Assembly: GCF_016599715.1 (NCBI RefSeq)
Contig: NZ_CP067019.1
Coordinates: forward strand, 3,038,001 to 3,102,000
Source: Acinetobacter sp. CS-2
GTDB lineage: Bacteria > Pseudomonadota > Gammaproteobacteria > Pseudomonadales > Moraxellaceae
Length of the DNA stretch: 64,000 nt
Direction of reading: 5' to 3'
Part shown: one piece after another, positions 1-64,000 of the stretch
Numbering within the stretch: the stretch's first letter is position 1
Layout: each line of letters starts with the position of its first letter
Position numbers and translations under genes: made by a program
Notes under the pieces: model-generated
The model's input: only the letters and a program-made list of their open reading frames with translations
Database searches by the model: none
What the model was told of the DNA's origin: nothing

Positions 1-246
1 ACTGGCTTAGGTTTTGCTAGTGCCGCCATTCAACTGGTGATGAACTGGGCACAACGTGCAGTCGACCCTGCGCAAGCTGCCATCATCTATTCCGGTGAGC
101 CAGTTTGGGCAGCTTTAATTGGTCGTATTGCGGGGGAGCGTTTGCCCTTACTGGCCATCCTTGGTGGGGTGTTGGTGGTTTTAGGGGTCATTGTCAGTGA
201 ATGGAAACCGAAGTTTTTGAAGAAAAATAAAGAAGTGAATCCTTAA
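1..246 (+). CDS. EamA/DMT-family transporter, C-terminal part
   Basis: This is the last 81 residues of an inner-membrane drug/metabolite transporter; the start lies before the window. Two hydrophobic segments are visible, one around the SGEPVWAAL stretch and one beginning LPLLAILGG, followed by a short basic cytoplasmic tail. This matches the final helices of the second EamA repeat. The frame is open from base 1. Substrate cannot be told from the fragment. It converges on the oxidoreductase gene that follows. Confidence 0.75.
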   Translation, partial: TGLGFASAAIQLVMNWAQRAVDPAQAAIIYSGEPVWAALIGRIAGERLPLLAILGGVLVVLGVIVSEWKPKFLKKNKEVNP

Positions 247-373
247 AAGATCTCTTTCTGCTGAATATTTCTCTAAAGAAAATTCCTCATCTTCCAGGAG
301 CGGTTAGGAAAGGTTAATTTCAAGAGCACGAGAAATTCGAATTTTTCACTGAAAATATTGCCCTCTCCCCAAT

Positions 374-392
374 CCTCTCCCACAGGGAGAGG
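374..392. repeat. Perfect CCTCTCCC hairpin
   Basis: CCTCTCCC (374-381) and GGGAGAGG (385-392) form a perfect eight-base stem with a three-base loop between two convergent genes. There is no T-tract, so it is not a classical intrinsic terminator. From memory, similar C/T-rich hairpins are scattered through Acinetobacter intergenic regions. Confidence 0.5.
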
Positions 393-430
393 AAGAATCA
401 TTATCGGTTTTTGTGGAAGGAAAGAGATAT

Positions 431-1843
431 TTAAAACGACACCATCTTCCCCGGATTAATCAACGCACCCAATCCATAGGCGCTTTTTGCTACCGGAATG
501 ACCACGGGTGCCAGTGCACGACCAAACAGAATATCCTGATGATGAATACGGGTCAGCATATTAAAGTCATCCGCTTTGCCACAGAAATCATCAGCAATCG
601 CCTTACCGATACGTACCGTTTGCGCCACGCCATGACCGCTCCAGCCCTGTACGGCATAGATGGGGAATTTGTTACCAAACTTACGGCTATCTGCCGCGCC
701 ATTCATGGTCAGGTCAGTGGTTCCACTCCAGACAAAATCCAGCTCGACACTTTTTAACTGCGGAAATACATGTTGAATCCGGCCCAATAAATACTGATGG
801 GTTTTTTCAGGATTCCAGCATGAACCTGTCCCCTCCCCACCAAACAGCAAGCGGTTTTGCGATACACCACGATAATAGTCGATCTGGAATTGCGTATCAT
901 AGACAGGTGCATCTGTTGGTAATAATTCTTTTAAATCAAATTCTAATGGAGCTGTGGTACAGACATAGGTATAGAACGGAATCGTGGTCTGATTATTCTT
1001 TTGCAGCAACTTAAAGGAGGCATGATGCACCCCCATCACCACACTTTTACGGGCTTTGATCACGCCACTGGTGGTGGTCACATAAATACCATCTTCCCGT
1101 TCTTCTACTACAGTGACTTCAGTTTGCTCATAGACTTTGCCGCCATTTTTACAGAAACCATAAATGAGACCGCGGTTTAAAGCCAGGGGATGAATATGTC
1201 CACCCAGAGCATCCAGCAAACCACCACAATAATTGTCAGAGGCAATGTGTTCTTTCAGCTCATGCTTGCCCACTACTTGAGTATGGGCCTCACCCAAAAA
1301 CTTGCGTGCATCGGCACCTTGAGTTAAACCAACCAGATGCCCTTCATGTACGGCAGCGGTGATATGGCCACGTTTACGCTGCAAGTCCAGATTGTATTGG
1401 TCTGCAATCGAATCAATTAAGGACATCGCTTCGGTTGAGGTAAAGTGCCAGAGTTTTTTGGCATCTGCATAACTGAAATGTTCAATCATTTCTGCCGCTT
1501 CCCAACGTGCCAAGCCTGGGGTCAATTGCCCGCCATTTCTTCCAGAAGCCGCACTGCCAATCCGGTTTTTCTCGACCAGAACCGTCTCCACCCCCTGCTC
1601 AGACAGATGTAAGGCCGTCGAAGCACCCAGCAAGCCGCCACCAATCACCACCACATCACATTCAATATCGGCACTCAAGGCATCAAACTGGTGCCATTGT
1701 TCCAGTGAACTTTCATAGTAATTCGCAGGATGCCCAAATGCACCATGCTTTGGATTAATCCAGTTCCATTCCTTGCCACTTTGCTGGTTTATGCTGGCTT
1801 TAAATTCTACGTCATTTAAAAATACTGGCTTTTGTATATTCAT
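431..1843 (-). CDS. FAD-dependent amine oxidase (DadA/PuuB-like)
   Basis: A 470-residue flavoprotein of the DAO fold, closest in layout to gamma-glutamylputrescine oxidases, which deaminate an amine with FAD. An N-terminal extension of about 60 residues precedes the dinucleotide-binding motif GGGLLG, followed by the SAASGRNGGQ stretch typical of this family. The C-terminal YAVQGWSGHGV segment is the usual flavin-contacting end. I chose the ATG at 1843 because GGGAAGAG lies just upstream; the frame stays open to a TTG at 1864. The APC permease gene lies 47 bp upstream on the same strand, so the pair probably forms an uptake-plus-oxidation operon. The substrate (putrescine conjugate or another amine) is inferred, not shown. 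Confidence 0.85.
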   Translation of the reverse strand: MNIQKPVFLNDVEFKASINQQSGKEWNWINPKHGAFGHPANYYESSLEQWHQFDALSADIECDVVVIGGGLLGASTALHLSEQGVETVLVEKNRIGSAASGRNGGQLTPGLARWEAAEMIEHFSYADAKKLWHFTSTEAMSLIDSIADQYNLDLQRKRGHITAAVHEGHLVGLTQGADARKFLGEAHTQVVGKHELKEHIASDNYCGGLLDALGGHIHPLALNRGLIYGFCKNGGKVYEQTEVTVVEEREDGIYVTTTSGVIKARKSVVMGVHHASFKLLQKNNQTTIPFYTYVCTTAPLEFDLKELLPTDAPVYDTQFQIDYYRGVSQNRLLFGGEGTGSCWNPEKTHQYLLGRIQHVFPQLKSVELDFVWSGTTDLTMNGAADSRKFGNKFPIYAVQGWSGHGVAQTVRIGKAIADDFCGKADDFNMLTRIHHQDILFGRALAPVVIPVAKSAYGLGALINPGKMVSF

Positions 1844-1890
1844 GTTCACTCTTCCCATCTTCAATTCATTTCAAAATTTGCGGCAATCTT

Positions 1891-3222
1891 TTAGTAGGCA
1901 TTGCCAATCACAATGTTTTGCTTTTTCAGTTTTTTGTACAGGAAGATCACAATCCCGACAGACAGCCAGCCACAACCAAACAACAGTGCGGAACGCTCCA
2001 GGTTGAACCATAAACACATGATCACGCCGACCGAAATAAACGGTAAAATCAGGTTTAAAAAGATATTTTTCATCCCGTGGCGTTGCTGCTCACGGACATA
2101 GAATTTGACGAAAACTGAAAAATTGACTGCGGTAAAGGCAATCAAGGCCCCGAAACTAATCATGCTCACCACAGTTGCCAGGTCAAGGGCGATGGCCGTC
2201 AGAGAAATCAAACCAACCAACAGTACTGCATAAAGCGGTGTACCTAATTTGCTGTGAACTTGCCCAAAAGTTTCTTTATGAAAAATACCATCTTTACCCA
2301 TAATATGAATCAGACGGGATGCACTGGCATGGGTTGCCAGACCTGAAGCAAAGGTATTCATAATTTGTGCACACAAAAATACCGACTGGAACAATGCTCC
2401 ACCGACATACAGCACAATTTCAGGCAAGGCTTCATCCGGGTTGTTAAAACGGACATTGCTTGGAAAATAGAGTTGAATAAACCAGGATGCCGTCAGGAAA
2501 ATGATACCGCCTGACAGTGTAGTGAGCATCACCGCACGTGGAATGGTTCGTTTCGGATCTTGAGTTTCATGCGACATGGTGGTCACCGCATCAAAGCCCA
2601 GAAATGAAAAGCACAGGATGGATGCCCCTGCAATCAAGGGTAGGATGGAGCTGTCACCATTAAATAACGGCGCAAGAGTCAACACATGCTCATAACCTTG
2701 TCCCTCACCTACACCGCGAATCACCAGATAGATGAATAGCACCATCAGTAATAAAGGTGCGATCACAAAGACTAGACTGAGATTGGCAAGGAAATTAATG
2801 CGGAAACAGTTAATGAGTGTGACCAGGCCTGCAAACAGCGTGACCCACATCCAGTAAGGTACGCTGGGAATAACCGCTTCCAGATAAATCCCGGCCAACA
2901 AGGCATTCACTAAAGGCAGCAAGATGTAGTCGAGCAAGGAACACCAGCCCACAAAGAAGCCAGCTTTGGCTCCACAAGATTCTGCGGTGTAGGTATAGGC
3001 AGAACCGGGTTTTTCAGTTTGCCGGCTAAAGCGTGCATAGCTAAATGCAGTCAGCAGCATCGCCACCAAAGCAAAAATATAAGCCAAGGGTACCCGGCCA
3101 TCGGTGATTCCGGACACAATACCAAAAGTATCAAACACCACCATTGGGGTCATATAGGCCACACCAAGGATGACGACTTGCCATAACGACATTTTTTTGA
3201 AAGAGACTTGTGTTTTCTCCAT
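1891..3222 (-). CDS. APC-family amino acid/polyamine permease
   Basis: A 443-residue inner-membrane permease with about twelve hydrophobic helices. The early segment DTFGIVSGIT and the FLGFDAVTTMSHE motif are hallmarks of the amino acid-polyamine-organocation family, similar to putrescine importer PuuP. The start at 3222 follows an AGGTGA ribosome site by five bases; a GTG lies three codons upstream. It precedes the FAD oxidase on the same strand and probably feeds it substrate. It is divergent from the HTH gene at 3319, with 96 bp between, so both promoters lie there. The exact substrate is not deducible. Confidence 0.85.
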   Translation of the reverse strand: MEKTQVSFKKMSLWQVVILGVAYMTPMVVFDTFGIVSGITDGRVPLAYIFALVAMLLTAFSYARFSRQTEKPGSAYTYTAESCGAKAGFFVGWCSLLDYILLPLVNALLAGIYLEAVIPSVPYWMWVTLFAGLVTLINCFRINFLANLSLVFVIAPLLLMVLFIYLVIRGVGEGQGYEHVLTLAPLFNGDSSILPLIAGASILCFSFLGFDAVTTMSHETQDPKRTIPRAVMLTTLSGGIIFLTASWFIQLYFPSNVRFNNPDEALPEIVLYVGGALFQSVFLCAQIMNTFASGLATHASASRLIHIMGKDGIFHKETFGQVHSKLGTPLYAVLLVGLISLTAIALDLATVVSMISFGALIAFTAVNFSVFVKFYVREQQRHGMKNIFLNLILPFISVGVIMCLWFNLERSALLFGCGWLSVGIVIFLYKKLKKQNIVIGNAY

Positions 3223-3318
3223 AGCTGTCACCTGAACATTATTTATTTGAGTTATTTGTTCATTTGCAACGACTATGCCATATAATAAAAAATAAATATT
3301 TAATCCTGGTACGAGTAA

Positions 3319-3678
3319 ATGCCAAAGTACAGTTTAGAAACTCGAAAAGCAGCCATTCAAATGTATAAAAAAACTGATTACAAAGTTGCAGTATGCAAAG
3401 AATTCAACATTTCTCGTGTGACACTGGATGCATGGATCAAGCTGGAAGAAGAAACCGGAGACTTAGTGCCAAAACCGGCAAAAAACCGCGGTGCACCGAG
3501 TCATATTAAAGACTGGGATGAATTTCAAGTATTTGTAAAAAATACAAAATTTAAGAATATTAGCGACCTTGTAATATTATTTGAGCAACGTTTTGGCTAC
3601 GCAGTTTCGTATGCGGTTTTGGTGCGCGCAATTCATGTTTTAGGACTACGCCGCCGTCGCGGTCGATTTTATTCTTAA
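3319..3678 (+). CDS. Stand-alone transposase-type HTH protein (IS630 OrfA-like)
   Basis: A 119-residue basic protein. Residues 5-50 form a helix-turn-helix of the transposase type (VAVCKEFNISRVTLDAWI). A second winged-helix-like segment follows (FGYAVSYAVLVRAIHVLGL), ending in an arginine-rich tail. This is the two-domain DNA-binding half of IS630-type transposases. No DDE catalytic domain follows, and I see no inverted repeats of an insertion sequence around it. It may be a relic or a domesticated regulator. It is divergently transcribed from the permease gene. Confidence 0.65.
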   Translation: MPKYSLETRKAAIQMYKKTDYKVAVCKEFNISRVTLDAWIKLEEETGDLVPKPAKNRGAPSHIKDWDEFQVFVKNTKFKNISDLVILFEQRFGYAVSYAVLVRAIHVLGLRRRRGRFYS

Positions 3679-3911
3679 GCCTAAAACCCGTCTAAATTAA
3701 AATAAAAAAAGAAATTAAATTTATATAAATAAATGTACATTAATGTAAAGTTATTTTATTAAAAATGTAAACTATAAATATTAAAAAAGTAAAACTATTA
3801 AAATAAAAAAGTAAATTTTAAATATTAAAAAAGTAAAGTAAATTAACTAAAAAAGTATGCTATAAAAGTTAAAAAGGTAAACTGATTTTTTACAAAAGAA
3901 TTAAATTAATG

Positions 3912-3929
3912 CATCTGTTTAAACAGATG
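3912..3929. promoter_or_regulatory. Perfect 18-bp palindrome
   Basis: CATCTGTTTAAACAGATG is fully self-complementary with no loop. It sits between two convergent genes, just left of a terminator. It could be a dimeric regulator site or part of a termination structure. Confidence 0.45.
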
Positions 3930-3944
3930 ATTCATTATAGCGCA

Positions 3945-3976
3945 TAAAAAAGGTGGCTATTGCCACCTTCATTTTT
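3945..3976. terminator. Bidirectional terminator
   Basis: AAGGTGGC, a four-base loop and GCCACCTT form a strong stem with A-runs to the left and T-runs to the right. It can end the leftward gene at 3988 and the rightward HTH gene. Confidence 0.75.
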
Positions 3977-3987
3977 TAGATCTGTTG

Positions 3988-4380
3988 TTATTGATACATA
4001 GGCTGATTGTCATTCAAACAAATAATACCGCGAATAGCACGATAGACAATCCAGATCCAGGAAATGCCAATCACCAGCAAACAAAATACACTTGCGCCTA
4101 AGGCAACCCCAGTAAATACATCCATGTTTTCACCGGTAAAAAACAGGAAAATAAAAGGAATAAAGGCAATCAGGTTCCAAAACAGATACCACCAGAAGGT
4201 CCGGATTTGCCAGCTAAAATGGCTTTCAAAAATGGAACCCCGTACATCATTGCGCTTTATATAGTTAATGATCAGGGCAACAACGGCCAATAAGCCTCCC
4301 GTAAAAATGGCAATAATGTACAGGATATAAAGAATTAAAGTCAGGGTACGGTTGGGATCTTGATCGATAGAATAATTCAT
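3988..4380 (-). CDS. Small membrane protein (DUF4870-like)
   Basis: A 130-residue protein with three clear hydrophobic helices near residues 12-38, 62-84 and 90-112. A cytoplasmic loop contains NYIKRNDVRGSIFESHFSW, and IVYRAIRGI follows the last helix. This layout matches the DUF4870-type family of unknown function. It lies 31 bp downstream of the cold-shock/DUF1294 gene on the same strand and may be co-transcribed. No enzymatic motif is present. Confidence 0.65.
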   Translation of the reverse strand: MNYSIDQDPNRTLTLILYILYIIAIFTGGLLAVVALIINYIKRNDVRGSIFESHFSWQIRTFWWYLFWNLIAFIPFIFLFFTGENMDVFTGVALGASVFCLLVIGISWIWIVYRAIRGIICLNDNQPMYQ

Positions 4381-4411
4381 TATTATACCTTTTAAGTAAT
4401 CGTTCCCCCTT

Positions 4412-5035
4412 TTAAAATTTCAGCACATTAAAAGGAGAAATCAGCCATAAAATCAAAAGTATGTTTAAGGCTATAGTACAAAAATAAATCTTTCTAAAGG
4501 GTTGTTTTTGTGTTTTATGACGCAGCTTTTCCTGAGCCAGCCATGCCGTAGGCCAGCCGCCCAGAAAAGATAGCAGATGCAGGGTTTGCTCGGGTACGCG
4601 GCGATTACCTTGCAAGGCAGCTTCTTTATCTTGAGCGTACATCCAGTAAGTGATGGCATTAATGATGCTAATAAATAACAGCACCATGCCACTTAATAAA
4701 CCCGCTATGGTAAACACGGCCAGAGCCAAAATATAACCGATACAGGCAATTTGCATCGGTTTTAATTTTTGTGCCGGTTGCTTGGAGAGCTTTGGCTTGC
4801 TCACATTTTTTTTGGTTTGTGACGCTTTAAGATAAGTCACCTGCTGGGCACGATAACGTCCATCTCCATCCAGCAAGACCGTATATTCAAGCGCACAACC
4901 CACAATCGGACGGGGCCCTTGACGGGCAAAATCCTTAATGTGTAGAAACACGCGATCTTTCGAGGCATCATTGGGCTGAATAAAACCATAGCCTTTTTCA
5001 TCAAACCATTCGACCAATCGCCCCTGATCACGCAT
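4412..5035 (-). CDS. Cold-shock domain fused to DUF1294 membrane domain
   Basis: A 207-residue two-domain protein. Residues 4-68 are a cold-shock OB fold with both RNA-binding signatures, KGYGFI and VFLHI. A lysine-rich linker follows. Residues 90-207 form the DUF1294 membrane domain with four helices and the conserved YAQDKEAA and FLGGWPTAWLAQ motifs. The architecture is common in Gammaproteobacteria. The role of tethering an RNA-binding domain to the membrane is unknown. It sits 14 bp downstream of thrB on the same strand. Confidence 0.85.
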   Translation of the reverse strand: MRDQGRLVEWFDEKGYGFIQPNDASKDRVFLHIKDFARQGPRPIVGCALEYTVLLDGDGRYRAQQVTYLKASQTKKNVSKPKLSKQPAQKLKPMQIACIGYILALAVFTIAGLLSGMVLLFISIINAITYWMYAQDKEAALQGNRRVPEQTLHLLSFLGGWPTAWLAQEKLRHKTQKQPFRKIYFCTIALNILLILWLISPFNVLKF

Positions 5036-5049
5036 TTTTATATCCTATA

Positions 5050-6000
5050 TCAAGCCGTCACAAATTTTAGTCGTTCTACCAGCATATTACGCATTTCCAA
5101 AGGATTTTTCTGAAGAATATCATCTCCTGTACGTCCTTGTTGTGCATTTTTTTGTGCGACTTGTAAACGCATCAGCCAAAACCGTGCTGCCGCCATGGCC
5201 AGATAAATTTCCAGACAGGATTTTTCATCCTGAGTCAGAGGACGCACCGTTTCATAAGCTTCTAAAAAAGCGTGGGCTTTCGCTTCATTTAAATGCACCT
5301 CGGGATATTCGGTGCAGAAGTCATTTAAGGTAATGGCAATATCAAACAGAAATTCATCTTTGTTCAATTCGTAAAAATCCAGGATTCCTTTCAATTCGTT
5401 GCCTTCAAACAAGGTATTGTCACGGAACAAATCGGAATGAATAAAGCCTTTGGGACGGTTTGGATAGACGGCAGTGAGTGCGTCATAAAGCCCCAGCACT
5501 TCACTGAGCAGAATAGAATCGGCAGGATTTAGAGTCGGTTTTAATTCTTTCGCCACTTGCAGCCAGTAATTGTGGTTACGATATGCAGCTCGTTCCAGCG
5601 GAAAATCCTGTAGAGCCACATGGATTTTCGCCTGAGCCACAGCAATGGCCTGTGCCTGTTCCAAAGTTGCTGGCATGGGATGCTTGCCCATCATGCGTGG
5701 TGCAATCTGCGCAGGCTTACTTTTTAAAGGATGAATAGCCTGCCCTGCATAATTTAACGGTACAGGCACGGCTAAACCTTGCTGACCTAAATGCTCCAGT
5801 ACCGGAACCAGTTCTGCTGCACCCTGCTCATCCATCTCTTCAAATACGGTCAGCACATACTGCTTTGCATTTTCACAGACTAAAAAATAGTTGGTATTCT
5901 GAATCCCGCCTTGAATCGGAATCAGCTCCAGCACCTCTAATCCATAAGGTGCTGCAAACGCCTGAACTTCCTGTAAAGTCAAAGGGGTATAAACCGACAT
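5050..6000 (-). CDS. thrB: Homoserine kinase, type II (APH fold)
   Basis: A 316-residue kinase that phosphorylates L-homoserine with ATP, the step before threonine synthase. The protein has the aminoglycoside-phosphotransferase fold rather than the GHMP fold of enteric ThrB. The catalytic loop HSDLFRDN is followed by the metal-binding segment GILDFYEL. I placed the start at the ATG at 6000 (MSVYTPLT), which fits the family's N-terminus; an upstream in-frame start would add 19 unconserved residues. It is divergent from hisF with 113 bp between the start codons. Confidence 0.9.
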   Translation of the reverse strand: MSVYTPLTLQEVQAFAAPYGLEVLELIPIQGGIQNTNYFLVCENAKQYVLTVFEEMDEQGAAELVPVLEHLGQQGLAVPVPLNYAGQAIHPLKSKPAQIAPRMMGKHPMPATLEQAQAIAVAQAKIHVALQDFPLERAAYRNHNYWLQVAKELKPTLNPADSILLSEVLGLYDALTAVYPNRPKGFIHSDLFRDNTLFEGNELKGILDFYELNKDEFLFDIAITLNDFCTEYPEVHLNEAKAHAFLEAYETVRPLTQDEKSCLEIYLAMAAARFWLMRLQVAQKNAQQGRTGDDILQKNPLEMRNMLVERLKFVTA

Positions 6001-6113
6001 AGAAAACCTGCAAAAAAACTTACATAATTTTGATAGAATACCTGCTACAACTACCAAGGTGTAGCACCTTCGTGGCGAAGTTTCATAATCGGCTGTTATT
6101 TTTGGAAAAAATT

Positions 6114-6872
6114 ATGCTTGCTAAACGTATTATTCCTTGCCTTGACGTAGATAATGGTCGAGTGGTGAAAGGCGTACAGTTCCTTGATATTCGTGATGCA
6201 GGCGATCCGGTCGAAGTAGCACGCCGTTATAATGAACAAGGTGCCGATGAAATTACCTTCCTGGACATTACTGCAACCTCAAGCGGTCGCGATACCACTT
6301 ACCGTACCGTTGAACGCATGGCAGAAAGCGTCTTTGTTCCCTTAACTGTAGGTGGCGGTGTGCGTAAGGTGGAAGATATCCGCCTGTTGCTGAATGCCGG
6401 TGCCGATAAAGTCAGCATTAACTCGGCTGCGGTATTTAACCCGGAATTTGTTCAGGAAGCGTCGCAACGCTTTGGTGCCCAATGTATTGTAGTGGCGATT
6501 GATGCCAAAAAAACCGGCGACAATAAATGGGAAATTTTCACCCATGGTGGCCGTAAACCGACCGGCATTGATGCCATTGAATGGGCAGTCAAAATGGCTG
6601 ATTATGGCGCAGGTGAACTGTTAATTACCTCTATGGATGCCGATGGTACCAAAGCCGGTTATGACTTGGCCTTAATGCGTAACATCAATGACCGTGTCAC
6701 CATTCCAACTATTGCTTCTGGTGGCGTGGGTAACTTGCAGCATTTGGCTGATGGTATTCTCAAGGGTGGTGCAGATGCAGTACTTGCAGCTTCTATTTTC
6801 CACTTTGGTCAATACACCATTCAGGAAGCCAAACAGTATCTGGCTGCACAAGGGATTGAAATGCGTCTCTAA
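6114..6872 (+). CDS. hisF: Imidazole glycerol phosphate synthase, cyclase subunit
   Basis: A 252-residue (beta/alpha)8-barrel that, with glutaminase HisH, converts PRFAR and ammonia to imidazole glycerol phosphate and AICAR in histidine synthesis. The start [20 protein letters not shown] carries the catalytic Asp11. The second phosphate site and Asp130 region (VVAIDAKK) are intact, and length is standard. The ATG at 6114 is chosen because homologues begin exactly there. A terminator follows at once. Confidence 0.95.
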
Positions 6873-6893
6873 GAAGTGACACAAGTTAATCTA

Positions 6894-6923
6894 AAAAGAG
6901 TGGTCCTTTCCACTCTTTTTTAT
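6894..6923 (+). terminator. hisF terminator
   Basis: AAAAGAGTGG and CCACTCTTTT pair over ten bases around a six-base loop and run into T residues, 22 bp after the hisF stop. Confidence 0.85.
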
Positions 6924-6967
6924 TTATAGACCAGCTCTGAAATCAGACCCGCATAAAAAGTGCAGAT

Positions 6968-6993
6968 AAAAAAAGGGAGTCTTGAAGACTCCC
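6968..6993 (-). terminator. Leftward intrinsic terminator
   Basis: GGGAGTC and GACTCCC pair around a five-base loop, with seven A residues on the left that become a U-run on the minus strand. It lies 256 bp beyond the hydroxylase stop codon and would end the short transcript proposed from 7091. Confidence 0.75.
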
Positions 6994-7091
6994 TATAAAC
7001 CAAGAAAACTACAGCGCGGTTTCTTGAAAAGAAAAACAGTAAAATGACATATACAGTGACTCGTCAACTTAACTGGGCCAGCCTGATTGCG
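6968..7091 (-). ncRNA. Candidate short transcript under AraC-type control
   Basis: This interval has a promoter-like region at one end and a good terminator at the other. A -10 like TATATT (7098-7103, minus strand) lies exactly 20 bases from an ATTGAC half-site at 7124-7129, the same spacing seen at the hydroxylase promoter. The expected RNA is about 124 nt. Possible tiny reading frames (13 codons from 7050) have no convincing ribosome site, so RNA or a leader is more likely than protein. No match to a known RNA family was recognised. Confidence 0.4.
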
Positions 7092-7123
7092 AAAACAAAT
7101 ATATAACAAATAATAATAAAAAC

Positions 7124-7167
7124 ATTGACTATTAATACCGAAAATATTGACAAATTACGACAAGATC
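7124..7167. promoter_or_regulatory. AraC-type tandem operator A
   Basis: Two direct ATTGAC half-sites start at 7124 and 7146, 22 bp apart. The second is embedded in an 18-bp sequence (7146-7163) repeated exactly at 7920-7937. Direct repeats of about two helical turns are the usual site of AraC/XylS regulators. Confidence 0.6.
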
Positions 7168-7248
7168 TCGGCAGTCGTGACTTCTAGCTATTTTATCGCG
7201 CAATATCTTCCTGATCGATAAAACTTACACTTCATTCTAAAAAAATAA

Positions 7249-7845
7249 CTAATTACCCTGTTTTTCCACCCATTTCGCCGGAAAATAACGCTCGGTTATA
7301 CCGTTCAACAGATTTGAAACTATGTCGGGCAGCAAAATTCCTAAGGGATTTTCCTCCTGCAATTCTGGGGCTGAAATCACCCGAGTTCCCAAAATGTAAT
7401 CAAACCAGGGTTTGGTCACGCACCAGTTGGCATCCTGATTGGAATTCATATGATGATCATAATGCCAAGGAATTTTTTTCATGGCCCACTCTGGCTCTAA
7501 ATGGGCGCGGCGGTGAATATAATAATAATTACAGGCACTATATACCGTAGACAGTGCCATGCCTTTGGAGACCGGATAAAATAGCGTGCCAAAAACGCCC
7601 GCAACCACAGTCAGTGAAATAATTTCATTTTTAGTGCGCCAATTGGCAAGACCTTCGACATAGCCATGGTCATGAAATGCCGTTTTTCTGACTTCACGAT
7701 GATGCTCCCAATGTGATTTCATGCTGTCTGGCACCGGACTATAACGCGGCTTTCCACTGCGATGTGTGCCATGCAAAATATATTTGTGTGCGATCCATTC
7801 AAAGCCATTGGCCACCACCAAACCCAACAAGAAACCTTTCCACAT
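7249..7845 (-). CDS. Sterol desaturase/fatty acid hydroxylase family protein
   Basis: A 198-residue membrane di-iron protein. Histidine clusters of the superfamily are visible: HKYILHG near residue 15, HWEHHR near 45, YIHRRAHLE near 108 and WHYDHHMN near 126. These bind two irons for O2-dependent hydroxylation or desaturation of a lipid chain. Hydrophobic stretches separate the clusters. The start at 7845 follows GGGAGAAAG. It is divergent from the AraC gene, and operator B lies between them, so control by that regulator is likely. The lipid substrate is not known. Confidence 0.8.
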   Translation of the reverse strand: MWKGFLLGLVVANGFEWIAHKYILHGTHRSGKPRYSPVPDSMKSHWEHHREVRKTAFHDHGYVEGLANWRTKNEIISLTVVAGVFGTLFYPVSKGMALSTVYSACNYYYIHRRAHLEPEWAMKKIPWHYDHHMNSNQDANWCVTKPWFDYILGTRVISAPELQEENPLGILLPDIVSNLLNGITERYFPAKWVEKQGN

Positions 7846-7897
7846 TATCGCTTTCTCCCTATTCTGTATTGAATATAGGCAATGAAATGTGCTAAAT

Positions 7898-7941
7898 ATT
7901 GACCTTAAAATAAAACTTCATTGACAAATTACGACAATAAA
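7898..7941. promoter_or_regulatory. AraC-type tandem operator B
   Basis: ATTGAC half-sites start at 7898 and 7920, again 22 bp apart. A minus-strand TATATT at 7872-7877 lies 20 bases from the near half-site, placing that half-site over the -35 region of the hydroxylase promoter. The far half-site lies just before the AraC start codon, which suggests autoregulation. Confidence 0.65.
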
Positions 7942-7950
7942 AAGATCAAT

Positions 7951-8952
7951 ATGCATCAGTTTAAAGATTACACAGGCTCTGTATATGGCGGACTTGGGCA
8001 TTTACTTTATGCCTATAGTCAGGCCAAAGGCTTAGCCATTTCTGAAAAACTTGAACAAGTTCAGAACTTGGAACGCTTTGACTTTTGTCTTTGGCGCGAA
8101 TTACTGACCGATGTAGATCAGCATTTAAAAATTCCTGCACTCGGCTTAGAGATTGCCGAATATGTACAACCCAAACATCTCGGCATCATTGCCTATATTG
8201 CCCTGTCCTGTAATACCTTAGGTGAAGCTTTGTATCGTTATCATGACCTGCATCGTTTGATCTATGATGGCAGCCCCTTACAAGCCGACATGCTGGGGGA
8301 TTATTTGACCATTGGCTGGGGAAGTGTTCCTTTTCATCTGACCACTCAAGTCAGCAATGAAATCGCAATTGCCGTGATGTTTCAGTTCCTGAAACATTCT
8401 ATGGAATTTGAAGATATTCATATTCATGAGGTTCACTTTACCCATCCGGCACCCAAGAATGTCGCGTTATACGAACAGTATTTCCATTGCAAAGTCCGTT
8501 TTTCTCAGCCTGTGGCGCAAATTATTTTACCAGTTGCCGAGCTCGCCAAGCCTTTTCGTCAAGGAGACCAAACCCTGCAACATTTGCTGATGCAGCAAGC
8601 TCAGGCACTCCTGGATAAACTTCCGAATTCCACCCAATTAGATGAACGTCTGCAACAAGCTATTCTCACCGGACTGCAAAAAAACCTGTATCAAATCGAA
8701 CCGATTGCCAAGCAGCTCAGTATGTCGGTACGGCAATTGCAACGCCATTTACAACAACAAGGCACCACCTATCAGCAGCGTATGCAGGAAGTACGACATT
8801 TATTGGCGGAGCAATATTTAAAAGATCGGCATCTCAGCCTGCAAGAAATTGCCTTATTGCTGAGTTATTCCGAACAAAGTGCCTTCCAGCGTGCTTTTAA
8901 AAAGTGGACAGGCATGACACCGCAGCAATGGCGACAACAACAATATGCATAA
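7951..8952 (+). CDS. AraC-family transcriptional regulator
   Basis: A 333-residue regulator. The N-terminal two thirds resemble the AraC-type ligand-binding/dimerisation domain found in OruR-like proteins (GLEIAEYVQPKHLGIIAYI region). The last 100 residues are a double helix-turn-helix with IEPIAKQLSMSVRQLQRHLQ as the first and LSLQEIALLLSYSEQSAFQR as the second unit, ending in the conserved W-TG-TP-QWR pattern. I chose ATG 7951; a TTG at 7921 is in frame but lies inside operator B. It probably activates the divergent hydroxylase gene and the short transcript at 6968-7091. Confidence 0.85.
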   Translation: MHQFKDYTGSVYGGLGHLLYAYSQAKGLAISEKLEQVQNLERFDFCLWRELLTDVDQHLKIPALGLEIAEYVQPKHLGIIAYIALSCNTLGEALYRYHDLHRLIYDGSPLQADMLGDYLTIGWGSVPFHLTTQVSNEIAIAVMFQFLKHSMEFEDIHIHEVHFTHPAPKNVALYEQYFHCKVRFSQPVAQIILPVAELAKPFRQGDQTLQHLLMQQAQALLDKLPNSTQLDERLQQAILTGLQKNLYQIEPIAKQLSMSVRQLQRHLQQQGTTYQQRMQEVRHLLAEQYLKDRHLSLQEIALLLSYSEQSAFQRAFKKWTGMTPQQWRQQQYA

Positions 8953-9050
8953 ATTTACCTTCAAATCATCAGGGGAATGTCATATCTATTCAGTATGTTA
9001 TGATTAATCAACCAGCAATTTCCCGATTAATATCAAATATCCTGAAGAAT

Positions 9051-9079
9051 AAAAAAGCTCACGTCGGTGAGCTTTTTTT
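9051..9079. terminator. Bidirectional terminator
   Basis: AAAAAAGCTCAC and GTGAGCTTTTTT form a long stem with a four-base loop between convergent genes. Confidence 0.85.
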
Positions 9080-9106
9080 ATGTTCCATGTGAAACATAAG
9101 CACTGC

Positions 9107-9352
9107 TTATAAAAATGGATTTTCAATTTCCTGTTCATTCTGACGGTCAATTTTTTCCGGAAGATGAGCTTCATTTTCCAAAGCACTGACCACAGCATTA
9201 ACAAAAGCCTGCAAGGCTTTCGCTGCCTGAAGCCCGGCCTGATCTTTGGTCAGCTGTAAATTGCCATAAATACTGACACAGTCTTCTTGATTTTCTAAGG
9301 TGAGGTCATGAATGGCATGCGATTCGGTACCATTTTCAAAAGGCTTGAACAT
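9107..9352 (-). CDS. Conserved small protein of unknown function
   Basis: An 81-residue acidic protein with no signal peptide or membrane helix. The central part (AGLQAAKALQAFVNAVVSALENE) reads as an amphipathic helix. I do not recognise a family. It lies upstream of the endonuclease gene on the same strand with a 1197-bp distance between starts, and downstream of a terminator shared with the AraC gene, so it has its own end. Its own promoter must lie in 9353-9421 or further upstream. Confidence 0.6.
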   Translation of the reverse strand: MFKPFENGTESHAIHDLTLENQEDCVSIYGNLQLTKDQAGLQAAKALQAFVNAVVSALENEAHLPEKIDRQNEQEIENPFL

Positions 9353-9421
9353 TGTATTCTCACTGATCTTTGTTGTTATTAAAAAAGTAGGATGACGACT
9401 TTCATCCTACCTAAAAAAGAC

Positions 9422-10549
9422 TTATTTCAACAACTGTAAAATGTACTGCAAAAGCCCTTCTATCAACTGTTTAATAATCGCATCTTGAGTATTTGGACCG
9501 TTCGTTACTGCACTACCGTTATTCTCTTGTGCAGGGGTTAAATTTGCTGAACTTGCAGAGGAAGATTTAAACTTTTTCTGCAAAGCGTTAAGCTCATCTG
9601 CACTGACTTCTTCGGCACATTGGCTTTCTGCATCCCAATGTGAATAGGCAATTTTCTGAGTTGCTTTCACTGCACTTGCTTTTAGTGGCAAATTGTAAGT
9701 ATTGCGCTTCTGGTCTTCGGTTAACTGGGGAAAAATATTAATTCCTGTCAGATCTTCCAGAGCACAGATACTGATCACCTGCACTTTCGGTGCAGTATTT
9801 TTCAGGGTATTGTCGGCATAGTACACCCCTGCTGCCCCTGTTTTTGGGATATAGATGGCTTTATAGGTCGCTGTTGGAACAATCACCCCATTACCAATTG
9901 TCTTCAGTTTTTTAGCTGAATACACCGGTCCCGTTACAATATAGACATCCTGCTTCTGCTTGGTCACGATCGCGCGAGTCGCTTCTTCCAGCTCTCGCCA
10001 AACCTGCTGATTATTCTTCGGAGCTTGCGGCACCATATTGGCCAATGAGAAGCTGTCAAACTGCGCATCTTTATTCGGCATATCGGCATTGGGTGCCATG
10101 TGTCCGCGGTCATAGCCCGAAGCTTTATAGTCTGCCAAGGTCGCTCGATATTCTGTCTTTAGACGTGTTTCTTCATGGAAGTTGTCTTCACGTGGAATTT
10201 TATGGCTCAAGCGTTGTGGCGTCAGGGCTTCTGCCACCCATAAAGGTGTTTTCGACACCCCCGAATACATCACGTTAAAGCCATTAAAGCACAGAGGAAA
10301 GACATTTTTAGTCAGGCTTTTTTTGGCCAGATACGGCGGAATATCGCGGTAAAACTGATCCAGACAGGCCGAGTTGGAGGCTGATGGCAATGAAATCAGC
10401 TGTTGAATTCTTTCTTGTCCAAAGGCAATTGCAAAACTACTGGTTGCAACTACTCCCAAGATAATTTTTAAACTATTCCGCTTTAAAATTTGCATTACAG
10501 ATTGACCCGTTTTACCTTTCTTGACTGCCATTTTGAGACCAACCCTCAT
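9422..10549 (-). CDS. DNA/RNA non-specific endonuclease (NUC1 family), exported
   Basis: A 375-residue protein with an N-terminal basic stretch and a single hydrophobic segment (residues about 26-44), so it is exported or anchored. The beta-beta-alpha-metal nuclease domain follows, with the signature DRGHMAPNADM; His150 would be the general base, and a downstream Asn in NMVPQAPKNNQ fits the magnesium ligand. The C-terminal 70 residues are low in complexity and end in an amphipathic helix. The family degrades DNA and RNA without sequence preference. The start could instead be ATG 10531. No immunity gene is recognisable next to it. Confidence 0.85.
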   Translation of the reverse strand: MRVGLKMAVKKGKTGQSVMQILKRNSLKIILGVVATSSFAIAFGQERIQQLISLPSASNSACLDQFYRDIPPYLAKKSLTKNVFPLCFNGFNVMYSGVSKTPLWVAEALTPQRLSHKIPREDNFHEETRLKTEYRATLADYKASGYDRGHMAPNADMPNKDAQFDSFSLANMVPQAPKNNQQVWRELEEATRAIVTKQKQDVYIVTGPVYSAKKLKTIGNGVIVPTATYKAIYIPKTGAAGVYYADNTLKNTAPKVQVISICALEDLTGINIFPQLTEDQKRNTYNLPLKASAVKATQKIAYSHWDAESQCAEEVSADELNALQKKFKSSSASSANLTPAQENNGSAVTNGPNTQDAIIKQLIEGLLQYILQLLK

Positions 10550-10786
10550 TTTTCACGAGCTTAACAAGCAGTGAAAATGAAGTATATGTAGCAAATTTTA
10601 TTTGCTTAACAATTAGCCTAAAACTGTTCAACAAAAGCACAGTTGTTGTAACAGTCTGTCTCATTTTCTAAAGCTTTTCTAACCAGTCTTAAGAGCTTTA
10701 CGTATGTTTGATTGAAAAACCGATGCTGCTTATGACAAGGTAAAAATACGCAAAAAATCTGAATAATGATTGCTACGGAGTATTTT

Positions 10787-11488
10787 ATGCATTTTAAGCT
10801 TTTAGGTTTAAGTCTGGTTACAGGAATGATGAGTGCAACGGCATTCGCAGAACCAGCCATTCAACCGGGCGATACCTTAGAAAGTCTATCTAAAGTCAAA
10901 GTAAGCACTGCAGTAAATGGTCAGGCAGGTTCGATTGAAGAATTAGTGGCTAGTGGTCAAATCCGCATTGTGGATGCAGGTCAAGTTGCCACCAAGTCGA
11001 ATGCAGCGGGTTCTGAAACCGCAGTACAAACCAGCTCAGCTTCAGATGCAACTGCGGCACAAAGCTCAGAGCTAAATACAGCAGCACAAGTTGATTCATC
11101 TAGCACACAAGCAAATGAATCTGCTATTGAGCAAACAGCTCAGGCTGTATCTGACCATGTAGATCAGATACAACCGAATAGCGAATTAGCTGCGCAACAG
11201 GCGAAACAAGGTTCAGATCAACAGATTGCAACTGCGCCGGTCAATCAATCTGCTGCTGATGCACAAGTCAATCCAGCAAATATGCCTCAAGCAGAACTAA
11301 GCAATGAATCTGCGGCTGCCGCACCAGCAAATCATGTTGCGACCACTGCAACCCAGGAAGCCTTTGCAGCCACCCCTGAAGCAACACAGCCAGATGATGC
11401 AGTACAAGCAGCACCAGAAGCTGCTGTAAGCGATGCTCCGGTAAAGGTCTCTCCTGAAGTACCAATGACAGAGGCAACAGAGAACTAA
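10787..11488 (+). CDS. Secreted Ala/Gln/Ser-rich low-complexity protein
   Basis: A 233-residue protein with a clear signal peptide cut after SATAFA. The mature part begins with a short ordered segment (GDTLESLSKVKVSTAVNG) and then runs as a chain of Ala, Gln, Ser, Glu and Pro with no Cys. GGAG lies seven bases before ATG 10787. It resembles periplasmic or surface spacer proteins, but no domain is identifiable. A terminator follows. Base composition is less AT-rich than neighbours because of the Ala/Gln codons. Confidence 0.7.
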   Translation: MHFKLLGLSLVTGMMSATAFAEPAIQPGDTLESLSKVKVSTAVNGQAGSIEELVASGQIRIVDAGQVATKSNAAGSETAVQTSSASDATAAQSSELNTAAQVDSSSTQANESAIEQTAQAVSDHVDQIQPNSELAAQQAKQGSDQQIATAPVNQSAADAQVNPANMPQAELSNESAAAAPANHVATTATQEAFAATPEATQPDDAVQAAPEAAVSDAPVKVSPEVPMTEATEN

Positions 11489-11521
11489 TCACGCTCTTTT
11501 TCAGGCTTTCATCCTCCAAAT

Positions 11522-11554
11522 AAAAAACCAAGGATTTTCCACCTTGGTTTTTTA
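11522..11554. terminator. Bidirectional terminator
   Basis: AAAAAACCAAGG and CCTTGGTTTTTT pair between two convergent genes (secreted protein and kup). Confidence 0.85.
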
Positions 11555-11574
11555 TTGTCTGCACGATCTGAAAC

Positions 11575-13452
11575 TTAGATTTCGATTTGACTACCTAATT
11601 CAACCACACGATTGGGAGGAATCCGATAAAAGTCACTCACCGGACTGGTATTGCGCTGCATCGAAATAAACAGCTTTTCACGCCAAGAGGCCATACCGTC
11701 ACCCACTGTACTAATAATTCGTTCACGCGAAACAAAGAAGCTGATTTGCATCAAATTATATTCGAGTTCAATCGATTGGTAGACTGCTTCGAGTGCCTGC
11801 GGAATATTCATCTCATCTTTAAAACCGTAAAACAGTTCAACCCGATAAAAATGCCGATTCATCATTTCTACTTGGAAGCGATCCTGATCAGCGACGTAAG
11901 GGACATCTTGAATTTTAACCGTCAAAATAATATTTTTCTGATGCAAGACCTTATTGTGCTTCATATTATGCAACATGGCGTGCGGTACCACTGTGGGAGT
12001 ACCCGTGAGAAATATAGCTTCCCCTTCTACCCAATTGGCTTGCTCATCGATACTTTGCACGAATATATCTAGAGGTAAGGTATCTTGCTGGAGCTTGGCG
12101 AAGGTCAGTTCACGCCCTTCTTTCCATGTCATTAATAGAAGGAAAGCAATTCCACCAATCAACAGTGGAACCCATCCCCCAGAGAATACTTTGAGTGAGG
12201 TTGCGCTTACCAATACCAAGTCCAATACCAAGAATGGAGTAATCAGCAGCACCAGTTTCGGTAGATTCCATTTCCATGTGTAACGAATAAACACAGCAAT
12301 CAGTAAGGTGTCACATAACATGGTCATGGTCACAGCCAGACCATAAGCATGAGATAAGCGTGAACTGGTTTGGAAAATCAAGATCAGTACAATAATAGAG
12401 GCCAGTAAAACCCAGTTCAGTAAAGGCACATAGATTTGTCCCTGTTCTGAGTCTGAGGTGTGTTTAATGGTCAGTCGTGGTAAATAACCCAATTGAATGG
12501 CTTGACGTGCTAAAGAGAACACCCCTGAAATAACAGCTTGAGAGGCAATGACTGCGGCCATCGTTGCCAAGAAAATCATGGGGTATAGAGCCCATTCAGG
12601 CACCAATAAATAGAATGGATTTTGAATCGCACTTGGATCGCGAAGTAATAATGCCCCCTGACCTGCATAGTTAATTAACAAACAAGGTAACACCACAAAA
12701 AACCAGGCCAAACGAATAGGAACAGGACCAAAATGGCCCATATCGGCATACAAGGCTTCCCCGCCTGTCACGGTCAGTACGACCGCGCCCATAATAAAGA
12801 AGGTCATTAAGGGATGAGTGACAATAAACTGGAAAGCCCAATGTGGACTAAACATCCCCAAAACTACAGGAGTCTGAATAATGCTAGAGATTCCCAAGAA
12901 TCCCAGTGCTAAAAACCATAATAAAGTTATTGGACCAAAAAACTTCCCCACAAAGGCTGTTCCATACTTTTGCATGATGAACAATATGGTCACAATCGTC
13001 ATGGCGATTGGTATAATATAAGGGTCTAAAACATTTGTAGCGATAGACAGCCCTTCAACTGCAGATAACACTGAAATTGCGGGGGTAATGATGCCATCCC
13101 CAAAAAACAGGGAAGCACCAATAAAGCCAATCGCAATTAACAGTAACTTTTTTTGATCACTAAAATTTGTATTACGCAAATTTAGGGCCAACAGCGCCAT
13201 AATTCCGCCTTCACCATTGTTATCTGCACGCATAACAATGGCGACATATTTAATGGTAATGACCAGTGTCATGGTCCAAAAAATAATCGACAAAATACCC
13301 AATACATTTTCAGGGTTAATCCCCAAGCCATGTACTGTATGGAATGATTCTTTCAGCGCATAGAGTGGACTGGTTCCAATATCTCCAAACACAACCCCTA
13401 ATGCTGCCAGAGTAATCGCGGGCAATGCGGCTTTTTGTGCAGTACTTTGCAT
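11575..13452 (-). CDS. kup: Low-affinity K+ transporter Kup
   Basis: A 625-residue potassium-proton symporter with about twelve hydrophobic helices in the first 440 residues and a cytoplasmic C-terminal domain. The opening [17 protein letters not shown] is the family signature, and [13 protein letters not shown] is the second conserved block. Length is typical. It imports K+ and probably contributes at low pH or low turgor, as in the family. It converges with the secreted-protein gene and is divergent from the tRNA-Ser gene. Confidence 0.93.
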
Positions 13453-13573
13453 ATTTCGTCTTCGTTTTGAACACTATTTTTTCGCAATCATATCATTGAG
13501 CAAAAACTTTTGCTCTAAATCAATTGTTTCAACTTGGCAGAAGGGCTTTTTTTCGCTATCATCGCGGCGCAAT

Positions 13574-13664
13574 GGTGAAGTGTCCGAGTGGCTGAAGGAG
13601 CACGCCTGGAAAGTGTGTATACGTTAATAGCGTATCGAGGGTTCGAATCCCTCTTTCACCGCCA
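13574..13664 (+). tRNA. tRNA-Ser(GGA)
   Basis: A 91-base class II tRNA with a long variable arm (GTATACG-TTAATAG region), anticodon GGA at 13608-13610, GGTTCGAATCC T-arm and a genomic GCCA end. Its last 15 bases (13650-13664) recur at 27218, and an altered copy lies at 45427, so this gene is the integration target of the two elements that follow. Confidence 0.95.
13650..13664 (+). repeat. attL of element 1 (tRNA 3' end)
   Basis: CCTCTTTCACCGCCA is the 3' end of the tRNA and is identical at 27218-27232. Confidence 0.8.
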
Positions 13665-13696
13665 AATTCGATATTTATAGTAGTTTACCGTAGTGC

Positions 13697-13732
13697 AAAA
13701 GGCTTGATTCTAAAGGGATTGAGCCTTTTTTT
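13697..13732 (+). terminator. tRNA-Ser terminator supplied by element 1
   Basis: AAAAGGCT and AGCCTTTTTT pair around a 17-base loop just after the tRNA. Near-identical structures follow the other two att copies (27266 and 45473), so each insertion replaces the tRNA's terminator. Confidence 0.65.
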
Positions 13733-13763
13733 ATGTCCGATACAATACGATGGATAACGGTAG

Positions 13764-13857
13764 TATACCGACAACTTTGTCGGTATATTTGTCGGTATAA
13801 ATCCAAATCAGCTAAATTTTAACCACCAATCCCAAAAGTGCTGATTTTATACCGACA
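13764..13857. promoter_or_regulatory. Integrase arm-type sites, left end of element 1
   Basis: TGTCGGTATA occurs at 13778 and 13790 (12-bp period) and in reverse at 13764 and 13848, the last just before the integrase ribosome site. The same pair with the same 12-bp period recurs at the right end (27136, 27148). This fits integrase arm sites and autoregulation. Confidence 0.6.
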
Positions 13858-13874
13858 ACTAGGAGAAATCAGAA

Positions 13875-15164
13875 ATGGCAAAACAGTCTAACAAGCTGAC
13901 TGCTAAAGGCGTGAAGAACCTTAACTTTGATGTGAATGGCGCAAAGAAGCAAAGACACCCTGACGGCGGTGGCCTGTATTTATTGATTGATGATACCGAA
14001 GCGAAGTATTGGCGCATGGATTACCGCCGACCAGTGACGCAAAAATACAACACCCTTGCAATTGGTACTTATCCAACCATTAGCCTTGAACAGGCGCGAG
14101 CAAAGAGAGAAGAATTTAAAAAGATGCTGGCAGACGGTATCGACCCAGCCGAGCAGCGCAATAATAAAAAACGTGAGCAGATCGAAACCCTAGAAAATAC
14201 TTTTAGTAAATTTGCTGCGGAATGGTTAGAGCTTCGCAGACATGAGGGAAAGGTGGACAGTGAAACAATACGCAAACTTGATAAAGATATACTGCCGTTT
14301 ATTGGCAAGCTACCAGTAGTACAACTGACCACTGAGCAACTAGAACGTGATGTGACCGATGCACTTGTCGAACGTGGTGCGCTTGAATCGGCTAGACGTG
14401 TTAAGTCAATTATAAATATGGTTCTTAAACTTCCGTTAAAGCGAAGAATCATCACCTATAACCCTGCTCCAGACATTAGCCTACCTCAACCAATCAAGGG
14501 CAATCACAATGCTGTGACGGATGAGAGAGAGTTAGCCGATCTACTCCGTAAAACGTGGCACTTAACCAAAGACTTTCCACGTACACGGATCCGAACTGAG
14601 TTAGCAATAAAGTTATCAGCATATATCTATCAGCGCCCTGGGGAAGTCAGAACCTTACTATGGGAATCAGTAGATTTTGAAAATAGATGCTTGTCATTTG
14701 CTGCAAGTAAAACGAATCAAGACCACATAGTGCCGTTATCAATTCAGGCTTATGACATTCTCAAAGAACTTGAGGAGCTGCGGACAACTTCAAAATATGT
14801 ATTTCCAAGCGTCAAAACTTCATCTGAGTGCATGAGTGACGGCACTCTAACCCAAGTATTAAAACGAGTAGGTTTTAAAGGACAGCACACAGTACATGGA
14901 TTCAGAGCAACGGCGAGAACGCTGCTCGATGAAGAAATTGAATACAGAACCGATATTGTGGAACACCAGCTTGCACACAAGGTTAAAGACCCAAACGGTA
15001 CAGCTTACAACCGAACTAAGTTTTTACGCCGTAGACGCGAAATGATGCAGCTATGGGCGGATTACCTAGATACCTTACGTCAAGGTGGAGATGTATCGAA
15101 GTTTAAGCCGAATGATGAAAGTGAAAATTTGATCCAATTCAAACAGCACACCAGAACCGCATAA
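13875..15164 (+). CDS. int: Tyrosine integrase of element 1 (P4 type)
   Basis: A 429-residue site-specific recombinase. The N-terminal DUF4102 arm-binding domain (about residues 1-95, with GGLYLLIDD and LAIGTYPTISLEQAR) is followed by a core-binding domain and the catalytic domain. Active-site residues are visible: Arg259 in PGEVRTLLW, His341 and Arg344 in HGFR, and Tyr378 in AYNRT. It inserts and excises the element at the tRNA-Ser 3' end 210 bp upstream. GGAG precedes the start by about nine bases. Confidence 0.93.
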   Translation: MAKQSNKLTAKGVKNLNFDVNGAKKQRHPDGGGLYLLIDDTEAKYWRMDYRRPVTQKYNTLAIGTYPTISLEQARAKREEFKKMLADGIDPAEQRNNKKREQIETLENTFSKFAAEWLELRRHEGKVDSETIRKLDKDILPFIGKLPVVQLTTEQLERDVTDALVERGALESARRVKSIINMVLKLPLKRRIITYNPAPDISLPQPIKGNHNAVTDERELADLLRKTWHLTKDFPRTRIRTELAIKLSAYIYQRPGEVRTLLWESVDFENRCLSFAASKTNQDHIVPLSIQAYDILKELEELRTTSKYVFPSVKTSSECMSDGTLTQVLKRVGFKGQHTVHGFRATARTLLDEEIEYRTDIVEHQLAHKVKDPNGTAYNRTKFLRRRREMMQLWADYLDTLRQGGDVSKFKPNDESENLIQFKQHTRTA

Positions 15165-15265
15165 GTTTTAAAGAAGCATAGCCTCATTCTCTAGTTAAGT
15201 ATTTCTAACAAAAAAACAAAGTTAGTGCTTTTACTTAACTATTTGAATGAAGATAGGATTATTAA

Positions 15266-16153
15266 ATGAAGAAAGTTAAGCGTATTTCCAATAAGTATAT
15301 TGGCCTAATTCCTACATATTTAAAAAGTCTTTCTTATGATGAATATCAAGCTAAGTATAGTGCTAGACGGCTTTCTTTTGAGATTTATAACCGACAAATG
15401 CTTTATCGAGAAATAAAAGAATTTAAGAAATTTTGTCGACATCCGGAAACATATAATAGAGCGTTATTCCCAGGTATTACACTATCAATTTTGTTTAGCA
15501 AATATGAACAAAACCTTCCTGATGGTAGATTAGAACTTACCACTATTGAACAAATAGAAATCGAGAAAAATCATTATGATAATAAACTTCAAGAATTATC
15601 TAAAAATTCCACTAAGCCAATACCTACAGAAGACTCGCAATTTATAAATCAGATAAGCTGGGATAATAGGCCCTATATAAGACCAATATTCAATACAGAT
15701 CAAAGACTACAAAAACGATATGACCTTAGCTATAACGAATTTAGAAAATTGCTTGTATCTAAAAGTAATAACTATTCATTTTCAACTAATTTGAATTTTT
15801 CAGATAACGCTATAATTGAAGAGTTTAAGCAACATCTGAAATTTTTAAGACAGATAACAAGGCGTAAATCTATATTTAATAAACCCAAAGAATTTATAAA
15901 AAAGATTAAACAATACAAAATTATTCAATTAATGGACCTAATTTTATGGGCTAAGTTAAATGACTACACACTTGAAAAAAACATGCTAGATCAACTGCTT
16001 TATCGAAATGGTAGTTTCGAAAATGATCGGCTCACTGACACAATTCTTCCACTTTCCAAATCATTATTAGATTCTAAAAGTACAGATAGTGAATATTTAA
16101 TTTATCTTGCGGATCAGGAATTTCAACAAAAAGTTGGGAAAGTGATTACCTAA
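15266..16153 (+). CDS. Uncharacterised basic protein next to integrase
   Basis: A 295-residue Lys/Asn/Tyr-rich protein from a very AT-rich gene (more so than integrase or AlpA). No signal peptide or membrane helix is seen. The middle is likely helical with several charged stretches (FLRQITRRKSIFNKPKEFIKK). I recognise no family. The start at 15266 follows TAGGA. Its position between integrase and AlpA, where P4-like elements often carry variable cargo, and its odd composition suggest recent acquisition. Function unknown. Confidence 0.7.
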   Translation: MKKVKRISNKYIGLIPTYLKSLSYDEYQAKYSARRLSFEIYNRQMLYREIKEFKKFCRHPETYNRALFPGITLSILFSKYEQNLPDGRLELTTIEQIEIEKNHYDNKLQELSKNSTKPIPTEDSQFINQISWDNRPYIRPIFNTDQRLQKRYDLSYNEFRKLLVSKSNNYSFSTNLNFSDNAIIEEFKQHLKFLRQITRRKSIFNKPKEFIKKIKQYKIIQLMDLILWAKLNDYTLEKNMLDQLLYRNGSFENDRLTDTILPLSKSLLDSKSTDSEYLIYLADQEFQQKVGKVIT

Positions 16154-16234
16154 CCTGTTCCACAACTTTTTATTCAATCAAATTAGATACTACCTCTAGC
16201 GCCGTTGCACTACGACACATTGTTAGAGGTTTTT

Positions 16235-16522
16235 ATGTCTACTGAAAAATTAAATCATTCCCCGAAAGGTTTTTACCGTATGTCGCACCTTGCGACTACC
16301 GCACCACGCAAGGAACGCAAGTACACCGCTAAAGATGGTACGACTCGGATTATCAACGCACGTCCTGAGCGTCAAGGCTTACTCCCAATGGGTGAAACAA
16401 CTATCTGGGACAAAGTACGTACTGGCGAGTTCCCTGCCCCGATCAAGCTAACCGAACGCATCACCGCATGGCGCATTGAAGATATTGAAGCATGGATGGC
16501 TTCAAAAGGATTGGAGGCTTGA
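16235..16522 (+). CDS. alpA: AlpA-family regulator of element 1
   Basis: A 95-residue DNA-binding protein of the AlpA/Vis type. The MerR-like helix-turn-helix is visible in the order GLLPMGETTIWDKVRTGEFP, then IKLTERITAWRIEDIEAWM. In P4-like elements this protein activates integrase or excision and replication genes. The ATG at 16235 is preceded by AGAGG; an upstream TTG is less likely. An inverted repeat ACCTCTA...TAGAGGT spans the upstream region (about 16190-16230) and may be an operator. It has a paralogue in element 2. Confidence 0.85.
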   Translation: MSTEKLNHSPKGFYRMSHLATTAPRKERKYTAKDGTTRIINARPERQGLLPMGETTIWDKVRTGEFPAPIKLTERITAWRIEDIEAWMASKGLEA

Positions 16523-16524
16523 GC

Positions 16525-16897
16525 GTGAACAATCAGCAACCAGTGAACCCTAAGTTTTTCAAGGCATTGAAGTACTACGAACTGATGGTGAAGCTACACG
16601 GTGAAGAACACCCCATCACCATGCAGGCTTTTATGCTTGCTTTTGAATACTCTCCACAATACTTGAAAGATGAAGCGTTCAAGATGGCTGAACAGCACCT
16701 CCCGAAGCCAAGCGGATGCTTAGACAGTGGACAGCCAGTCTATAACTTGCAAGACATTGCAGACCATTGCAGACCATTGCAGCGTGACGTTTGAAGAAGC
16801 TGAAATGAATCTTTTAAGCATGATGCAGCAGCGCAAAGAACTTGGACTTTCTACCGATGGCGTTTTGATTAATGCCAACGTGAACCCGATCCAGTGA
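16525..16897 (+). pseudogene. Small protein gene shifted by a 10-bp tandem duplication
   Basis: A GTG start at 16525, two bases after the alpA stop, opens a frame that ends early at 16794. The sequence ATTGCAGACC is present twice in tandem plus a partial third copy (16756-16782). Removing one 10-bp copy restores a single 120-residue frame to the stop at 16897 (363 bases). The restored C-terminus reads SVTFEEAEMNLLSMMQQRKE. The unit is not a multiple of three, so slippage can switch the frame. Function unknown; the product is small and soluble. Confidence 0.65.
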
Positions 16898-16906
16898 GGC
16901 CAGAAC

Positions 16907-17122
16907 ATGAATAACAACCAGTTAGACCAGATTTTAGAACACCTCAAACAAGGTAAAAGCATCACACCGATTGAGGCATTGGAGCTTTTTAGCTGCTTTC
17001 GTTTAAGCGCCGTCATTCTAAAGTTACGCAATGCGGGTTATGACATTGTGACCCATCGTGAGCGCAATAATAAGCGCACTGGCACATATGCTCGCTATGA
17101 ATACAGAGGGGTAGAGCGGTGA
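16907..17122 (+). CDS. Winged-helix domain protein
   Basis: A 71-residue protein that is essentially one winged helix: ITPIEALELFSCFRLSAVILKLRNAG forms the helix-turn-helix, then YDIVTHRERNN and TYARYEYR form the wing. This is the small HTH type often found before replication genes in phages and satellites. It overlaps the next frame by four bases (GTGA), so the two are translationally coupled if the second is real. A regulatory role is inferred. Confidence 0.75.
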   Translation: MNNNQLDQILEHLKQGKSITPIEALELFSCFRLSAVILKLRNAGYDIVTHRERNNKRTGTYARYEYRGVER

Positions 17123-17469
17123 AGGATTTATTTTTAGACCTTATTAAAGGTTCATTAATGGGCATTTGTTTTGTTGTATTTTGCTTAATTCTTGCAACCG
17201 CAAGCCGTTCCATTTATTCTAATGACGTTCATCCACATGATGAATCAGTTTTGACAGACTGCAAATTCTCACTAGGCGCACATAGTCCGCATCGGGCTTT
17301 TTTTGTGCGTAATATCTCTATGCGTTCGCATGTTATGGCGGAGCTGGAGAGGGACACATTTATGTGTGCAGGTAACCTAGTGAGCCTGTCTGTCAACCCT
17401 TTTCAGCTTTGCCACCCTTATTTGACAGTAATCGGCAGAGCTTCTATTAATTCACTAGGAGCGCATTAA
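17119..17469 (+). CDS. Ash/Icd-like reading frame over the C4-type RNA
   Basis: A 116-residue frame starting at a GTG that overlaps the previous stop. The first 35 residues are a hydrophobic segment (MGICFVVFCLILATAS). The rest (GAHSPHRAFFVRNISM and AELERDTFMCAG) matches the Ash/Icd-like proteins annotated in many P4-like elements. The DNA coding this part is a structured RNA region with seqA/seqB/seqC pairing. So the conserved protein part may only reflect RNA conservation. The N-terminal membrane segment may be a real product. Confidence 0.4.
   Translation: MKDLFLDLIKGSLMGICFVVFCLILATASRSIYSNDVHPHDESVLTDCKFSLGAHSPHRAFFVRNISMRSHVMAELERDTFMCAGNLVSLSVNPFQLCHPYLTVIGRASINSLGAH
17268..17459 (+). 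ncRNA. C4/P4-CI-type antisense immunity RNA and its targets, element 1
   Basis: CTCACTAGG at 17268-17276 (seqA) and TCACTAGG at 17452-17459 (seqC) flank CCTAGTGAG at 17376-17384 (seqB), their exact complement. Just after seqA, AGTCC-GCATC-GGGCT plus a T-run forms an attenuator-like terminator (17284-17305). The RNA core shows stem ACACA/TGTGT (17354-17367) and stem CTGTCAA/TTGACAG (17390-17428). Both stems recur with compensating changes in element 2. In P4, the CI RNA pairs with the leader and causes premature termination of replication genes. Confidence 0.65.
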
Positions 17470-17471
17470 TC

Positions 17472-17549
17472 ATGTCTAAATCTATCCCAACTAAAACAGC
17501 TCAAGACCATTTGGAAGATGCTGTGATAAATGCAGGGGGTACAGCATGA
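17472..17549 (+). CDS. 25-residue leader-type small ORF
   Basis: A 25-codon frame (begins MSKSIPTKTAQ) starts right after seqC and its stop overlaps the start of the DUF3987 gene as ATGA, so it may couple translation to that gene. AGGAGCGCATTAATC upstream provides a ribosome site. It has no recognisable domain and may serve mainly as a regulatory leader. Confidence 0.45.
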   Translation: MSKSIPTKTAQDHLEDAVINAGGTA

Positions 17550-19657
17550 ATGCAAAACTCCCTTGTGATAAAACTGCAATCGTTTTGGCAGTCAATACCG
17601 ATCCAGTGATAAGTACCAAAACTGAATATCATTTGCTTGAAGATTTTGCAAAAGACTGTATTGATGAACAGAATTTTAAAGTTAAGCCTGAGAGCTATAT
17701 TTATTCTGAATTGCCAGAATATAACTGTGAAGAATGCACAGCACTCCCTTATGTGAATCCTCAGCAATTGGATGAAATTGTAGGCTACGCAATCAAAGGT
17801 ATTGCAAAAAAATACGATACAGATCAGACACCACACAAAGAAATCGATTCTCAAAAAGTATCTTTTTTGATTGGTAAAGCTGGAGTGTTTGCGAGCAATA
17901 CAAATAAAAAATATATGTCTTATATATTGGGTACTGACGATATAAATTTATTTGTAAAACTTGCGAAGGCTGGAGAGGCCATTGTGTTTCATGAGGATAT
18001 TGATGCAGCGTATCAGATTATAAACAATGGTATGCCTGAAACAATATTTAGAATGTTAATAGGGAAAAAACATCCTATCAATAATACTGATTTATTTATC
18101 CATACGGATCAGGATTTTAAAAAATTAAGTCCGAAATCTATCAATAAATTCTTATCTGAGAAAAAGCAGCAGCTAATAAAATCAATTGACCCTGATTTTT
18201 TTAAACAGCATTCAATAGAGCAACCACAAGACCTTAACCAGTGGGGTGAATTAATCCCATTAGTGCAGGCGAATACGTCCACAGCAACCACCTACCCGAT
18301 TCATGCAATACCTACACTGGCAAGGGGAGCTATACAGGCTATTGCTGAGCATGTGCAAGCACCTATCGCAATGACGGCGCAATGTGTCATCGGTGCAATG
18401 TCACACATAGCACAGGCACACGTTAATGCCCCAGACCCATTCAACACCCAAGGTGAGCCATGCGGATTATTTTTACTCACTGAGGGTCAAAGCGGTAGCC
18501 GTAAAACCACAAGCAGAAATCTTGCAGATAGAGCCATCATTAAGCATGAGAAAAAACAGTATGAGCAATACCGCAGCGACCTTGAGCAATGGAAATGTTT
18601 ACTGGCAGGGTGTGACAAAAAGGATAAAAGTGTTTTCTTAGCTGAAACACCGCCACCACACGACCCCATCACACGGTACAGCGATATAACACTCGAATCA
18701 TTAGCAGGGTTATACGTTGATGGAGCTATTAAAAACGCCTCTATCTCAAGTGATGAAGCCGCTCAATTCTTTGGTGGTCATACGATGAAATCAGATACAC
18801 GTAACCAAGCGTTAGGCGGTTATGCAAAGTTATTTGATGATGGCTCAGTGGAGCGTACACGGTCAAAGTCCAATTTAAACGGAAGTGGTCGGGCTTATGA
18901 CGTTAGATTGACGTTCAACCTACAGGGACAGCATGAGGTTTTATCTGATGCACTTAAAGACCCAGTGTTAAGAGGTCAAGGATTTTTACCTAGATTCATT
19001 TTTACCGCTCCTGAGAATCTCGCAGGCACACGGCTACAAGATGAATCCAATCAAGCCAATAATGCCAATCTTGACCATAGATTAATAGCGTACTGGAATC
19101 GGTGCGAGTTCCTATTAGATGAATGCCCTCTACCAGTGGCAGCAGATCAGCCTACAGGTGAACGCCGTGTCATTCCAATTGCTAAGGAAGCCGAGAGTTT
19201 AGAGCTTGAGTTCTACAATGAGATAGAGCGATTACAGGCGAAAGGACAGCGTTATGAATACCTACAAGCCTTCGCCAGTCGTGCCAGTCAATTAGCACGG
19301 CGGTTAGCTACTGTATTCGCTTACTTTGAAGGTTTGGACGTGATAGACCGCAAGACGTTATCAGGTGCATGTGATGTTATCCGTCACTCATTGGGAGAGT
19401 GGTCAAGATATGCTGAGATTGAAACGGTCAAAGAGAATGAAGCCGAAAAACTCATTAAGAACATTTTAGCTAAATGCACTAAAGATAAGACAAACCGAAT
19501 CTTAAAAACTTTGGCCTTAAACGGTGCGCCGTCGAGTTTGAGAAAGGCTAAGGAATTTGCCCCATGTTTAAATGAGCTAATTGAATTTAATTATGTTCGA
19601 TTAGTGACTATAAACCGCTCAACATACATTGAGTTAAACCCTTTACTGCTTAAATAG
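17546..19657 (+). CDS. DUF3987 (YfjI-type) primase/helicase-like protein
   Basis: A 703-residue protein. The first 230 residues are AT-rich and unlike the rest. From about residue 240 the DUF3987 domain begins, with the P-loop-like GQSGSRKTT at 315-322 and the block ISSDEAAQFFGGHTM near 397. DUF3987 proteins occur in place of the P4 alpha replication protein in many satellites, so a role in starting element replication is inferred. It overlaps the small ORF before it by four bases. Iterons directly follow the stop codon, which supports the replication role. Confidence 0.75.
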   Translation: MNAKLPCDKTAIVLAVNTDPVISTKTEYHLLEDFAKDCIDEQNFKVKPESYIYSELPEYNCEECTALPYVNPQQLDEIVGYAIKGIAKKYDTDQTPHKEIDSQKVSFLIGKAGVFASNTNKKYMSYILGTDDINLFVKLAKAGEAIVFHEDIDAAYQIINNGMPETIFRMLIGKKHPINNTDLFIHTDQDFKKLSPKSINKFLSEKKQQLIKSIDPDFFKQHSIEQPQDLNQWGELIPLVQANTSTATTYPIHAIPTLARGAIQAIAEHVQAPIAMTAQCVIGAMSHIAQAHVNAPDPFNTQGEPCGLFLLTEGQSGSRKTTSRNLADRAIIKHEKKQYEQYRSDLEQWKCLLAGCDKKDKSVFLAETPPPHDPITRYSDITLESLAGLYVDGAIKNASISSDEAAQFFGGHTMKSDTRNQALGGYAKLFDDGSVERTRSKSNLNGSGRAYDVRLTFNLQGQHEVLSDALKDPVLRGQGFLPRFIFTAPENLAGTRLQDESNQANNANLDHRLIAYWNRCEFLLDECPLPVAADQPTGERRVIPIAKEAESLELEFYNEIERLQAKGQRYEYLQAFASRASQLARRLATVFAYFEGLDVIDRKTLSGACDVIRHSLGEWSRYAEIETVKENEAEKLIKNILAKCTKDKTNRILKTLALNGAPSSLRKAKEFAPCLNELIEFNYVRLVTINRSTYIELNPLLLK

Positions 19658-19658
19658 T

Positions 19659-19870
19659 TGCGATTTTGCGATTTATGGCTATAACCCTTATATAGCAAGG
19701 TTTTTTATATCGCAAAGTGATTGCGATACGATTGCGATATTGCGATATTGCGATATTGCGATATTGCGATATATCATAGGAATCGCAATAAATCGCAGCA
19801 CATCGCATTTATATTTGGATGTGAAAAGCTATATGTATCAAGGCATACAAGGGGAAATCGCAGAATCGCA
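19659..19870. repeat. TGCGAT iterons, candidate origin of element 1
   Basis: TGCGAT or its complement ATCGCA occurs about thirteen times in 212 bases. Five copies (19733, 19741, 19749, 19757, 19765) are spaced exactly 8 bp. TGCGAT copies lie on the left and ATCGCA copies on the right, so the array is roughly symmetrical. It directly follows the replication gene. Iteron arrays of this type bind initiators. Confidence 0.65.
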
Positions 19871-19909
19871 AGAAAATATAGGAAAAATAGAAATTAATAG
19901 GTGTGAAGA

Positions 19910-20141
19910 ATGGCAAACGTAAACAAAGTAATTGTGATGGGCGTATTGGGTTGTGACCCTGAAACCAAACAATTTCCGAACGGTAGCAGTACTACATGTA
20001 GCAAACACCACAGGCCAGCGCAAACAGGCTACAGAGTGGCACAGAATCGCCACCAGTAACCGATTAGCCATACAGTACCTTAAAAAAGGGGGAAAGGTTT
20101 ATGAGGGTTTTTATTGGCAAAAAGTTACATATTTTTCATAG
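19910..20141 (+). pseudogene. ssb: Broken ssb gene of element 1
   Basis: The frame opens as a normal single-stranded DNA-binding protein (MANVNKVIVMGVLGCDPETK), then shifts near 19980. The next frame continues the OB fold (VANTTGQRKQATEWHRI, then LAIQYLKKGGKVY). The fold is cut at KVYEG and runs into unrelated sequence, so the C-terminal half and acidic tail are missing. The intact chromosomal ssb is at 51543. It marks decay of the element's replication set. Confidence 0.8.
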
Positions 20142-20289
20142 ATCAAAAAATATTTTTTAAATTCTGAGTTATATCTTTGTCTTCGTTCATAATGTCTTAT
20201 CCTATTCAAAAAAAGTAGATGAAATTTGTTTAGGTGAGGGGCCAAGTGGTTATTCACTAGTCTACTTTGTATATATTTAAGGGGGAACT

Positions 20290-20619
20290 ATGAGGCTTTT
20301 AATAACACTAGGATTAATTTCTTTATCAACTTTTGCTATCGCTTACCCAACAACTTATAACCAAGTTGGTAATACAGGTTATCAGCGAGATTCTTACGGC
20401 AATACGACCACTTATAATCAAGTGGGTAATACAACCTATGCTAGAAACTCTTCTGGTAGTACAGGTACTTATAATCAGGTTGGCAATACAGGCTATTACC
20501 GTGATTCCAGTGGTGATACTTCTACAATTAATCAAATAGGAAATTCTACATATATCCGTGATTCTAGCGGGAATACCACAACATGTAATACCGTTGGTAA
20601 TACTAGATATTGTCGTTAA
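20290..20619 (+). CDS. Secreted 19-residue tandem-repeat protein
   Basis: A 109-residue protein with an N-terminal signal peptide (cut near FAIA) followed by almost five repeats of 19 residues with the pattern TYNQVGNTGYxRDSxGNT. The last repeat carries two Cys (TCNTVGNTRYC) that could form a disulfide. The regular Asn/Gly/Gln spacing resembles beta-solenoid or curlin-like repeats. GGGGGAAC provides a strong ribosome site. It sits alone between the ssb remnant and the Type ISP gene. Function unknown; an exported structural or surface role is inferred. Confidence 0.7.
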   Translation: MRLLITLGLISLSTFAIAYPTTYNQVGNTGYQRDSYGNTTTYNQVGNTTYARNSSGSTGTYNQVGNTGYYRDSSGDTSTINQIGNSTYIRDSSGNTTTCNTVGNTRYCR

Positions 20620-20953
20620 TTAGCTATCATTCAAGAGTAATTCTAAGAATGCTGCTGTTTATATAGAATGGCAGTAATTCATCGGGTCCTATGACAAGCT
20701 TAAAGTTATTGAGTCACCTTACCAGCATTAAGTTATAGAGAATTAGAGTGAATAATTAGAATTAAATTTACTTAATGCGTATTTATTAAAGCTTATACAA
20801 CAATAAGTTCAGGGTACTTAATATTTAAATTCTGATAAAAATTGCTTAAAATTTACAGAAAATTAAAGAAATGTCATAAGCCATAGTTTTTAGAAGGTAC
20901 ATTCAGTAGAATCCATTGCATTCAATTAAAATATTATTTGGGGTTTTTGGGCC
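20620..20953. other. Non-coding interval before the Type ISP gene
   Basis: No gene is seen in 334 bases. The region is AT-rich and presumably holds the promoter of the restriction-modification gene, but I see no clear control-protein box. Confidence 0.4.
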
Positions 20954-23900
20954 ATGTCATCATTCTTTAACTTAATAACAACTTACAGAACAAGTGCCAA
21001 ATCAGAACGTGAAAAAGGTACTTATTTTGAGTTGCTTTGTATTAAGTATTTTGAGAATGAACCTGCCTATGCTGACTTGTTTACTAAAGTTCAACCCTAT
21101 ACTGAGTGGGCAAAGGAACAAGGTTTAACAGGTAAAGATACCGGTATTGATTTAGTCGCAACAGACAAAGACGGCGGCTTTTGTGCTATTCAATGCAAAC
21201 TCTATGATGCCGCTCGTAAAGTATCAAAATCTGAAATAGACAGTTTCTTATCAGCAGCATCTAAAACCTATTTTAAAAGTCGTATCATTGTCAGCACCAC
21301 GTATGAATGGTCACAAAATGCTTTAGATACTTTAGAAAACCAAGACCCACCGGTTACTAAAATTGATCTTGCAACTTTAGCCAATAGCGTGATTGATTGG
21401 GCTAAATTCGCAGAAAAGAAAGAAGTCGTTTTTAAACCTAAAAAACAATTACGCCCACATCAAAGTGCAGCACTGACTAATGTCAAAATTGGTCTGTATG
21501 ACCAAAAACTAGATCGCGGCAAGCTCATTATGGCTTGTGGTACAGGTAAGACTTTCACCAGTCTAAAAATTGCTGAAGAATGTGCAGGTAAAGGCAAGCG
21601 AGTATTGTTCCTTGTACCAAGTTTGTCTCTGCTTTCACAAACCCTCACAGAATGGACTCAGGAGTCCACTACGCCACTTCATAGCTATGCGGTATGTTCT
21701 GATACCGAAGTGGGCAAAAAGAAGAATAAGACTGCTATAGACGCCGTGACCACCCTTGCTCATGAGTTGCAGTATCCAGCGACCACCGATGCAGAAAAGC
21801 TTGCTGGAAATGTAGAGAAACATCACGATTCAGACCATATGACTGTGGTGTTCTCAACCTATCATTCAATTAATACGGTAAGTGACGCTCAGAATAACGA
21901 AGGCATGGCTGAATTTGATTTAATTATCTGTGATGAGGCCCATCGTACTACGGGTTCTACCCATGATAGTGAAGATGATTCTAACTTTGTCAAAATCCAT
22001 GATGCCGGTTTTATCTTAGGTAAGAAACGTCTATACATGACGGCGACGCCTCGTATCTTTTCAGATGATGTGAAATCTAACTCGAGTGAGTTCACTTTAT
22101 TCTCTATGGATGATGAGAAACTTTTTGGTCAAACGCTCTATACCATTAATTTCTCTGAAGCTGTAAAGCTTGGCCTACTGGTCGATTACAAAGTGATTGT
22201 ACTGAGCGTAGACTCCGATACGATTATTGATAAGCTCGGTGGTTTCTTATCTGAAACTGATGAAATTGTGGTGGATGATGCAGCGCGTATTGTTGGCTGT
22301 TGGAAGGCATTATCTAAACAAGGTATTCATGCTGATGTCGACGAAGATACGGCGCCAATGCAACGTGCATTAGCATTTTGTCAGGTGATTGAGAAAACTG
22401 AAAAAGCCCGTACTCACCAAGTCAGTTCTACCCATATTGCCGGTATTTTTGAGAAAGTCGTCGAAGCCTATCAAACTGCTGAGCAGAATGATGGCAATGA
22501 AATCTCTCACCATCTTGTTTGTGAAGCAAAACACGTTGATGGTGGTATGGGGGCTGGACTTAAAGAAGAAAAATTAAACTGGTTGAAAGCCACTCCTGAA
22601 CCGGTCTTTGATGAACATGGTGAAGCGCGTCCCATCTGTCGTATTTTAAGCAATGTCCGCTGTTTGTCTGAAGGTGTAGACGTCCCTTCCCTTGACTCCG
22701 TACTCTTTTTAACGCCGCGAAGTTCTCAAGTCGATGTTGTACAGTCGGTAGGACGGGTAATGCGTCTGGCCCCGAATAAAAAACGTGGTTATGTGATTTT
22801 ACCTGTGGTCATTCCACCAGGCATGGAGCCACATAAAGCACTGGATGATAACAAGACCTATAAAGTCGTGTGGCAAGTACTCAATGCCCTACGTTCACAC
22901 GATGACCGTTTCGATGCCATGATTAACAAAATGGACTTAACCGGTATAGATAAGTCTAAGATGGAAGTGATTGCCATCACCAATAAAGTCGCAGCAAAAG
23001 CCAAAAAGAAAGCTGCCGGTCAAGGCGGCACAACGATTGGTACTGCTACGAAAAAAACTAAAAAAGAAGAAGTGGAAGATGTTCAGCAAACATTTAGTTT
23101 TGAGTCAGGTGAAATTGAACGGGCCATTGTCGCTAAAGTGGTTCAAAAGGTGGGGAATCGTCACCACTGGGAAGATTGGGCAAATGATATTTCCAAGATT
23201 GCTCAAACCCATATCAAGCTCATCACCGAAATTTTGCAACGTCCTGAGTGTGATAAAGAACGTGCAGTGTTTGAAGAGTTTGCGATTGAAATTCGAGATG
23301 ACTTGAACAATGCTGTATCTGATGCTGAAATTATTGAAATGTTGGCACAGCATTTAATTACCAAGCCGGTATTTGATGCCTTATTTGATGAATACAGCTT
23401 TGCTAAGCACAACCCGATGGCTGTGGCAATGCAAAAGGTGTTGGATGTACTTGATCAACATCAAATTGATAGTGAAACTCAGGCATTAAAACGTTTCTAT
23501 GAAAGTGTAAAAATGCGTGCAGCAGGCATTGATAGTGCTGAAGGTAAACAAAAAATTATTGTTGAACTTTACGACAAGTTCTTCCGTAATGCTTTCCCAC
23601 GTATGACTGAGCGTTTAGGGATTGTTTATACACCGGTAGAAGTGGTCGATTTTATTCTGCATAGTGTTAATGATGTACTAAAGCAAGAGTTCGGTAAGAC
23701 TATTGCCGACAAAGGTGTGCATGTAATTGACCCGTTTACTGGGACTGGGACATTCATTACTCGATTAATCCAGAGTGGTTTAATTCCTCAAGATCAATTG
23801 GTGTATAAATACAAAAATGAGCTACATGCCAATGAGCTGGTATTACTCGCTTACTACATTGCCGCGATTAACATTGAAGCGGTTTATCATAGTTACATTA

Positions 23901-25894
23901 TTGATGACTACACGCCGTTTGAAGGGATTTGTTTAACCGATACTTTCCAAATGTACGAAAAAGAAGATTTAGTTGATGAAGTTTTAATAGATAACAGCGC
24001 ACGCCGTAAACGCCAAAAGAAACTTGATATTCAGGTGATTATTGGTAACCCACCTTATTCAATAGGTCAAGGTTCTCAAAATGATGATAATCAAAATGTG
24101 AAATATGATTTGCTAGACCAAAGAATATATGAAACTTACACTTTAAGTTCTTCAAGTTTATTTGGTAAAAGAAGTTCTCTTGATTCTTATATTCGGGCTA
24201 TACGTTGGGCTAGCGATCGGATTAAAAGTCAAGGCATCATAGGGTTTGTAACCAATGGAAGTTTTATTGACGCTAACACTTCTGATGGTTTGCGTAAATG
24301 TTTGGTTGAAGAGTTTAGTTCTTTATATATTTTACATTTACGAGGTAATCAAAGAACATCAGGTGAACGTTCACGTAAAGAAGGTGGCAAGATTTTCGGA
24401 AGTGGTAGTCGTGCTCCGATTGCGATTTCAATTTTAGTAAAGAACCCCAAAGCTGAAGAACAAGGAAAAATCTACTTCCATGACATCGGTGATTACCTTA
24501 GTCGTGAAGAAAAATTAGATAGGATTGCTGAGTTTAAGAGCTTGAACGGCATTTCTGAAGTTAAAGGTTGGTTGAAAGTTATACCTAATGAACATAACGA
24601 TTGGTTGAATCAAAGAGATGAAGGGTTCTCAAGTTTTATAAGTACTTATGAAAAGAGTGATAAAGATAAAGCTCAAATATTTCTTAATTACTCATTTGGT
24701 GTAGTTACTGCAAGAGATGCTTGGAATTATAATTCTTCAATTCATAAATTGAAGAATATTACTAAAGATGGTTTAGACTTTTTTAATAATGAGATTATAA
24801 GATATAAAGAAGCGTGTGTTGGACTGGATTCAAGTCAATATCCAGCTATTACTGAATTTGTAAAAAAAGATTTAAGTATCTTTAGTTGGGGAGGTAGATC
24901 ATGGAAATCTCCATTCAAAAATCACAAAATACAAAGTTATGATGATAGCGAATTCGTCCTGAATATGTATCGGCCTTACTCAAAGCAATATCATTATAAT
25001 TCAAGAGTCTTTAATCATAGTTTCAACTCTATAAAAGACTTTTTCGCTAGTGATAATTTGGTTATAGCTGTAACTGGTCTTGGTGGTAAAAAAGGTTTTT
25101 CTAGTATTATATCTGACAAGATAGTTGATTATAATTTTCTTGAAGCAGGCGCTCAGTGCTTACCACGTTACCTTTATGAAGAAGTTACTCAAGCAAAAAA
25201 TGTTGGGTCAGGTGATTTATTCGATAACTCGCTTGATTTGACTGTGAGCGAAACCAAGTACCAACGTAAAGACGGTATCAGTGATGAAGGTTTAGTGCAC
25301 TTCCAAACAGCGTATCCGAATGAGCAGATTAGCAAGGAAGATATTTTCTATTACACCTACGGTTTACTCCACAGTGAAGAATACCGCGACCGTTATGCGG
25401 ACAATCTGACCAAAGAGCTGCCACGTATCCCATGCATGAAAAAAGCCGAAGATTTTTGGGCATTCTCTAAAGCAGGCCGTGACTTAGCGCATTGGCACCT
25501 CAACTACGAAACCGTAGAGCCTTACAAAGCGACTTTAGACACTGGTACGAAAGCGTATAAAGAGCTTTTAGCAGAAGACTTCTATGTTGAAAAAATGAAG
25601 TTTGTTAAGAAAGGCGAAAAAGGTACTGTCATTTACAATAAGCGCGTAACGATCAAGGGCATCCCGTTAGAGGCTTATGAATACGTTGTGAATGGTAAGC
25701 CTGCACTTGAGTGGGTAATGGAGCGTCAGGGCGTTTCTACGCATAAAGACAGCGGTATTGTGAATGATGCAAACGACTGGGCAATTGAAACGATGGGTAA
25801 TCCAGCCTACCCGCTTGAATTGTTCTTACGTGTGATTACGGTCAGCCTGGAAACAATGAAGATTGTTAAAAGTTTGCCGAAGTTGGATATTTAA
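20954..25894 (+). CDS. Type ISP single-chain restriction-modification enzyme
   Basis: A 1646-residue fusion containing all parts of a restriction-modification system. Residues about 15-150 are an Mrr-like nuclease (GIDLVATD and QCKLYD give the D-QxK site). Helicase motifs follow: Walker A GTGKT at 196-200 and DEAH at 327-330. An N6-adenine methyltransferase has motif I DPFTGTGTF at 926 and NPPY at 1032. The remaining 550 residues would recognise the DNA target. Size and order match LlaGI/LlaBIII-type enzymes, which translocate and cleave phage DNA between head-to-head sites. The target-recognition part has lower GC than the ends, a sign of specificity exchange. All key motifs are intact. Confidence 0.9.
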   Translation: MSSFFNLITTYRTSAKSEREKGTYFELLCIKYFENEPAYADLFTKVQPYTEWAKEQGLTGKDTGIDLVATDKDGGFCAIQCKLYDAARKVSKSEIDSFLSAASKTYFKSRIIVSTTYEWSQNALDTLENQDPPVTKIDLATLANSVIDWAKFAEKKEVVFKPKKQLRPHQSAALTNVKIGLYDQKLDRGKLIMACGTGKTFTSLKIAEECAGKGKRVLFLVPSLSLLSQTLTEWTQESTTPLHSYAVCSDTEVGKKKNKTAIDAVTTLAHELQYPATTDAEKLAGNVEKHHDSDHMTVVFSTYHSINTVSDAQNNEGMAEFDLIICDEAHRTTGSTHDSEDDSNFVKIHDAGFILGKKRLYMTATPRIFSDDVKSNSSEFTLFSMDDEKLFGQTLYTINFSEAVKLGLLVDYKVIVLSVDSDTIIDKLGGFLSETDEIVVDDAARIVGCWKALSKQGIHADVDEDTAPMQRALAFCQVIEKTEKARTHQVSSTHIAGIFEKVVEAYQTAEQNDGNEISHHLVCEAKHVDGGMGAGLKEEKLNWLKATPEPVFDEHGEARPICRILSNVRCLSEGVDVPSLDSVLFLTPRSSQVDVVQSVGRVMRLAPNKKRGYVILPVVIPPGMEPHKALDDNKTYKVVWQVLNALRSHDDRFDAMINKMDLTGIDKSKMEVIAITNKVAAKAKKKAAGQGGTTIGTATKKTKKEEVEDVQQTFSFESGEIERAIVAKVVQKVGNRHHWEDWANDISKIAQTHIKLITEILQRPECDKERAVFEEFAIEIRDDLNNAVSDAEIIEMLAQHLITKPVFDALFDEYSFAKHNPMAVAMQKVLDVLDQHQIDSETQALKRFYESVKMRAAGIDSAEGKQKIIVELYDKFFRNAFPRMTERLGIVYTPVEVVDFILHSVNDVLKQEFGKTIADKGVHVIDPFTGTGTFITRLIQSGLIPQDQLVYKYKNELHANELVLLAYYIAAINIEAVYHSYIIDDYTPFEGICLTDTFQMYEKEDLVDEVLIDNSARRKRQKKLDIQVIIGNPPYSIGQGSQNDDNQNVKYDLLDQRIYETYTLSSSSLFGKRSSLDSYIRAIRWASDRIKSQGIIGFVTNGSFIDANTSDGLRKCLVEEFSSLYILHLRGNQRTSGERSRKEGGKIFGSGSRAPIAISILVKNPKAEEQGKIYFHDIGDYLSREEKLDRIAEFKSLNGISEVKGWLKVIPNEHNDWLNQRDEGFSSFISTYEKSDKDKAQIFLNYSFGVVTARDAWNYNSSIHKLKNITKDGLDFFNNEIIRYKEACVGLDSSQYPAITEFVKKDLSIFSWGGRSWKSPFKNHKIQSYDDSEFVLNMYRPYSKQYHYNSRVFNHSFNSIKDFFASDNLVIAVTGLGGKKGFSSIISDKIVDYNFLEAGAQCLPRYLYEEVTQAKNVGSGDLFDNSLDLTVSETKYQRKDGISDEGLVHFQTAYPNEQISKEDIFYYTYGLLHSEEYRDRYADNLTKELPRIPCMKKAEDFWAFSKAGRDLAHWHLNYETVEPYKATLDTGTKAYKELLAEDFYVEKMKFVKKGEKGTVIYNKRVTIKGIPLEAYEYVVNGKPALEWVMERQGVSTHKDSGIVNDANDWAIETMGNPAYPLELFLRVITVSLETMKIVKSLPKLDI

Positions 25895-25901
25895 ATTTTG
25901 G

Positions 25902-25929
25902 GCACTAGAGTTATCTAGTGCTTTTCTCT
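25902..25929 (+). terminator. Type ISP gene terminator
   Basis: GCACTAGA and TCTAGTGC pair around a four-base loop, followed by TTTTCTCTT. Confidence 0.8.
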
Positions 25930-25961
25930 TAATTATGATGAAAAATAACAATATTAAATCT

Positions 25962-25986
25962 AAAAGCCAGTGTAATACTGGCTTTT
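25962..25986. terminator. Bidirectional terminator
   Basis: AAAAGCCAGT and ACTGGCTTTT form a ten-base perfect stem right after the stop of the leftward membrane-protein gene. Confidence 0.75.
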
Positions 25987-25991
25987 GGTTT

Positions 25992-26276
25992 CTAGGCTGT
26001 TTGTTTTTTAGGTGCTAAAGCCATATGGAAAATCATACCCATAATGATTGAGGTACCAATGCTGCTAAAAAGATGGTGCTCAATAGCGAAGTCTGGCTGC
26101 ATGGCTTTAATCCCTAACCATATCAGTACGCTTATAAAAAACCAACCTAGTGTTACCGCTTGTTTTTTGTTTACCGACCAATTAGCAATCTCTGGTTTTG
26201 AATTAACAACAGCTTTACCAACAACAAAAGAAATAATTGCATGAAGCAGTAGAAAAATAAGACCCATATAACCCAC
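25992..26276 (-). CDS. Small membrane protein of unknown function
   Basis: A 94-residue protein with three hydrophobic helices (about residues 3-22, 41-58 and 68-88) and a short basic tail ending PKKQT. It lies at the right end of element 1 and is transcribed toward the Type ISP gene. No family is recognised. It could be cargo or part of the defence region. Confidence 0.6.
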   Translation of the reverse strand: MGYMGLIFLLLHAIISFVVGKAVVNSKPEIANWSVNKKQAVTLGWFFISVLIWLGIKAMQPDFAIEHHLFSSIGTSIIMGMIFHMALAPKKQTA

Positions 26277-27135
26277 TATTTTTATGATTAAAGTTATAGA
26301 TCATCATATATGAAAAAGTCTGCATGAAATCGGTGTTTTTTAGGGGCTAAACCTACCTTCAATTTACCTTGAGGAAATAGCGAAAAGCACAGCATAAAAA
26401 TTAATGGAAACTTCATTAAACAAAGCATAAATACTTTATTTTTATTGGCATAAACTACCAAAAAAAACCACATAAAATAGGTCCATACCGGATATCTTTA
26501 TTATAAATTAACCCTAAACCAAAATTTAAATATATAAAACAAATACTTATATGGGTTTTTTCTATTTTTTTATAGTTGTTTTAGGGTTGTTTTAGCTGTT
26601 TCGCAAATTAACCCCATGAAGCTTTTTGTCAAGCATAATTTTTTAGTATGTTTGAACCGATAATGATTGGCAAAATATTACATTTTCAGCACATAAGATT
26701 AGTGATTTATCAATGTAAAAATAACGAATAAATTTGTGTATTGTGGAATTGAAAAAGCCCCCATGCTTATGATTAGGCATGGGGGCTTTTCTGCGAAGAT
26801 AGAGTTTTAAAACTTGAGTAACCTTACCATAGTTTTTATATGGTTAAATCAATAAAGAAAAGTGCTGAGTGCGTATTTTAAATCGCGCTATTTTCGTTTG
26901 TGCCGACTGGCACCTGAATTACTAATAGCAGTAGTCGATCTATCAAGCTGGAATGTCTGGACACCCCCTCTACTATTCGACTTACTCGACCAGTAAAAAA
27001 CAGGTCGGAAGAAAACAGTAAAACCACTTATATTTTTTTAAGCTAAAAAAGCAGTTTTATATTCAAAAACACACGAATCGAGAAATAAGGAATCAAATTG
27101 ACGATACGTGTACTGATACTCCAACTCTGAACACT
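26277..27135. other. Gene-free right flank of element 1
   Basis: I see no gene in about 860 bases. A strong terminator lies at 26752-26790 with no gene before it. A small hairpin GTGCCGACTGGCAC lies near 26901. The sequence is AT-rich and may hold an RNA gene or a decayed module. Confidence 0.5.
26752..26790. terminator. Orphan strong terminator
   Basis: AAAAGCCCCCATGC and GCATGGGGGCTTTT form a 14-base stem with A-runs and T-runs on both sides. No reading frame ends near it on the plus strand. Confidence 0.7.
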
Positions 27136-27157
27136 TGTCGGTATATTTGTCGGTATA
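27136..27157. promoter_or_regulatory. Integrase arm-type sites, right end of element 1
   Basis: TGTCGGTATA at 27136 and 27148 repeats the 12-bp spaced pair found near the left end of element 1. Confidence 0.6.
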
Positions 27158-27217
27158 TTTGAATTTATCATAATTTATATTTATATTTTTCAGTAAGTTA
27201 TATCGTTATTGCGACTT

Positions 27218-27232
27218 CCTCTTTCACCGCCA
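27218..27232 (+). repeat. attR of element 1 / attL of element 2
   Basis: This 15-bp sequence is identical to the tRNA-Ser 3' end. It marks the junction between the two tandem elements. Confidence 0.8.
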
Positions 27233-27265
27233 TATTGAAAAGAACTGCAATCCAAAGCAGTAAAG

Positions 27266-27299
27266 AAAGGCTTAATTCTAAAGGGATTGAGCCTTTTTT
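27266..27299 (+). terminator. Terminator copy after the middle att
   Basis: AAAGGCT and AGCCTTTTTT pair around an 18-base loop, nearly identical to the structure after the tRNA at 13697. Confidence 0.6.
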
Positions 27300-27335
27300 A
27301 TTGTCTACCGCAAAGAAGTGCAATACTTCCGAATC

Positions 27336-27411
27336 GTTGGTATAGTGTTGGTATAAAGGTTGGTATGGCATGAATACCAACATATTTATACCAACAATGG
27401 GGTATACCAAC
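27336..27411. promoter_or_regulatory. Integrase arm-type sites, left end of element 2
   Basis: GTTGGTATA-like sites at 27336, 27347 and 27359 are followed by three inverted copies at 27374, 27387 and 27403. The last ends at the base before the integrase ATG, so bound integrase would block its own expression. A matching pair is at 45346 and 45358. Confidence 0.65.
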
Positions 27412-28617
27412 ATGCTCACCGACACAAAGATTAAGCGCCTAAAGCCTACTCCTGATAAGAAAACCCCAGATAAATACAGTGATGGTAATGGACTACAACT
27501 CCATGTATTTCCCACTGGCCGTATGACTTGGATCTATGCTTATCGTTTTAATGGCAAACAAAAAAATCTAACTTTAGGCTCTTACGAATTTATGAGTCTT
27601 GCTCAGGCTAGAGCGAAACACTTAGCAGCCAGAGAACTATTAGCCAATGGAATTGACCCGGCTGAAAAGAAGAAAGAACGTAAAGCCGAAGCAGATGAAA
27701 GTACTTTGTTTCAGAGTTTAGCTCTTGAATGGTTAGATAGTAGAAAGGCTGTAATTAAAGAGCCCACCTATTTAAGGGATTTATCAGTATTTGAAAAAGA
27801 CTTATTCCCCTATATTGGCAATATGCCAATTGATCAAATTAAAGGTAAAGACGTTTTAGCCTGCGCTCAACGTATTGAGGATCGAGGGGCGCAAGAAATG
27901 GCAAAACGCTCTATTCCCCTTGCTGGTCGTGTATTCAGATATGCAATCCGAAAAGGCTTAATAGAAAACGATCCTACCCCGCACTTGCAAGAAGCTTTAA
28001 AGCCAAGAAAAGTAAAAAACATGGCTCGTTTGGATATATCCGAATTTCCTGCATTCCTACATCGTATGGATCGGTACCACGGCAATATCTTAGTCAAAAC
28101 AGCATTACAGCTTATGACATTAACCTTTGTACGCACGGCGGAACTTAGGATGATGGAATGGGACGAGATTAATTTTGAATCTAAAGAGTGGCGCATACCA
28201 CCGCATAAAATGAAAATGGAGTTAATGCATATTGTGCCTCTATCCAGTCAATCAATTGAACTACTGGAGAGTCTTAAGCCATTAACAAGTCATAAACAAT
28301 ATGTTTTTTACAATCACAGCACAGCGAAGCCATTAAGCAGCAATGCCCTTTTATGTGCCATCAGAACACTTGGTTATGCTGGGAAAATGACAGGTCACGG
28401 CTTTAGGGGATTGGCATCTACCACCTTGCATGAGCAAGGTTATGAACATGATGCTATCGAGGTTCAATTAGCACATAAGACCGGTAACGCCGTGTCTCAA
28501 GCCTATAACCATGCCCAGCATTTACAGTACAGAACCAAGATGATGCAAGAATGGTCAGACTTTATAGATAGTCTGAGAAATAACGTCGTTCCATTCCCTA
28601 AAGGGAAACGTGCCTAA
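27412..28617 (+). CDS. int: Tyrosine integrase of element 2 (P4 type)
   Basis: A 401-residue recombinase with a DUF4102 N-terminus (LTDTKIKRLKPTPDKKTPDK, then LTLGSYEFMSLAQAR) and the catalytic set Arg246 in ELRMMEW, His329 and Arg332 in HGFR, and Tyr365 in AYNHA. I chose ATG 27412, where homologues begin; an in-frame ATG at 27370 lies within the arm repeats. It is clearly different from the integrase of element 1 although both use the same tRNA. Confidence 0.93.
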   Translation: MLTDTKIKRLKPTPDKKTPDKYSDGNGLQLHVFPTGRMTWIYAYRFNGKQKNLTLGSYEFMSLAQARAKHLAARELLANGIDPAEKKKERKAEADESTLFQSLALEWLDSRKAVIKEPTYLRDLSVFEKDLFPYIGNMPIDQIKGKDVLACAQRIEDRGAQEMAKRSIPLAGRVFRYAIRKGLIENDPTPHLQEALKPRKVKNMARLDISEFPAFLHRMDRYHGNILVKTALQLMTLTFVRTAELRMMEWDEINFESKEWRIPPHKMKMELMHIVPLSSQSIELLESLKPLTSHKQYVFYNHSTAKPLSSNALLCAIRTLGYAGKMTGHGFRGLASTTLHEQGYEHDAIEVQLAHKTGNAVSQAYNHAQHLQYRTKMMQEWSDFIDSLRNNVVPFPKGKRA

Positions 28618-28767
28618 ATCAAGAAATTAATGAAGACATTCAGATGCTAACAATGAACTAATTATTTGATATATTGAACACGCCAGGTATAGGAGGCATC
28701 CGACAAGTAAGTACCCAACTTATTTACCTGGTCACTTTTGGGAATGCTGTGGGAGGCATTAATCAAA

Positions 28768-29838
28768 ATGAAGAAATATTATTCTATAGATAAAATTATC
28801 CAGAAATCTGACTATCAATTAGATCATCATGATTTAAAAGATCTTTGTATTCGCGGTCAACTCACACCCTGTATCTATTTCGTAGGTAATATTGTTTGTA
28901 TTCATGAAGAACGTCATCAAAATGAGATAGATGCCCGTGAATTAGGTCCGCATATACGATCCATAAGTTGGACTAATACTTTTAAAGGCTACATTAATTC
29001 TGATGAATTTTTAAATTTTATCGATTCATCTACGGCTCCAACTGACCAAACCAATGTATTTTTTCATGTTCAAAAAATTATTGAATATATAGATCCACTC
29101 AATAAGTTCCAGTCTTTAGCTCAGGATGAATATTTAAAAGCATTTCCGCGAATGACTGATGATGACATTAGAAATATCCGCTGGCTCGTTGAAGACAAGC
29201 ACTTTGAAGGTAACCCATTTAGCTCAACAGAAATCGTTTTCCATTATTCTGAAGTAGATGCATTATTTTCAGCTCAAATCCAGAGAGAAGAAGACATCAA
29301 GTTCTTTAACGAATATGAAACTTCAAGCCAGTCAGATCAGTTAGAAAGAATGCGCGCCCAGGTTAAAGACCTGGAAAAAGAGAAAGAAGAATATTTAAAA
29401 AAAATTGAAAGACTCGAGTTGGAATTAGATATCAAGCATGATGATCTGATAAAGGCCAGTGTTAATAATGGCCTACTATCTGCAATAGTAAAAAAGCTCG
29501 AGGATAAGCAAAGTATCTCTGTCGATGAGCTAACTCATCTTCAGGAAAATGGTCTATGTGAATCTATAAACATCAATAAGAAACTTTATACAACACCAGC
29601 TCTCGAAGCTGTATACGGCGTCATTCAAGAACATTGGATCGACTATGACCCGGATAGCAATCAACCACCGCCAAAACAAACCACTGTGACAAACTGGATC
29701 AAAAAACATTATCCAGCGGTTCAGGCTGAGGATATCCGCAGATATATCGATAAAATTTGCCGTCACCCCAAAGCCAAAAAAGGTGGCAATACCAAAACAA
29801 TAGACAATAGAAAAACCCCAAAGGTATCACCCCAATAA
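28768..29838 (+). CDS. Coiled-coil protein of unknown function
   Basis: A 356-residue protein. A coiled coil spans about residues 195-240 (LERMRAQVKDLEKEKEEYLK). The C-terminal 90 residues contain TPALEAVYGVIQEHW and a helix-turn-helix-like TTVTNWIKKHYPAV, followed by a basic tail. This suggests a DNA-binding end, but no family is recognised with confidence. The ATG at 28768 fits a GGAGG upstream better than the ATG at 28738. It lies between integrase and alpA, the same position as the unknown gene at 15266 in element 1, but the two proteins look unrelated. Confidence 0.65.
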   Translation: MKKYYSIDKIIQKSDYQLDHHDLKDLCIRGQLTPCIYFVGNIVCIHEERHQNEIDARELGPHIRSISWTNTFKGYINSDEFLNFIDSSTAPTDQTNVFFHVQKIIEYIDPLNKFQSLAQDEYLKAFPRMTDDDIRNIRWLVEDKHFEGNPFSSTEIVFHYSEVDALFSAQIQREEDIKFFNEYETSSQSDQLERMRAQVKDLEKEKEEYLKKIERLELELDIKHDDLIKASVNNGLLSAIVKKLEDKQSISVDELTHLQENGLCESININKKLYTTPALEAVYGVIQEHWIDYDPDSNQPPPKQTTVTNWIKKHYPAVQAEDIRRYIDKICRHPKAKKGGNTKTIDNRKTPKVSPQ

Positions 29839-30023
29839 TTCAATAAATATCATTAACTTATTTTGGTTTGGTGAAAGCTTTTTAGGGTTGCTACTACCCC
29901 TTTAACTATTCACCACCCCATTATTAATTTGCTCTGATGCTCTCATCAAGCCAACGCAAGCTACAGCAGTGAACTGCAAGTAATGCGACGGCAGCTATCT
30001 ATTTCGACTAAATAGGATGAGTT

Positions 30024-30317
30024 ATGGCATCTCTCACGCAAGAGCGATTTTTACGCATTAAGGATTTAGCGAATATTCCAGCTAAACAGGCGTCTACTCA
30101 CATTTACAAAAGCGGCATTAACAAAGGTAAAGCTAAGGTAGTTAATGCTCGCCCAGCATCCGCAGGCTTACTTGGCGTCTCAGATAAAACGATTTGGAAC
30201 TGGGTAAAGCGTGGTGAATTTCCAGATCCTATTAAGTTAAGTCCAAGTGTCACAGTGTGGCGCCTTTCTGAAGTCCAGGCATGGATGGACGAAAAAGGTA
30301 TGGAGGCTTCTCAATGA
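30024..30317 (+). CDS. alpA: AlpA-family regulator of element 2
   Basis: A 97-residue AlpA protein. The core LLGVSDKTIWNWVKRGEFPD and IKLSPSVTVWRLSEVQAWM lines up with the element 1 paralogue. The N-terminal 50 residues include a Lys-rich segment (SGINKGKAKVVNA) also similar to the paralogue. An inverted repeat CTATTT...AAATAG precedes the start. The stop overlaps the Rha start as ATGA. It likely activates the leader operon downstream. Confidence 0.85.
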   Translation: MASLTQERFLRIKDLANIPAKQASTHIYKSGINKGKAKVVNARPASAGLLGVSDKTIWNWVKRGEFPDPIKLSPSVTVWRLSEVQAWMDEKGMEASQ

Positions 30318-30868
30318 ATAAGCCTCTTAACTTTTCAACTGAAGCCCAAAACCAGTTAATTGAAATCAGTAATCGCTTTCATAATAGTGATAATCAAGCT
30401 GAAGCAACGACGACATCATTGAAAGTGGCGAAATACTTCCAGCGCAATCATCGTGATGTTCTTCGTGCATTGAGAGAGTTAGAGTGTTCTGCTGAGTTTA
30501 GCGTGCGCAATTTTGCGCTCACAGAATACATTGATACTCAGGGCAAACCCCGCCCAATGTATGAAATGACAAAAAATGGTTTTGTTTTTCTAGTCATGGG
30601 CTTCACTGGTAAGCAAGCAGCTCTTTTTAAAGAAAGCTATATCGCAGCTTTTGATGAGATGTCTGACTTCATCAAATCTCAGAATTTAACTCTTATTTCT
30701 GAATTCAACAAAGCTGTTCTGCAATATGAACGTGCTTCAGATGCTGCCAGTGAGGCAGGCCGTAATCTGGTTTTATTCGGTCGCAAGATTAAGCCACATG
30801 CTGCTGAAAAAGTCGCAGAGCTTGAACGACAACTTCAGCCTCTATTATTTGAGGAGGAAGACCAATGA
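30314..30868 (+). CDS. Rha-family phage regulatory protein
   Basis: A 184-residue protein with the Rha fold: SLKVAKYFQRNHRDVLRALREL is the DNA-binding helix-turn-helix, and YEMTKNGFVFLVMGFTGKQA is the conserved core of the family. Rha proteins in lambdoid and P22-like prophages affect phage growth. The C-terminal 60 residues are helical. The start at 30314 overlaps the alpA stop by four bases. Confidence 0.85.
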   Translation: MNKPLNFSTEAQNQLIEISNRFHNSDNQAEATTTSLKVAKYFQRNHRDVLRALRELECSAEFSVRNFALTEYIDTQGKPRPMYEMTKNGFVFLVMGFTGKQAALFKESYIAAFDEMSDFIKSQNLTLISEFNKAVLQYERASDAASEAGRNLVLFGRKIKPHAAEKVAELERQLQPLLFEEEDQ

Positions 30869-31173
30869 AAATTATTTTTTGGCAATGTCTTCTCAAACTG
30901 AAAATATTCGGCTATATTAAATTTGTTCGGTGCAAAATCACTGAATTAGCTTTAGCAGGCTACAATGTAAAAGGCGCATACAGTCCGCTTCGGGCTTTTT
31001 TTATGCGTAAAATCTCTATGCATCCGCATCGCTATGTGGAGCTCGGGAGGGACACCTTTAGGTGTGCCGGGTACCTTTTACACCGGTCTGCTAACCCTTC
31101 TGAGCTTCACACCAATCTTTTAGCAGAGATTTGTGAAGCTCCTAAACTTGTAAAAGGAGCGCATTCATCATGA
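30865..31173 (+). CDS. Ash/Icd-like reading frame over the C4-type RNA
   Basis: A 102-residue frame overlapping the rha stop by four bases. Its first 35 residues differ from the element 1 counterpart. From GAYSPLRAFFMRKISM onward it matches the Ash/Icd-like type, in the DNA that forms the C4-type RNA. As in element 1, the protein similarity may be a by-product of RNA conservation. The frame ends in ATGA overlap with the next gene, which supports some translation through it. Confidence 0.4.
   Translation: MKIIFWQCLLKLKIFGYIKFVRCKITELALAGYNVKGAYSPLRAFFMRKISMHPHRYVELGRDTFRCAGYLLHRSANPSELHTNLLAEICEAPKLVKGAHSS
30966..31157 (+). ncRNA. C4/P4-CI-type antisense immunity RNA and its targets, element 2
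   Basis: TGTAAAAGG at 30966-30974 (seqA) and 31149-31157 (seqC) are identical and flank CCTTTTACA at 31074-31082 (seqB), their exact complement. AGTCC-GCTTC-GGGCT plus T-run after seqA is an attenuator-like terminator. The core has stem ACACC/GGTGT (31052-31065) and stem CTGCTAA/TTAGCAG (31088-31126), both compensated relative to element 1. SeqA and seqC sit at the same relative places as in element 1 but have a different sequence. Confidence 0.65.
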
Positions 31174-31724
31174 ACGCTAAAGTACAAATTCAATTATCAG
31201 AACAATTAATTCCTTTCTACAGTGTCGCAGATATTATCAGTGCTTACTCACTTGCATCTGAATCTGCCATACAGCTTCGAACTCTGACTAATCAGATCAG
31301 CAAAGCAACGGTGTTTGTTAAAGCGTATGCAGAAGAAAATAAAGTCGACTCCACTATTTTTGCTGAACTCGAAAATCTAATCGTAATCTCCCACCAGCTT
31401 GCTAACAGTCAAGCGGATACCTATGGCCTTGAGCTTAAAAGACATAAACAAGAACCCGATGACCAATACAACGCGGGTGATCTGCACGATGCTTACTCAT
31501 TAGCTTATGAAAATACATCTTGGCTTCAAACTATGTTTTATCAAATTAAAGATGAAGCTGAGATAGTTAAAGACGCCGTGAAGCAGAATATTCATAGCGC
31601 TGTATTTGGTGGTCTTGATAACTTAATCCATATTGCTGCGTATTTGGCTGATAACCATAGCAACACTTTCGATGTTGAACGCGAAAAATATGAAGCGGCA
31701 TGGGAGGTATCTAAAAATGACTAA
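31170..31724 (+). CDS. Internally duplicated protein of unknown function
   Basis: A 184-residue soluble, mostly helical protein. Residues about 21-92 and 103-174 align with each other: SAYSLASESAIQLRTL against DAYSLAYENTSWLQTM, and FAELENLIVISHQLA against FGGLDNLIHIAAYLA. So it is a tandem duplication of a 75-residue unit. No family is recognised. It starts right after seqC, and would be the first gene silenced by the immunity RNA. An ATGA overlap links it to the frame before. Confidence 0.7.
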   Translation: MNAKVQIQLSEQLIPFYSVADIISAYSLASESAIQLRTLTNQISKATVFVKAYAEENKVDSTIFAELENLIVISHQLANSQADTYGLELKRHKQEPDDQYNAGDLHDAYSLAYENTSWLQTMFYQIKDEAEIVKDAVKQNIHSAVFGGLDNLIHIAAYLADNHSNTFDVEREKYEAAWEVSKND

Positions 31725-31884
31725 GCTTCCTGCTTCTTCTGAAAAAAATACAATTCAGCCTAGTTCTGAGTCTAAGCTTCCACCATCATCATCTGCCTAT
31801 GCTGAGTCAGTCCGCATAACACCAGATCGCCTCTTTAATGCCGTGATCAAAAATAGCCGGCAAGGAGGGTCTAGTGAGCATTGA
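31717..31884 (+). CDS. Small Ser/Pro-rich protein
   Basis: A 55-residue frame overlapping the previous stop by eight bases and the next start by eleven. The sequence is Ser/Pro-rich at the start (SSESKLPPSSSAY) and ends with RLFNAVIKNSRQGG. It has no known domain. Tight packing between two genes supports it being real. Confidence 0.5.
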   Translation: MTKLPASSEKNTIQPSSESKLPPSSSAYAESVRITPDRLFNAVIKNSRQGGSSEH

Positions 31885-32698
31885 TGCAACACGGTGGGCG
31901 TGGACTGCCCCAGTATGCAACTCTTCACAACGGCTCGTTCTGCTTTCATTAGCAGATCGAGCAAGTGAACATCATACAGCATGGCCGAGTATAGAACGCC
32001 TTGCAAAAGATACCGTCCTGGACAAAAAGACAGTTCAGAAAGTCCTTAGTGATCTTATTAAATCAGGTCTGGTTGTAGATACAGGTGAGCGTGCTGGACC
32101 GACCAAACGGGTTAAAGTTCTCAAACTAAACGGCGTCAAAGGACGTGAAGAATATACCCATAATTGGGATGATTCAGGTTCAAAAAAGGATGCTAAATCC
32201 AGAACAAATACACCCAAAAACGGGAATATTAAACAAACCCAAAAACGGAATGATTCCAATAATTGGAACAATCCCGAAAGCGGTACTTTAAATGATCCCG
32301 AAAACGGGATTTTGAACAATCCCAAAAACGGGATGCAGAACCAACCATTGAATCTATCAATGAATCTCTCTCAAGAACACGATTGGATTCCAGATAAAAA
32401 TCAATTAATCAATGTGCTAAATACTGCGGGTCAACAACGGAATCTGGAATTAATTTTTGGATTGCCGGATTTCGAATTTCAATTGGGTGCATTCAATGCT
32501 CACTACGCTGGCCAAGTAATGCCCAACGCAAGAAAATTGTATTCATTCGTTCGCTGGATCATCGATAAATTTGAACGCTACCAAAAAGCTAATCCAAATT
32601 ATGTGAACCAGTCTGGACTCAATACCGCTGCAGTCGAGCAACCGCTTATTAATTTGACCGATAGCAAACCTAAAAGTTTACTTGGGAGCATCGAATGA
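31874..32698 (+). CDS. Replication initiator-like protein, HTH plus DnaT-like domain
   Basis: A 274-residue phage O-type replication protein. Residues 15-85 are a winged helix (AWPSIERLAKDTVLDKKTVQ). The linker contains repeated NPKNG/NDPENG units coded by CCCAAAAACGGG-type DNA repeats. The end (FEFQLGAFNAHYAG...FVRWIIDKF) matches the DnaT-type domain that loads helicase. GTG start at 31874 follows AAGGAGGG. It overlaps the DnaB-type gene by four bases. The origin probably lies inside this gene, as in lambda O. Confidence 0.8.
   Translation: MSIDATRWAWTAPVCNSSQRLVLLSLADRASEHHTAWPSIERLAKDTVLDKKTVQKVLSDLIKSGLVVDTGERAGPTKRVKVLKLNGVKGREEYTHNWDDSGSKKDAKSRTNTPKNGNIKQTQKRNDSNNWNNPESGTLNDPENGILNNPKNGMQNQPLNLSMNLSQEHDWIPDKNQLINVLNTAGQQRNLELIFGLPDFEFQLGAFNAHYAGQVMPNARKLYSFVRWIIDKFERYQKANPNYVNQSGLNTAAVEQPLINLTDSKPKSLLGSIE
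32216..32341. repeat. CCCAAAAACGGG-type repeats inside the initiator gene
   Basis: Five or six copies of a near-palindromic CCC(A/G)AAA(A/G)CGG(G/T) motif recur about every 20-33 bp (for example 32215, 32240, 32273, 32298 and 32321). They encode the PKNG-type linker repeats. Such arrays inside initiator genes often form the origin. Confidence 0.55.
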
Positions 32699-34068
32699 AT
32701 ACCAATACTCCCCCAATTCACAATCTACAAATTGAACAAGCAGTTCTTGCAGCCCTAATGACTGTTGCTGGTTCTTATGCTCAGGTTGAAAGTCTACTGA
32801 CAGAACAAGATTTTCACGCAACACGCCACAAACTGATTTTTAATGCAATTGTTGATCTTGATGCTAAAAACTCACCATATGACGCTGTACTCGTCAATGA
32901 ATGGCTTGAAATGCGCAATCATGGCGAAGCATCAGGTGGTGAGAAATATCTCATGCAGTTAATGAGTGATGCTCCTTCCAGTTTCTACAATCTGCAATCG
33001 TACGTAGAAAAATTGAAGGATTTTACCGCATGCCGCCAGGTTGAAGCTGAAGCACTGAAAGTAATCCAACAGGCCCGGCATTTAACTATCAGCCGTGGGG
33101 AGTTGGTCCAGAATGCTCAAGCTGCTTTTGCTGATCTGAATACTGAATCAGGAAGTGAATCTTTATTTCACATCCATGATGCAGCAGCAAATACTTTTCA
33201 AGAAATGCATCGAAAGATTGAGGCGGCTCTTGCGGGGGAAACGTCAATTAAAGGTATTCAAACTGGTATCTATGACCTGGACAAAAAGTTAGGGGATATT
33301 GAACCAGGCTGCCTGATGGTAGTGGCTGCCCGTCCTGCCATGGGTAAAACCACTATGCTTCAGCTCATTGCCAATAACGTAGCCGTTGTTCAGAAAAAGC
33401 CTGCTTTGATCATGTCTGGTGAAATGCCAAAAGAACAAATCGCCATGCGTCTCTGCTGTGCTATTGCACCGGCAAATATTGGAGTAGTACGTAATTCCCC
33501 ACACATGCTTCCTAAGGAAGAATTTACAGCGTATACAAACGCCGTCGTGATGCTTAAAAGTGTGCCAATGCACATCAATGATACTTCACGGCCTTCTATT
33601 GCAAATATCCGTGAATCCATTCGCAAGGTAAAGCACCAATATGGTTCTGTAGGTGTCGTACTGGTTGATTATCTACAGATCATGAAAACTACAAAGCAAT
33701 TTGCCCGGGAAGATTTAAAGATCGCCTACTTTACTGGTGAATTAAAAGCTATGGCCAAGGAGTTTGAGTGTGTCATTGTCCTTTTGTCACAACTCAATCG
33801 CGAGTTAGAGAAACGTCCAAACAAACGTCCAGTAATGTCAGATCTACGTGAGTCTGGTGCAATTGAACAAGATGCTGACCAAATTGTTTTCTTGTACCGG
33901 GACGAAGTTTATAACAAAGATTCCCAATACCGGGGTATTGCCGAGGCCATCGTGGGAAAAAACCGCCACGGCGAAGCTGGTACCGCCTATATGCACTCTC
34001 AATTGAAATACTGTCAATTTACTAACTTAGACCATGAAGCTTTGAATCAGATCCAAGGAGTTCAATAG
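32695..34068 (+). CDS. dnaB: Replicative DNA helicase, DnaB type
   Basis: A 457-residue hexameric helicase. The N-terminal domain (IEQAVLAALMT) is followed by a RecA-like domain with Walker A RPAMGKTT at 213-220, Walker B VVLVDYLQIM, and the LSQLNRELEKRPNKRP-S-LRESGAIEQDAD motif. Slightly shorter than chromosomal DnaB but complete. It starts in a four-base overlap with the initiator gene, so the two act as a loader-helicase pair for element replication. Confidence 0.92.
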   Translation: MNTNTPPIHNLQIEQAVLAALMTVAGSYAQVESLLTEQDFHATRHKLIFNAIVDLDAKNSPYDAVLVNEWLEMRNHGEASGGEKYLMQLMSDAPSSFYNLQSYVEKLKDFTACRQVEAEALKVIQQARHLTISRGELVQNAQAAFADLNTESGSESLFHIHDAAANTFQEMHRKIEAALAGETSIKGIQTGIYDLDKKLGDIEPGCLMVVAARPAMGKTTMLQLIANNVAVVQKKPALIMSGEMPKEQIAMRLCCAIAPANIGVVRNSPHMLPKEEFTAYTNAVVMLKSVPMHINDTSRPSIANIRESIRKVKHQYGSVGVVLVDYLQIMKTTKQFAREDLKIAYFTGELKAMAKEFECVIVLLSQLNRELEKRPNKRPVMSDLRESGAIEQDADQIVFLYRDEVYNKDSQYRGIAEAIVGKNRHGEAGTAYMHSQLKYCQFTNLDHEALNQIQGVQ

Positions 34069-34070
34069 TA

Positions 34071-34442
34071 ATGTTTATAAATGATTGTGGCATTGATAGC
34101 ACAGTTTTAAAAAAAGCTAAGGCCGAACGTTTTATCAACCTAAGGCAGCAAAAGAAGGTTAAAGAATTTCTCGTTAAACGTCGTGGATATAAGCGTCCAG
34201 ACTTCAATCGTATGATTCTGGATTTGAGTCGGCTTAAATGGACACATGAAAAAATCGCGTTTGTTCTGCCTGTGGCGAATGCATCTACTGTGTCCGAATG
34301 GGCACGTGGTGGAAACCCAAACTTTGAACATGGTGAAGCTTTTATCGAATTGTGGAAAGCTGAAACTGGTCTTGAGCGCGTCCCACGCGAAGGTGAATGG
34401 CAGACATATAAATATGAAGTTGGGCAATTGGACTTACTTTAA
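34071..34442 (+). CDS. HTH protein, copy 1
   Basis: A 123-residue protein with a helix-turn-helix in EKIAFVLPVANASTVSEWARG. A basic N-terminal half (AERFINLRQQKKVKEFL) precedes it. The same helix and the block after it (PNFEHGEAFIELWK) occur in the leftward gene at 40680, so the two are paralogues. It follows the helicase gene by two bases and belongs to the replication operon. Regulatory function is inferred. Confidence 0.75.
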   Translation: MFINDCGIDSTVLKKAKAERFINLRQQKKVKEFLVKRRGYKRPDFNRMILDLSRLKWTHEKIAFVLPVANASTVSEWARGGNPNFEHGEAFIELWKAETGLERVPREGEWQTYKYEVGQLDLL

Positions 34443-34708
34443 TATCAATAGTCCGCCATTTCTATGCTCTAAATGGTGGACTATATTTGATCGATAATAT
34501 AATTAACTTGGAGATATATTAACTTTTCTTATGTGACATTTGTAATAAGCCATACCATCATCATTTTCAAATCGATCATTAAGCACAATATGATAGAGTT
34601 CTGAGTGTTCTAATCCCAGCATATCAAAATAAGATAATATAAACTGAAGTTCAAAATTAGAATTCTTATGCAAATTATCTTGTTCTTCGTCTGTTAAATA
34701 AATAACTA

Positions 34709-35809
34709 TAGGACTTACGCATTGACGGATTCAAAAAAGTATTAAAATACTTTATAAAGTATCTGTGATCAGACGAATTAAACATGCTTCTACAGCAACT
34801 TGTACATTACCCATTTATATGGGCTTTCTCATGACAGAACCGAACTCTATTAGCTGCACACAACTTGCCGAGACTTATAATATCTCGCATGATAGTGTAA
34901 ATCGCTTTCTAGAGCGTGAAGACTACACACCTCACGACCTATATCAAGAATCAATTCAACATATTGATAATAATAAACTTATAGTCAGTATTGATGATAC
35001 TGTTTTAGATAAACCATATAGTCAACATATGGACTTGGTTAGCTATTTTTGGTCAGGCAAACACCACCGATCCGTCAAGGGTATTAATCTCATTACCTTG
35101 TATGCGACAGATCGAAATGGTCAAAATATTCCAATTAATTTCCGAATTTATGACAAATCTGAAAGTAAAACCAAGAATGATTACTTTATGGATATGTTAA
35201 GTGAAGTACTCAGTTGGGGTGCAAAGATTCAATTTATTACAGGTGATAGTTGGTATTCATCGACTGGAAATCTAAAAACCATAAGAAAATATGGTATTCG
35301 ATTTATGTTTGGTATCGACTGTAACCGTAAGGTTTCCCCAGAAAAAGGACAATGGTTTCAACTGCGCTTATTGCCAGATTTCCATCAGGGTCAAGTGATC
35401 TGGCTCAAAGATTTTGGCTTTGTACAATTATTTAAGACTCAGTTAAAAGAACAGCAGAGGTTTTATATTGTGCATCAAGATGAAGATGATTTATTGTCCT
35501 TTGAAGGTTTTCATGAATTACATTCAAGTCATTGGAAAATAGAGCAATATCACCGGGTGATTAAACAGGTTTGTCATATTGAAAAGTTTCAAGTAAGACG
35601 ATCTAAACTGATTTTGAATCATATTTTTTCAGCCTTGATGGCCTACGTTGAGATACAAAAGAACCAGTTTGAGCGGATCTTTGAAAATATATATCGTTGG
35701 CAGAAGAAATTATTTAGACCAATGATCAAAAACTTCATTGATGACTTTATTCTCGATAAAAATCATCTGCTACCACAGAGAATCTATAAGTAATAGTGCG
35801 TAAGTCCTA
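34709..35809 (+). mobile_element. IS701-family insertion sequence (ISAba11-like)
   Basis: An intact 1101-bp insertion with ends TAGGACTTACGCA and TGCGTAAGTCCTA as perfect inverted repeats. The flanks share TAACTA on both sides (34703-34708 and 35810-35815), consistent with a target duplication; the exact border is ambiguous by a base or two. The length equals that known for ISAba11. It carries one transposase gene and sits inside a leftward gene. Confidence 0.85.
34765..35793 (+). CDS. IS701-family transposase
   Basis: A 342-residue DDE transposase filling the insertion sequence. An N-terminal helix-turn-helix (SCTQLAETYNISHDSVNRFL) is followed by the catalytic core: SIDDTVLDKPYS holds the first Asp, FITGDSWYSS the second, and HSSHWKIEQYHRVIK the Glu. 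The core is intact, so it is probably active. The start may instead be the ATG at 34819 (MGFLMTEPN); the longer frame begins MIRRIKHAS. Confidence 0.88.
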   Translation: MIRRIKHASTATCTLPIYMGFLMTEPNSISCTQLAETYNISHDSVNRFLEREDYTPHDLYQESIQHIDNNKLIVSIDDTVLDKPYSQHMDLVSYFWSGKHHRSVKGINLITLYATDRNGQNIPINFRIYDKSESKTKNDYFMDMLSEVLSWGAKIQFITGDSWYSSTGNLKTIRKYGIRFMFGIDCNRKVSPEKGQWFQLRLLPDFHQGQVIWLKDFGFVQLFKTQLKEQQRFYIVHQDEDDLLSFEGFHELHSSHWKIEQYHRVIKQVCHIEKFQVRRSKLILNHIFSALMAYVEIQKNQFERIFENIYRWQKKLFRPMIKNFIDDFILDKNHLLPQRIYK

Positions 35810-36386
35810 TAACTATAAATTTTTTTATGCCTTTTTCCAGTAAAGTAATACTTTCAATTAAGCTTTCATTCCTAAAAATTCTTATTTTCTTAATAGGTGA
35901 TCCTAAATTTTTTAAATGAAAGCTTATATCCTGCTGTTTATGCTCGTAACTTGGCTCCCCAGTAAAAGGATTATCCTCTACCATCACTACTTGTTCAGGA
36001 TCAAAACATAACCCTTCAAATTCTAATATTGGTTTAGCTTGTTCATGCTGAACTTTTTGATCATCCTCATGAATTTTTATTAATTTTTTCTGTTCCTCAA
36101 CACTATTTCTCAATTCAATGGCTTGAAGACGTAATGATTCGGTATTTTGCTTTAATTCACGCCCTTGTTGGAGATACCCATACACTAACCATAAAAAAGC
36201 TAAAGGAGAAAAAACACCAGCTAAAAAATCTCCTTTCTCATTTAACTTCAATGAATTAAATTCATCTAAATTAATTATAAAATTACAGCTTAAATATAAA
36301 TATGAAATAGAGATGATAGTGATCAGAACCATCCCCAAATTATCTTTTATTATTTGCATAAACATACCAATAAATTATTAATATTA

Positions 36387-36818
36387 TTAATTAATTTTGA
36401 TTTTCATTGGTTGAAAATCATCAATATGTACCTGCTTGGTTTTCAATAAATCCTGACGCTTACCATCAGCAACCAATACGGCGCGCTTAACCTGAACTGT
36501 CCAGGTGCGATCCGCTCCGCACATCGTTTCGGACTCAAGAAAAATATTCCCAAATGCTTTACCTTGAAGGTTTTGTATATCGCCGTAGGTTATTACATTC
36601 TCAGAAGTGCCCTGCACTCTACCTGCTTTGTCCTTTGCTACCAGGTCTAAATACAACTTATCATTCTCCCCTAGAAAATCATGGATCGTTACATCCACTA
36701 CGGCGGAACATATTCCAGAATTTACATAGCTTGTTCTGGAATGCTGCAAGGTGATTGGGGTGGCCATTACTGCTGAACTGAATAAATGGGTGGCTAAAAT
36801 TAAAAGTAATTTTTTCAA
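36387..36818 (-). CDS. Secreted protein of unknown function
   Basis: A 143-residue exported protein with a signal peptide cut near AVMA. The mature part is beta-rich with three Cys (SGICSAVVD, SETMCGADRTW and none further in a clear pair), a pattern seen in small periplasmic proteins. It lies 21 bp upstream of the split gene and 29 bp downstream of another secreted protein, so the three form a leftward operon. No family is recognised. Confidence 0.65.
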   Translation of the reverse strand: MKKLLLILATHLFSSAVMATPITLQHSRTSYVNSGICSAVVDVTIHDFLGENDKLYLDLVAKDKAGRVQGTSENVITYGDIQNLQGKAFGNIFLESETMCGADRTWTVQVKRAVLVADGKRQDLLKTKQVHIDDFQPMKIKIN

Positions 36819-36847
36819 TTTTTAATTCCTATATCTATTTTTAATAA

Positions 36848-37423
36848 TCATTTATTTTCTATCTTCAAAGCATCTACGAACTCTAGAGATTCTTTAAGAC
36901 CATACAGATCAATCTTAACCTTCTCGAATTGCCCCTTAGTTGTCTTCCAAGTGTAGATTAATTCTCTACCACCCTTGAGCTTCTCTAAAATTATATCTGC
37001 CTGCTTATTTGCTAATAGATCCGCAGGTATATCCCTAATGACATTGCCGCCGTCTATCTTAAGATTAACTTTGGTTTTAAATCGGTCAGCACCTTGGAAT
37101 ACGTCCATAAATACAACTGACTTTTTGAAATCTCCATGCGTCAGGATCATTAGATTGTTTTGTCTGGTATCACAGATAATTTCATCAAAGCCAGTAGTAT
37201 GGCTAGTCTCATAACCGCATTTTGTATGCCAGTTTTCGCTCTTTTCGTTGCCACCCGGATTGTATGCCATCTCTACAATAAAGGGATTTTCTTGTGATAA
37301 GCGTTGGGCTATCTGCTTGATATCATATCCATTGGCAGGGTCCAAGTATTTTGCTGGAACAACCATTTCAGCATGGATACTGGCAGCAAAAAGAACTAAT
37401 GATAGGGCGACTATTCTTTTCAT
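36848..37423 (-). CDS. Secreted protein of unknown function
   Basis: A 191-residue exported protein with a signal peptide cut after SIHA. The mature part starts EMVVPAKYLDPANGYDIKQ and contains two Cys (TKCGYET, EIICDTRQ) that may pair. The sequence reads as a beta-rich soluble domain. It heads a short leftward operon with two other exported or membrane proteins in element 2. No family is recognised. Confidence 0.65.
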   Translation of the reverse strand: MKRIVALSLVLFAASIHAEMVVPAKYLDPANGYDIKQIAQRLSQENPFIVEMAYNPGGNEKSENWHTKCGYETSHTTGFDEIICDTRQNNLMILTHGDFKKSVVFMDVFQGADRFKTKVNLKIDGGNVIRDIPADLLANKQADIILEKLKGGRELIYTWKTTKGQFEKVKIDLYGLKESLEFVDALKIENK

Positions 37424-37502
37424 AATGAGTGCTTCAACTTTATATTTTTAATCTTTTATCATATATTTAAAATGATAAAAGGAGCCGAAGCCCCTTTTTT
37501 TG

Positions 37503-40043
37503 TTATTGTCCTATTGCTTTGCCAAAATCCGGGGATTCGATCTCATCCCATTCTCCCCACCACTGTGTCCGGTCCTGCTCACGCTCAGCCTTTCTAATAA
37601 GCTTTTCGCGATAACCTGGTGCAATGGCATCTTGAAGGCCATCAAAGATTAGTTTGTTAGTAGCAGCCTTAGTATACCAAAGATTTTGAGCAGGGATTTT
37701 GCTTTTAAGCAATCGGTAAGCTTCATTCCCAGCATTAGTATCCTTGCCCTCATACCATTGATTCAGGTTACCAAAGGTTAGAGATAGGATAGCTTTTGCA
37801 TCACTACCTACTGGACCAACTAAAAAGTCAGTAGTATCACGCCCACTTGGGTCCATACCTGCCACCATAATGTCACCTACGATTGGCATACCGCCGCCAG
37901 CAACAAAAGCACGAGTGAAAAACTTTGCTTCTGTCTCTAGGTTGTCGTCATCATCAAACATAGCAGCCGGATCATTACCTAATGCAAGCTCTTTAAGTTG
38001 AACAACTAGTCCACCAAGTAATGTAGTCATGCCAAGTAATGAACCAGCATACCAAGCCCTACTAGCCCAACCGTTTTTAGATAGAGTACGGCTGCCATGC
38101 CGCATAAGGAAGGCTAGAGGGAACGATTTAAACTGAGTTACACAGCGCCAAAACTCCCCCATTTCTGTACCGGCTCTGCCTACTTGGAACTTGGTACGCT
38201 CTCGAATGCCTGCCTCAATAATTGCCATACCTTGCTCATCAAGAATATGAGTATGCAGTCTGGTCGATACTTCATCCTTAATTCGTTTTGGGTCGCCAAA
38301 CTCAGCGAGCTTCTCATCTGGAATACGTTGGATAGCTTGGGCATGCATTAATGGGTTGCCCTTTGGATCTATTATTGGCTCAGCTAATTGCATCACCTTC
38401 CAATCCATTTCTGAGAGGCCACCCCCTTGGATTAACTCACGGTCTATGGCGCTAAGATCGTTCCAGTTTTTAGAGCGTGTTAAATCTGCAAATTTGTTCA
38501 TCATCATAGTGGAATAGCCCATCTTAGATGCAGCAGTAAGAGCGTTTAATCCAGATACACGTAGCACCTGAGTAGCTAGAGAACTTGAAGCCTTAGCAAT
38601 CTGTTCAGCACGGCCATGCACAGACGTTAGGCCATCGTCCGACCAGCGATTAAGAGAACCTAGCATCTCCTCAGTGGCAAGCCCTAGACTATGGGCGAAA
38701 CGCCTGTCTTCTGCATTTGCTGGATTCAACATCCGAAGCATCTCACCAAATACTTTCCGGTATGCAATGCCATTTACTTGGGCTGTTTTCAGTATCATAG
38801 CCTGATCAGTGGCAGAGGATAGGACAGTACCGCCCAGCATTGAGGCCACATTCATGGAGCGATATGTAACTCCAGCATTGGCAAGCACCTTACTCTCTGG
38901 TGGATTCTGCCCGGTGAACTCATCAAACATAGTCTCAGCACGTACAAGGGACTTGTTTACTTTGTCCGGCTTAATACCATTCTGTACAGTGTCGATATGC
39001 CTAGCACTCTGCATAAGAATCTGCATGGCTGGGCGTGGATTACTTCCGAAGGTTTCCACTAAGGCAATATCTTTCGACATGCTTGTAATGTGACTTTCTA
39101 GGATGTCTACAAACTGCATACCACCATATTGGGATTGATAGTCCATCCATGCGTCTGCATTCTTGAAGTTAAGTACACGACCTTCCTGATGCTTACTAGT
39201 GACCTTTGCACCGCCCCCAACATAGCCTTTCCCTACTTCGATCTTGTTAGCGCCGTCAGTCACAATAGACGTGTAGATATTCCCTAGTACGCCTCTCAAT
39301 TCATCATCAGGCATCAGATTGCCTTGAGCATCTACGAAGTCCTCACGTTTGATTAGGCCAATAATGTCATTAGTCCACTGTTCTTGGCCTGCCTCAGCTA
39401 CCTTTTGTGGGCTGTGATGTTGTGGTAATGCATAATCACGGCGTTTTTTAATGTCGCCACCTGCACGATTGAAACGCTCTAGGATGTCATCAAAGGTCTT
39501 GCTAATGCCTTGAGCTGCTTTAAGCGCCGTAGCATCTCCAGTGCTTTCCCTATGCAATTCTTTGATGATGTTCTGTACTAAAGCCTTATCAGTGTATATG
39601 CCTAGGCTACCTTTGATATTTAAATAAGTATCTACCAATTTCCCTCGGTAAAGATCTGCTATCGCTCTGGTCTTAGAGTCTGCAGACTGAATGCCTGACA
39701 TATCGCCATACGCTGCAACCATCCGGTCTATACGCTCTGACGCACTTATCTTTAGTGCTGGATCTTGAAGGATGGCAAGGTTTTTATTTTGGATAAGAAT
39801 ATCTTGTACGGCTATTCGCTTTTTACGAGCAAAGTCGGCTTGAATATCTTCTGCTACTTGCTTACTGGCAGCAGACAGCTTTTCCAGATCGGTTAAGCCT
39901 CTCCAGTGATCAATGTCTTTACGCGCTAGATTCACCATAGCCTGATTGATTCGGGCTTCAATATTTTGCACTTCCTGAGCATTCAAAGAGGCTTTACCCA
40001 GAGCCTTGGCTACGGCCTGCTTACATTGTTCTTTCATCTTCAT
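37503..40043 (-). CDS. Large phage internal-virion-type protein
   Basis: An 846-residue, mostly helical protein. The N-terminal 220 residues are charged and coiled-coil-like; the middle holds EGRVLNFKNADAWMDYQ and HITSMSKDIALVETFGSNP, blocks I associate with large proteins of podophage-like particles, proposed to be ejected with DNA. A hydrophobic segment (WYAGSLLGMTTLLGGLVVQL) lies near residue 690. AGGAATTAGAAT precedes ATG 40043. It is the only virion-type gene in the element, with no portal, capsid or terminase nearby. Family assignment is by memory of the motif, not by search. Confidence 0.55.
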   Translation of the reverse strand: MKMKEQCKQAVAKALGKASLNAQEVQNIEARINQAMVNLARKDIDHWRGLTDLEKLSAASKQVAEDIQADFARKKRIAVQDILIQNKNLAILQDPALKISASERIDRMVAAYGDMSGIQSADSKTRAIADLYRGKLVDTYLNIKGSLGIYTDKALVQNIIKELHRESTGDATALKAAQGISKTFDDILERFNRAGGDIKKRRDYALPQHHSPQKVAEAGQEQWTNDIIGLIKREDFVDAQGNLMPDDELRGVLGNIYTSIVTDGANKIEVGKGYVGGGAKVTSKHQEGRVLNFKNADAWMDYQSQYGGMQFVDILESHITSMSKDIALVETFGSNPRPAMQILMQSARHIDTVQNGIKPDKVNKSLVRAETMFDEFTGQNPPESKVLANAGVTYRSMNVASMLGGTVLSSATDQAMILKTAQVNGIAYRKVFGEMLRMLNPANAEDRRFAHSLGLATEEMLGSLNRWSDDGLTSVHGRAEQIAKASSSLATQVLRVSGLNALTAASKMGYSTMMMNKFADLTRSKNWNDLSAIDRELIQGGGLSEMDWKVMQLAEPIIDPKGNPLMHAQAIQRIPDEKLAEFGDPKRIKDEVSTRLHTHILDEQGMAIIEAGIRERTKFQVGRAGTEMGEFWRCVTQFKSFPLAFLMRHGSRTLSKNGWASRAWYAGSLLGMTTLLGGLVVQLKELALGNDPAAMFDDDDNLETEAKFFTRAFVAGGGMPIVGDIMVAGMDPSGRDTTDFLVGPVGSDAKAILSLTFGNLNQWYEGKDTNAGNEAYRLLKSKIPAQNLWYTKAATNKLIFDGLQDAIAPGYREKLIRKAEREQDRTQWWGEWDEIESPDFGKAIGQ

Positions 40044-40141
40044 ATTCTAATTCCTGTAATTCAGAACAATGCCAGCATTGCCCATTTAATACAGTTAATT
40101 TAGAACAGTGCTCACACTCAAAAAATGGGTGTATCAGACAT
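40021..40141 (-). pseudogene. Zinc-ribbon small protein with one-base frameshift
   Basis: From ATG 40141 the frame is broken by a run of six A (six T on the coding strand) at 40120-40125. With one base fewer it reads 39 residues beginning MSDTPIFECEHCSKL and containing a second CWHC pair, a C-x2-C...C-x2-C zinc ribbon. Its end overlaps the start of the 846-residue gene. It may be a true frameshift, a homopolymer sequencing error or programmed slippage. Confidence 0.55.
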
Positions 40142-40144
40142 TAA

Positions 40145-40167
40145 AAAAGGAGCCTAAATAGCTCCCA
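40145..40167 (-). terminator. Terminator of the 40182 gene
   Basis: GGAGC and GCTCC pair around TATTTAG on the minus strand, followed by six T. It closes the two-gene unit at 40182-40982 and isolates it from the virion-type gene. Confidence 0.65.
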
Positions 40168-40181
40168 TCTCTGAATCTGAC

Positions 40182-40676
40182 TTAGGCTGTACGCTTTGTT
40201 TGATTAAAGCAATGATTGATATTTCTCACACCAGACTTACGACCAATAGAAAGTGATCCCAGCACATTTTTTATAAACTGGATCTTCTTAACAATCTGGC
40301 CCAACTCAAACTCGAATGTATTCCTGTTAAGGAGGCGTTTAAATTCTTGATCAGGATCTAAATAATGCGCCGTAATGATCAAGGCATTTGGGCAACTATT
40401 CAGGCTAATTAGAATCGTATAGAGATGCTCATAATAGAATTCTTTATTGTTCTTAGCCGTTAAGTAAGTAAGGCGATGAATAAGTTCTTCCAGGTGAGAA
40501 ACAACTTTTAGCAAGTGTCCTTTATAATTACTGTTAAACAATTGCACGGCTTCTTTCCCATTAATTTCTCTTTGAAATTCATCAATAAGGTATTCAATCC
40601 CATTACATAACTGGATTGATCTTTCCATATCATCACAGTCTAAAGGCTTAAAAGCCGGGTTTTTTGGTTTGTTCAT
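40182..40676 (-). CDS. Helical protein of unknown function
   Basis: A 164-residue soluble protein, predicted mostly helical from its pattern (IEYLIDEFQREINGKEAVQL, HLEELIHRLTYL). No signal, membrane helix or known motif. It starts three bases after the stop of the HTH gene and is co-transcribed with it, ending at a terminator. Function unknown; the neighbour suggests a regulatory pair. Confidence 0.6.
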   Translation of the reverse strand: MNKPKNPAFKPLDCDDMERSIQLCNGIEYLIDEFQREINGKEAVQLFNSNYKGHLLKVVSHLEELIHRLTYLTAKNNKEFYYEHLYTILISLNSCPNALIITAHYLDPDQEFKRLLNRNTFEFELGQIVKKIQFIKNVLGSLSIGRKSGVRNINHCFNQTKRTA

Positions 40677-40679
40677 AAC

Positions 40680-40982
40680 CTATAGGCTCCAGTGATTATT
40701 TCTCGGAATATCTTTATCGTCTTTATCTGTAAATAATTTCCAAAGCTCAATCAATGCCTCACCTACTTCATAGTTAGGCCTACCACCACGTGCCCACTGG
40801 CTAACCGTACTGGCATTCGCTACAGGCAGAACAAATGCGATTTTTTCAGCCGTCATTTCATGATGTTCTTTTAGCTCTTCAATCATTTCCTTATAATTTG
40901 GTGCACCATAATGGATGGTATTTTTAACGAATATCAGCCTTTTCGATACTTCAAAATTATTGAGCTCAACAAAAATCCCCAT
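40680..40982 (-). CDS. HTH protein, copy 2
   Basis: A 100-residue protein whose helix-turn-helix (EKIAFVLPVANASTVSQWARG) is almost identical to that of the gene at 34071, followed by the same EALIELWK block. N- and C-termini differ. The ATG at 40982 has GGAGG seven bases upstream, so it is preferred to a TTG at 41003. Upstream on the same strand lies a relic of an initiator gene (41376-41530), so this is the end of an inverted, decayed replication module. Confidence 0.75.
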   Translation of the reverse strand: MGIFVELNNFEVSKRLIFVKNTIHYGAPNYKEMIEELKEHHEMTAEKIAFVLPVANASTVSQWARGGRPNYEVGEALIELWKLFTDKDDKDIPRNNHWSL

Positions 40983-41055
40983 ATATCCCTCCATAAGTTT
41001 CAACTTATTAAGGAGTAATCTAAGCGCCTAAAAAATGGGTATATTTGCAACAAAA

Positions 41056-41069
41056 CGCGCGCGCGCGCG
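41056..41069. repeat. (CG)7 alternating tract
   Basis: Fourteen alternating C and G bases stand in a strongly AT-rich context upstream of the leftward HTH gene. Such tracts can adopt Z-DNA when supercoiled. Confidence 0.6.
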
Positions 41070-41375
41070 AGGCAGGGAGCAAAACACTATATTTGAGGCA
41101 TTCCAACCCATAGCAATTTGTTATAGCAACCCTATTATCTTCGCTAACCAACAACGAACATGAGTAAACAAATAAGATTTATAACAGGCACTCTCATATC
41201 GTTCTAATTTGCCCTATAAGCTACCTAAAAATATTGATGTACCATTTATCATTTTTTTAATTCAAATCGCTCACAGCTCAAGCCAGTGCAAAATTGATGC
41301 ATATATCAAGTTAGTTTTAAAGTTTACTCTTGAATATGGAATGAAGAATTACCTTTGAATTAGTACGGCGCTTTC

Positions 41376-41530
41376 TCAAAAGAGAGATGATTGATTCAAT
41401 GGTAGATTCATTGATAGGTTCTGCATCCCAAAAACGGGTACATTCAAAATCCCAAAATTGGGATCGTTCAAAATACCGTTTTTGGGAATATTACCGTTTT
41501 CGGAATGATACCAATATTGGGTATATTCTA
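41376..41530 (-). pseudogene. Relic of a DnaT-like initiator gene
   Basis: On the minus strand this reads ENGNIPKNGILNDPNFGI, then NVPVFGMQNLSMNL, ending at a stop at 41376. It parallels the NPKNG-repeat linker of the initiator at 31874, including the MQN...LSMNL end. The HTH and DnaT-like domains are gone. The CCCAAAAACGGG-like DNA repeats are still visible. Confidence 0.65.
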
Positions 41531-41559
41531 AATTTAAACTGTCTTGACTGATGACAACT

Positions 41560-42120
41560 TCCCATTATTTTCTAGTCTTATTTATTTGGACAAAATGTTA
41601 GACAAATCATCTCCATAAAATTTAATAAGACTTTTATTTAGAAAATCATTCCATAGACAAAACTAAGACATTTTTTATATCAGGTTTTGGTAATCACTAC
41701 AGGGGGAAATAAACAGGAGAAGTGACTAGTAGGGAATCTACTATGTCCTGATCTATATCTATATGTTTTATTTTGAGTAGACATTATTTCCAATCTCCAC
41801 ACATATAGAAAACAACTCCACACATATAAGACCTATCCAAAAAAACATCAAAAAATATGGTTTCAAATAAGGTTTTTTATACTGGGGAAAATGTCAGGTT
41901 TTAACAGGTTTATATTTCTATTTTTATTGATCGGCCCCAGGGTTATGACTGTATACCCCCTTGTCCGTACTTTTGATCATTTTATATACGTGGATTATGT
42001 TACTACATCAAAAAAAGTCTGTTACCACATCAAAACATGCACATCTGATTTCCTGTTACCACATCAAAACTTCATACCTGGTGCCATGTTTCGACCAAAT
42101 AAAAAAATAATTTAATGTCG
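41560..42120. repeat. Gene-free region with iteron-like direct repeats
   Basis: CTCCACACATATA occurs at 41795 and 41816 (21-bp period). TGTTACCACATCAAAAC occurs at 42020 and 42054, with a variant at 41998; steps are 22 and 34 bp. No convincing gene is present. The layout resembles a plasmid- or phage-type iteron origin. Confidence 0.5.
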
Positions 42121-42247
42121 ATATTCTTAGTGAGTTATCTCAGTCGGATTGATCCGGTTTAAATAATTATTAAGAGCGTAAAGCATGGCATAAGACCATG
42201 TATATTTCAGGCATTAAAAAAGCCCACCATTTGGAGAGCCCTTAAAT

Positions 42248-42466
42248 TTAATTCTTTGGCTTTCGTATATAAACTTCAGCCTGATCTGTGGCATCGCACA
42301 ACTTCACATCATTGGATATCCAAAATCTATACTCAGCATCACCAACAATATATCTCTGCTTATAGTATTCCGAGGTCTTATTTTCTTCGACTTCTTTCGC
42401 ATTAAAGAATCGCTTATCAAATTCCACCACTTGACCGGCCAAGTCCCCACCAATACATATATTCAA
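42248..42466 (-). CDS. Small hypothetical protein
   Basis: A 72-residue soluble protein beginning with a TTG codon at 42466, with AAGGCAA upstream as a weak ribosome site. The first part IGGDLAGQVVEFDKRFF and the end AEVYIRKPKN are of a type seen in small phage proteins, with no known domain. It lies in the cargo part of element 2. Confidence 0.5.
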   Translation of the reverse strand: MNICIGGDLAGQVVEFDKRFFNAKEVEENKTSEYYKQRYIVGDAEYRFWISNDVKLCDATDQAEVYIRKPKN

Positions 42467-42499
42467 TTAAATTGCCTTATGAATAAATAAATCCGCAAT

Positions 42500-42526
42500 A
42501 AAAAAACCCAATCTGGGTAGACTGGG
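42500..42526 (-). terminator. tRNA-fMet terminator
   Basis: On the minus strand CCCAGTCT, a four-base loop and AGATTGGG form an eight-pair stem followed by T7, 25 bp after the tRNA end. Confidence 0.75.
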
Positions 42527-42550
42527 CTATAAACTTTGAATCTTTTTCGT

Positions 42551-42627
<77 letters not shown>

Positions 42628-42972
42628 TCAACGAGGTGACTTTATACGTCATAAGCAGCATCAAAGCAAACTTTATTAGAAATAATATAGTCATTTACAG
42701 AAGCAATTAGATTAATTAAATATTTTAACCAATACTCGACTCAGTCTTAAACAACGGATGAGAATTTTGCTGCATTTCCTTCATGTTAGTCGTGACGATC
42801 CAGAGCCAAATATTCCAAACTTATACTGTACTCAAGGCCAGTTATGGAGTGACATGTAATGAAAACGAAGTAATGCAATTAAAACGACAGAAAATCTACC
42901 CGGCTATAAGTCGGGTTTTCTTTTACTGATTTCCGCTTATAATTCACTAACTGATACTAATAACACGAAATC
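42628..42972. other. Mostly non-coding interval
   Basis: A 33-codon frame at 42758-42859 (begins MRILLHFLHVSRDD, ends GQLWSDM) is open but lacks a good ribosome site and may be a gene relic. A terminator lies at 42898-42924 (ACCCG/CGGGT stem plus T-run). Confidence 0.35.
42898..42924 (+). terminator. Rightward terminator
   Basis: ACCCGG and TCGGGT pair around a seven-base loop, followed by TTTCTTTTA. Only the 33-codon frame lies upstream on this strand. Confidence 0.6.
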
Positions 42973-43317
42973 ATGAAAACAAAAATATTCACCACCCTAC
43001 TTATAACTCTTTCAATCACCGGCTGCCAAAAGGAACCAGAGAAGGCTACTGCTTCTCAGAAAACAGATCCTGTGGCACAAGCGCAATTTGATAAATCAGA
43101 TAAAAAAATTGCTAAATATTTGGATCAACTTGAGAACCCCAATACTCCCCAGGAGGTGCGTAAGCAAATCCTGTGTGTGGACTACCCTGCTGAATACAAA
43201 AATAACTACATGCCAGCATTGATGAAGCTTTCACACGATTACATCAGGATAAAACTACTAGCCGACTTAGATTACACCCTGAATTACTACAAGAAAAAAG
43301 ACAATATCCGGTGCTGA
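42973..43317 (+). CDS. Small lipoprotein
   Basis: A 114-residue protein with a lipoprotein signal: LSITGC places the lipidated Cys at residue 18. The mature part begins QKEPEKATASQKTD and ends with two Cys (ILCVDY, IRC at the end) that may pair. No family is recognised. It is anchored to a membrane by lipid. It is followed closely by the 25-residue hydrophobic peptide gene. Confidence 0.7.
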   Translation: MKTKIFTTLLITLSITGCQKEPEKATASQKTDPVAQAQFDKSDKKIAKYLDQLENPNTPQEVRKQILCVDYPAEYKNNYMPALMKLSHDYIRIKLLADLDYTLNYYKKKDNIRC

Positions 43318-43348
43318 AAGATTCGCATGTGATTTGTAGGAGATCATT

Positions 43349-43426
43349 ATGGAAAGAGCTATTATTGCGGTAATTTTAATTGTTATCCTTATATTGCTAA
43401 TCATTTTTTATAAGACGAAAAGATAG
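43349..43426 (+). CDS. 25-residue single-helix hydrophobic peptide
   Basis: A frame of 25 codons with a strong ribosome site (TAGGAG, eight bases before ATG). The product begins MERA, has a 16-residue run of Ile/Val/Leu and ends FYKTKR, so it is a single membrane helix with a basic tail. This is the size and shape of small stress proteins and type I toxins. No antisense RNA is evident. Confidence 0.55.
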   Translation: MERAIIAVILIVILILLIIFYKTKR

Positions 43427-43492
43427 CTTGTGTGGTCACATATCAAGCCTATCTTCACCCTTTGATACCACGGATAATATTCGATCGCACAG

Positions 43493-43513
43493 ACCCACTT
43501 CGGTGGGTTTCTT
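43493..43513 (+). terminator. Terminator after the small-peptide gene
   Basis: ACCCAC-TTCG-GTGGGT forms a tight tetraloop hairpin followed by TTCTT. Confidence 0.7.
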
Positions 43514-43592
43514 AATATTTTTCTTCAAATTAACATTGCCCAAATGCTGTCACGACTTTAGTATTTTCTTAATTGTATAAATTAAATACCTT

Positions 43593-44855
43593 ATGTCTGA
43601 CTTTCAGCTATCTTTAAGCGAATACCTTGCAACAGTCCAGGAAGTTATACGTATAACTTTTGATGAGCCGGTATGGGTCAAAGCTGAAATCCGAAACCTC
43701 AGTATTAAAGGTGGTCACTATTATTTAGAGCTGGCTGAGAAAGATGAAAATACAGATAAGGTTATTGCCAGTTGTAAAGCAACGATCTGGAAATTTTCAG
43801 CAGCTAAGATGGTTTTAAAGTTTGAACGTGAAAGCGGCATCGAGCTATCAAAGGACCTAAATGTCCTTATCAAAGTTAAAGCTACTTTCAGCCCCCAGTA
43901 TGGCTTTTCAGTCAATGTAGAAGATATCGATTCAAGCTATACCTTAGGTGATATTGCACGGCGTTATCAGCAAATATTAGAACGCTTAACCACTGAAGGG
44001 TTGGTTGATAAAAATAAGTTACTCCCCACTCCTTTTGATATTCAAAATGTCCTGGTCATTGCACCTGAAAATGCAGCTGGTCTTGGTGACTTTAAAAAAG
44101 ATGCTGATGCCCTGGATCAGGCAGGTGTTTGCCATTTCGTTTATCACAACGCGACCTTTCAGGGAAATACAGCTGCAGTCTCAATTATCAATTCATTGGG
44201 CGATGGTTTACGCCAGTGGGCTAAAGCTTTCGATGCAGCTCCGGATCTGATCGTAATTATCCGCGGTGGTGGCGCCGTGAATGACCTGGCTTATTTGAAT
44301 GATTATGATTTGGCAGCACTACTCTGTAAGCGTTCAGTGCCTATCTGGGTCGGTATTGGCCATGAAAAGGACCGGACGATTCTGGATGAAGTCGCTCACC
44401 GCTCTTTTGATACCCCAAGTAAAGTGATTGGTGGTATTCGTAATTTGATTGTGGAGCGAACTCAGGAAGTATTGGAAGCACTACAGACCATTAAGCTCTT
44501 ATCTCAACACCAGATCACGGCGTATCAGAGCCAGAATGACCACTTAATCAAAGTGATCAAGACTCATGCCCAAAACCAGATTAATGAAGCCAACCGGTCT
44601 CTAGATTTAATGAAAGACACCACACGATATTTGGCTCATCAGCAAATTAAACTGGCCTCTACCCAAGTTGAATCTTTATTGCGAGAAACTCTACTGCAGA
44701 ATCCTCGAAATGTAATGGCCAAAGGTTACGGTATAGTCCGCAGCCAAGATAAAGCCATCCGATCCATTCACCAGGTATCAGATAATTCAATTCAAGTGGA
44801 ATTACAAGACGGCACCATTGAAGCAACAGTAACTCAGGTAAATCAAAATGACTGA
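43593..44855 (+). CDS. xseA: Exonuclease VII large subunit
   Basis: A 420-residue nuclease subunit. The N-terminal OB fold (EPVWVKAEIRNLSIKGGHYY) is followed by the catalytic domain with IIRGGGAVNDLAYLNDYDLA and VGIGHEKDRTILDEVAHRSF, and then a coiled-coil region that binds small subunits. Length and motifs are standard. With XseB it degrades single-stranded DNA from both ends. It overlaps the small-subunit gene by eight bases. It lies in the mobile element, near its right end. Confidence 0.9.
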   Translation: MSDFQLSLSEYLATVQEVIRITFDEPVWVKAEIRNLSIKGGHYYLELAEKDENTDKVIASCKATIWKFSAAKMVLKFERESGIELSKDLNVLIKVKATFSPQYGFSVNVEDIDSSYTLGDIARRYQQILERLTTEGLVDKNKLLPTPFDIQNVLVIAPENAAGLGDFKKDADALDQAGVCHFVYHNATFQGNTAAVSIINSLGDGLRQWAKAFDAAPDLIVIIRGGGAVNDLAYLNDYDLAALLCKRSVPIWVGIGHEKDRTILDEVAHRSFDTPSKVIGGIRNLIVERTQEVLEALQTIKLLSQHQITAYQSQNDHLIKVIKTHAQNQINEANRSLDLMKDTTRYLAHQQIKLASTQVESLLRETLLQNPRNVMAKGYGIVRSQDKAIRSIHQVSDNSIQVELQDGTIEATVTQVNQND

Positions 44856-45042
44856 ACAAGAATTAACGTTTAAAGAAGGTTATGAAATCTTAAAAAAGAA
44901 TGCTGAATTACTGGAGTCACAGGAAGAACCAGATATTGATAATTTGATGAAAATCGTTGAAGAATCTATGAGTGCATATAAAGCCTGTAAGTCACGCGTA
45001 GATGCTGTGCAACAGGCTTTGAATGATACTTTTAGGGAATAA
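44848..45042 (+). CDS. xseB: Exonuclease VII small subunit
   Basis: A 64-residue helical protein (begins MTEQELTFKEGYEILKKNAE) with the two-helix hairpin of XseB. It overlaps the end of xseA, as is usual when the large subunit precedes, and several copies would bind the coiled coil of XseA. Sequence identity to chromosomal XseB proteins looks low by eye; the call rests on size, helix pattern and position. Confidence 0.75.
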   Translation: MTEQELTFKEGYEILKKNAELLESQEEPDIDNLMKIVEESMSAYKACKSRVDAVQQALNDTFRE

Positions 45043-45063
45043 ATAATATATAGAGCGAAGCTT

Positions 45064-45291
45064 ATGAAAGTAAAAGACTTAATAGATAGATTATCAAAAT
45101 TAGATCCCCAATTAGATTTATATGTAGTTCATGATGATATTGACCATGGACCCAAAGTTTTTTATGTAGATGGGGTAGATACCCATCATGTTGAAACTAG
45201 CAGATCGGATGATGGATTGCATCAGGTTAAGTTTGTGACACCCTCAGAAGGTCGTAAAATGGCTTTCATAGATGTTGTTGATCAATTCTAA
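45064..45291 (+). CDS. Small hypothetical protein
   Basis: A 75-residue acidic protein (starts MKVKDLIDRLSKLDPQLDLY) of a kind common in phages: a short helix then a beta-rich part with VVHDDIDHGPKVFYV. No known catalytic motif. GAGCGAAG provides a ribosome site. It follows the ExoVII genes by 21 bp and is the last gene of element 2. Confidence 0.65.
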   Translation: MKVKDLIDRLSKLDPQLDLYVVHDDIDHGPKVFYVDGVDTHHVETSRSDDGLHQVKFVTPSEGRKMAFIDVVDQF

Positions 45292-45345
45292 TATCAGAGC
45301 GGAGAAAGAAGGATTTCGCAAAAGATTAATAGCATTTAAAATTTT

Positions 45346-45366
45346 GTTGGTATTTTTGTGGGTATA
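45346..45366. promoter_or_regulatory. Integrase arm-type sites, right end of element 2
   Basis: GTTGGTAT at 45346 and GTGGGTATA at 45358, 12 bp apart, match the arm repeats at the left end of element 2. Confidence 0.55.
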
Positions 45367-45426
45367 TTGAAAATATGTCTAGATAATAAACATTAATATT
45401 CAATAACTTAAATCAATTAGTTTATT

Positions 45427-45445
45427 CCCTCTTTCGCCAAATTCG
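45427..45445 (+). repeat. attR of element 2 (altered tRNA 3' end)
   Basis: CCCTCTTTC-GCCAAATTCG matches the tRNA-Ser 3' end and the seven bases after it (13649-13670) except for three missing bases (ACC). Sequence to the right resembles that right of the middle att copy. Confidence 0.65.
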
Positions 45446-45472
45446 AAAGAACTGCAATCCAAAGCAGTGATG

Positions 45473-45507
45473 AAAGGCTTAAACTATAATGGTTTAGGCC
45501 TTTTTTT
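45473..45507 (+). terminator. Terminator after the right att
   Basis: AAAGGCTTAAAC and GTTTAGGCCTTT pair over twelve positions with one wobble, followed by T residues. It is probably the original tRNA-Ser terminator. Confidence 0.65.
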
Positions 45508-45611
45508 ATCGTATACTATTCAGCAAAAATACCCAGCAGTTCTAAAACCATAAAAATAAACTGGGAAAAATCGTCAAGATTGAGGTTTTTATATTCTCTG
45601 CTTTTGAAACA

Positions 45612-45869
45612 TTATTTATCTTCAAAATATTTCTGGCATCCCTGAAAAAATTCCTCGTTGAAATTCATGGACGGATCATCTTTATCATCATCACATTGAT
45701 CTACAGATTTAAGATTGTCTTGTGCATAGCGATAGCCATAGTATTGCTCTGTCCCCTCCTCAAAGCCACCAAATTCCTGTTCCTTGTTGGACTGAAAATA
45801 CAGCAATGCAGCAATGGCGATAAACATAAGTACCACGACAGTACTGATCATTTTGGTCCATTTTGTCAT
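45612..45869 (-). CDS. Small membrane-anchored protein
   Basis: An 85-residue protein starting at ATG 45869 (MTKWTKMISTVV). One helix (residues about 7-25) is followed by an acidic periplasmic part with two Cys (DQCDDD, FQGCQKY). A longer frame upstream to 45977 has no supporting ribosome site. It lies in the small-gene cluster right of element 2. Function unknown. Confidence 0.55.
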   Translation of the reverse strand: MTKWTKMISTVVVLMFIAIAALLYFQSNKEQEFGGFEEGTEQYYGYRYAQDNLKSVDQCDDDKDDPSMNFNEEFFQGCQKYFEDK

Positions 45870-45998
45870 CTTATATATTTTCCTTGAGCCTATTGATAAA
45901 CAATCCTCATCAGAGCACTTTGCCAGAAAAAAGTTACTTATCCCTACCGATGAAATGATAAGAACGAAATGCCTCATTCAAGACCCACAGAAAATCCT

Positions 45999-46151
45999 TT
46001 ATTTTTGTTGTCTGATTGGATTTTCAGGCTGTTCGTCCGGATTTTTTTGCGGATTGGCTGTCCCGATATGCTGGTCGGGTTGGTCCGGTTGTGGGTTGGG
46101 TGGATTAGGGTGTTTCTGCTGATCTGGTTGTGAATTATCTTGTTCAGTCAT
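45999..46151 (-). CDS. 50-residue Pro/Gln/Asn-rich protein
   Basis: A frame from ATG 46151, preceded by AGGAT at a suitable distance, codes 50 residues rich in Pro, Gln, Asn and Asp (HPNPPNPQPDQPDQ). It is likely disordered, with no signal or helix. It lies 130 bp upstream of the membrane-anchored small protein on the same strand. Confidence 0.45.
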   Translation of the reverse strand: MTEQDNSQPDQQKHPNPPNPQPDQPDQHIGTANPQKNPDEQPENPIRQQK

Positions 46152-46217
46152 GGTTATCTATCCTGTGCATTACCATTAATCAGTTGCGCTACATCAGCAT
46201 TAATCTACGCCTTAAAT

Positions 46218-46358
46218 TTAATCTTCCAACTCCAGCCATGTTTCAATTTCCATCATTGTAAATGTAATATCTCTAGATGATTGATCTGCAACAACCGCGA
46301 TGAAATCAGCTTCACATTGATTACCAAAAGCCTGCAAAGTCCGATCTTTCATTAACAT
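46218..46358 (-). CDS. 46-residue acidic small protein
   Basis: From ATG 46358, with AGGTGAC directly upstream, a frame codes 46 residues (begins MLMKDRTLQAFGNQCEADF, ends TWLELED). It is short and acidic, one Cys, no helix for the membrane. The strong ribosome site supports it. Confidence 0.5.
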   Translation of the reverse strand: MLMKDRTLQAFGNQCEADFIAVVADQSSRDITFTMMEIETWLELED

Positions 46359-46535
46359 GTCACCTAAATGGCACAATTACTGCACGTTATTATTTCAAGC
46401 TCAGAAAGTAAAAAACCTGTTGAGATATGATCATATAAATGCAATATTTCCATGATAACAATCATATAACAGAGCCTTAAGTCGACCTGTAACAGCACAT
46501 TAAACACATAGAAAAACTGCTATTCGGGAGTAGAT

Positions 46536-46763
46536 ATGAATACCAGCAATAATTATGTCAAACAAATTAAGAATGCTAAACGTGGTGGTTATACTCCAAC
46601 GATTGCCAAGGATATGAATAAACATAAAATTCAAAAAGCCCTCCGACTGATCGAACAATGGCGCAAACTGGCCAGCGAACTTAACCCTCAAATGCAAATC
46701 GATATGGCTTTAACCCTGGAAGAATGTGCACAAGATCTGGACCAGATTTTAAGGAGTAAATAA
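46536..46763 (+). CDS. Small basic helical protein
   Basis: A 75-residue protein (begins MNTSNNYVKQIKNAKRGGY) with GGGAG before the start. The C-terminal half is helical (RLIEQWRKLASELNPQMQID, then EECAQDLDQILRSK). No family is recognised. It stands alone upstream of tRNA-Thr. Confidence 0.6.
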   Translation: MNTSNNYVKQIKNAKRGGYTPTIAKDMNKHKIQKALRLIEQWRKLASELNPQMQIDMALTLEECAQDLDQILRSK

Positions 46764-46902
46764 TCTTTTAAATTGAGAACCAATTATTCAATTGACGAGA
46801 TGACCGGGAAAAATTGAACAGATCAAGACCAAGTCATCTCTTTCAACCGCTCATTTTTTGGCTTGCGTTTTCAACAAAATTCGCTATTATTCTCTGCACG
46901 TT

Positions 46903-46978
<76 letters not shown>

Positions 46979-46988
46979 TTTTATACTT

Positions 46989-47016
46989 AGCCTCGCTTTT
47001 TAGTGAGGCTTTGTTG
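46989..47016 (+). terminator. tRNA-Thr terminator
   Basis: AGCCTC and GAGGCT pair around a loop, followed by TTGTTGTTTTT. Confidence 0.7.
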
Positions 47017-47057
47017 TTTTTGCACTTAGCTTTTAAAAATTAAAAATTGCACCATGC

Positions 47058-47891
47058 TCAGGCATTCTTTGTTGCACTAATCTGTACATAATTGACCAAC
47101 CCATCCTGATACAGCTGCTGACAAAGCTTTGCGGTCATGCGAATTTTAAAGGCATCCACACCTGTGCCCTGCTTTGGCGATTGCCGCAAATGTTGAAAGT
47201 AGTTTGCAAATCCGTATAAAACGGCTTTGGACAAATCACGAATTTCAATGTTGCTAAAATCATGCTGCTGCAAGGTCTGCTCTAATCCCGATGCGGTCAT
47301 CAAATACTCCAGATTCACATCTGCAGCCTTGAGTAGCCACTTGTATTTCTGCTTTTGTAATGCATTTAAATTCAACCATTGCCCGGACAAGATTAAATAA
47401 TGAAAACCCAGTCGTCCTTTTGAATTTAAAACACTGTCCACTGAATCGAGAAATGAATTTAAATTGGAATGGTAAGCAGCATCAATGCACAGCACCACAT
47501 CAAAGCGCTGTTGAAAAGGAATCTGTTTGAAATTTAAAAAGGATTGCGGGTAAATGGCCGTAATGTGCGGAAAATGTTTTTGAATTTGCATGACACAACT
47601 GGCTTGCAGTTCCACGGCTTCAATATGCTTAACCCGATAGTGCTGTTGCCAGTACAGTAAACTTGCCCCCTGCCCGCAGCCTAGGTCCAGCAGTCGATCT
47701 TTGGCATTTAAAGATACAGCTTGCGCCAATTGATCTGCCAACTGACGGCAAGCTTCTGGATAGGATGACGTTGCATCATCCCAATAGCCCAGATTGCTCC
47801 AGGCGAGTACGGCATCATCTCCTAACTGTTTCGCATTGATTGCGTATTTATGTTGAGGAAGTTTCTGCCGAATCGCTTGAAGCCATTTCAT
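47058..47891 (-). CDS. SAM-dependent class I methyltransferase
   Basis: A 277-residue enzyme with the Rossmann SAM site LLDLGCGQGAS near residue 69 and the acidic motif II region EAVELQASC. The segment VVLCIDAAYHSN fits motif post-II. It begins three bases after the stop of the FAD oxidoreductase gene, so the two form an operon. Similar pairs act on lipids (cyclopropane or methyl-branched fatty acids) in other bacteria; that role is inference here. Confidence 0.8.
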   Translation of the reverse strand: MKWLQAIRQKLPQHKYAINAKQLGDDAVLAWSNLGYWDDATSSYPEACRQLADQLAQAVSLNAKDRLLDLGCGQGASLLYWQQHYRVKHIEAVELQASCVMQIQKHFPHITAIYPQSFLNFKQIPFQQRFDVVLCIDAAYHSNLNSFLDSVDSVLNSKGRLGFHYLILSGQWLNLNALQKQKYKWLLKAADVNLEYLMTASGLEQTLQQHDFSNIEIRDLSKAVLYGFANYFQHLRQSPKQGTGVDAFKIRMTAKLCQQLYQDGLVNYVQISATKNA

Positions 47892-47894
47892 ATC

Positions 47895-49193
47895 TTAGTA
47901 GCCGAGTTGTGGAGCAACCTCAACTTTAGGTTTTAATCCGGCAAACGGCAATGGTGCACCTAAAATCTCTGCAATATGCATGGCTGAAGTTACGGCAGAT
48001 TCCAGTACAGGCAATCCATCACAAGACCATGAACCGCAATAGAACACTTTGCGGTTTAAATCATGATGACGGGCTTGCAGTTCTTTATTTAAAGCTACTG
48101 TTTGTGAATCTACTACAGCACGGGTTAAGCTCACTGAGGAGATGATTTTTTTCGGATCAATCTCTGTCACCGGCTGCCAGGTTTGGAATACTGGCGATTT
48201 ACCGACCAAGGTTGGCTCAACCGAATTCAGCCAGACGGTAAATTGCTGACGGGTAAATTTACGGTCCATCATGTAGCTGAGTACGGCCCAATCTTTGCGT
48301 TTTGGTGGCATTACCGATTGATCGGTATGAATCACCAGCTGGCCCTGCTCAAATTTAAATTTCTTTAACAGCGCAATATCATCAGCGAATTGTTGGTTAT
48401 CCAGGAATGTTTCAATTTTATTGGTCGGTGTGGCGACAATCACACGATCAAACAGCTGCTGTTCGCCTTGCTCATTTTCAATCAATACCCTTTCTTGTTG
48501 CTGTTGAATATGGGTAATGGCAGAACCGCCACGAATTTCAATGCCTTCAATCAGCTTGTCGACCAGGGCTGGTGTACCGCCCTGCAGACGCAGCAAGGCA
48601 TCGCCATCGGTCAATTGACGCAAGAAAACCAGCAAGGGTTTGGCAGGCCATTCGCCAATGGTTTTCGGGTTACAAGTACAAATGGTATACAGCACCGGCA
48701 TTACGGCACCATGCCAGAACACTTCTTCGATATCATTATGATTAATGAATTCAGCCAAGGTGATGTCCTGGTGCTTCGATCTGAAGAATTTCGCAATCGC
48801 CGTCTTCAACTGCAGCATGCCTTTCACCATGCGCCAGCCATATTGCTGAATGCCTTTACGGTTATTAATAATCGGAAAATTACCAATACGGCTGCGTGAG
48901 GTGGTCAGCCAGGTTTCGGTGCGATCTTCAAATAACCAGCTGCATGCCATATAGGTACGTACAGGAAAGGTCTGGATACCCAGATAGGCCGCCAGACTGA
49001 GGGTGTTTTTCCACAAATGCGGGTTCATGACACGCAGGGGGGCATCAATCAGGCCGCCCTCGAATTCAATGCTATGGCTATCCATACCACGACCTGCCAA
49101 GGCTTCAAAAATAGTAACGCTATGTCCTGCATCTTTAAGAATTCTTGCGGTAGCTAGCCCAGCCATGCCACTGCCAATAACTGCAATATCCAA
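47895..49193 (-). CDS. FAD-dependent oxidoreductase (amine oxidase-like)
   Basis: A 432-residue flavoprotein. The N-terminal MDIAVIGSGMAGLATARIL holds the GxGxxG motif, followed by EALAGRGMDSHSIEFEG, a pattern of the phytoene-desaturase/amine-oxidase group. The end CGSWSCDGLPVLESAVTSA contacts the flavin. It is the first gene of a two-gene operon with the methyltransferase. Proteins of this kind often sit with cyclopropane-fatty-acid-type genes. The substrate is unknown. Confidence 0.8.
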   Translation of the reverse strand: MDIAVIGSGMAGLATARILKDAGHSVTIFEALAGRGMDSHSIEFEGGLIDAPLRVMNPHLWKNTLSLAAYLGIQTFPVRTYMACSWLFEDRTETWLTTSRSRIGNFPIINNRKGIQQYGWRMVKGMLQLKTAIAKFFRSKHQDITLAEFINHNDIEEVFWHGAVMPVLYTICTCNPKTIGEWPAKPLLVFLRQLTDGDALLRLQGGTPALVDKLIEGIEIRGGSAITHIQQQQERVLIENEQGEQQLFDRVIVATPTNKIETFLDNQQFADDIALLKKFKFEQGQLVIHTDQSVMPPKRKDWAVLSYMMDRKFTRQQFTVWLNSVEPTLVGKSPVFQTWQPVTEIDPKKIISSVSLTRAVVDSQTVALNKELQARHHDLNRKVFYCGSWSCDGLPVLESAVTSAMHIAEILGAPLPFAGLKPKVEVAPQLGY

Positions 49194-49559
49194 AATTATT
49201 ATCCGTCAGTTACACATAAGATTATTGAAATTATGAACCAAGCCAGCTTAAAAGGCGGTATTAAAATATTCCAGAATGTATGTTTTTAACAAAACTCATC
49301 ATGATGCACATAAAGTCAAAAATTACATTTATTTATATAGAAAAAACCTTGAAATAAATTTAATAAATTATTTTATTTTTAAAGCATAAAAAACAAAAAA
49401 CCTTTAAAAAAAGTAATATATATTAACCATTTTTTTAACTAACGTTTTACAAAACCCTTCAATATTATTATGATAGAAAAAGTTAAAACCTGATAACTCC
49501 ATCACGTTTTCATCAGCCACAACTATACAAATATACCGACAACAAAAAATTCAGTTCGC
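49194..49559. other. AT-rich intergenic region
   Basis: No gene is seen. The segment holds the promoter region of the oxidoreductase operon on its left side. It is strongly AT-rich between 49310 and 49450. Confidence 0.4.
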
Positions 49560-49587
49560 AAAAAAGCCCCTCAATTTTTAGGGGCTG
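49560..49587 (-). terminator. Pirin gene terminator
   Basis: AGCCCCT and AGGGGCT pair around an eight-base loop, with A6 on the left giving a U-run on the minus strand. Confidence 0.8.
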
Positions 49588-49619
49588 TTTCTTTTTGAAT
49601 CAATCCAGTGAATACCGAC

Positions 49620-50495
49620 TTAATCTGTAACCGGAATTTCACCAAACTTACCGCTATTAAAATCATTAAATGCTTGAATAATTTCATCTTTGCTATTCAT
49701 CACAAAGGGTCCATAGCCTTGAATTGGCTCATTGAGCGGTTGGCCAGTCAGTAGCAGGAATTTGCTGTCTTGCAGTGCCTCAAGTCGAATATCAATTTCG
49801 CCATCTTGAGCAAACATCACAATCGAGCTGTCCTGTACCTGCTGCGTTCCATTCAGCTGCATTTCACCCGACAGCAACACCAGCAGCACATTATGATCGA
49901 CAGGTACATGCAGATGCTGAATCTGCTCGGCTTTTAATTCACCATCCCAGACATTGACCGGACTATGGGTTGAAGCAGGACCTGTATGCCCGGCATAGTT
50001 TCCGGCGATCACCCGGATATACCCTGCATTCTGTTCAAACTTAATGACTGGAATGTCTTTTGCTGTAATGGCCTGATATTTCGGTGCGGTCATTTTGTCT
50101 GCTGCAGGCAGGTTGACCCAAAGCTGCACCATTTCAAACAGGCCACCCTTTTGGGCAAATTCGGCTGAATGAAATTCTTCATGTACCAGACCTGCTCCTG
50201 CCGTCATCCATTGCACATCACCGCTTTGAATGGTTCCACCACCACCTGCCGAGTCTTTATGTGTCACTTCACCCTGATAGGCGATGGTCACGGTTTCAAA
50301 GCCGCGATGTGGATGTGAGCCGACCCCATGCTGCTGCGTCGTTGGGCTAAAATGGTAGGGTGCTGCATAATCCAAAAGTAAAAATGGACTGATTGCCTGC
50401 CCTAGGCGATCATAGGAAAACAGGTTTTTTACTGGAAAACCGTCACCCACCCAATGCATGTTCTGGTTGCGGTAAACGCCAATTATTTTTTTCAT
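49620..50495 (-). CDS. Pirin-family bicupin
   Basis: A 291-residue two-cupin protein. The N-terminal cupin has the metal-binding set HPHRGFETVT, the following HKDS region and a Glu/His further on (GAGLVHEE). The family includes YhhW-type quercetin dioxygenases and redox sensors. The C-terminal cupin lacks clear metal ligands, as usual. It is monocistronic with its own terminator. The in vivo role is not known. Confidence 0.88.
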   Translation of the reverse strand: MKKIIGVYRNQNMHWVGDGFPVKNLFSYDRLGQAISPFLLLDYAAPYHFSPTTQQHGVGSHPHRGFETVTIAYQGEVTHKDSAGGGGTIQSGDVQWMTAGAGLVHEEFHSAEFAQKGGLFEMVQLWVNLPAADKMTAPKYQAITAKDIPVIKFEQNAGYIRVIAGNYAGHTGPASTHSPVNVWDGELKAEQIQHLHVPVDHNVLLVLLSGEMQLNGTQQVQDSSIVMFAQDGEIDIRLEALQDSKFLLLTGQPLNEPIQGYGPFVMNSKDEIIQAFNDFNSGKFGEIPVTD

Positions 50496-50707
50496 TTCAA
50501 ACTCCTATCTCTAGGAAACAATATGCACTTATCTTAGATTTTTTAAAGATTCCAGCCTAGCCACAGCGCAATATACAGCGTCGCAAGAATGGAATAATGG
50601 ATTTTTTCCCCTCAAATTTAATACAAAAAATTATTTCATTCAGATCAATATCATCATTGTCATATAGTCAGAATGATCTATCTTGCTCTTTTACCCAGAA
50701 CCTGCAT

Positions 50708-50742
50708 AAAAAAATCCAGAATCGAAGTCCTGGATTTTTTTA
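50708..50742 (-). terminator. ahpC terminator
   Basis: AAAAATCCAG and CTGGATTTTT pair around a loop right after the ahpC stop; the A-run on the left gives the U-run. Confidence 0.75.
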
Positions 50743-50763
50743 AGAGAGTATTTTAACTTAAGA

Positions 50764-51327
50764 TTAGATTTTACCGATCAGGTCGATTGAAGGTGCAAGG
50801 GTTGCATCGCCTTCTTTCCATTTTGCCGGGCAAACTTCACCGGGGTGAGCATGGACATATTGTGCAGCCTTGACCTTACGTAAAAGTTCTTGCGCATCAC
50901 GGCCAATACCACCAGCATTGATTTCGATAATCTGGATTTTGCCTTCCGGATCAATGATGAAAGTCCCACGGTCTGCCAGGCCTTCCGCTTCAATTAACAC
51001 TTCGAAGTTTTTCGCCAAGGTCCAGGTTGGGTCACCCAGCATGGTGTACTGGATTTTCTTGATCTCATCAGAAGAATCGTGCCAGGCTTTGTGAGTGAAA
51101 TGGGTATCTGTCGATACTGAATAAATTTCTACGCCCATTTTCTGGAATTCAGCATAGTTATCTGCCAAATCACCGAGTTCTGTTGGACAAACGAAAGTGA
51201 AATCTGCAGGATAGAAAAATACTACTGACCATTTTCCGATCATGTCCTGTTCAGACACTTCAATGAATTCACCATTTTTATATGCTGTTGCATTGAATGG
51301 CTTCACTTCAGTATTAATTAAACTCAT
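50764..51327 (-). CDS. ahpC: Alkyl hydroperoxide reductase, peroxiredoxin subunit
   Basis: A 187-residue typical 2-Cys peroxiredoxin. The peroxidatic Cys47 is in FTFVCPTE and the resolving Cys166 in GEVCPAKW. It reduces organic peroxides and H2O2 in the cytoplasm using AhpF or thioredoxin. No ahpF gene is next to it in the window. No OxyR site was identified by eye. A terminator follows. Confidence 0.95.
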
Positions 51328-51484
51328 GAGATATTCCTCTAGCTCGTTTTCGGGATTGCTTATTTGGTGAAGCTAGAATAAGAAAGATTCTAAAATAGGT
51401 AAAACCGTACTTTTTTATAAAAATTATCGGATTTTTAGATTTATAATTTCTATCCTGTTTTTAAAGTGGATTGTTTTAGCCGAT

Positions 51485-51513
51485 AAAAAACCCTTTGCTG
51501 TTACAAAGGGTTT
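51485..51513 (-). terminator. ssb terminator
   Basis: AAACCCTTTG and CAAAGGGTTT pair around a short loop; A-run on the left. Confidence 0.75.
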
Positions 51514-51542
51514 GGATGATGACTTGCCGTTCTAATTACAAC

Positions 51543-52139
51543 TTAAAACGGTAAATCATCATCTAAATCTGCCGGTGCAGCTGCTGCTGGTACAGGCTGT
51601 TGTTTTGGTGCAAAACCACCCGGGTTGTTATTGCCATAACTATTGCCCTGATTGTTCTGGTTGTTGTTATAACCACCCTGATTGCCATAACCGCCTTGGT
51701 TGTTATTATTGTTATTATTGTTGTTATAGCCGCCTTGATTATTGTTGAAACGTGGCTGGTTATAACCCGAGTTATCGCCACTCGCAGCTTGTTCACCTTG
51801 CTGACGGTTACTGTCCAGCATTTGCATCTGTTCACCACGAATTTCTGTGGTGTAGCGTTCCTGACCACTTTGGTCTGTCCACTGACGCGTACGCAGTGAA
51901 CCTTCAATATAAACTTTTGAACCCTTACGTAGATATTGCTGTGCAATTTCACCTAAGCGGTTATGCAACACAATACGATGCCATTCGGTTTGCTCTTTAC
52001 GCTCACCGGTATTTTTATCAGTCCACGAATCGCTGGTTGCAATCGAGAACTGAGTCAGAGACCCACCATTTGGAAAAGTTTTGGTTTCAGGATCTTTACC
52101 TAAAGTTCCAACTAAAATAACTTTATTAACACCACGCAT
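51543..52139 (-). CDS. ssb: Single-stranded DNA-binding protein
   Basis: A 198-residue SSB. The OB fold spans residues 4-108 ([17 protein letters not shown], then [16 protein letters not shown]). A long Asn/Gly/Gln-rich linker follows (repeated NNNQGGYNN). The acidic tip DDDLPF that recruits partner proteins is intact. The repetitive AAC/AAT codons make the linker prone to slippage. It lies 52 bp downstream of the MFS transporter gene on the same strand, a neighbourhood usual in Acinetobacter. Confidence 0.95.
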
Positions 52140-52190
52140 CAGACGTACACTTCCTATTCATTTCTATATTTTACTTTATAAGAGTTATGC

Positions 52191-53555
52191 TTAAATGGCT
52201 ACCTCTTTACCCAACAACTGCGTTAAATCTTGTCGCGCAGCTTCATCTATCAGCTGTTTATCAATTTTAACATAAGCAAATTGCTGGTCGGACATCACCA
52301 CAACCTCTTCAATACCACGAATTGCCAAAAGTTGAGAAGTCCACTCATCCGTTTGTTTTGTCTCGGGCAAGGCCAATACCAATGAAGAAAGATAACGCGG
52401 CTGGGCCAAACCAAAGCTGATCAATAACCAGACCACCGCGATCCCCGCCAAAATGCTCCAGCCCAATGAGGTATTATTGAGTAACAAGAGTTGACCGCCA
52501 ATCATGCCACCGAAAAATGCCCCTAAAAACTGGCTACTGGAATTTACACCCATGGCTGTCGCCTTGGACTGGATTGGTGCAGATTTGGATAACCATGAAG
52601 GTAACAATGCTTCCATGACGTTAAAGGCAATAAAGAATAATCCTAAGCCTGCCAATAAAACATATTTGGATTCATAACCAAAAATCAGTACCAGCAAACC
52701 CAATACGATTCCAGCAATGGCCGTCAGGAAAATGCCGCGCATTTTGCGATATTTTTCAGCCAGAATAATGCTCGGAAAAGCAAAAAACAGGCTAATAACG
52801 AGCAGGGGCAGATAAACCAGACCATGACTGGATAAAGGAATACCAGCAAACTGAATCAGTTGCGATGGCATATATACAAACATTGCAGTCAGCAACAGGT
52901 GCAGGGCAAAAATTGAAACATGCAGACGGTTTAAATCGCCCATTTTCAATACCTGTTTCAACTGTGCAGCATAACCTTGCTGGTAATTTTTATGATGACG
53001 AGTCACTTTAGGAACAAATAACAGCATCGATATGGCAGCCACACCCATAATAGTCGTCACCCAGAACAGGCCAGAAATTCCCACCAGGCTGGTCAGCCAA
53101 GGCCCCAAACTGAAGGCCACCATAAAGGATACGCCAATACTCATGCCCATGACTGCCATGGCTTTACTGCGCTGTTCTTCACGGGTCACATCGGCCAAAA
53201 GTGCCATCACCACCGCAGAAACAGCACCACCACCGGCAATGGCACGGCCAATGATTACGCCATAAATGGTCTCGGACATCGCCGCAACCGCACCACCAAG
53301 GGCAAACAGCAACAGACCAATAATGATCAAAGGCTTACGACTAAAGCGGTCGGCCAGCAAACTAAATGGTATTTGTAAAATGGCCTGAGTTAAACCATAG
53401 ACCCCAACAGCTAAACCAATCAGTGCAGGGGTTGCCCCTTGATATGACTGCCCTGCCACCGAAAACACAGGAATAATCATGAACAAGCCCAACATACGCA
53501 GTGCAAAAATACTGCTTAAGGCAAAGGTTGAACGGCGTTCTAAAGCATTCATCAT
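52191..53555 (-). CDS. MFS transporter, YajR-like with C-terminal YAM domain
   Basis: A 454-residue exporter with twelve helices. Motif A is visible in LADRFSRKPLIIIG. The last 65 residues, after the final helix, form a small ferredoxin-like domain (QLLAIRGIEEVVVMSDQQFA, then LTQLLGKEV) matching the YAM domain of E. coli YajR, and total length matches too. The substrate of YajR is unknown. It precedes ssb and is transcribed in the same direction. Confidence 0.85.
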   Translation of the reverse strand: MMNALERRSTFALSSIFALRMLGLFMIIPVFSVAGQSYQGATPALIGLAVGVYGLTQAILQIPFSLLADRFSRKPLIIIGLLLFALGGAVAAMSETIYGVIIGRAIAGGGAVSAVVMALLADVTREEQRSKAMAVMGMSIGVSFMVAFSLGPWLTSLVGISGLFWVTTIMGVAAISMLLFVPKVTRHHKNYQQGYAAQLKQVLKMGDLNRLHVSIFALHLLLTAMFVYMPSQLIQFAGIPLSSHGLVYLPLLVISLFFAFPSIILAEKYRKMRGIFLTAIAGIVLGLLVLIFGYESKYVLLAGLGLFFIAFNVMEALLPSWLSKSAPIQSKATAMGVNSSSQFLGAFFGGMIGGQLLLLNNTSLGWSILAGIAVVWLLISFGLAQPRYLSSLVLALPETKQTDEWTSQLLAIRGIEEVVVMSDQQFAYVKIDKQLIDEAARQDLTQLLGKEVAI

Positions 53556-53646
53556 ATTAATTGGCTTGGGTCTATAAATTTCATTTCGATGGATTATCCT
53601 ACAACATTCATATTATAAATGCTGATTTTTCAGGAATGAACCACCA

Positions 53647-53674
53647 TAAAAAAGGACGCATTTTCATGCATCCC
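53647..53674 (-). terminator. DUF475 gene terminator
   Basis: GGATGCAT-GAAA-ATGCGTCC forms an eight-pair stem with one wobble on the minus strand, followed by T6. Confidence 0.7.
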
Positions 53675-53702
53675 TATTGTACTCGGTTTTCTTAAAAAAC
53701 CA

Positions 53703-54785
53703 TTAATGGATTCGTTCTTGACGTTTGCTATATTGAATGGAAGCAATGACTGCCCACACAATAAACGCTACACCAATTAAACCGGTGACTACTTCCGGCA
53801 CATGCACACCGGTACCACTGGCCAGCATAATGAAGGCTAAAGCCCCAATAGCATAATGCGCGCCGTGTTCAAGATAGATATAAGCATCCAAGGTGCCTTT
53901 TTCTACCAGATAAATGGTCATTGAACGCACAAACATGGCACCAATCGCCAGACCGAGCATAATGATCACTACATCTGAAGTAATGGCAAAAGCACCGATT
54001 ACACCATCAAAACTGAACGATGCATCCAGCACTTCCAGGTAAATAAAACCACCTAAACCGGCTTTAATAACACCTGTAGATGCACCACTGGCATCATGTG
54101 CCACTGCATTGCCATCTTCATCAATTTCAGGTTCACCGCCTAACAAGTGGCTCAATACTTGAACCCCAATGTAAATCACAATTCCCCAAATCCCGGCCAT
54201 GGTCACCACTAAACGTGTGGCTTCTTCTACATTGGCTGCCATAATCAGCAAGCCAATTAAAGCCAGAAAAACTGACATTGCCGGTACATTCGCCAGATTG
54301 GATAAACGTGCTTCCAGCCATTTGAACCAGTGGGTATCTTTTTCGCTGTCCAGAAAGAAATTCAGGAATACCAGCAATAGGAATGAGCCACCAAAGGCTG
54401 CAATTTCGGCATGATGGGCCATCAGCTTTTCGGAATAACTGATCGGATCATTCAGGGCCATTTTCACAACTTCGAACATACCCATGTCAGCAGTCACGGC
54501 CACAATGACAATCGGGAACACCAAACGCATACCAAATACGGCAATGATGATACCAACCGTCAAGAAGATCATTTTCCAGAAATGATCCCAGCCACGCAGT
54601 ACCGAGGCATTCACCACCGCATTATCGAAAGAAAGTGACACTTCCATGACTGCGAGAATGGCAGTAATGGTCAATGCCGTGAACATGGTCTTTAAACCTG
54701 CTTCCGGGCCATGGGTAAAACCCCAGTATGCAGATATAGCCAGACACACGATGGTAAAAATAATGGAGAAACCAAAATGTTTCAT
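53703..54785 (-). CDS. DUF475 TerC-like membrane protein
   Basis: A 360-residue integral membrane protein with about nine helices. The paired acidic motifs SLSFDNAVVNA and SFSFDGVIGAF, characteristic of the TerC/DUF475 group, likely bind a metal ion. The family is linked to manganese export and tellurite resistance. I chose ATG 54785; a TTG at 54809 would add eight residues. It has its own terminator. Confidence 0.88.
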   Translation of the reverse strand: MKHFGFSIIFTIVCLAISAYWGFTHGPEAGLKTMFTALTITAILAVMEVSLSFDNAVVNASVLRGWDHFWKMIFLTVGIIIAVFGMRLVFPIVIVAVTADMGMFEVVKMALNDPISYSEKLMAHHAEIAAFGGSFLLLVFLNFFLDSEKDTHWFKWLEARLSNLANVPAMSVFLALIGLLIMAANVEEATRLVVTMAGIWGIVIYIGVQVLSHLLGGEPEIDEDGNAVAHDASGASTGVIKAGLGGFIYLEVLDASFSFDGVIGAFAITSDVVIIMLGLAIGAMFVRSMTIYLVEKGTLDAYIYLEHGAHYAIGALAFIMLASGTGVHVPEVVTGLIGVAFIVWAVIASIQYSKRQERIH

Positions 54786-55028
54786 TATGATAAATCGACC
54801 TATAGACAAATAATTTATATCAAGTGCATTGGACAGAACCTAAAAGAGAGCACTTGAAATTTGATCGCTTCAATTATGACGGCTTTTTTTACTTTAATCC
54901 AAAGTTCTTGGTATGATTTTTTTTGAGTACAAATACACTATTTTTTCTACTGCATATCTTGAGCTGAAAACTCTTGTTATAGTCCCGCCTTCTGTAAATT
55001 CTTCTTTTAACATCGACAGGATGATGAC

Positions 55029-55700
55029 ATGAGCTTTTCTCAAGATGTATGGCAACGCAACTTGGCTTTATACGAAAAAACTTTAGCCCTGCCATTTAAC
55101 CAAGAACTTGCACAAGGGACTTTGAGCAAAGATATTTTTAGTCATTATGTCATTCAGGATGCGCATTATTTACTGGCTTATGGCCGTGCATTGGCGGTCT
55201 GTGCTGCCAAAGCATTTACAGCAGAGGATGTCATGCAGTTTTCAGATGCTGCCAGGATTGCCATTGTGGTAGAACGCAGCCTGCATGCTGACTTTATGCA
55301 GGAATTTGACATTAGCCAAGAAGAATTTAGAACCACGCCACTGACTCTGGCTTGTCATCATTACACTTCATTTTTAACCGCCACAGCCTGGTCAGAAAGC
55401 TATCCGGTGGTTCTGGCTTCTTTACTGCCCTGTTTTTGGATTTATGCTGAAGTCGGTAAAGCGATTGTTCAACATTCCATTCCGAATAATCCTTATCAGG
55501 CCTGGATTGATACCTATGCCGGTGAAGAGTTTAATCAGGCAGTTCGTAACGTAATTGCGACGGTTGATAGCGTAGCTGCTCGTTGTGATGCAGATACTTT
55601 AGAGAAAATGCATCATGCCTATACCACGGCTGCCAAACTGGAATGGCTGTTCTGGGATAGTGCTTATGATCAACGTCAGTGGTTAGGTGTGGATGATTAA
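55029..55700 (+). CDS. tenA: TenA-family thiaminase II
   Basis: A 223-residue helical enzyme that hydrolyses thiamin or aminopyrimidine degradation products for salvage of thiamin parts. The catalytic Cys135 lies in LLPCFWIY, the substrate-binding Asp in VIQDAHYL, and the C-terminal Glu in EWLFWDSAY. All are present. No thiamin genes are next to it, and I find no TPP riboswitch pattern upstream, so it is probably not under classical thiamin control. Confidence 0.9.
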   Translation: MSFSQDVWQRNLALYEKTLALPFNQELAQGTLSKDIFSHYVIQDAHYLLAYGRALAVCAAKAFTAEDVMQFSDAARIAIVVERSLHADFMQEFDISQEEFRTTPLTLACHHYTSFLTATAWSESYPVVLASLLPCFWIYAEVGKAIVQHSIPNNPYQAWIDTYAGEEFNQAVRNVIATVDSVAARCDADTLEKMHHAYTTAAKLEWLFWDSAYDQRQWLGVDD

Positions 55701-55765
55701 TCCAAAATACCTATTTCTTTTCGGCGGAGTCTTACAGCTATAACATAAATTGAAACAGCTCATTC

Positions 55766-55899
55766 GTTACTTTGGTTTCGCCCAAAGTAACCAAAGGCAT
55801 TTGCCATTCGCAAAACTCGCCGATTACCGAAAAATATAAAATTTTTCGCAGAAACATTACTTTAAAAAAGTAGTTCTGCCTCGAACAGTTGCGAATGGC
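55766..55899. repeat. Composite palindromic intergenic element
   Basis: GTTACTTTGG and CCAAAGTAAC form a ten-base hairpin (55766-55791). GCCATTCGCAA (55803-55813) and TTGCGAATGGC (55889-55899) form an outer eleven-base pair around a smaller structure. From memory such units occur in many copies in Acinetobacter genomes. Confidence 0.55.
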
Positions 55900-55951
55900 T
55901 CTTCCGCGATAGCAAATATTTTTGATGCTTTAATTTTTGTTTATTAAATCA

Positions 55952-56291
55952 TTACTGCTGAAACATCTGCCAGCCATAAATCAGCCCTGCCGCAGCCACA
56001 ATCCAGCAAAGGGTTGCTATGCTTAAACAGGACCACATCAACATTTTGCTTGCCAGCATATAAATCATCAGCAAATAAATGGCATAGGGAATTAAAGACC
56101 ATAAACCCAATATGCCATTTTACGCAAAGCTTCTGCACCCTACTGTTGCGACACAATCACATGGGCAATCAGGGCAAAAGTCGGAAAGAGTGACACCAGA
56201 CCGGCGATATAAAACGCTTTACTCTTGGACAGAAGGAAAATAATAAGTACAACCGCTACCCTAAAATACATTTCAAAAATAAAGCCAGCAT
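55952..56291 (-). pseudogene. glpM: Decayed glpM gene
   Basis: Read leftward from ATG 56291 the frame begins MLALFLKCILG, then shifts. The next frame gives VAVVLIIFLLSKSKAFYIAG and LFPTFALIAHVIVSQQ, then a TAG stop, then GAEALRK. After a second shift the end reads SLIPYAIYLLMIYML to the stop at 55952. This is the GlpM membrane protein family over its full length (about 113 codons), with two frameshifts and one nonsense codon. Confidence 0.75.
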
Positions 56292-56355
56292 CCCGACCCA
56301 TCCGAACTGATCAATTTATTAAACCGCATAGTCTAAGCTGAAAAATATCGTTTAC

Positions 56356-56712
56356 TTAAACTAAGTTCAGCACAATCAAAGCCAGCAGTGCAGGCAATGC
56401 CTGAATATAAATAATTTTTTTACTTGCGGTAATACCGCCATAAATCCCAGCAACCAGCACACAAGCCAAAAAGAAATTTGCCAGTGCAAGTGCATAGCTT
56501 GCAGGCGCAAGTAGCGACCAGATCAGGCCTGCGGCTAAAAAACCATTATACAGACCCTGATTTTGTGCCAGCACCTTGGTGAGTTTTGCCTTTTCTGCAG
56601 TATTGCCAAAGGCTTTCATACCCAGAGGTTTATCCCACAAAAACATTTCCAAAATTAAAATATAAAGATGCAACACCGCAATCAGGGCGATCAGAACTTT
56701 TGTAATAATCAT
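56356..56712 (-). CDS. DUF1304 membrane protein
   Basis: A 118-residue protein with four hydrophobic helices. The conserved blocks LHLYILILEMFLW and NQGLYNGFLAAGLIW are the DUF1304 signature. The family function is unknown. The start at 56712 is the only ATG matching the family. It lies downstream (leftward) of the uvrA start region and is divergent from uvrA. Confidence 0.85.
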   Translation of the reverse strand: MIITKVLIALIAVLHLYILILEMFLWDKPLGMKAFGNTAEKAKLTKVLAQNQGLYNGFLAAGLIWSLLAPASYALALANFFLACVLVAGIYGGITASKKIIYIQALPALLALIVLNLV

Positions 56713-56955
56713 GAGATTTCCGTTTTTTATTTTTCAGACGATATTTTGCATTTTAACGGTGAATCGGTCGAAATACTGAATTTCAATATCTAAATCTATG
56801 ACTTGCAGGTACAGAGAAAGACCATTTCCATGCATTGAGTTTCAATCCTTGACCAGTCCGACACAAAATGTCGTTTAAATTCTTTTTAATACAGCTTGAA
56901 CATTTTTCATGCGCTATCATATATAGGTTTTTGATGAATTTTCTAGGATCATTGC

Positions 56956-59787
56956 ATGAGCCAAAGTCACATCCGTATTCGAGGTGCACGTACCCATAAC
57001 CTGAAAAATGTGTCTCTCGATATTCCACGCGACAAGTTTGTGGTGATTACGGGACTTTCGGGTTCAGGTAAATCATCCCTCGCCTTCGATACCTTATATG
57101 CCGAAGGTCAGCGCCGTTATGTGGAATCACTGTCTGCTTATGCACGCCAGTTCCTTTCGCAAATGGAAAAACCGGAAGTCGACTCGATTGAAGGTTTAAG
57201 TCCGGCCATTGCTATCGAGCAGAAATCGACCAGCCATAACCCGCGTTCAACTGTGGGAACAATCACGGAAATTTACGACTATTTACGTCTGCTATATGCT
57301 CGTGTCGGCACACCCTATTGCCCTGAACATGACTTGCCGATGGTGGCACAAACCGTATCAGAAATGGTCGATGCGGTAAAAAGTCTGGAAGAAGGTACAG
57401 CCTTGATGCTGCTGGCCCCTGTGGTGCGTGAGCGTAAAGGTGAATACAGCAACCTGTTTGAACAGCTGCAAAGTCAGGGCTTTGTCCGTGCGCGTGTGGA
57501 TGGTGAAATTGTTGAAATTGATACTCCACCGGAATTGGACAAAAAGAAAAAGCATACCATTGAAGTGGTGGTTGACCGTTTTAAAGTACGTGATGACTTG
57601 GGTAACCGGATTGCCGAATCCTTTGAAACTGCGCTGCGCCTGGGCGGTGATATTGCCATTTTGGCCTGGATGAAAGGCGAGCAACCTGAGCGCGTATTCT
57701 CTGCCAAACACTCCTGTCCGGAATGTGACCGTGCGGTTGCCGAACTGGAACCACGCCTGTTCTCGTTCAACAATCCCTTTGGGGCCTGCCCGGTCTGTGA
57801 TGGTTTAGGTACGCGTAGCCATTTCAGTGCAGAAAAGCTGATTCCCAATACTGAAATTTCGATTAGCCAAGGCGCGATTCGTGGCTGGGACAGACAGCGT
57901 CCTTATTACTACAGCATGATTGAAAAAGTCGCCGCCCATTTTGGCTTTTCGCTGGATACGCCGTGGAATGAGCTGGATGCTGAGACCAAAAAGAAATTCC
58001 TGTATGGGACCGGCAAAGAAAAAGTCGATTTAAGTTATGTTGATGAACGCGGTCGTAAACATAACCGGGTGCAACCTTTTGAAGGTATTTTGCCGCATCT
58101 GGAACGCCGTTACCGTGAAACAGAATCGAACTATGTCCGTGATGATTTAGCACAATATTTGTCTAATGCAGCCTGTGATGCCTGTGGCGGTTCACGTCTG
58201 AATGAAATTTCCCGCAATGTCCGGGTCAAAGACAAGACCATTGCCCAGATCACCAAAATGTCGATTGGTGATGCCGAAAGCTATTATCAGGATTTAAATC
58301 TTGAAGGGGCTAAAGGCGAAATTGCCGACAAGATTTTCAAGGAAATCCGTGAACGTCTGCACTTCCTGGTCTCTGTCGGTTTGAATTACCTAAGTTTGTC
58401 CCGTTCTGCCGAAACCTTGTCTGGCGGTGAAGCACAGCGTATCCGTCTGGCTTCTCAAATTGGTGCCGGCCTGATGGGCGTGATGTATGTGCTGGATGAA
58501 CCATCCATCGGCTTGCATCAACGCGATAATGACCGTCTGCTGGAAACCCTGGTGCGCTTACGCGACTTAGGCAATACTGTCCTGGTGGTTGAACATGATG
58601 AAGATGCGATTCGTGCCGCCGACCATATTATTGATATTGGTCCGGGTGCGGGTGTGCATGGCGGCCATATCATTGCCGAAGGCACCTATGAAGAATTGGC
58701 AGCCAATGAAAATTCGCTAACGGGTCAGTACCTGTCCGGCAAGTTAAAAATTGAAGTACCGAAAGTCAGAACTCAGCCGCCAAAACCGGAACAGCAAATC
58801 AAGCTGATGGGCGCGGCCGGTCATAACTTGCAAAATGTCGATTTAACCATTCCTTTAGGCGTGATGACTTGTGTCACCGGTGTATCGGGTTCGGGTAAAT
58901 CAACCTTGATTAACCGTACCCTGTTACCACTGGCCGCAACACAATTGAACGGTGCAACCACGTTAACCGCAGAAAAATTTGACTCGATTGATGGTCTGCA
59001 ATTCCTTGATAAAGTCGTGGACATTGACCAAAGCCCGATTGGACGTACCCCACGTTCTAACCCGGCAACCTATACGGGTCTGTTCACCCCGATTCGTGAA
59101 CTGTTTGCCCAAACCCCTGAAGCCAAAGCTCGCGGTTATGCCGCAGGACGTTTCTCGTTTAACGTGAAAGGCGGCCGCTGTGAAGCCTGTGAAGGTGATG
59201 GCATGATTAAAGTAGCTATGCATTTCTTACCGGATATGTATGTGCCTTGCGATGCCTGTCATGGCAAGCGTTATAACCGTGAAACGTTAGAAGTCGGCTA
59301 TAAAGGCAAAAACATTTCCGACGTACTGGAAATGACCGTTGAAGATGCCATGCATTTCTTTGAGGCCATCCCGGTGATTCACCGCCGTCTGGAAACCTTG
59401 AATCAGGTGGGTTTAGGTTATATTCGCTTAGGTCAGTCTGCAACCACCCTTTCCGGTGGTGAAGCACAGCGGGTCAAACTCGCGCGTGAACTGGCAAAAC
59501 GTGATACCGGTAAAACCTTGTATGTACTGGATGAGCCGACTACGGGTCTGCATTTCCACGATATTGCCAAGCTGCTCGACATTCTGCATGAGCTACGCAA
59601 CAAGGGGAATACCATTGTGGTGATTGAGCATAATCTGGATGTAATTAAAACTGCGGATTGGGTGATTGACCTGGGTCCTGAAGGTGGTGCTGGTGGCGGG
59701 ATGATTATTGCTGAAGGTACACCTGAAGAAGTGGTGAAATCTAAAGTTTCACATACAGCTAAGTTCTTGAAGCCGTTGTTGAAATAA
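56956..59787 (+). CDS. uvrA: Excinuclease ABC subunit A
   Basis: A 943-residue ATPase that finds bulky DNA damage and loads UvrB. Two ABC modules are complete: Walker [11 protein letters not shown] near residue 31 and [10 protein letters not shown] near 642, signatures [12 protein letters not shown] and [12 protein letters not shown], and the Zn-binding CPEC...CPVC and CEAC...CDAC sets. Length is standard. No gene for UvrB or SSB is directly next to it. Confidence 0.96.
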
Positions 59788-59795
59788 CAATAAAA

Positions 59796-59841
59796 ATCGA
59801 GTACAAAGAATTAACCAATATAACTATTCTTTGTACTCGAT
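59796..59841. promoter_or_regulatory. 15-bp inverted repeat abutting a start codon
   Basis: ATCGAGTACAAAGAA (59796-59810) and TTCTTTGTACTCGAT (59827-59841) are perfect complements with a 16-base loop. The right arm ends at the base before ATG 59842, leaving no ribosome site. It may end uvrA transcription or control the next gene. Confidence 0.65.
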
Positions 59842-60342
59842 ATGCCTGAAAATTTTTTTAATTGGATAGCCTTTATTGGGGTTGTTGCTACTTGTATTGC
59901 AACTGGAATTAGCATATATCAAGCTCACAAATCATATAAAGCTTCACAAAACTCTAAGAATTCAGCTTTGGATGCAGAAAAACATGCGAAAAATATAAAA
60001 CAAGAACTTAAGAATGTTATTAATCGTAGAGAATTAGATAGAGATGCTCAGAGACTAAAAGAAATTAGAAGTATACTTTCAGAAAAATATACCCGAAATT
60101 ACAACAATAGAGGCTCAAAATTAAATACACATCTAAGTCAGCTTAACCACCTTCTAAATGAAATTTCTAGTCAAGTGATTTTCCACCCTTACGAACATAA
60201 AATCAAAAAAATTCAATCGGATATTCAGACTATCGATATTAATGCTGATGTCCAAACTATCCAATTAGCTATTCAAAGCATAGTTAGTCAAATCAATGAA
60301 ATTTTAAGAAATATAGATGGAGTCGTAAAAGATGGTGACTAA
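59842..60342 (+). CDS. Membrane-anchored coiled-coil protein
   Basis: A 166-residue protein with one N-terminal helix (residues about 7-26, IAFIGVVATCIATGISIYQA) and a long charged helical part (KNIKQELKNVINRRELDRDA). The gene is clearly more AT-rich than uvrA. It overlaps the next gene by eleven bases. The pair looks like an inserted cassette between uvrA and the diguanylate cyclase. No family is recognised. No ribosome site precedes the ATG. Confidence 0.6.
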   Translation: MPENFFNWIAFIGVVATCIATGISIYQAHKSYKASQNSKNSALDAEKHAKNIKQELKNVINRRELDRDAQRLKEIRSILSEKYTRNYNNRGSKLNTHLSQLNHLLNEISSQVIFHPYEHKIKKIQSDIQTIDINADVQTIQLAIQSIVSQINEILRNIDGVVKDGD

Positions 60343-60766
60343 TGAGCAACTAATCCAAGCTTTGTACGAAAATAGAAAACTAAGTATTACTATGAATTAT
60401 AGAATTTATGGAGAAAAAATTGGCTTTTCACAATCCTATATTTATGCGATAGCAAATGATTTATTCCCTTTTTTTCAACATGAAGGAGACAAAGATCCTT
60501 TTATATCTTGTTATAAAATTACATCAGAGCAAATAAATAAAATTGTTAACTATATTGATGAAGAATGGCTCAAGGGAAACCTATACTCGTTTTATGATCT
60601 AGAAAATAAGTTTGGAGGTAAAGGATATCGTTCAGAGCTGATCAGAATATTAAGATATACATATTTGGATGATAGATTCGATACTAAACTATGGGAAAAG
60701 TTAGTTTCTTGGGCACCTGTAGAAGCTAATAACTTAAATCGACCATTAGATGATTGGGAGATTTAA
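60332..60766 (+). CDS. Hypothetical protein of the uvrA-adjacent cassette
   Basis: A 144-residue soluble protein. The N-terminal part contains a possible helix-turn-helix (SITMNYRIYGEKIGFSQSYI). The rest is Asp/Tyr-rich with no known motif. It starts inside the end of the membrane-anchored partner and is AT-rich like it. The coupling suggests the two proteins work together; a toxin or defence role is only a guess from the layout. Confidence 0.55.
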   Translation: MVTNEQLIQALYENRKLSITMNYRIYGEKIGFSQSYIYAIANDLFPFFQHEGDKDPFISCYKITSEQINKIVNYIDEEWLKGNLYSFYDLENKFGGKGYRSELIRILRYTYLDDRFDTKLWEKLVSWAPVEANNLNRPLDDWEI

Positions 60767-60797
60767 AATAGTGAGGGTGGTTTTTATTTGTACTAGA

Positions 60798-62501
60798 TCA
60801 CCCCGCCACTTTATTTTTACCATTTGCCTTAGCCTGAAATAATGATTTGTCGGCTTTTTCCAGTAGTGACATCCACGATGCTCCCCCTACCACTACTCCA
60901 GCACTAACAGAAATACGAATATTCTGGTTTAATTCAGCAATATACAGTTCAGATCTGCCAATCTCCTGAAGAATTTTATTGGCAATAGCCCAAGCCTCCG
61001 GAAAATTAATGTGCTCGATTAAAACCAAAAATTCATCACCACCATAACGAACAATTAAATCCGAAGCTCTTACATTCAATTGCAATTTTTCTGCAATCAG
61101 TTTAATGACTTCATCACCGACAATATGCCCAAAAGTATCATTCACATGCTTAAAGTCATCGATATCAATAATGATTAAGCCAGTGTGCTTGAACTGATTC
61201 GGCTTATTCTCCAGATAACGGATATATTCCTCTAAAGCCAAACGGTTAGATACACCCGTCAAATTATCCGTATTGGCAATATTTCTGAGCTGAAATTCCA
61301 GTGCGTCACGCTGCTGTAGTACCCGCTTTAATTCTTTAAGGGCGTCTAATAAGGTGATTGGCTTAGCAGATAATGGTGTCTGTTTACTCTCTATAACCTG
61401 ATGCTGTGCCAGTCGAAGAATGGTATTTCTGGCTTTAAGTAACGGTATAAAAACATGATTGCGCGCATAGATCATGGTAAAAGAAACCGCAACCAAACAG
61501 ATCAGTGCCACCAGTAAAGTTAAAATCAGTTTTTGCTGGGCTTGTTTCTTCTGGGTTTGAGCGACCGTAACACTGTAATCCAGAATATAGCTTTGCAAAT
61601 TGACTACTGTCAGGAATTTATCAACCATTGCTTCTGTGAGTTGCGTACCGGTCAATGAATAGGCCTGATTACGGATACTTTCATTCATCAGGCGAGTAAC
61701 TATTGGAATACCTTGATCTAAAAACTGTGCTTTTACCTGCTGATGTAAAGCTAGATATTCTGGGGTTTTATCCTGCGCAGGCTGTATGGTATTCACTAAA
61801 GCCCATAAATAATGGGCCTGATGTTGCGTCTGCAATGACCGCGCCAAGTTATCTTCGGGGATTTTTTCATTAAAAGTCACCGCTGCCATAATATTAGAGG
61901 CAGTTCGACCAGCCTGATCACGTAAATCAGCCAAAATTAAAATCAGCGTATAGTAGTCTGAGACTGAAGTTCCTTCAGCTTCAGAATGTACCAATACATT
62001 TTCTATAATTGCTTTACAACTATCCCATGCCTTAAACATTTGCTGAATCGCCTGATCCAGCTGTCTTGCACTCCGTTCAGATCGCGGCAAGGCACTATAA
62101 ACATCGACCGCATGACGACCTTGAGCCAAAGCCCCTTTTACATGAGAAGATAAGGCTTGAGCCTGAACAGAAAAACCTGCCGTAGCTAAAATTACACTTG
62201 TCTGCTCAATCTGCAGATCTACTTCTTTCCGGTAAGCTTCTAATTCTTTTATATTTTCTTCGAGTTCATCGGCACTACTCGACATCACCTTATTAGCAGG
62301 TGCCCGTTCACGGGAAATTTTATTGGCTAAATCAGCTACAGCACGAAGCGCAGAAATTTCAGTTAAGGCACGATCTGCTTTCTGATAGCTCTGATAACTA
62401 CTGACAATTAAGGGAACAGATAAAAACAAAAGAGACAGTGCGATAATGATCATCGACCAAAACAGTCGCCGGCTGATATGTTCCGAGCGTAATTTATACA
62501 T
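60798..62501 (-). CDS. Diguanylate cyclase with membrane sensor domain
   Basis: A 567-residue inner-membrane enzyme that makes c-di-GMP from two GTP. Helix 1 (about residues 14-33) and helix 2 (about 330-352) flank a periplasmic helical sensor region. The GGDEF domain starts near residue 410, with DNLTGVSNRLALEEY at its start and the active site GGDEF at 487-491. The RxxD inhibitory site is not evident before it. The signal sensed is unknown. Confidence 0.9.
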   Translation of the reverse strand: MYKLRSEHISRRLFWSMIIIALSLLFLSVPLIVSSYQSYQKADRALTEISALRAVADLANKISRERAPANKVMSSSADELEENIKELEAYRKEVDLQIEQTSVILATAGFSVQAQALSSHVKGALAQGRHAVDVYSALPRSERSARQLDQAIQQMFKAWDSCKAIIENVLVHSEAEGTSVSDYYTLILILADLRDQAGRTASNIMAAVTFNEKIPEDNLARSLQTQHQAHYLWALVNTIQPAQDKTPEYLALHQQVKAQFLDQGIPIVTRLMNESIRNQAYSLTGTQLTEAMVDKFLTVVNLQSYILDYSVTVAQTQKKQAQQKLILTLLVALICLVAVSFTMIYARNHVFIPLLKARNTILRLAQHQVIESKQTPLSAKPITLLDALKELKRVLQQRDALEFQLRNIANTDNLTGVSNRLALEEYIRYLENKPNQFKHTGLIIIDIDDFKHVNDTFGHIVGDEVIKLIAEKLQLNVRASDLIVRYGGDEFLVLIEHINFPEAWAIANKILQEIGRSELYIAELNQNIRISVSAGVVVGGASWMSLLEKADKSLFQAKANGKNKVAG

Positions 62502-62987
62502 AAATTAATTACTCACCATACACACCAAATGACCTGTGATCATACTCAAATTATATATAAATATATTACACGATTTTGATCTAAAAAGAGTTAAAAATTA
62601 ATCAATATTTTTAAATATCTGCATTCTATCAATCACTTATAATATTTTTTAAAATAAAAGTTAAAAAAAATCTAAATTCTTTAATAAAGCTTTAAGATCC
62701 AGTGCATATCTGTAGGGTTTCAACTCAATTTTTATTCTTTCCTTCAGATAGTAGCAACCTGCTTTTCATTGAGTGCAATTAAAAATTTTGCATATCTATA
62801 AATTACAGTTAAGCAAGCCGCTTAAATAGAAAATCCTGTTTCCCTTAAAGATCTCGACAAAATAATGCAGGACTATTTCTAGGAAGCCCCCAATTTATAT
62901 TGTTTAAATTACCTGCTTATCTAAATATTGCTACTTGCATGATAAGAAAATATTTACACATGCCACAAATAAGTGCATAATGCACTG

Positions 62988-63086
62988 CATTAGGGCAAAT
63001 TAAATATATTCTCAGCAGATTTTTTAATTTTTCCGAAGATTTTGGCGAAAAACCCCAGTTTTCTTTGAAAATTGGGGTTTTTTATA
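62988..63086 (+). ncRNA. Candidate small RNA, rightward
   Basis: A near-consensus promoter, TTTACA (62953-62958), 17 bases, CATAAT (62976-62981), leads to a start near 62988. A terminator follows at 63048-63083: AAAACCCCAGTTTT and AAAATTGGGGTTTT around a five-base loop plus T-run. The RNA would be about 98 nt with no reading frame of note. The family is unknown. Confidence 0.45.
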
Positions 63087-63281
63087 CTTAAATTTCAAGA
63101 AAAATCTAATCCCCTACTACAAATCAAGCACCATATTAGTGCAATAAAAGTTAATTCTAGGGTTTCTACTTAAGGATTCAATCTCTAATGACTAAAAATA
63201 AGTTTTGCTATTAATATGATTATGCTTCCATTTTTATTGCCTGTTCTTACTTCGCAGCCAACTGCAATATTTTTCTGACAT

Positions 63282-63382
63282 AAAAAAAACCCAACCTTGG
63301 GGAAAGTTGGGCATATAAAACAAAAACTTGTTTATGGAGAATCAGATCATTATCACATTATTGCAATGTAGTATGAATTGAT
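63282..63382 (-). ncRNA. Candidate small RNA, leftward
   Basis: On the minus strand TTTACT (63412-63417), 17 bases, GATAAT (63389-63394) gives a start near 63382. The RNA would end at a terminator with stem CCCAAC/GTTGGG (63290-63311) and a U8 run at 63282-63289, about 100 nt long. It lies upstream of and opposite to the porin gene. Confidence 0.4.
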
Positions 63383-63888
63383 AGATATATTATCGTAAAA
63401 ACCGTTATAAAAGTAAAGCCTATCAAAACAGTAAGATTTAAAATTCATCTTAACAGCACGATATTTGTACTAAATAAATTACAATTTGTGTATTTTTCAA
63501 TCAACACCATCCCGTTTTAGGTGAATTTTATTATTAGAATCAAATGAATAGCCTTAAAATGCTATACAGATCGTGCAATAAAGTATATTTCAATTGAATT
63601 TTACAATTAATTTTTAAATTTAATCCAATTTAACATTATACAAAGCCCCTAGTTTTTGCATATTTCTGAAAAAATAAGTTTTAAAAATGTTCATATTCAT
63701 TTGTTCTAAAAACAAATTTTTCAAGTTGACCTGACACAGTTTAATCGTACTTTTTTTAACCAATAACATTATGTATAACAAAAAAACAACAAAATAATGT
63801 TCTTTTAGTTCATTGACTTAATGTTTTGTTACAATACAATGAAAGTAGTTTAATTCACCTGCAATAGAAAATAGAATTGGAAATTAAT

Positions 63889-64000
63889 ATGAAAAAACTC
63901 GGTTTAGCCACTGCTTTATTATTAGCCATGACCGGTGCTCAAGCATATCAAGTAGAAGTACAAGGTCAGTCTGAATACATCGACACCACAGCAAATGACA
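63889..64000 (+). CDS. Omp33-36-like porin, N-terminal part
   Basis: The first 37 codons of an outer-membrane protein; the rest is beyond the window. A signal peptide (MKKLGLATALLLAMTGAQA) is followed by YQVEVQGQSEYIDTTAND, the start I associate with the Acinetobacter Omp33-36 water-channel porin. The 500 bases upstream are AT-rich and may include a long leader. The name rests on memory of the N-terminus. Confidence 0.65.
   Translation, partial: MKKLGLATALLLAMTGAQAYQVEVQGQSEYIDTTAND

Follow-up and report, generated by a model that had tools for sequence, protein, structure and literature searches.

Two integrative elements lie in tandem at a single tRNA-Ser gene of Acinetobacter sp. CS-2, and each of them carries an RNA of the C4 antisense family, flanked by copies of a short recognition code that differs from one element to the other. 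We consider it probable (about 0.8) that each element has a C4-type immunity module and that the differing codes make the tandem heteroimmune. Both elements, here named E1 and E2, are contained in the window, that is, the whole stretch of 64,000 nucleotides that was analyzed. The code is made up of a part a and a part b, which we name by position: b' is the loop of stem P3, with targets b1 and b2, and a' is an unpaired segment whose targets are a1 and a2; these labels may differ from those used in individual papers. The alternative names seqA, seqB and seqC, which come from P4, correspond to b1, b' and b2. The features are as follows.

13574..13664, + strand: tRNA-Ser(GGA), identified by ARAGORN, with the attachment core at its 3' end (13651-13664)
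13651..27232, + strand: E1 (about 13.6 kb), with a copy of CTCTTTCACCGCCA at each end, 13651-13664 and 27219-27232
13875..15164, + strand: E1 tyrosine integrase (Pfam, PHROGs)
17251..17257, + strand: E1 a1, TTGACAG, a match to a'
17269..17276, + strand: E1 b1 (seqA, TCACTAGG)
17284..17298, + strand: terminator-like hairpin after E1 b1 (1 found, 0.4 expected in shuffles)
17331..17419, + strand: E1 C4 antisense RNA, with b' at 17376-17383 and a' CTGTCAA at 17390-17396
17422..17428, + strand: E1 a2, TTGACAG
17452..17459, + strand: E1 b2 (seqC), overlapping the Shine-Dalgarno sequence of a 25-codon ORF
17546-19657: E1 DUF3987 gene, overlapped by the 25-codon ORF
20954..25894, + strand: E1 cargo, a single-chain restriction-modification enzyme of type ISP / IIG
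27219..45446, + strand: E2, about 18 kb; its right boundary is the third copy of the tRNA end, with a 3-nt gap, at 45426-45446
27370..28617, + strand: E2 tyrosine integrase (Pfam, PHROGs)
30281..30868, + strand: E2 Rha-like regulator (Pfam, PHROGs)
30952..30958, + strand: E2 a1, TTAGCAG, inside a small predicted hairpin
30966..30974, + strand: E2 b1 (seqA, TGTAAAAGG)
30982..30996, + strand: terminator-like hairpin after E2 b1 (2 in this stretch, against 0.3 expected from shuffles)
31030..31116, + strand: E2 C4 antisense RNA, with b' (seqB) at 31074-31082 and a' CTGCTAA at 31088-31094
31120..31126, + strand: E2 a2, TTAGCAG
31149..31157, + strand: E2 b2 (seqC, TGTAAAAGG), overlapping the Shine-Dalgarno sequence of the next gene
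31170..31724, + strand: first E2 gene behind b2, 184 aa
31874-32698, + strand: E2 replication initiator-like protein (Pfam, PHROGs)
32695-34068, + strand: E2 DnaB-like helicase (Pfam, PHROGs)

A preliminary description of this DNA had placed two elements at one tRNA-Ser gene, and the three copies of the tRNA end together with the two integrases bear this out. A tyrosine integrase lies beside the tRNA 3' end, and this end is repeated at the far side, as in tRNA-targeting integrative elements. The third copy was found by aligning the tRNA-Ser flanks of relatives to the window; because of its 3-nt gap, the right boundary of E2 is less certain than the others. Besides the integrase, the DUF3987 protein and the restriction-modification enzyme, E1 encodes an AlpA-like regulator. 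No virion genes were recognised among the E1 and E2 ORFs scanned, and the leader of E2 is represented in annotated collections by two weak records among phages and four records among plasmids.

The stretch assigned to E2 also contains a tRNA-Met (42551-42627) and a gene for a protein like the large subunit of exonuclease VII (43593-44855), which would be unusual as cargo and may instead mean that the right boundary has been misplaced. A DDE transposase gene (34765-35793) between inverted copies of ATAGGACTTACGCA indicates an insertion sequence in E2; because of this gene and the imperfect right boundary, E2 has possibly lost its mobility. The DUF3987 gene of E1 is followed, at 19911-20150, by what looked by eye like the start of a frame for a single-stranded-DNA-binding protein, which soon runs out of frame.

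Both RNAs score above the gathering threshold of the Rfam C4 model (RF01695, 45 bits), with 77.4 bits for E2 and 69.0 bits for E1, and their folds beat all 200 shuffles in each case (z of -6.87 for E2 and -4.62 for E1); the leaders outside the C4 RNAs fold no better than shuffles (z of -0.75 and -1.24). In E2, seqA and seqC are identical copies of TGTAAAAGG and seqB is their complement, just as previously described; this sequence has four matches in the window, including one that is unrelated, the expected number being 0.88, and four were reached by none of 100 shuffles. The eight-base counterpart in E1, TCACTAGG, has three matches in the window, two on the forward strand and, at b', one on the reverse strand, and 2 of 100 shuffles reach this number. 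In both elements b2 covers the Shine-Dalgarno sequence AGGAG and is followed, 12 nt later, by an ATG. The compensation between ACACC/GGTGT and ACACA/TGTGT had also been read correctly, the stem concerned being P2, and the idea of an immunity-type RNA that keeps its structure while its code is swapped is likewise supported.

One part of that description has to be revised. CTGCTAA/TTAGCAG and CTGTCAA/TTGACAG had been taken for the arms of a further compensating stem; the sequences are present, but they constitute a' and its targets a1 and a2. In the C4 consensus CTGCTAA of E2 falls in the stretch of seven unpaired bases that separates stem P3 from stem P1, CTGTCAA of E1 occupies the same place, and the partner sequences lie outside the RNA, one copy on each side (TTAGCAG in E2, TTGACAG in E1), which rules out a stem. 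The code is made of two parts, and the supposed second stem is the a part. In E1 as in E2, the two exposed segments of the C4 RNA are complementary to a1-b1 and to a2-b2 of their own leader.

Together with their covariation, described below, the fold and the shared site, these matching segments suggest the following mechanism. Each element would carry an immunity module comparable to c4 of P1 and P7 and cI of P4, in a leader with the order a1-b1-hairpin-C4-a2-b2-first gene. If expressed, the folded C4 RNA would leave b' accessible in the P3 loop, and a' in the segment separating P3 from P1; acting as antisense, these segments would pair with a2 and b2, where b2 covers the Shine-Dalgarno sequence of the first gene of an apparent early operon, and also with a1 and b1, just upstream of the terminator-like hairpin. 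Pairing would silence the early genes of the element itself and would also silence, in trans, the early genes of any incoming element that shares its code. Since E1 and E2 keep the fold but have different a and b parts, silencing of one by the other is not expected; the two would be compatible in one cell, and by virtue of this heteroimmunity could live in tandem at one tRNA-Ser gene.

The closest known counterparts of these modules include those of phages P1 and P7, which are plasmid prophages and whose C4 RNA is cut out of a longer transcript by RNase P. Their C4 RNAs (AF234172 and AF503408) have the same fold as those of E1 and E2, with 68.8 and 69.6 bits, and stand in the same order, a1-b1-hairpin-C4-a2-b2, with b2 beside a gene start; moreover, a' of P1 is that of E1 (CTGTCAA) and a' of P7 that of E2 (CTGCTAA). 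In contrast, the b' loops are different (TTTCACTAACG in P1 and TTTCACAATCG in P7), E1 and E2 are integrated in tandem at a tRNA gene, and their downstream genes are others than in P1 and P7. Excerpts of PMC5320573, citing Citron and Schuster (1990), describe P1 and P7 as lacking cross-reaction, which a difference of 4 nt is said to restrict. The CI RNA of satellite phage P4 (X51522) is also a member of the C4 family (74.9 bits), with matches on both sides (8 nt for b1, 9 nt for b2, and 6 nt each for a1 and a2), and it differs from E1 and E2 in a' (ATTCTCA) and b' (TATCCTGTGAAG). P4 and phiR73 are heteroimmune. The P4 hallmark genes psu, sid and delta were not recognised in the E1 and E2 ORFs scanned (Pfam, and PHROGs on 10 ORFs), so that by gene content these elements do not appear to be P4-like satellites. 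In E. coli, considered as a better-sampled control and then set aside, a place like that of P4 CI was found in 981 of 5426 genomes (1169 places, with the best per record listed), and annotation of 40-kb regions of four E. coli P4-type records gave one Icd-like gene in each.

In the genus Acinetobacter, C4 matches were found in 145 of 175 species genomes, in a survey with stricter filters in which genomes with about 20 matches have at least that number. A set of 288 loci, made up of 266 of the 312 matches listed for 82 genomes plus 22 from additional genomes of that survey, was aligned with a model built in this analysis, and complements were sought within 260 nt; the matches left out of the 312 were mostly weak or at contig edges. 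An exact complement of b' of at least 7 nt was present on both sides in 192 of the 288 loci, compared with 36 of 1440 when partners of other codes were used, and a complement of a' of at least 6 nt on both sides in 259 of 288, compared with 38 of 1440. The copies of each module covary across these loci, as had been anticipated for seqA, seqB and seqC. For the family of the window 36 loci were picked by motif, one of which (G134, with the downstream motif only) was dropped as non-family, leaving 35; a stricter motif retains 32. Within the 35, a1 and a2 are each exact in 34 loci (control for both, 0/850), and a b match of at least 7 nt is present on both sides in only 22 (b1 in 25, b2 in 31; control, 51/1164). 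Further loci bring the family to 45, spread over 37 genomes; they display 8 a' and 31 b' in 39 combinations, and the two modules assort separately; for instance, four different a' are found in combination with the b' loop of E1.

The stems of the family covary as well. In an alignment of the 35 loci, which give 34 distinct rows, both partners change in 14 of the 27 base pairs and 99.1% of the cells pair, whereas control structures slid by 1-3 columns give 1-6 double-changed pairs and 39-53% of cells pairing. Per-column variation is about three times higher in the b' loop (0.467) than in the P1 stem (0.151), and the b' loop columns that face the Shine-Dalgarno sequence hardly vary.

The energy predicted for pairing with a2 and b2 together is -21.9 kcal/mol in E1 and -22.5 kcal/mol in E2 for the cognate combinations, versus -9.0 and -7.2 kcal/mol for the crossed ones; for a1 and b1 the cognate values are -28.4 and -25.1 kcal/mol and the crossed value is -11.0 kcal/mol for both. 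The predicted preference for cognate pairing thus amounts to about 13-17 kcal/mol, in sums that ignore the accessibility of the sites. It had been suggested that different codes keep the elements from silencing each other; the part of this that stands is that crossed pairing is predicted to be much weaker, and silencing itself is a prediction. Within the family, 28 of 35 RNAs have no better predicted a2-b2 target than their own, with 43 of 1190 foreign pairs within 2 kcal/mol; for a1-b1 the own target is best in 25 of 35 (78/1190 foreign pairs within 2 kcal/mol), and for b2 alone in only 14 of 35 (137/1190). Because b2 alone discriminates in so few cases, specificity would be carried by the two modules together.

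A second tandem pair of the family occurs at a tRNA-Phe gene of another genome (G057), where the C4 loci at 184608 and 199625 are separated by a repeat of the tRNA end and have the codes CTGCCAA/TTTCCTTTATTG versus TGACCAA/TAACCTAGTGAG. An integrase precedes the second locus according to Pfam, and a 408-aa ORF adjoining the tRNA, presumed to be an integrase, precedes the first. Elsewhere in the genome of the window, at 1191333, lies a third member of the family, whose code is neither that of E1 nor that of E2. The preliminary description asked whether tandem pairs always differ in code; neither of the two family tandem pairs found is identical, nor is any of the 11 same-genome pairs of the family, but the same is true of 971 of the 979 pairs between genomes (8 share the full code), and because random pairs almost always differ this test is powerless. 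Among same-strand pairs of any C4 family, 0 of 15 are identical at distances of 3-35 kb and 2 of 22 at 3-70 kb, both of the latter belonging to the family of solitary cassettes described below. Over all families, 10 of 470 within-genome pairs of the 288 loci are identical; the 28 viral contigs that belong to the window's family form 378 pairs, of which 87 have a code in common. As a candidate in its own right, avoidance of equal codes within genomes was set aside: the window family is uninformative in this respect (0/11 versus 8/979), and avoidance is not seen in the solitary family, in which 9 of 215 within-genome and 573 of 17740 between-genome pairs are identical.

These counts bear on the possibility that the code difference played no part in the stacking, the RNAs being functional and the stack reflecting only the shared attachment site. 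This possibility, to which we give even odds, is opposed to the adaptive claim of the earlier reading and not to the C4 mechanism, and we do not claim that the tandem arrangement selected the code difference. It is favored by codes so diverse that full identity between genomes is limited to the 8 pairs mentioned, by cross-pairing penalties that are no larger within genomes than between them (P 0.41), and by the sharing of a' in 4 of 11 same-genome compared with 166 of 584 between-genome pairs; on the other side, the lack of identical codes among the same-genome, tandem and 3-35 kb pairs is consistent with exclusion, without having the power to demonstrate it. A bolder proposal, which we offer tentatively and regard as somewhat unlikely, is that the two-module RNA code of the Acinetobacter elements (at least 8 a' by 31 b', reshuffled) is an incompatibility alphabet, in which selection for unused codes sets which elements gain entry to a cell already occupied by others and stack at one and the same tRNA gene. 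If codes do govern coexistence, the sequence could predict which mobile elements accumulate in an Acinetobacter genome; some such elements carry defence genes, that of E1 being a restriction-modification enzyme.

Apart from the window family, 190 of the 288 Acinetobacter C4 loci are solitary cassettes with the order a1-b1-hairpin-C4-a2-b2 (for example L116, L139 and L034). In 177 of the 190 an ATG located no more than 25 nt from b2 opens a tiny ORF, with a median of 26 aa; 146 of 175 closed ORFs have 15-45 aa, and 84% of the ORFs of 9-45 aa (n=164) have a positive mean hydropathy. To judge from these sequences, the arrangement looks like a solitary C4 RNA silencing a hydrophobic mini-peptide encoded by the putative ORF, in the manner of a type I toxin-antitoxin system. 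The same C4 fold is present in the Group 1 C4-like sRNAs of Acinetobacter baumannii AB5075, for which excerpts of PMC5320573 report 21 similar sRNAs in one genome, RNA-seq data suggesting a processing like that of phage C4, and a scan for sRNA ORFs that covered only those of at least 30 aa. As a group, and not matched locus by locus, these sRNAs are probably solitary tiny-ORF cassettes and not members of the window's element family.

For the AB5075 sRNAs a role in host mRNA regulation has been proposed in the same source (PMC5320573), and the C4 RNAs of the window might likewise have been co-opted for this function. We find this very improbable: both RNAs of the window are flanked on either side by cognate sites within their own element, and for this reason a host target is not needed. 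Less remote, yet still improbable in our judgment, is that C4 acts in cis only, as a regulator of its own leader by attenuation or copy control, and confers no superinfection immunity in trans. The pairing sites of each RNA all lie within about 130 nt, and solitary loci with the same code coexist, as in the 9 of 215 within-genome pairs and the 2 of 22 same-strand pairs mentioned above, which fits a cis regulator; nevertheless, in P1 and P7 RNAs of this family provide immunity in trans, according to excerpts of PMC5320573, and both modules change along with their targets, as expected of immunity specificity, although regulation in cis would preserve the match too.

The immunity modules that we propose for E1 and E2 belong to a known mechanism, that of the C4 family, and their heteroimmune principle is known from P1 and P7; the window is a clean new example of it. 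New here are the extent of the code set, its construction from two modules and the two natural tandem pairs; the open-access literature searched showed no account of heteroimmune C4 elements stacked in tandem in Acinetobacter. The classical observation on P1 versus P7 is thereby extended to dozens of naturally occurring codes, and the tandem pairs offer material on which it can be tested.

Two further arrangements of C4 RNAs were observed. In divergent pairs (at L031, L034, L038, L042, L061, L063, L084, L136, L140 and L230) a strong C4 is accompanied by a weak one on the opposite strand, 0.6-2.2 kb away, and b2 of the weak C4 precedes an ORF starting with MNA.LHGA, of 111-115 aa where complete. 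In three genomes (L006, L015 and L016, at about 1000-1590), three C4 RNAs lie within about 600 bp on one strand, the first of them having an 8-nt b' loop.
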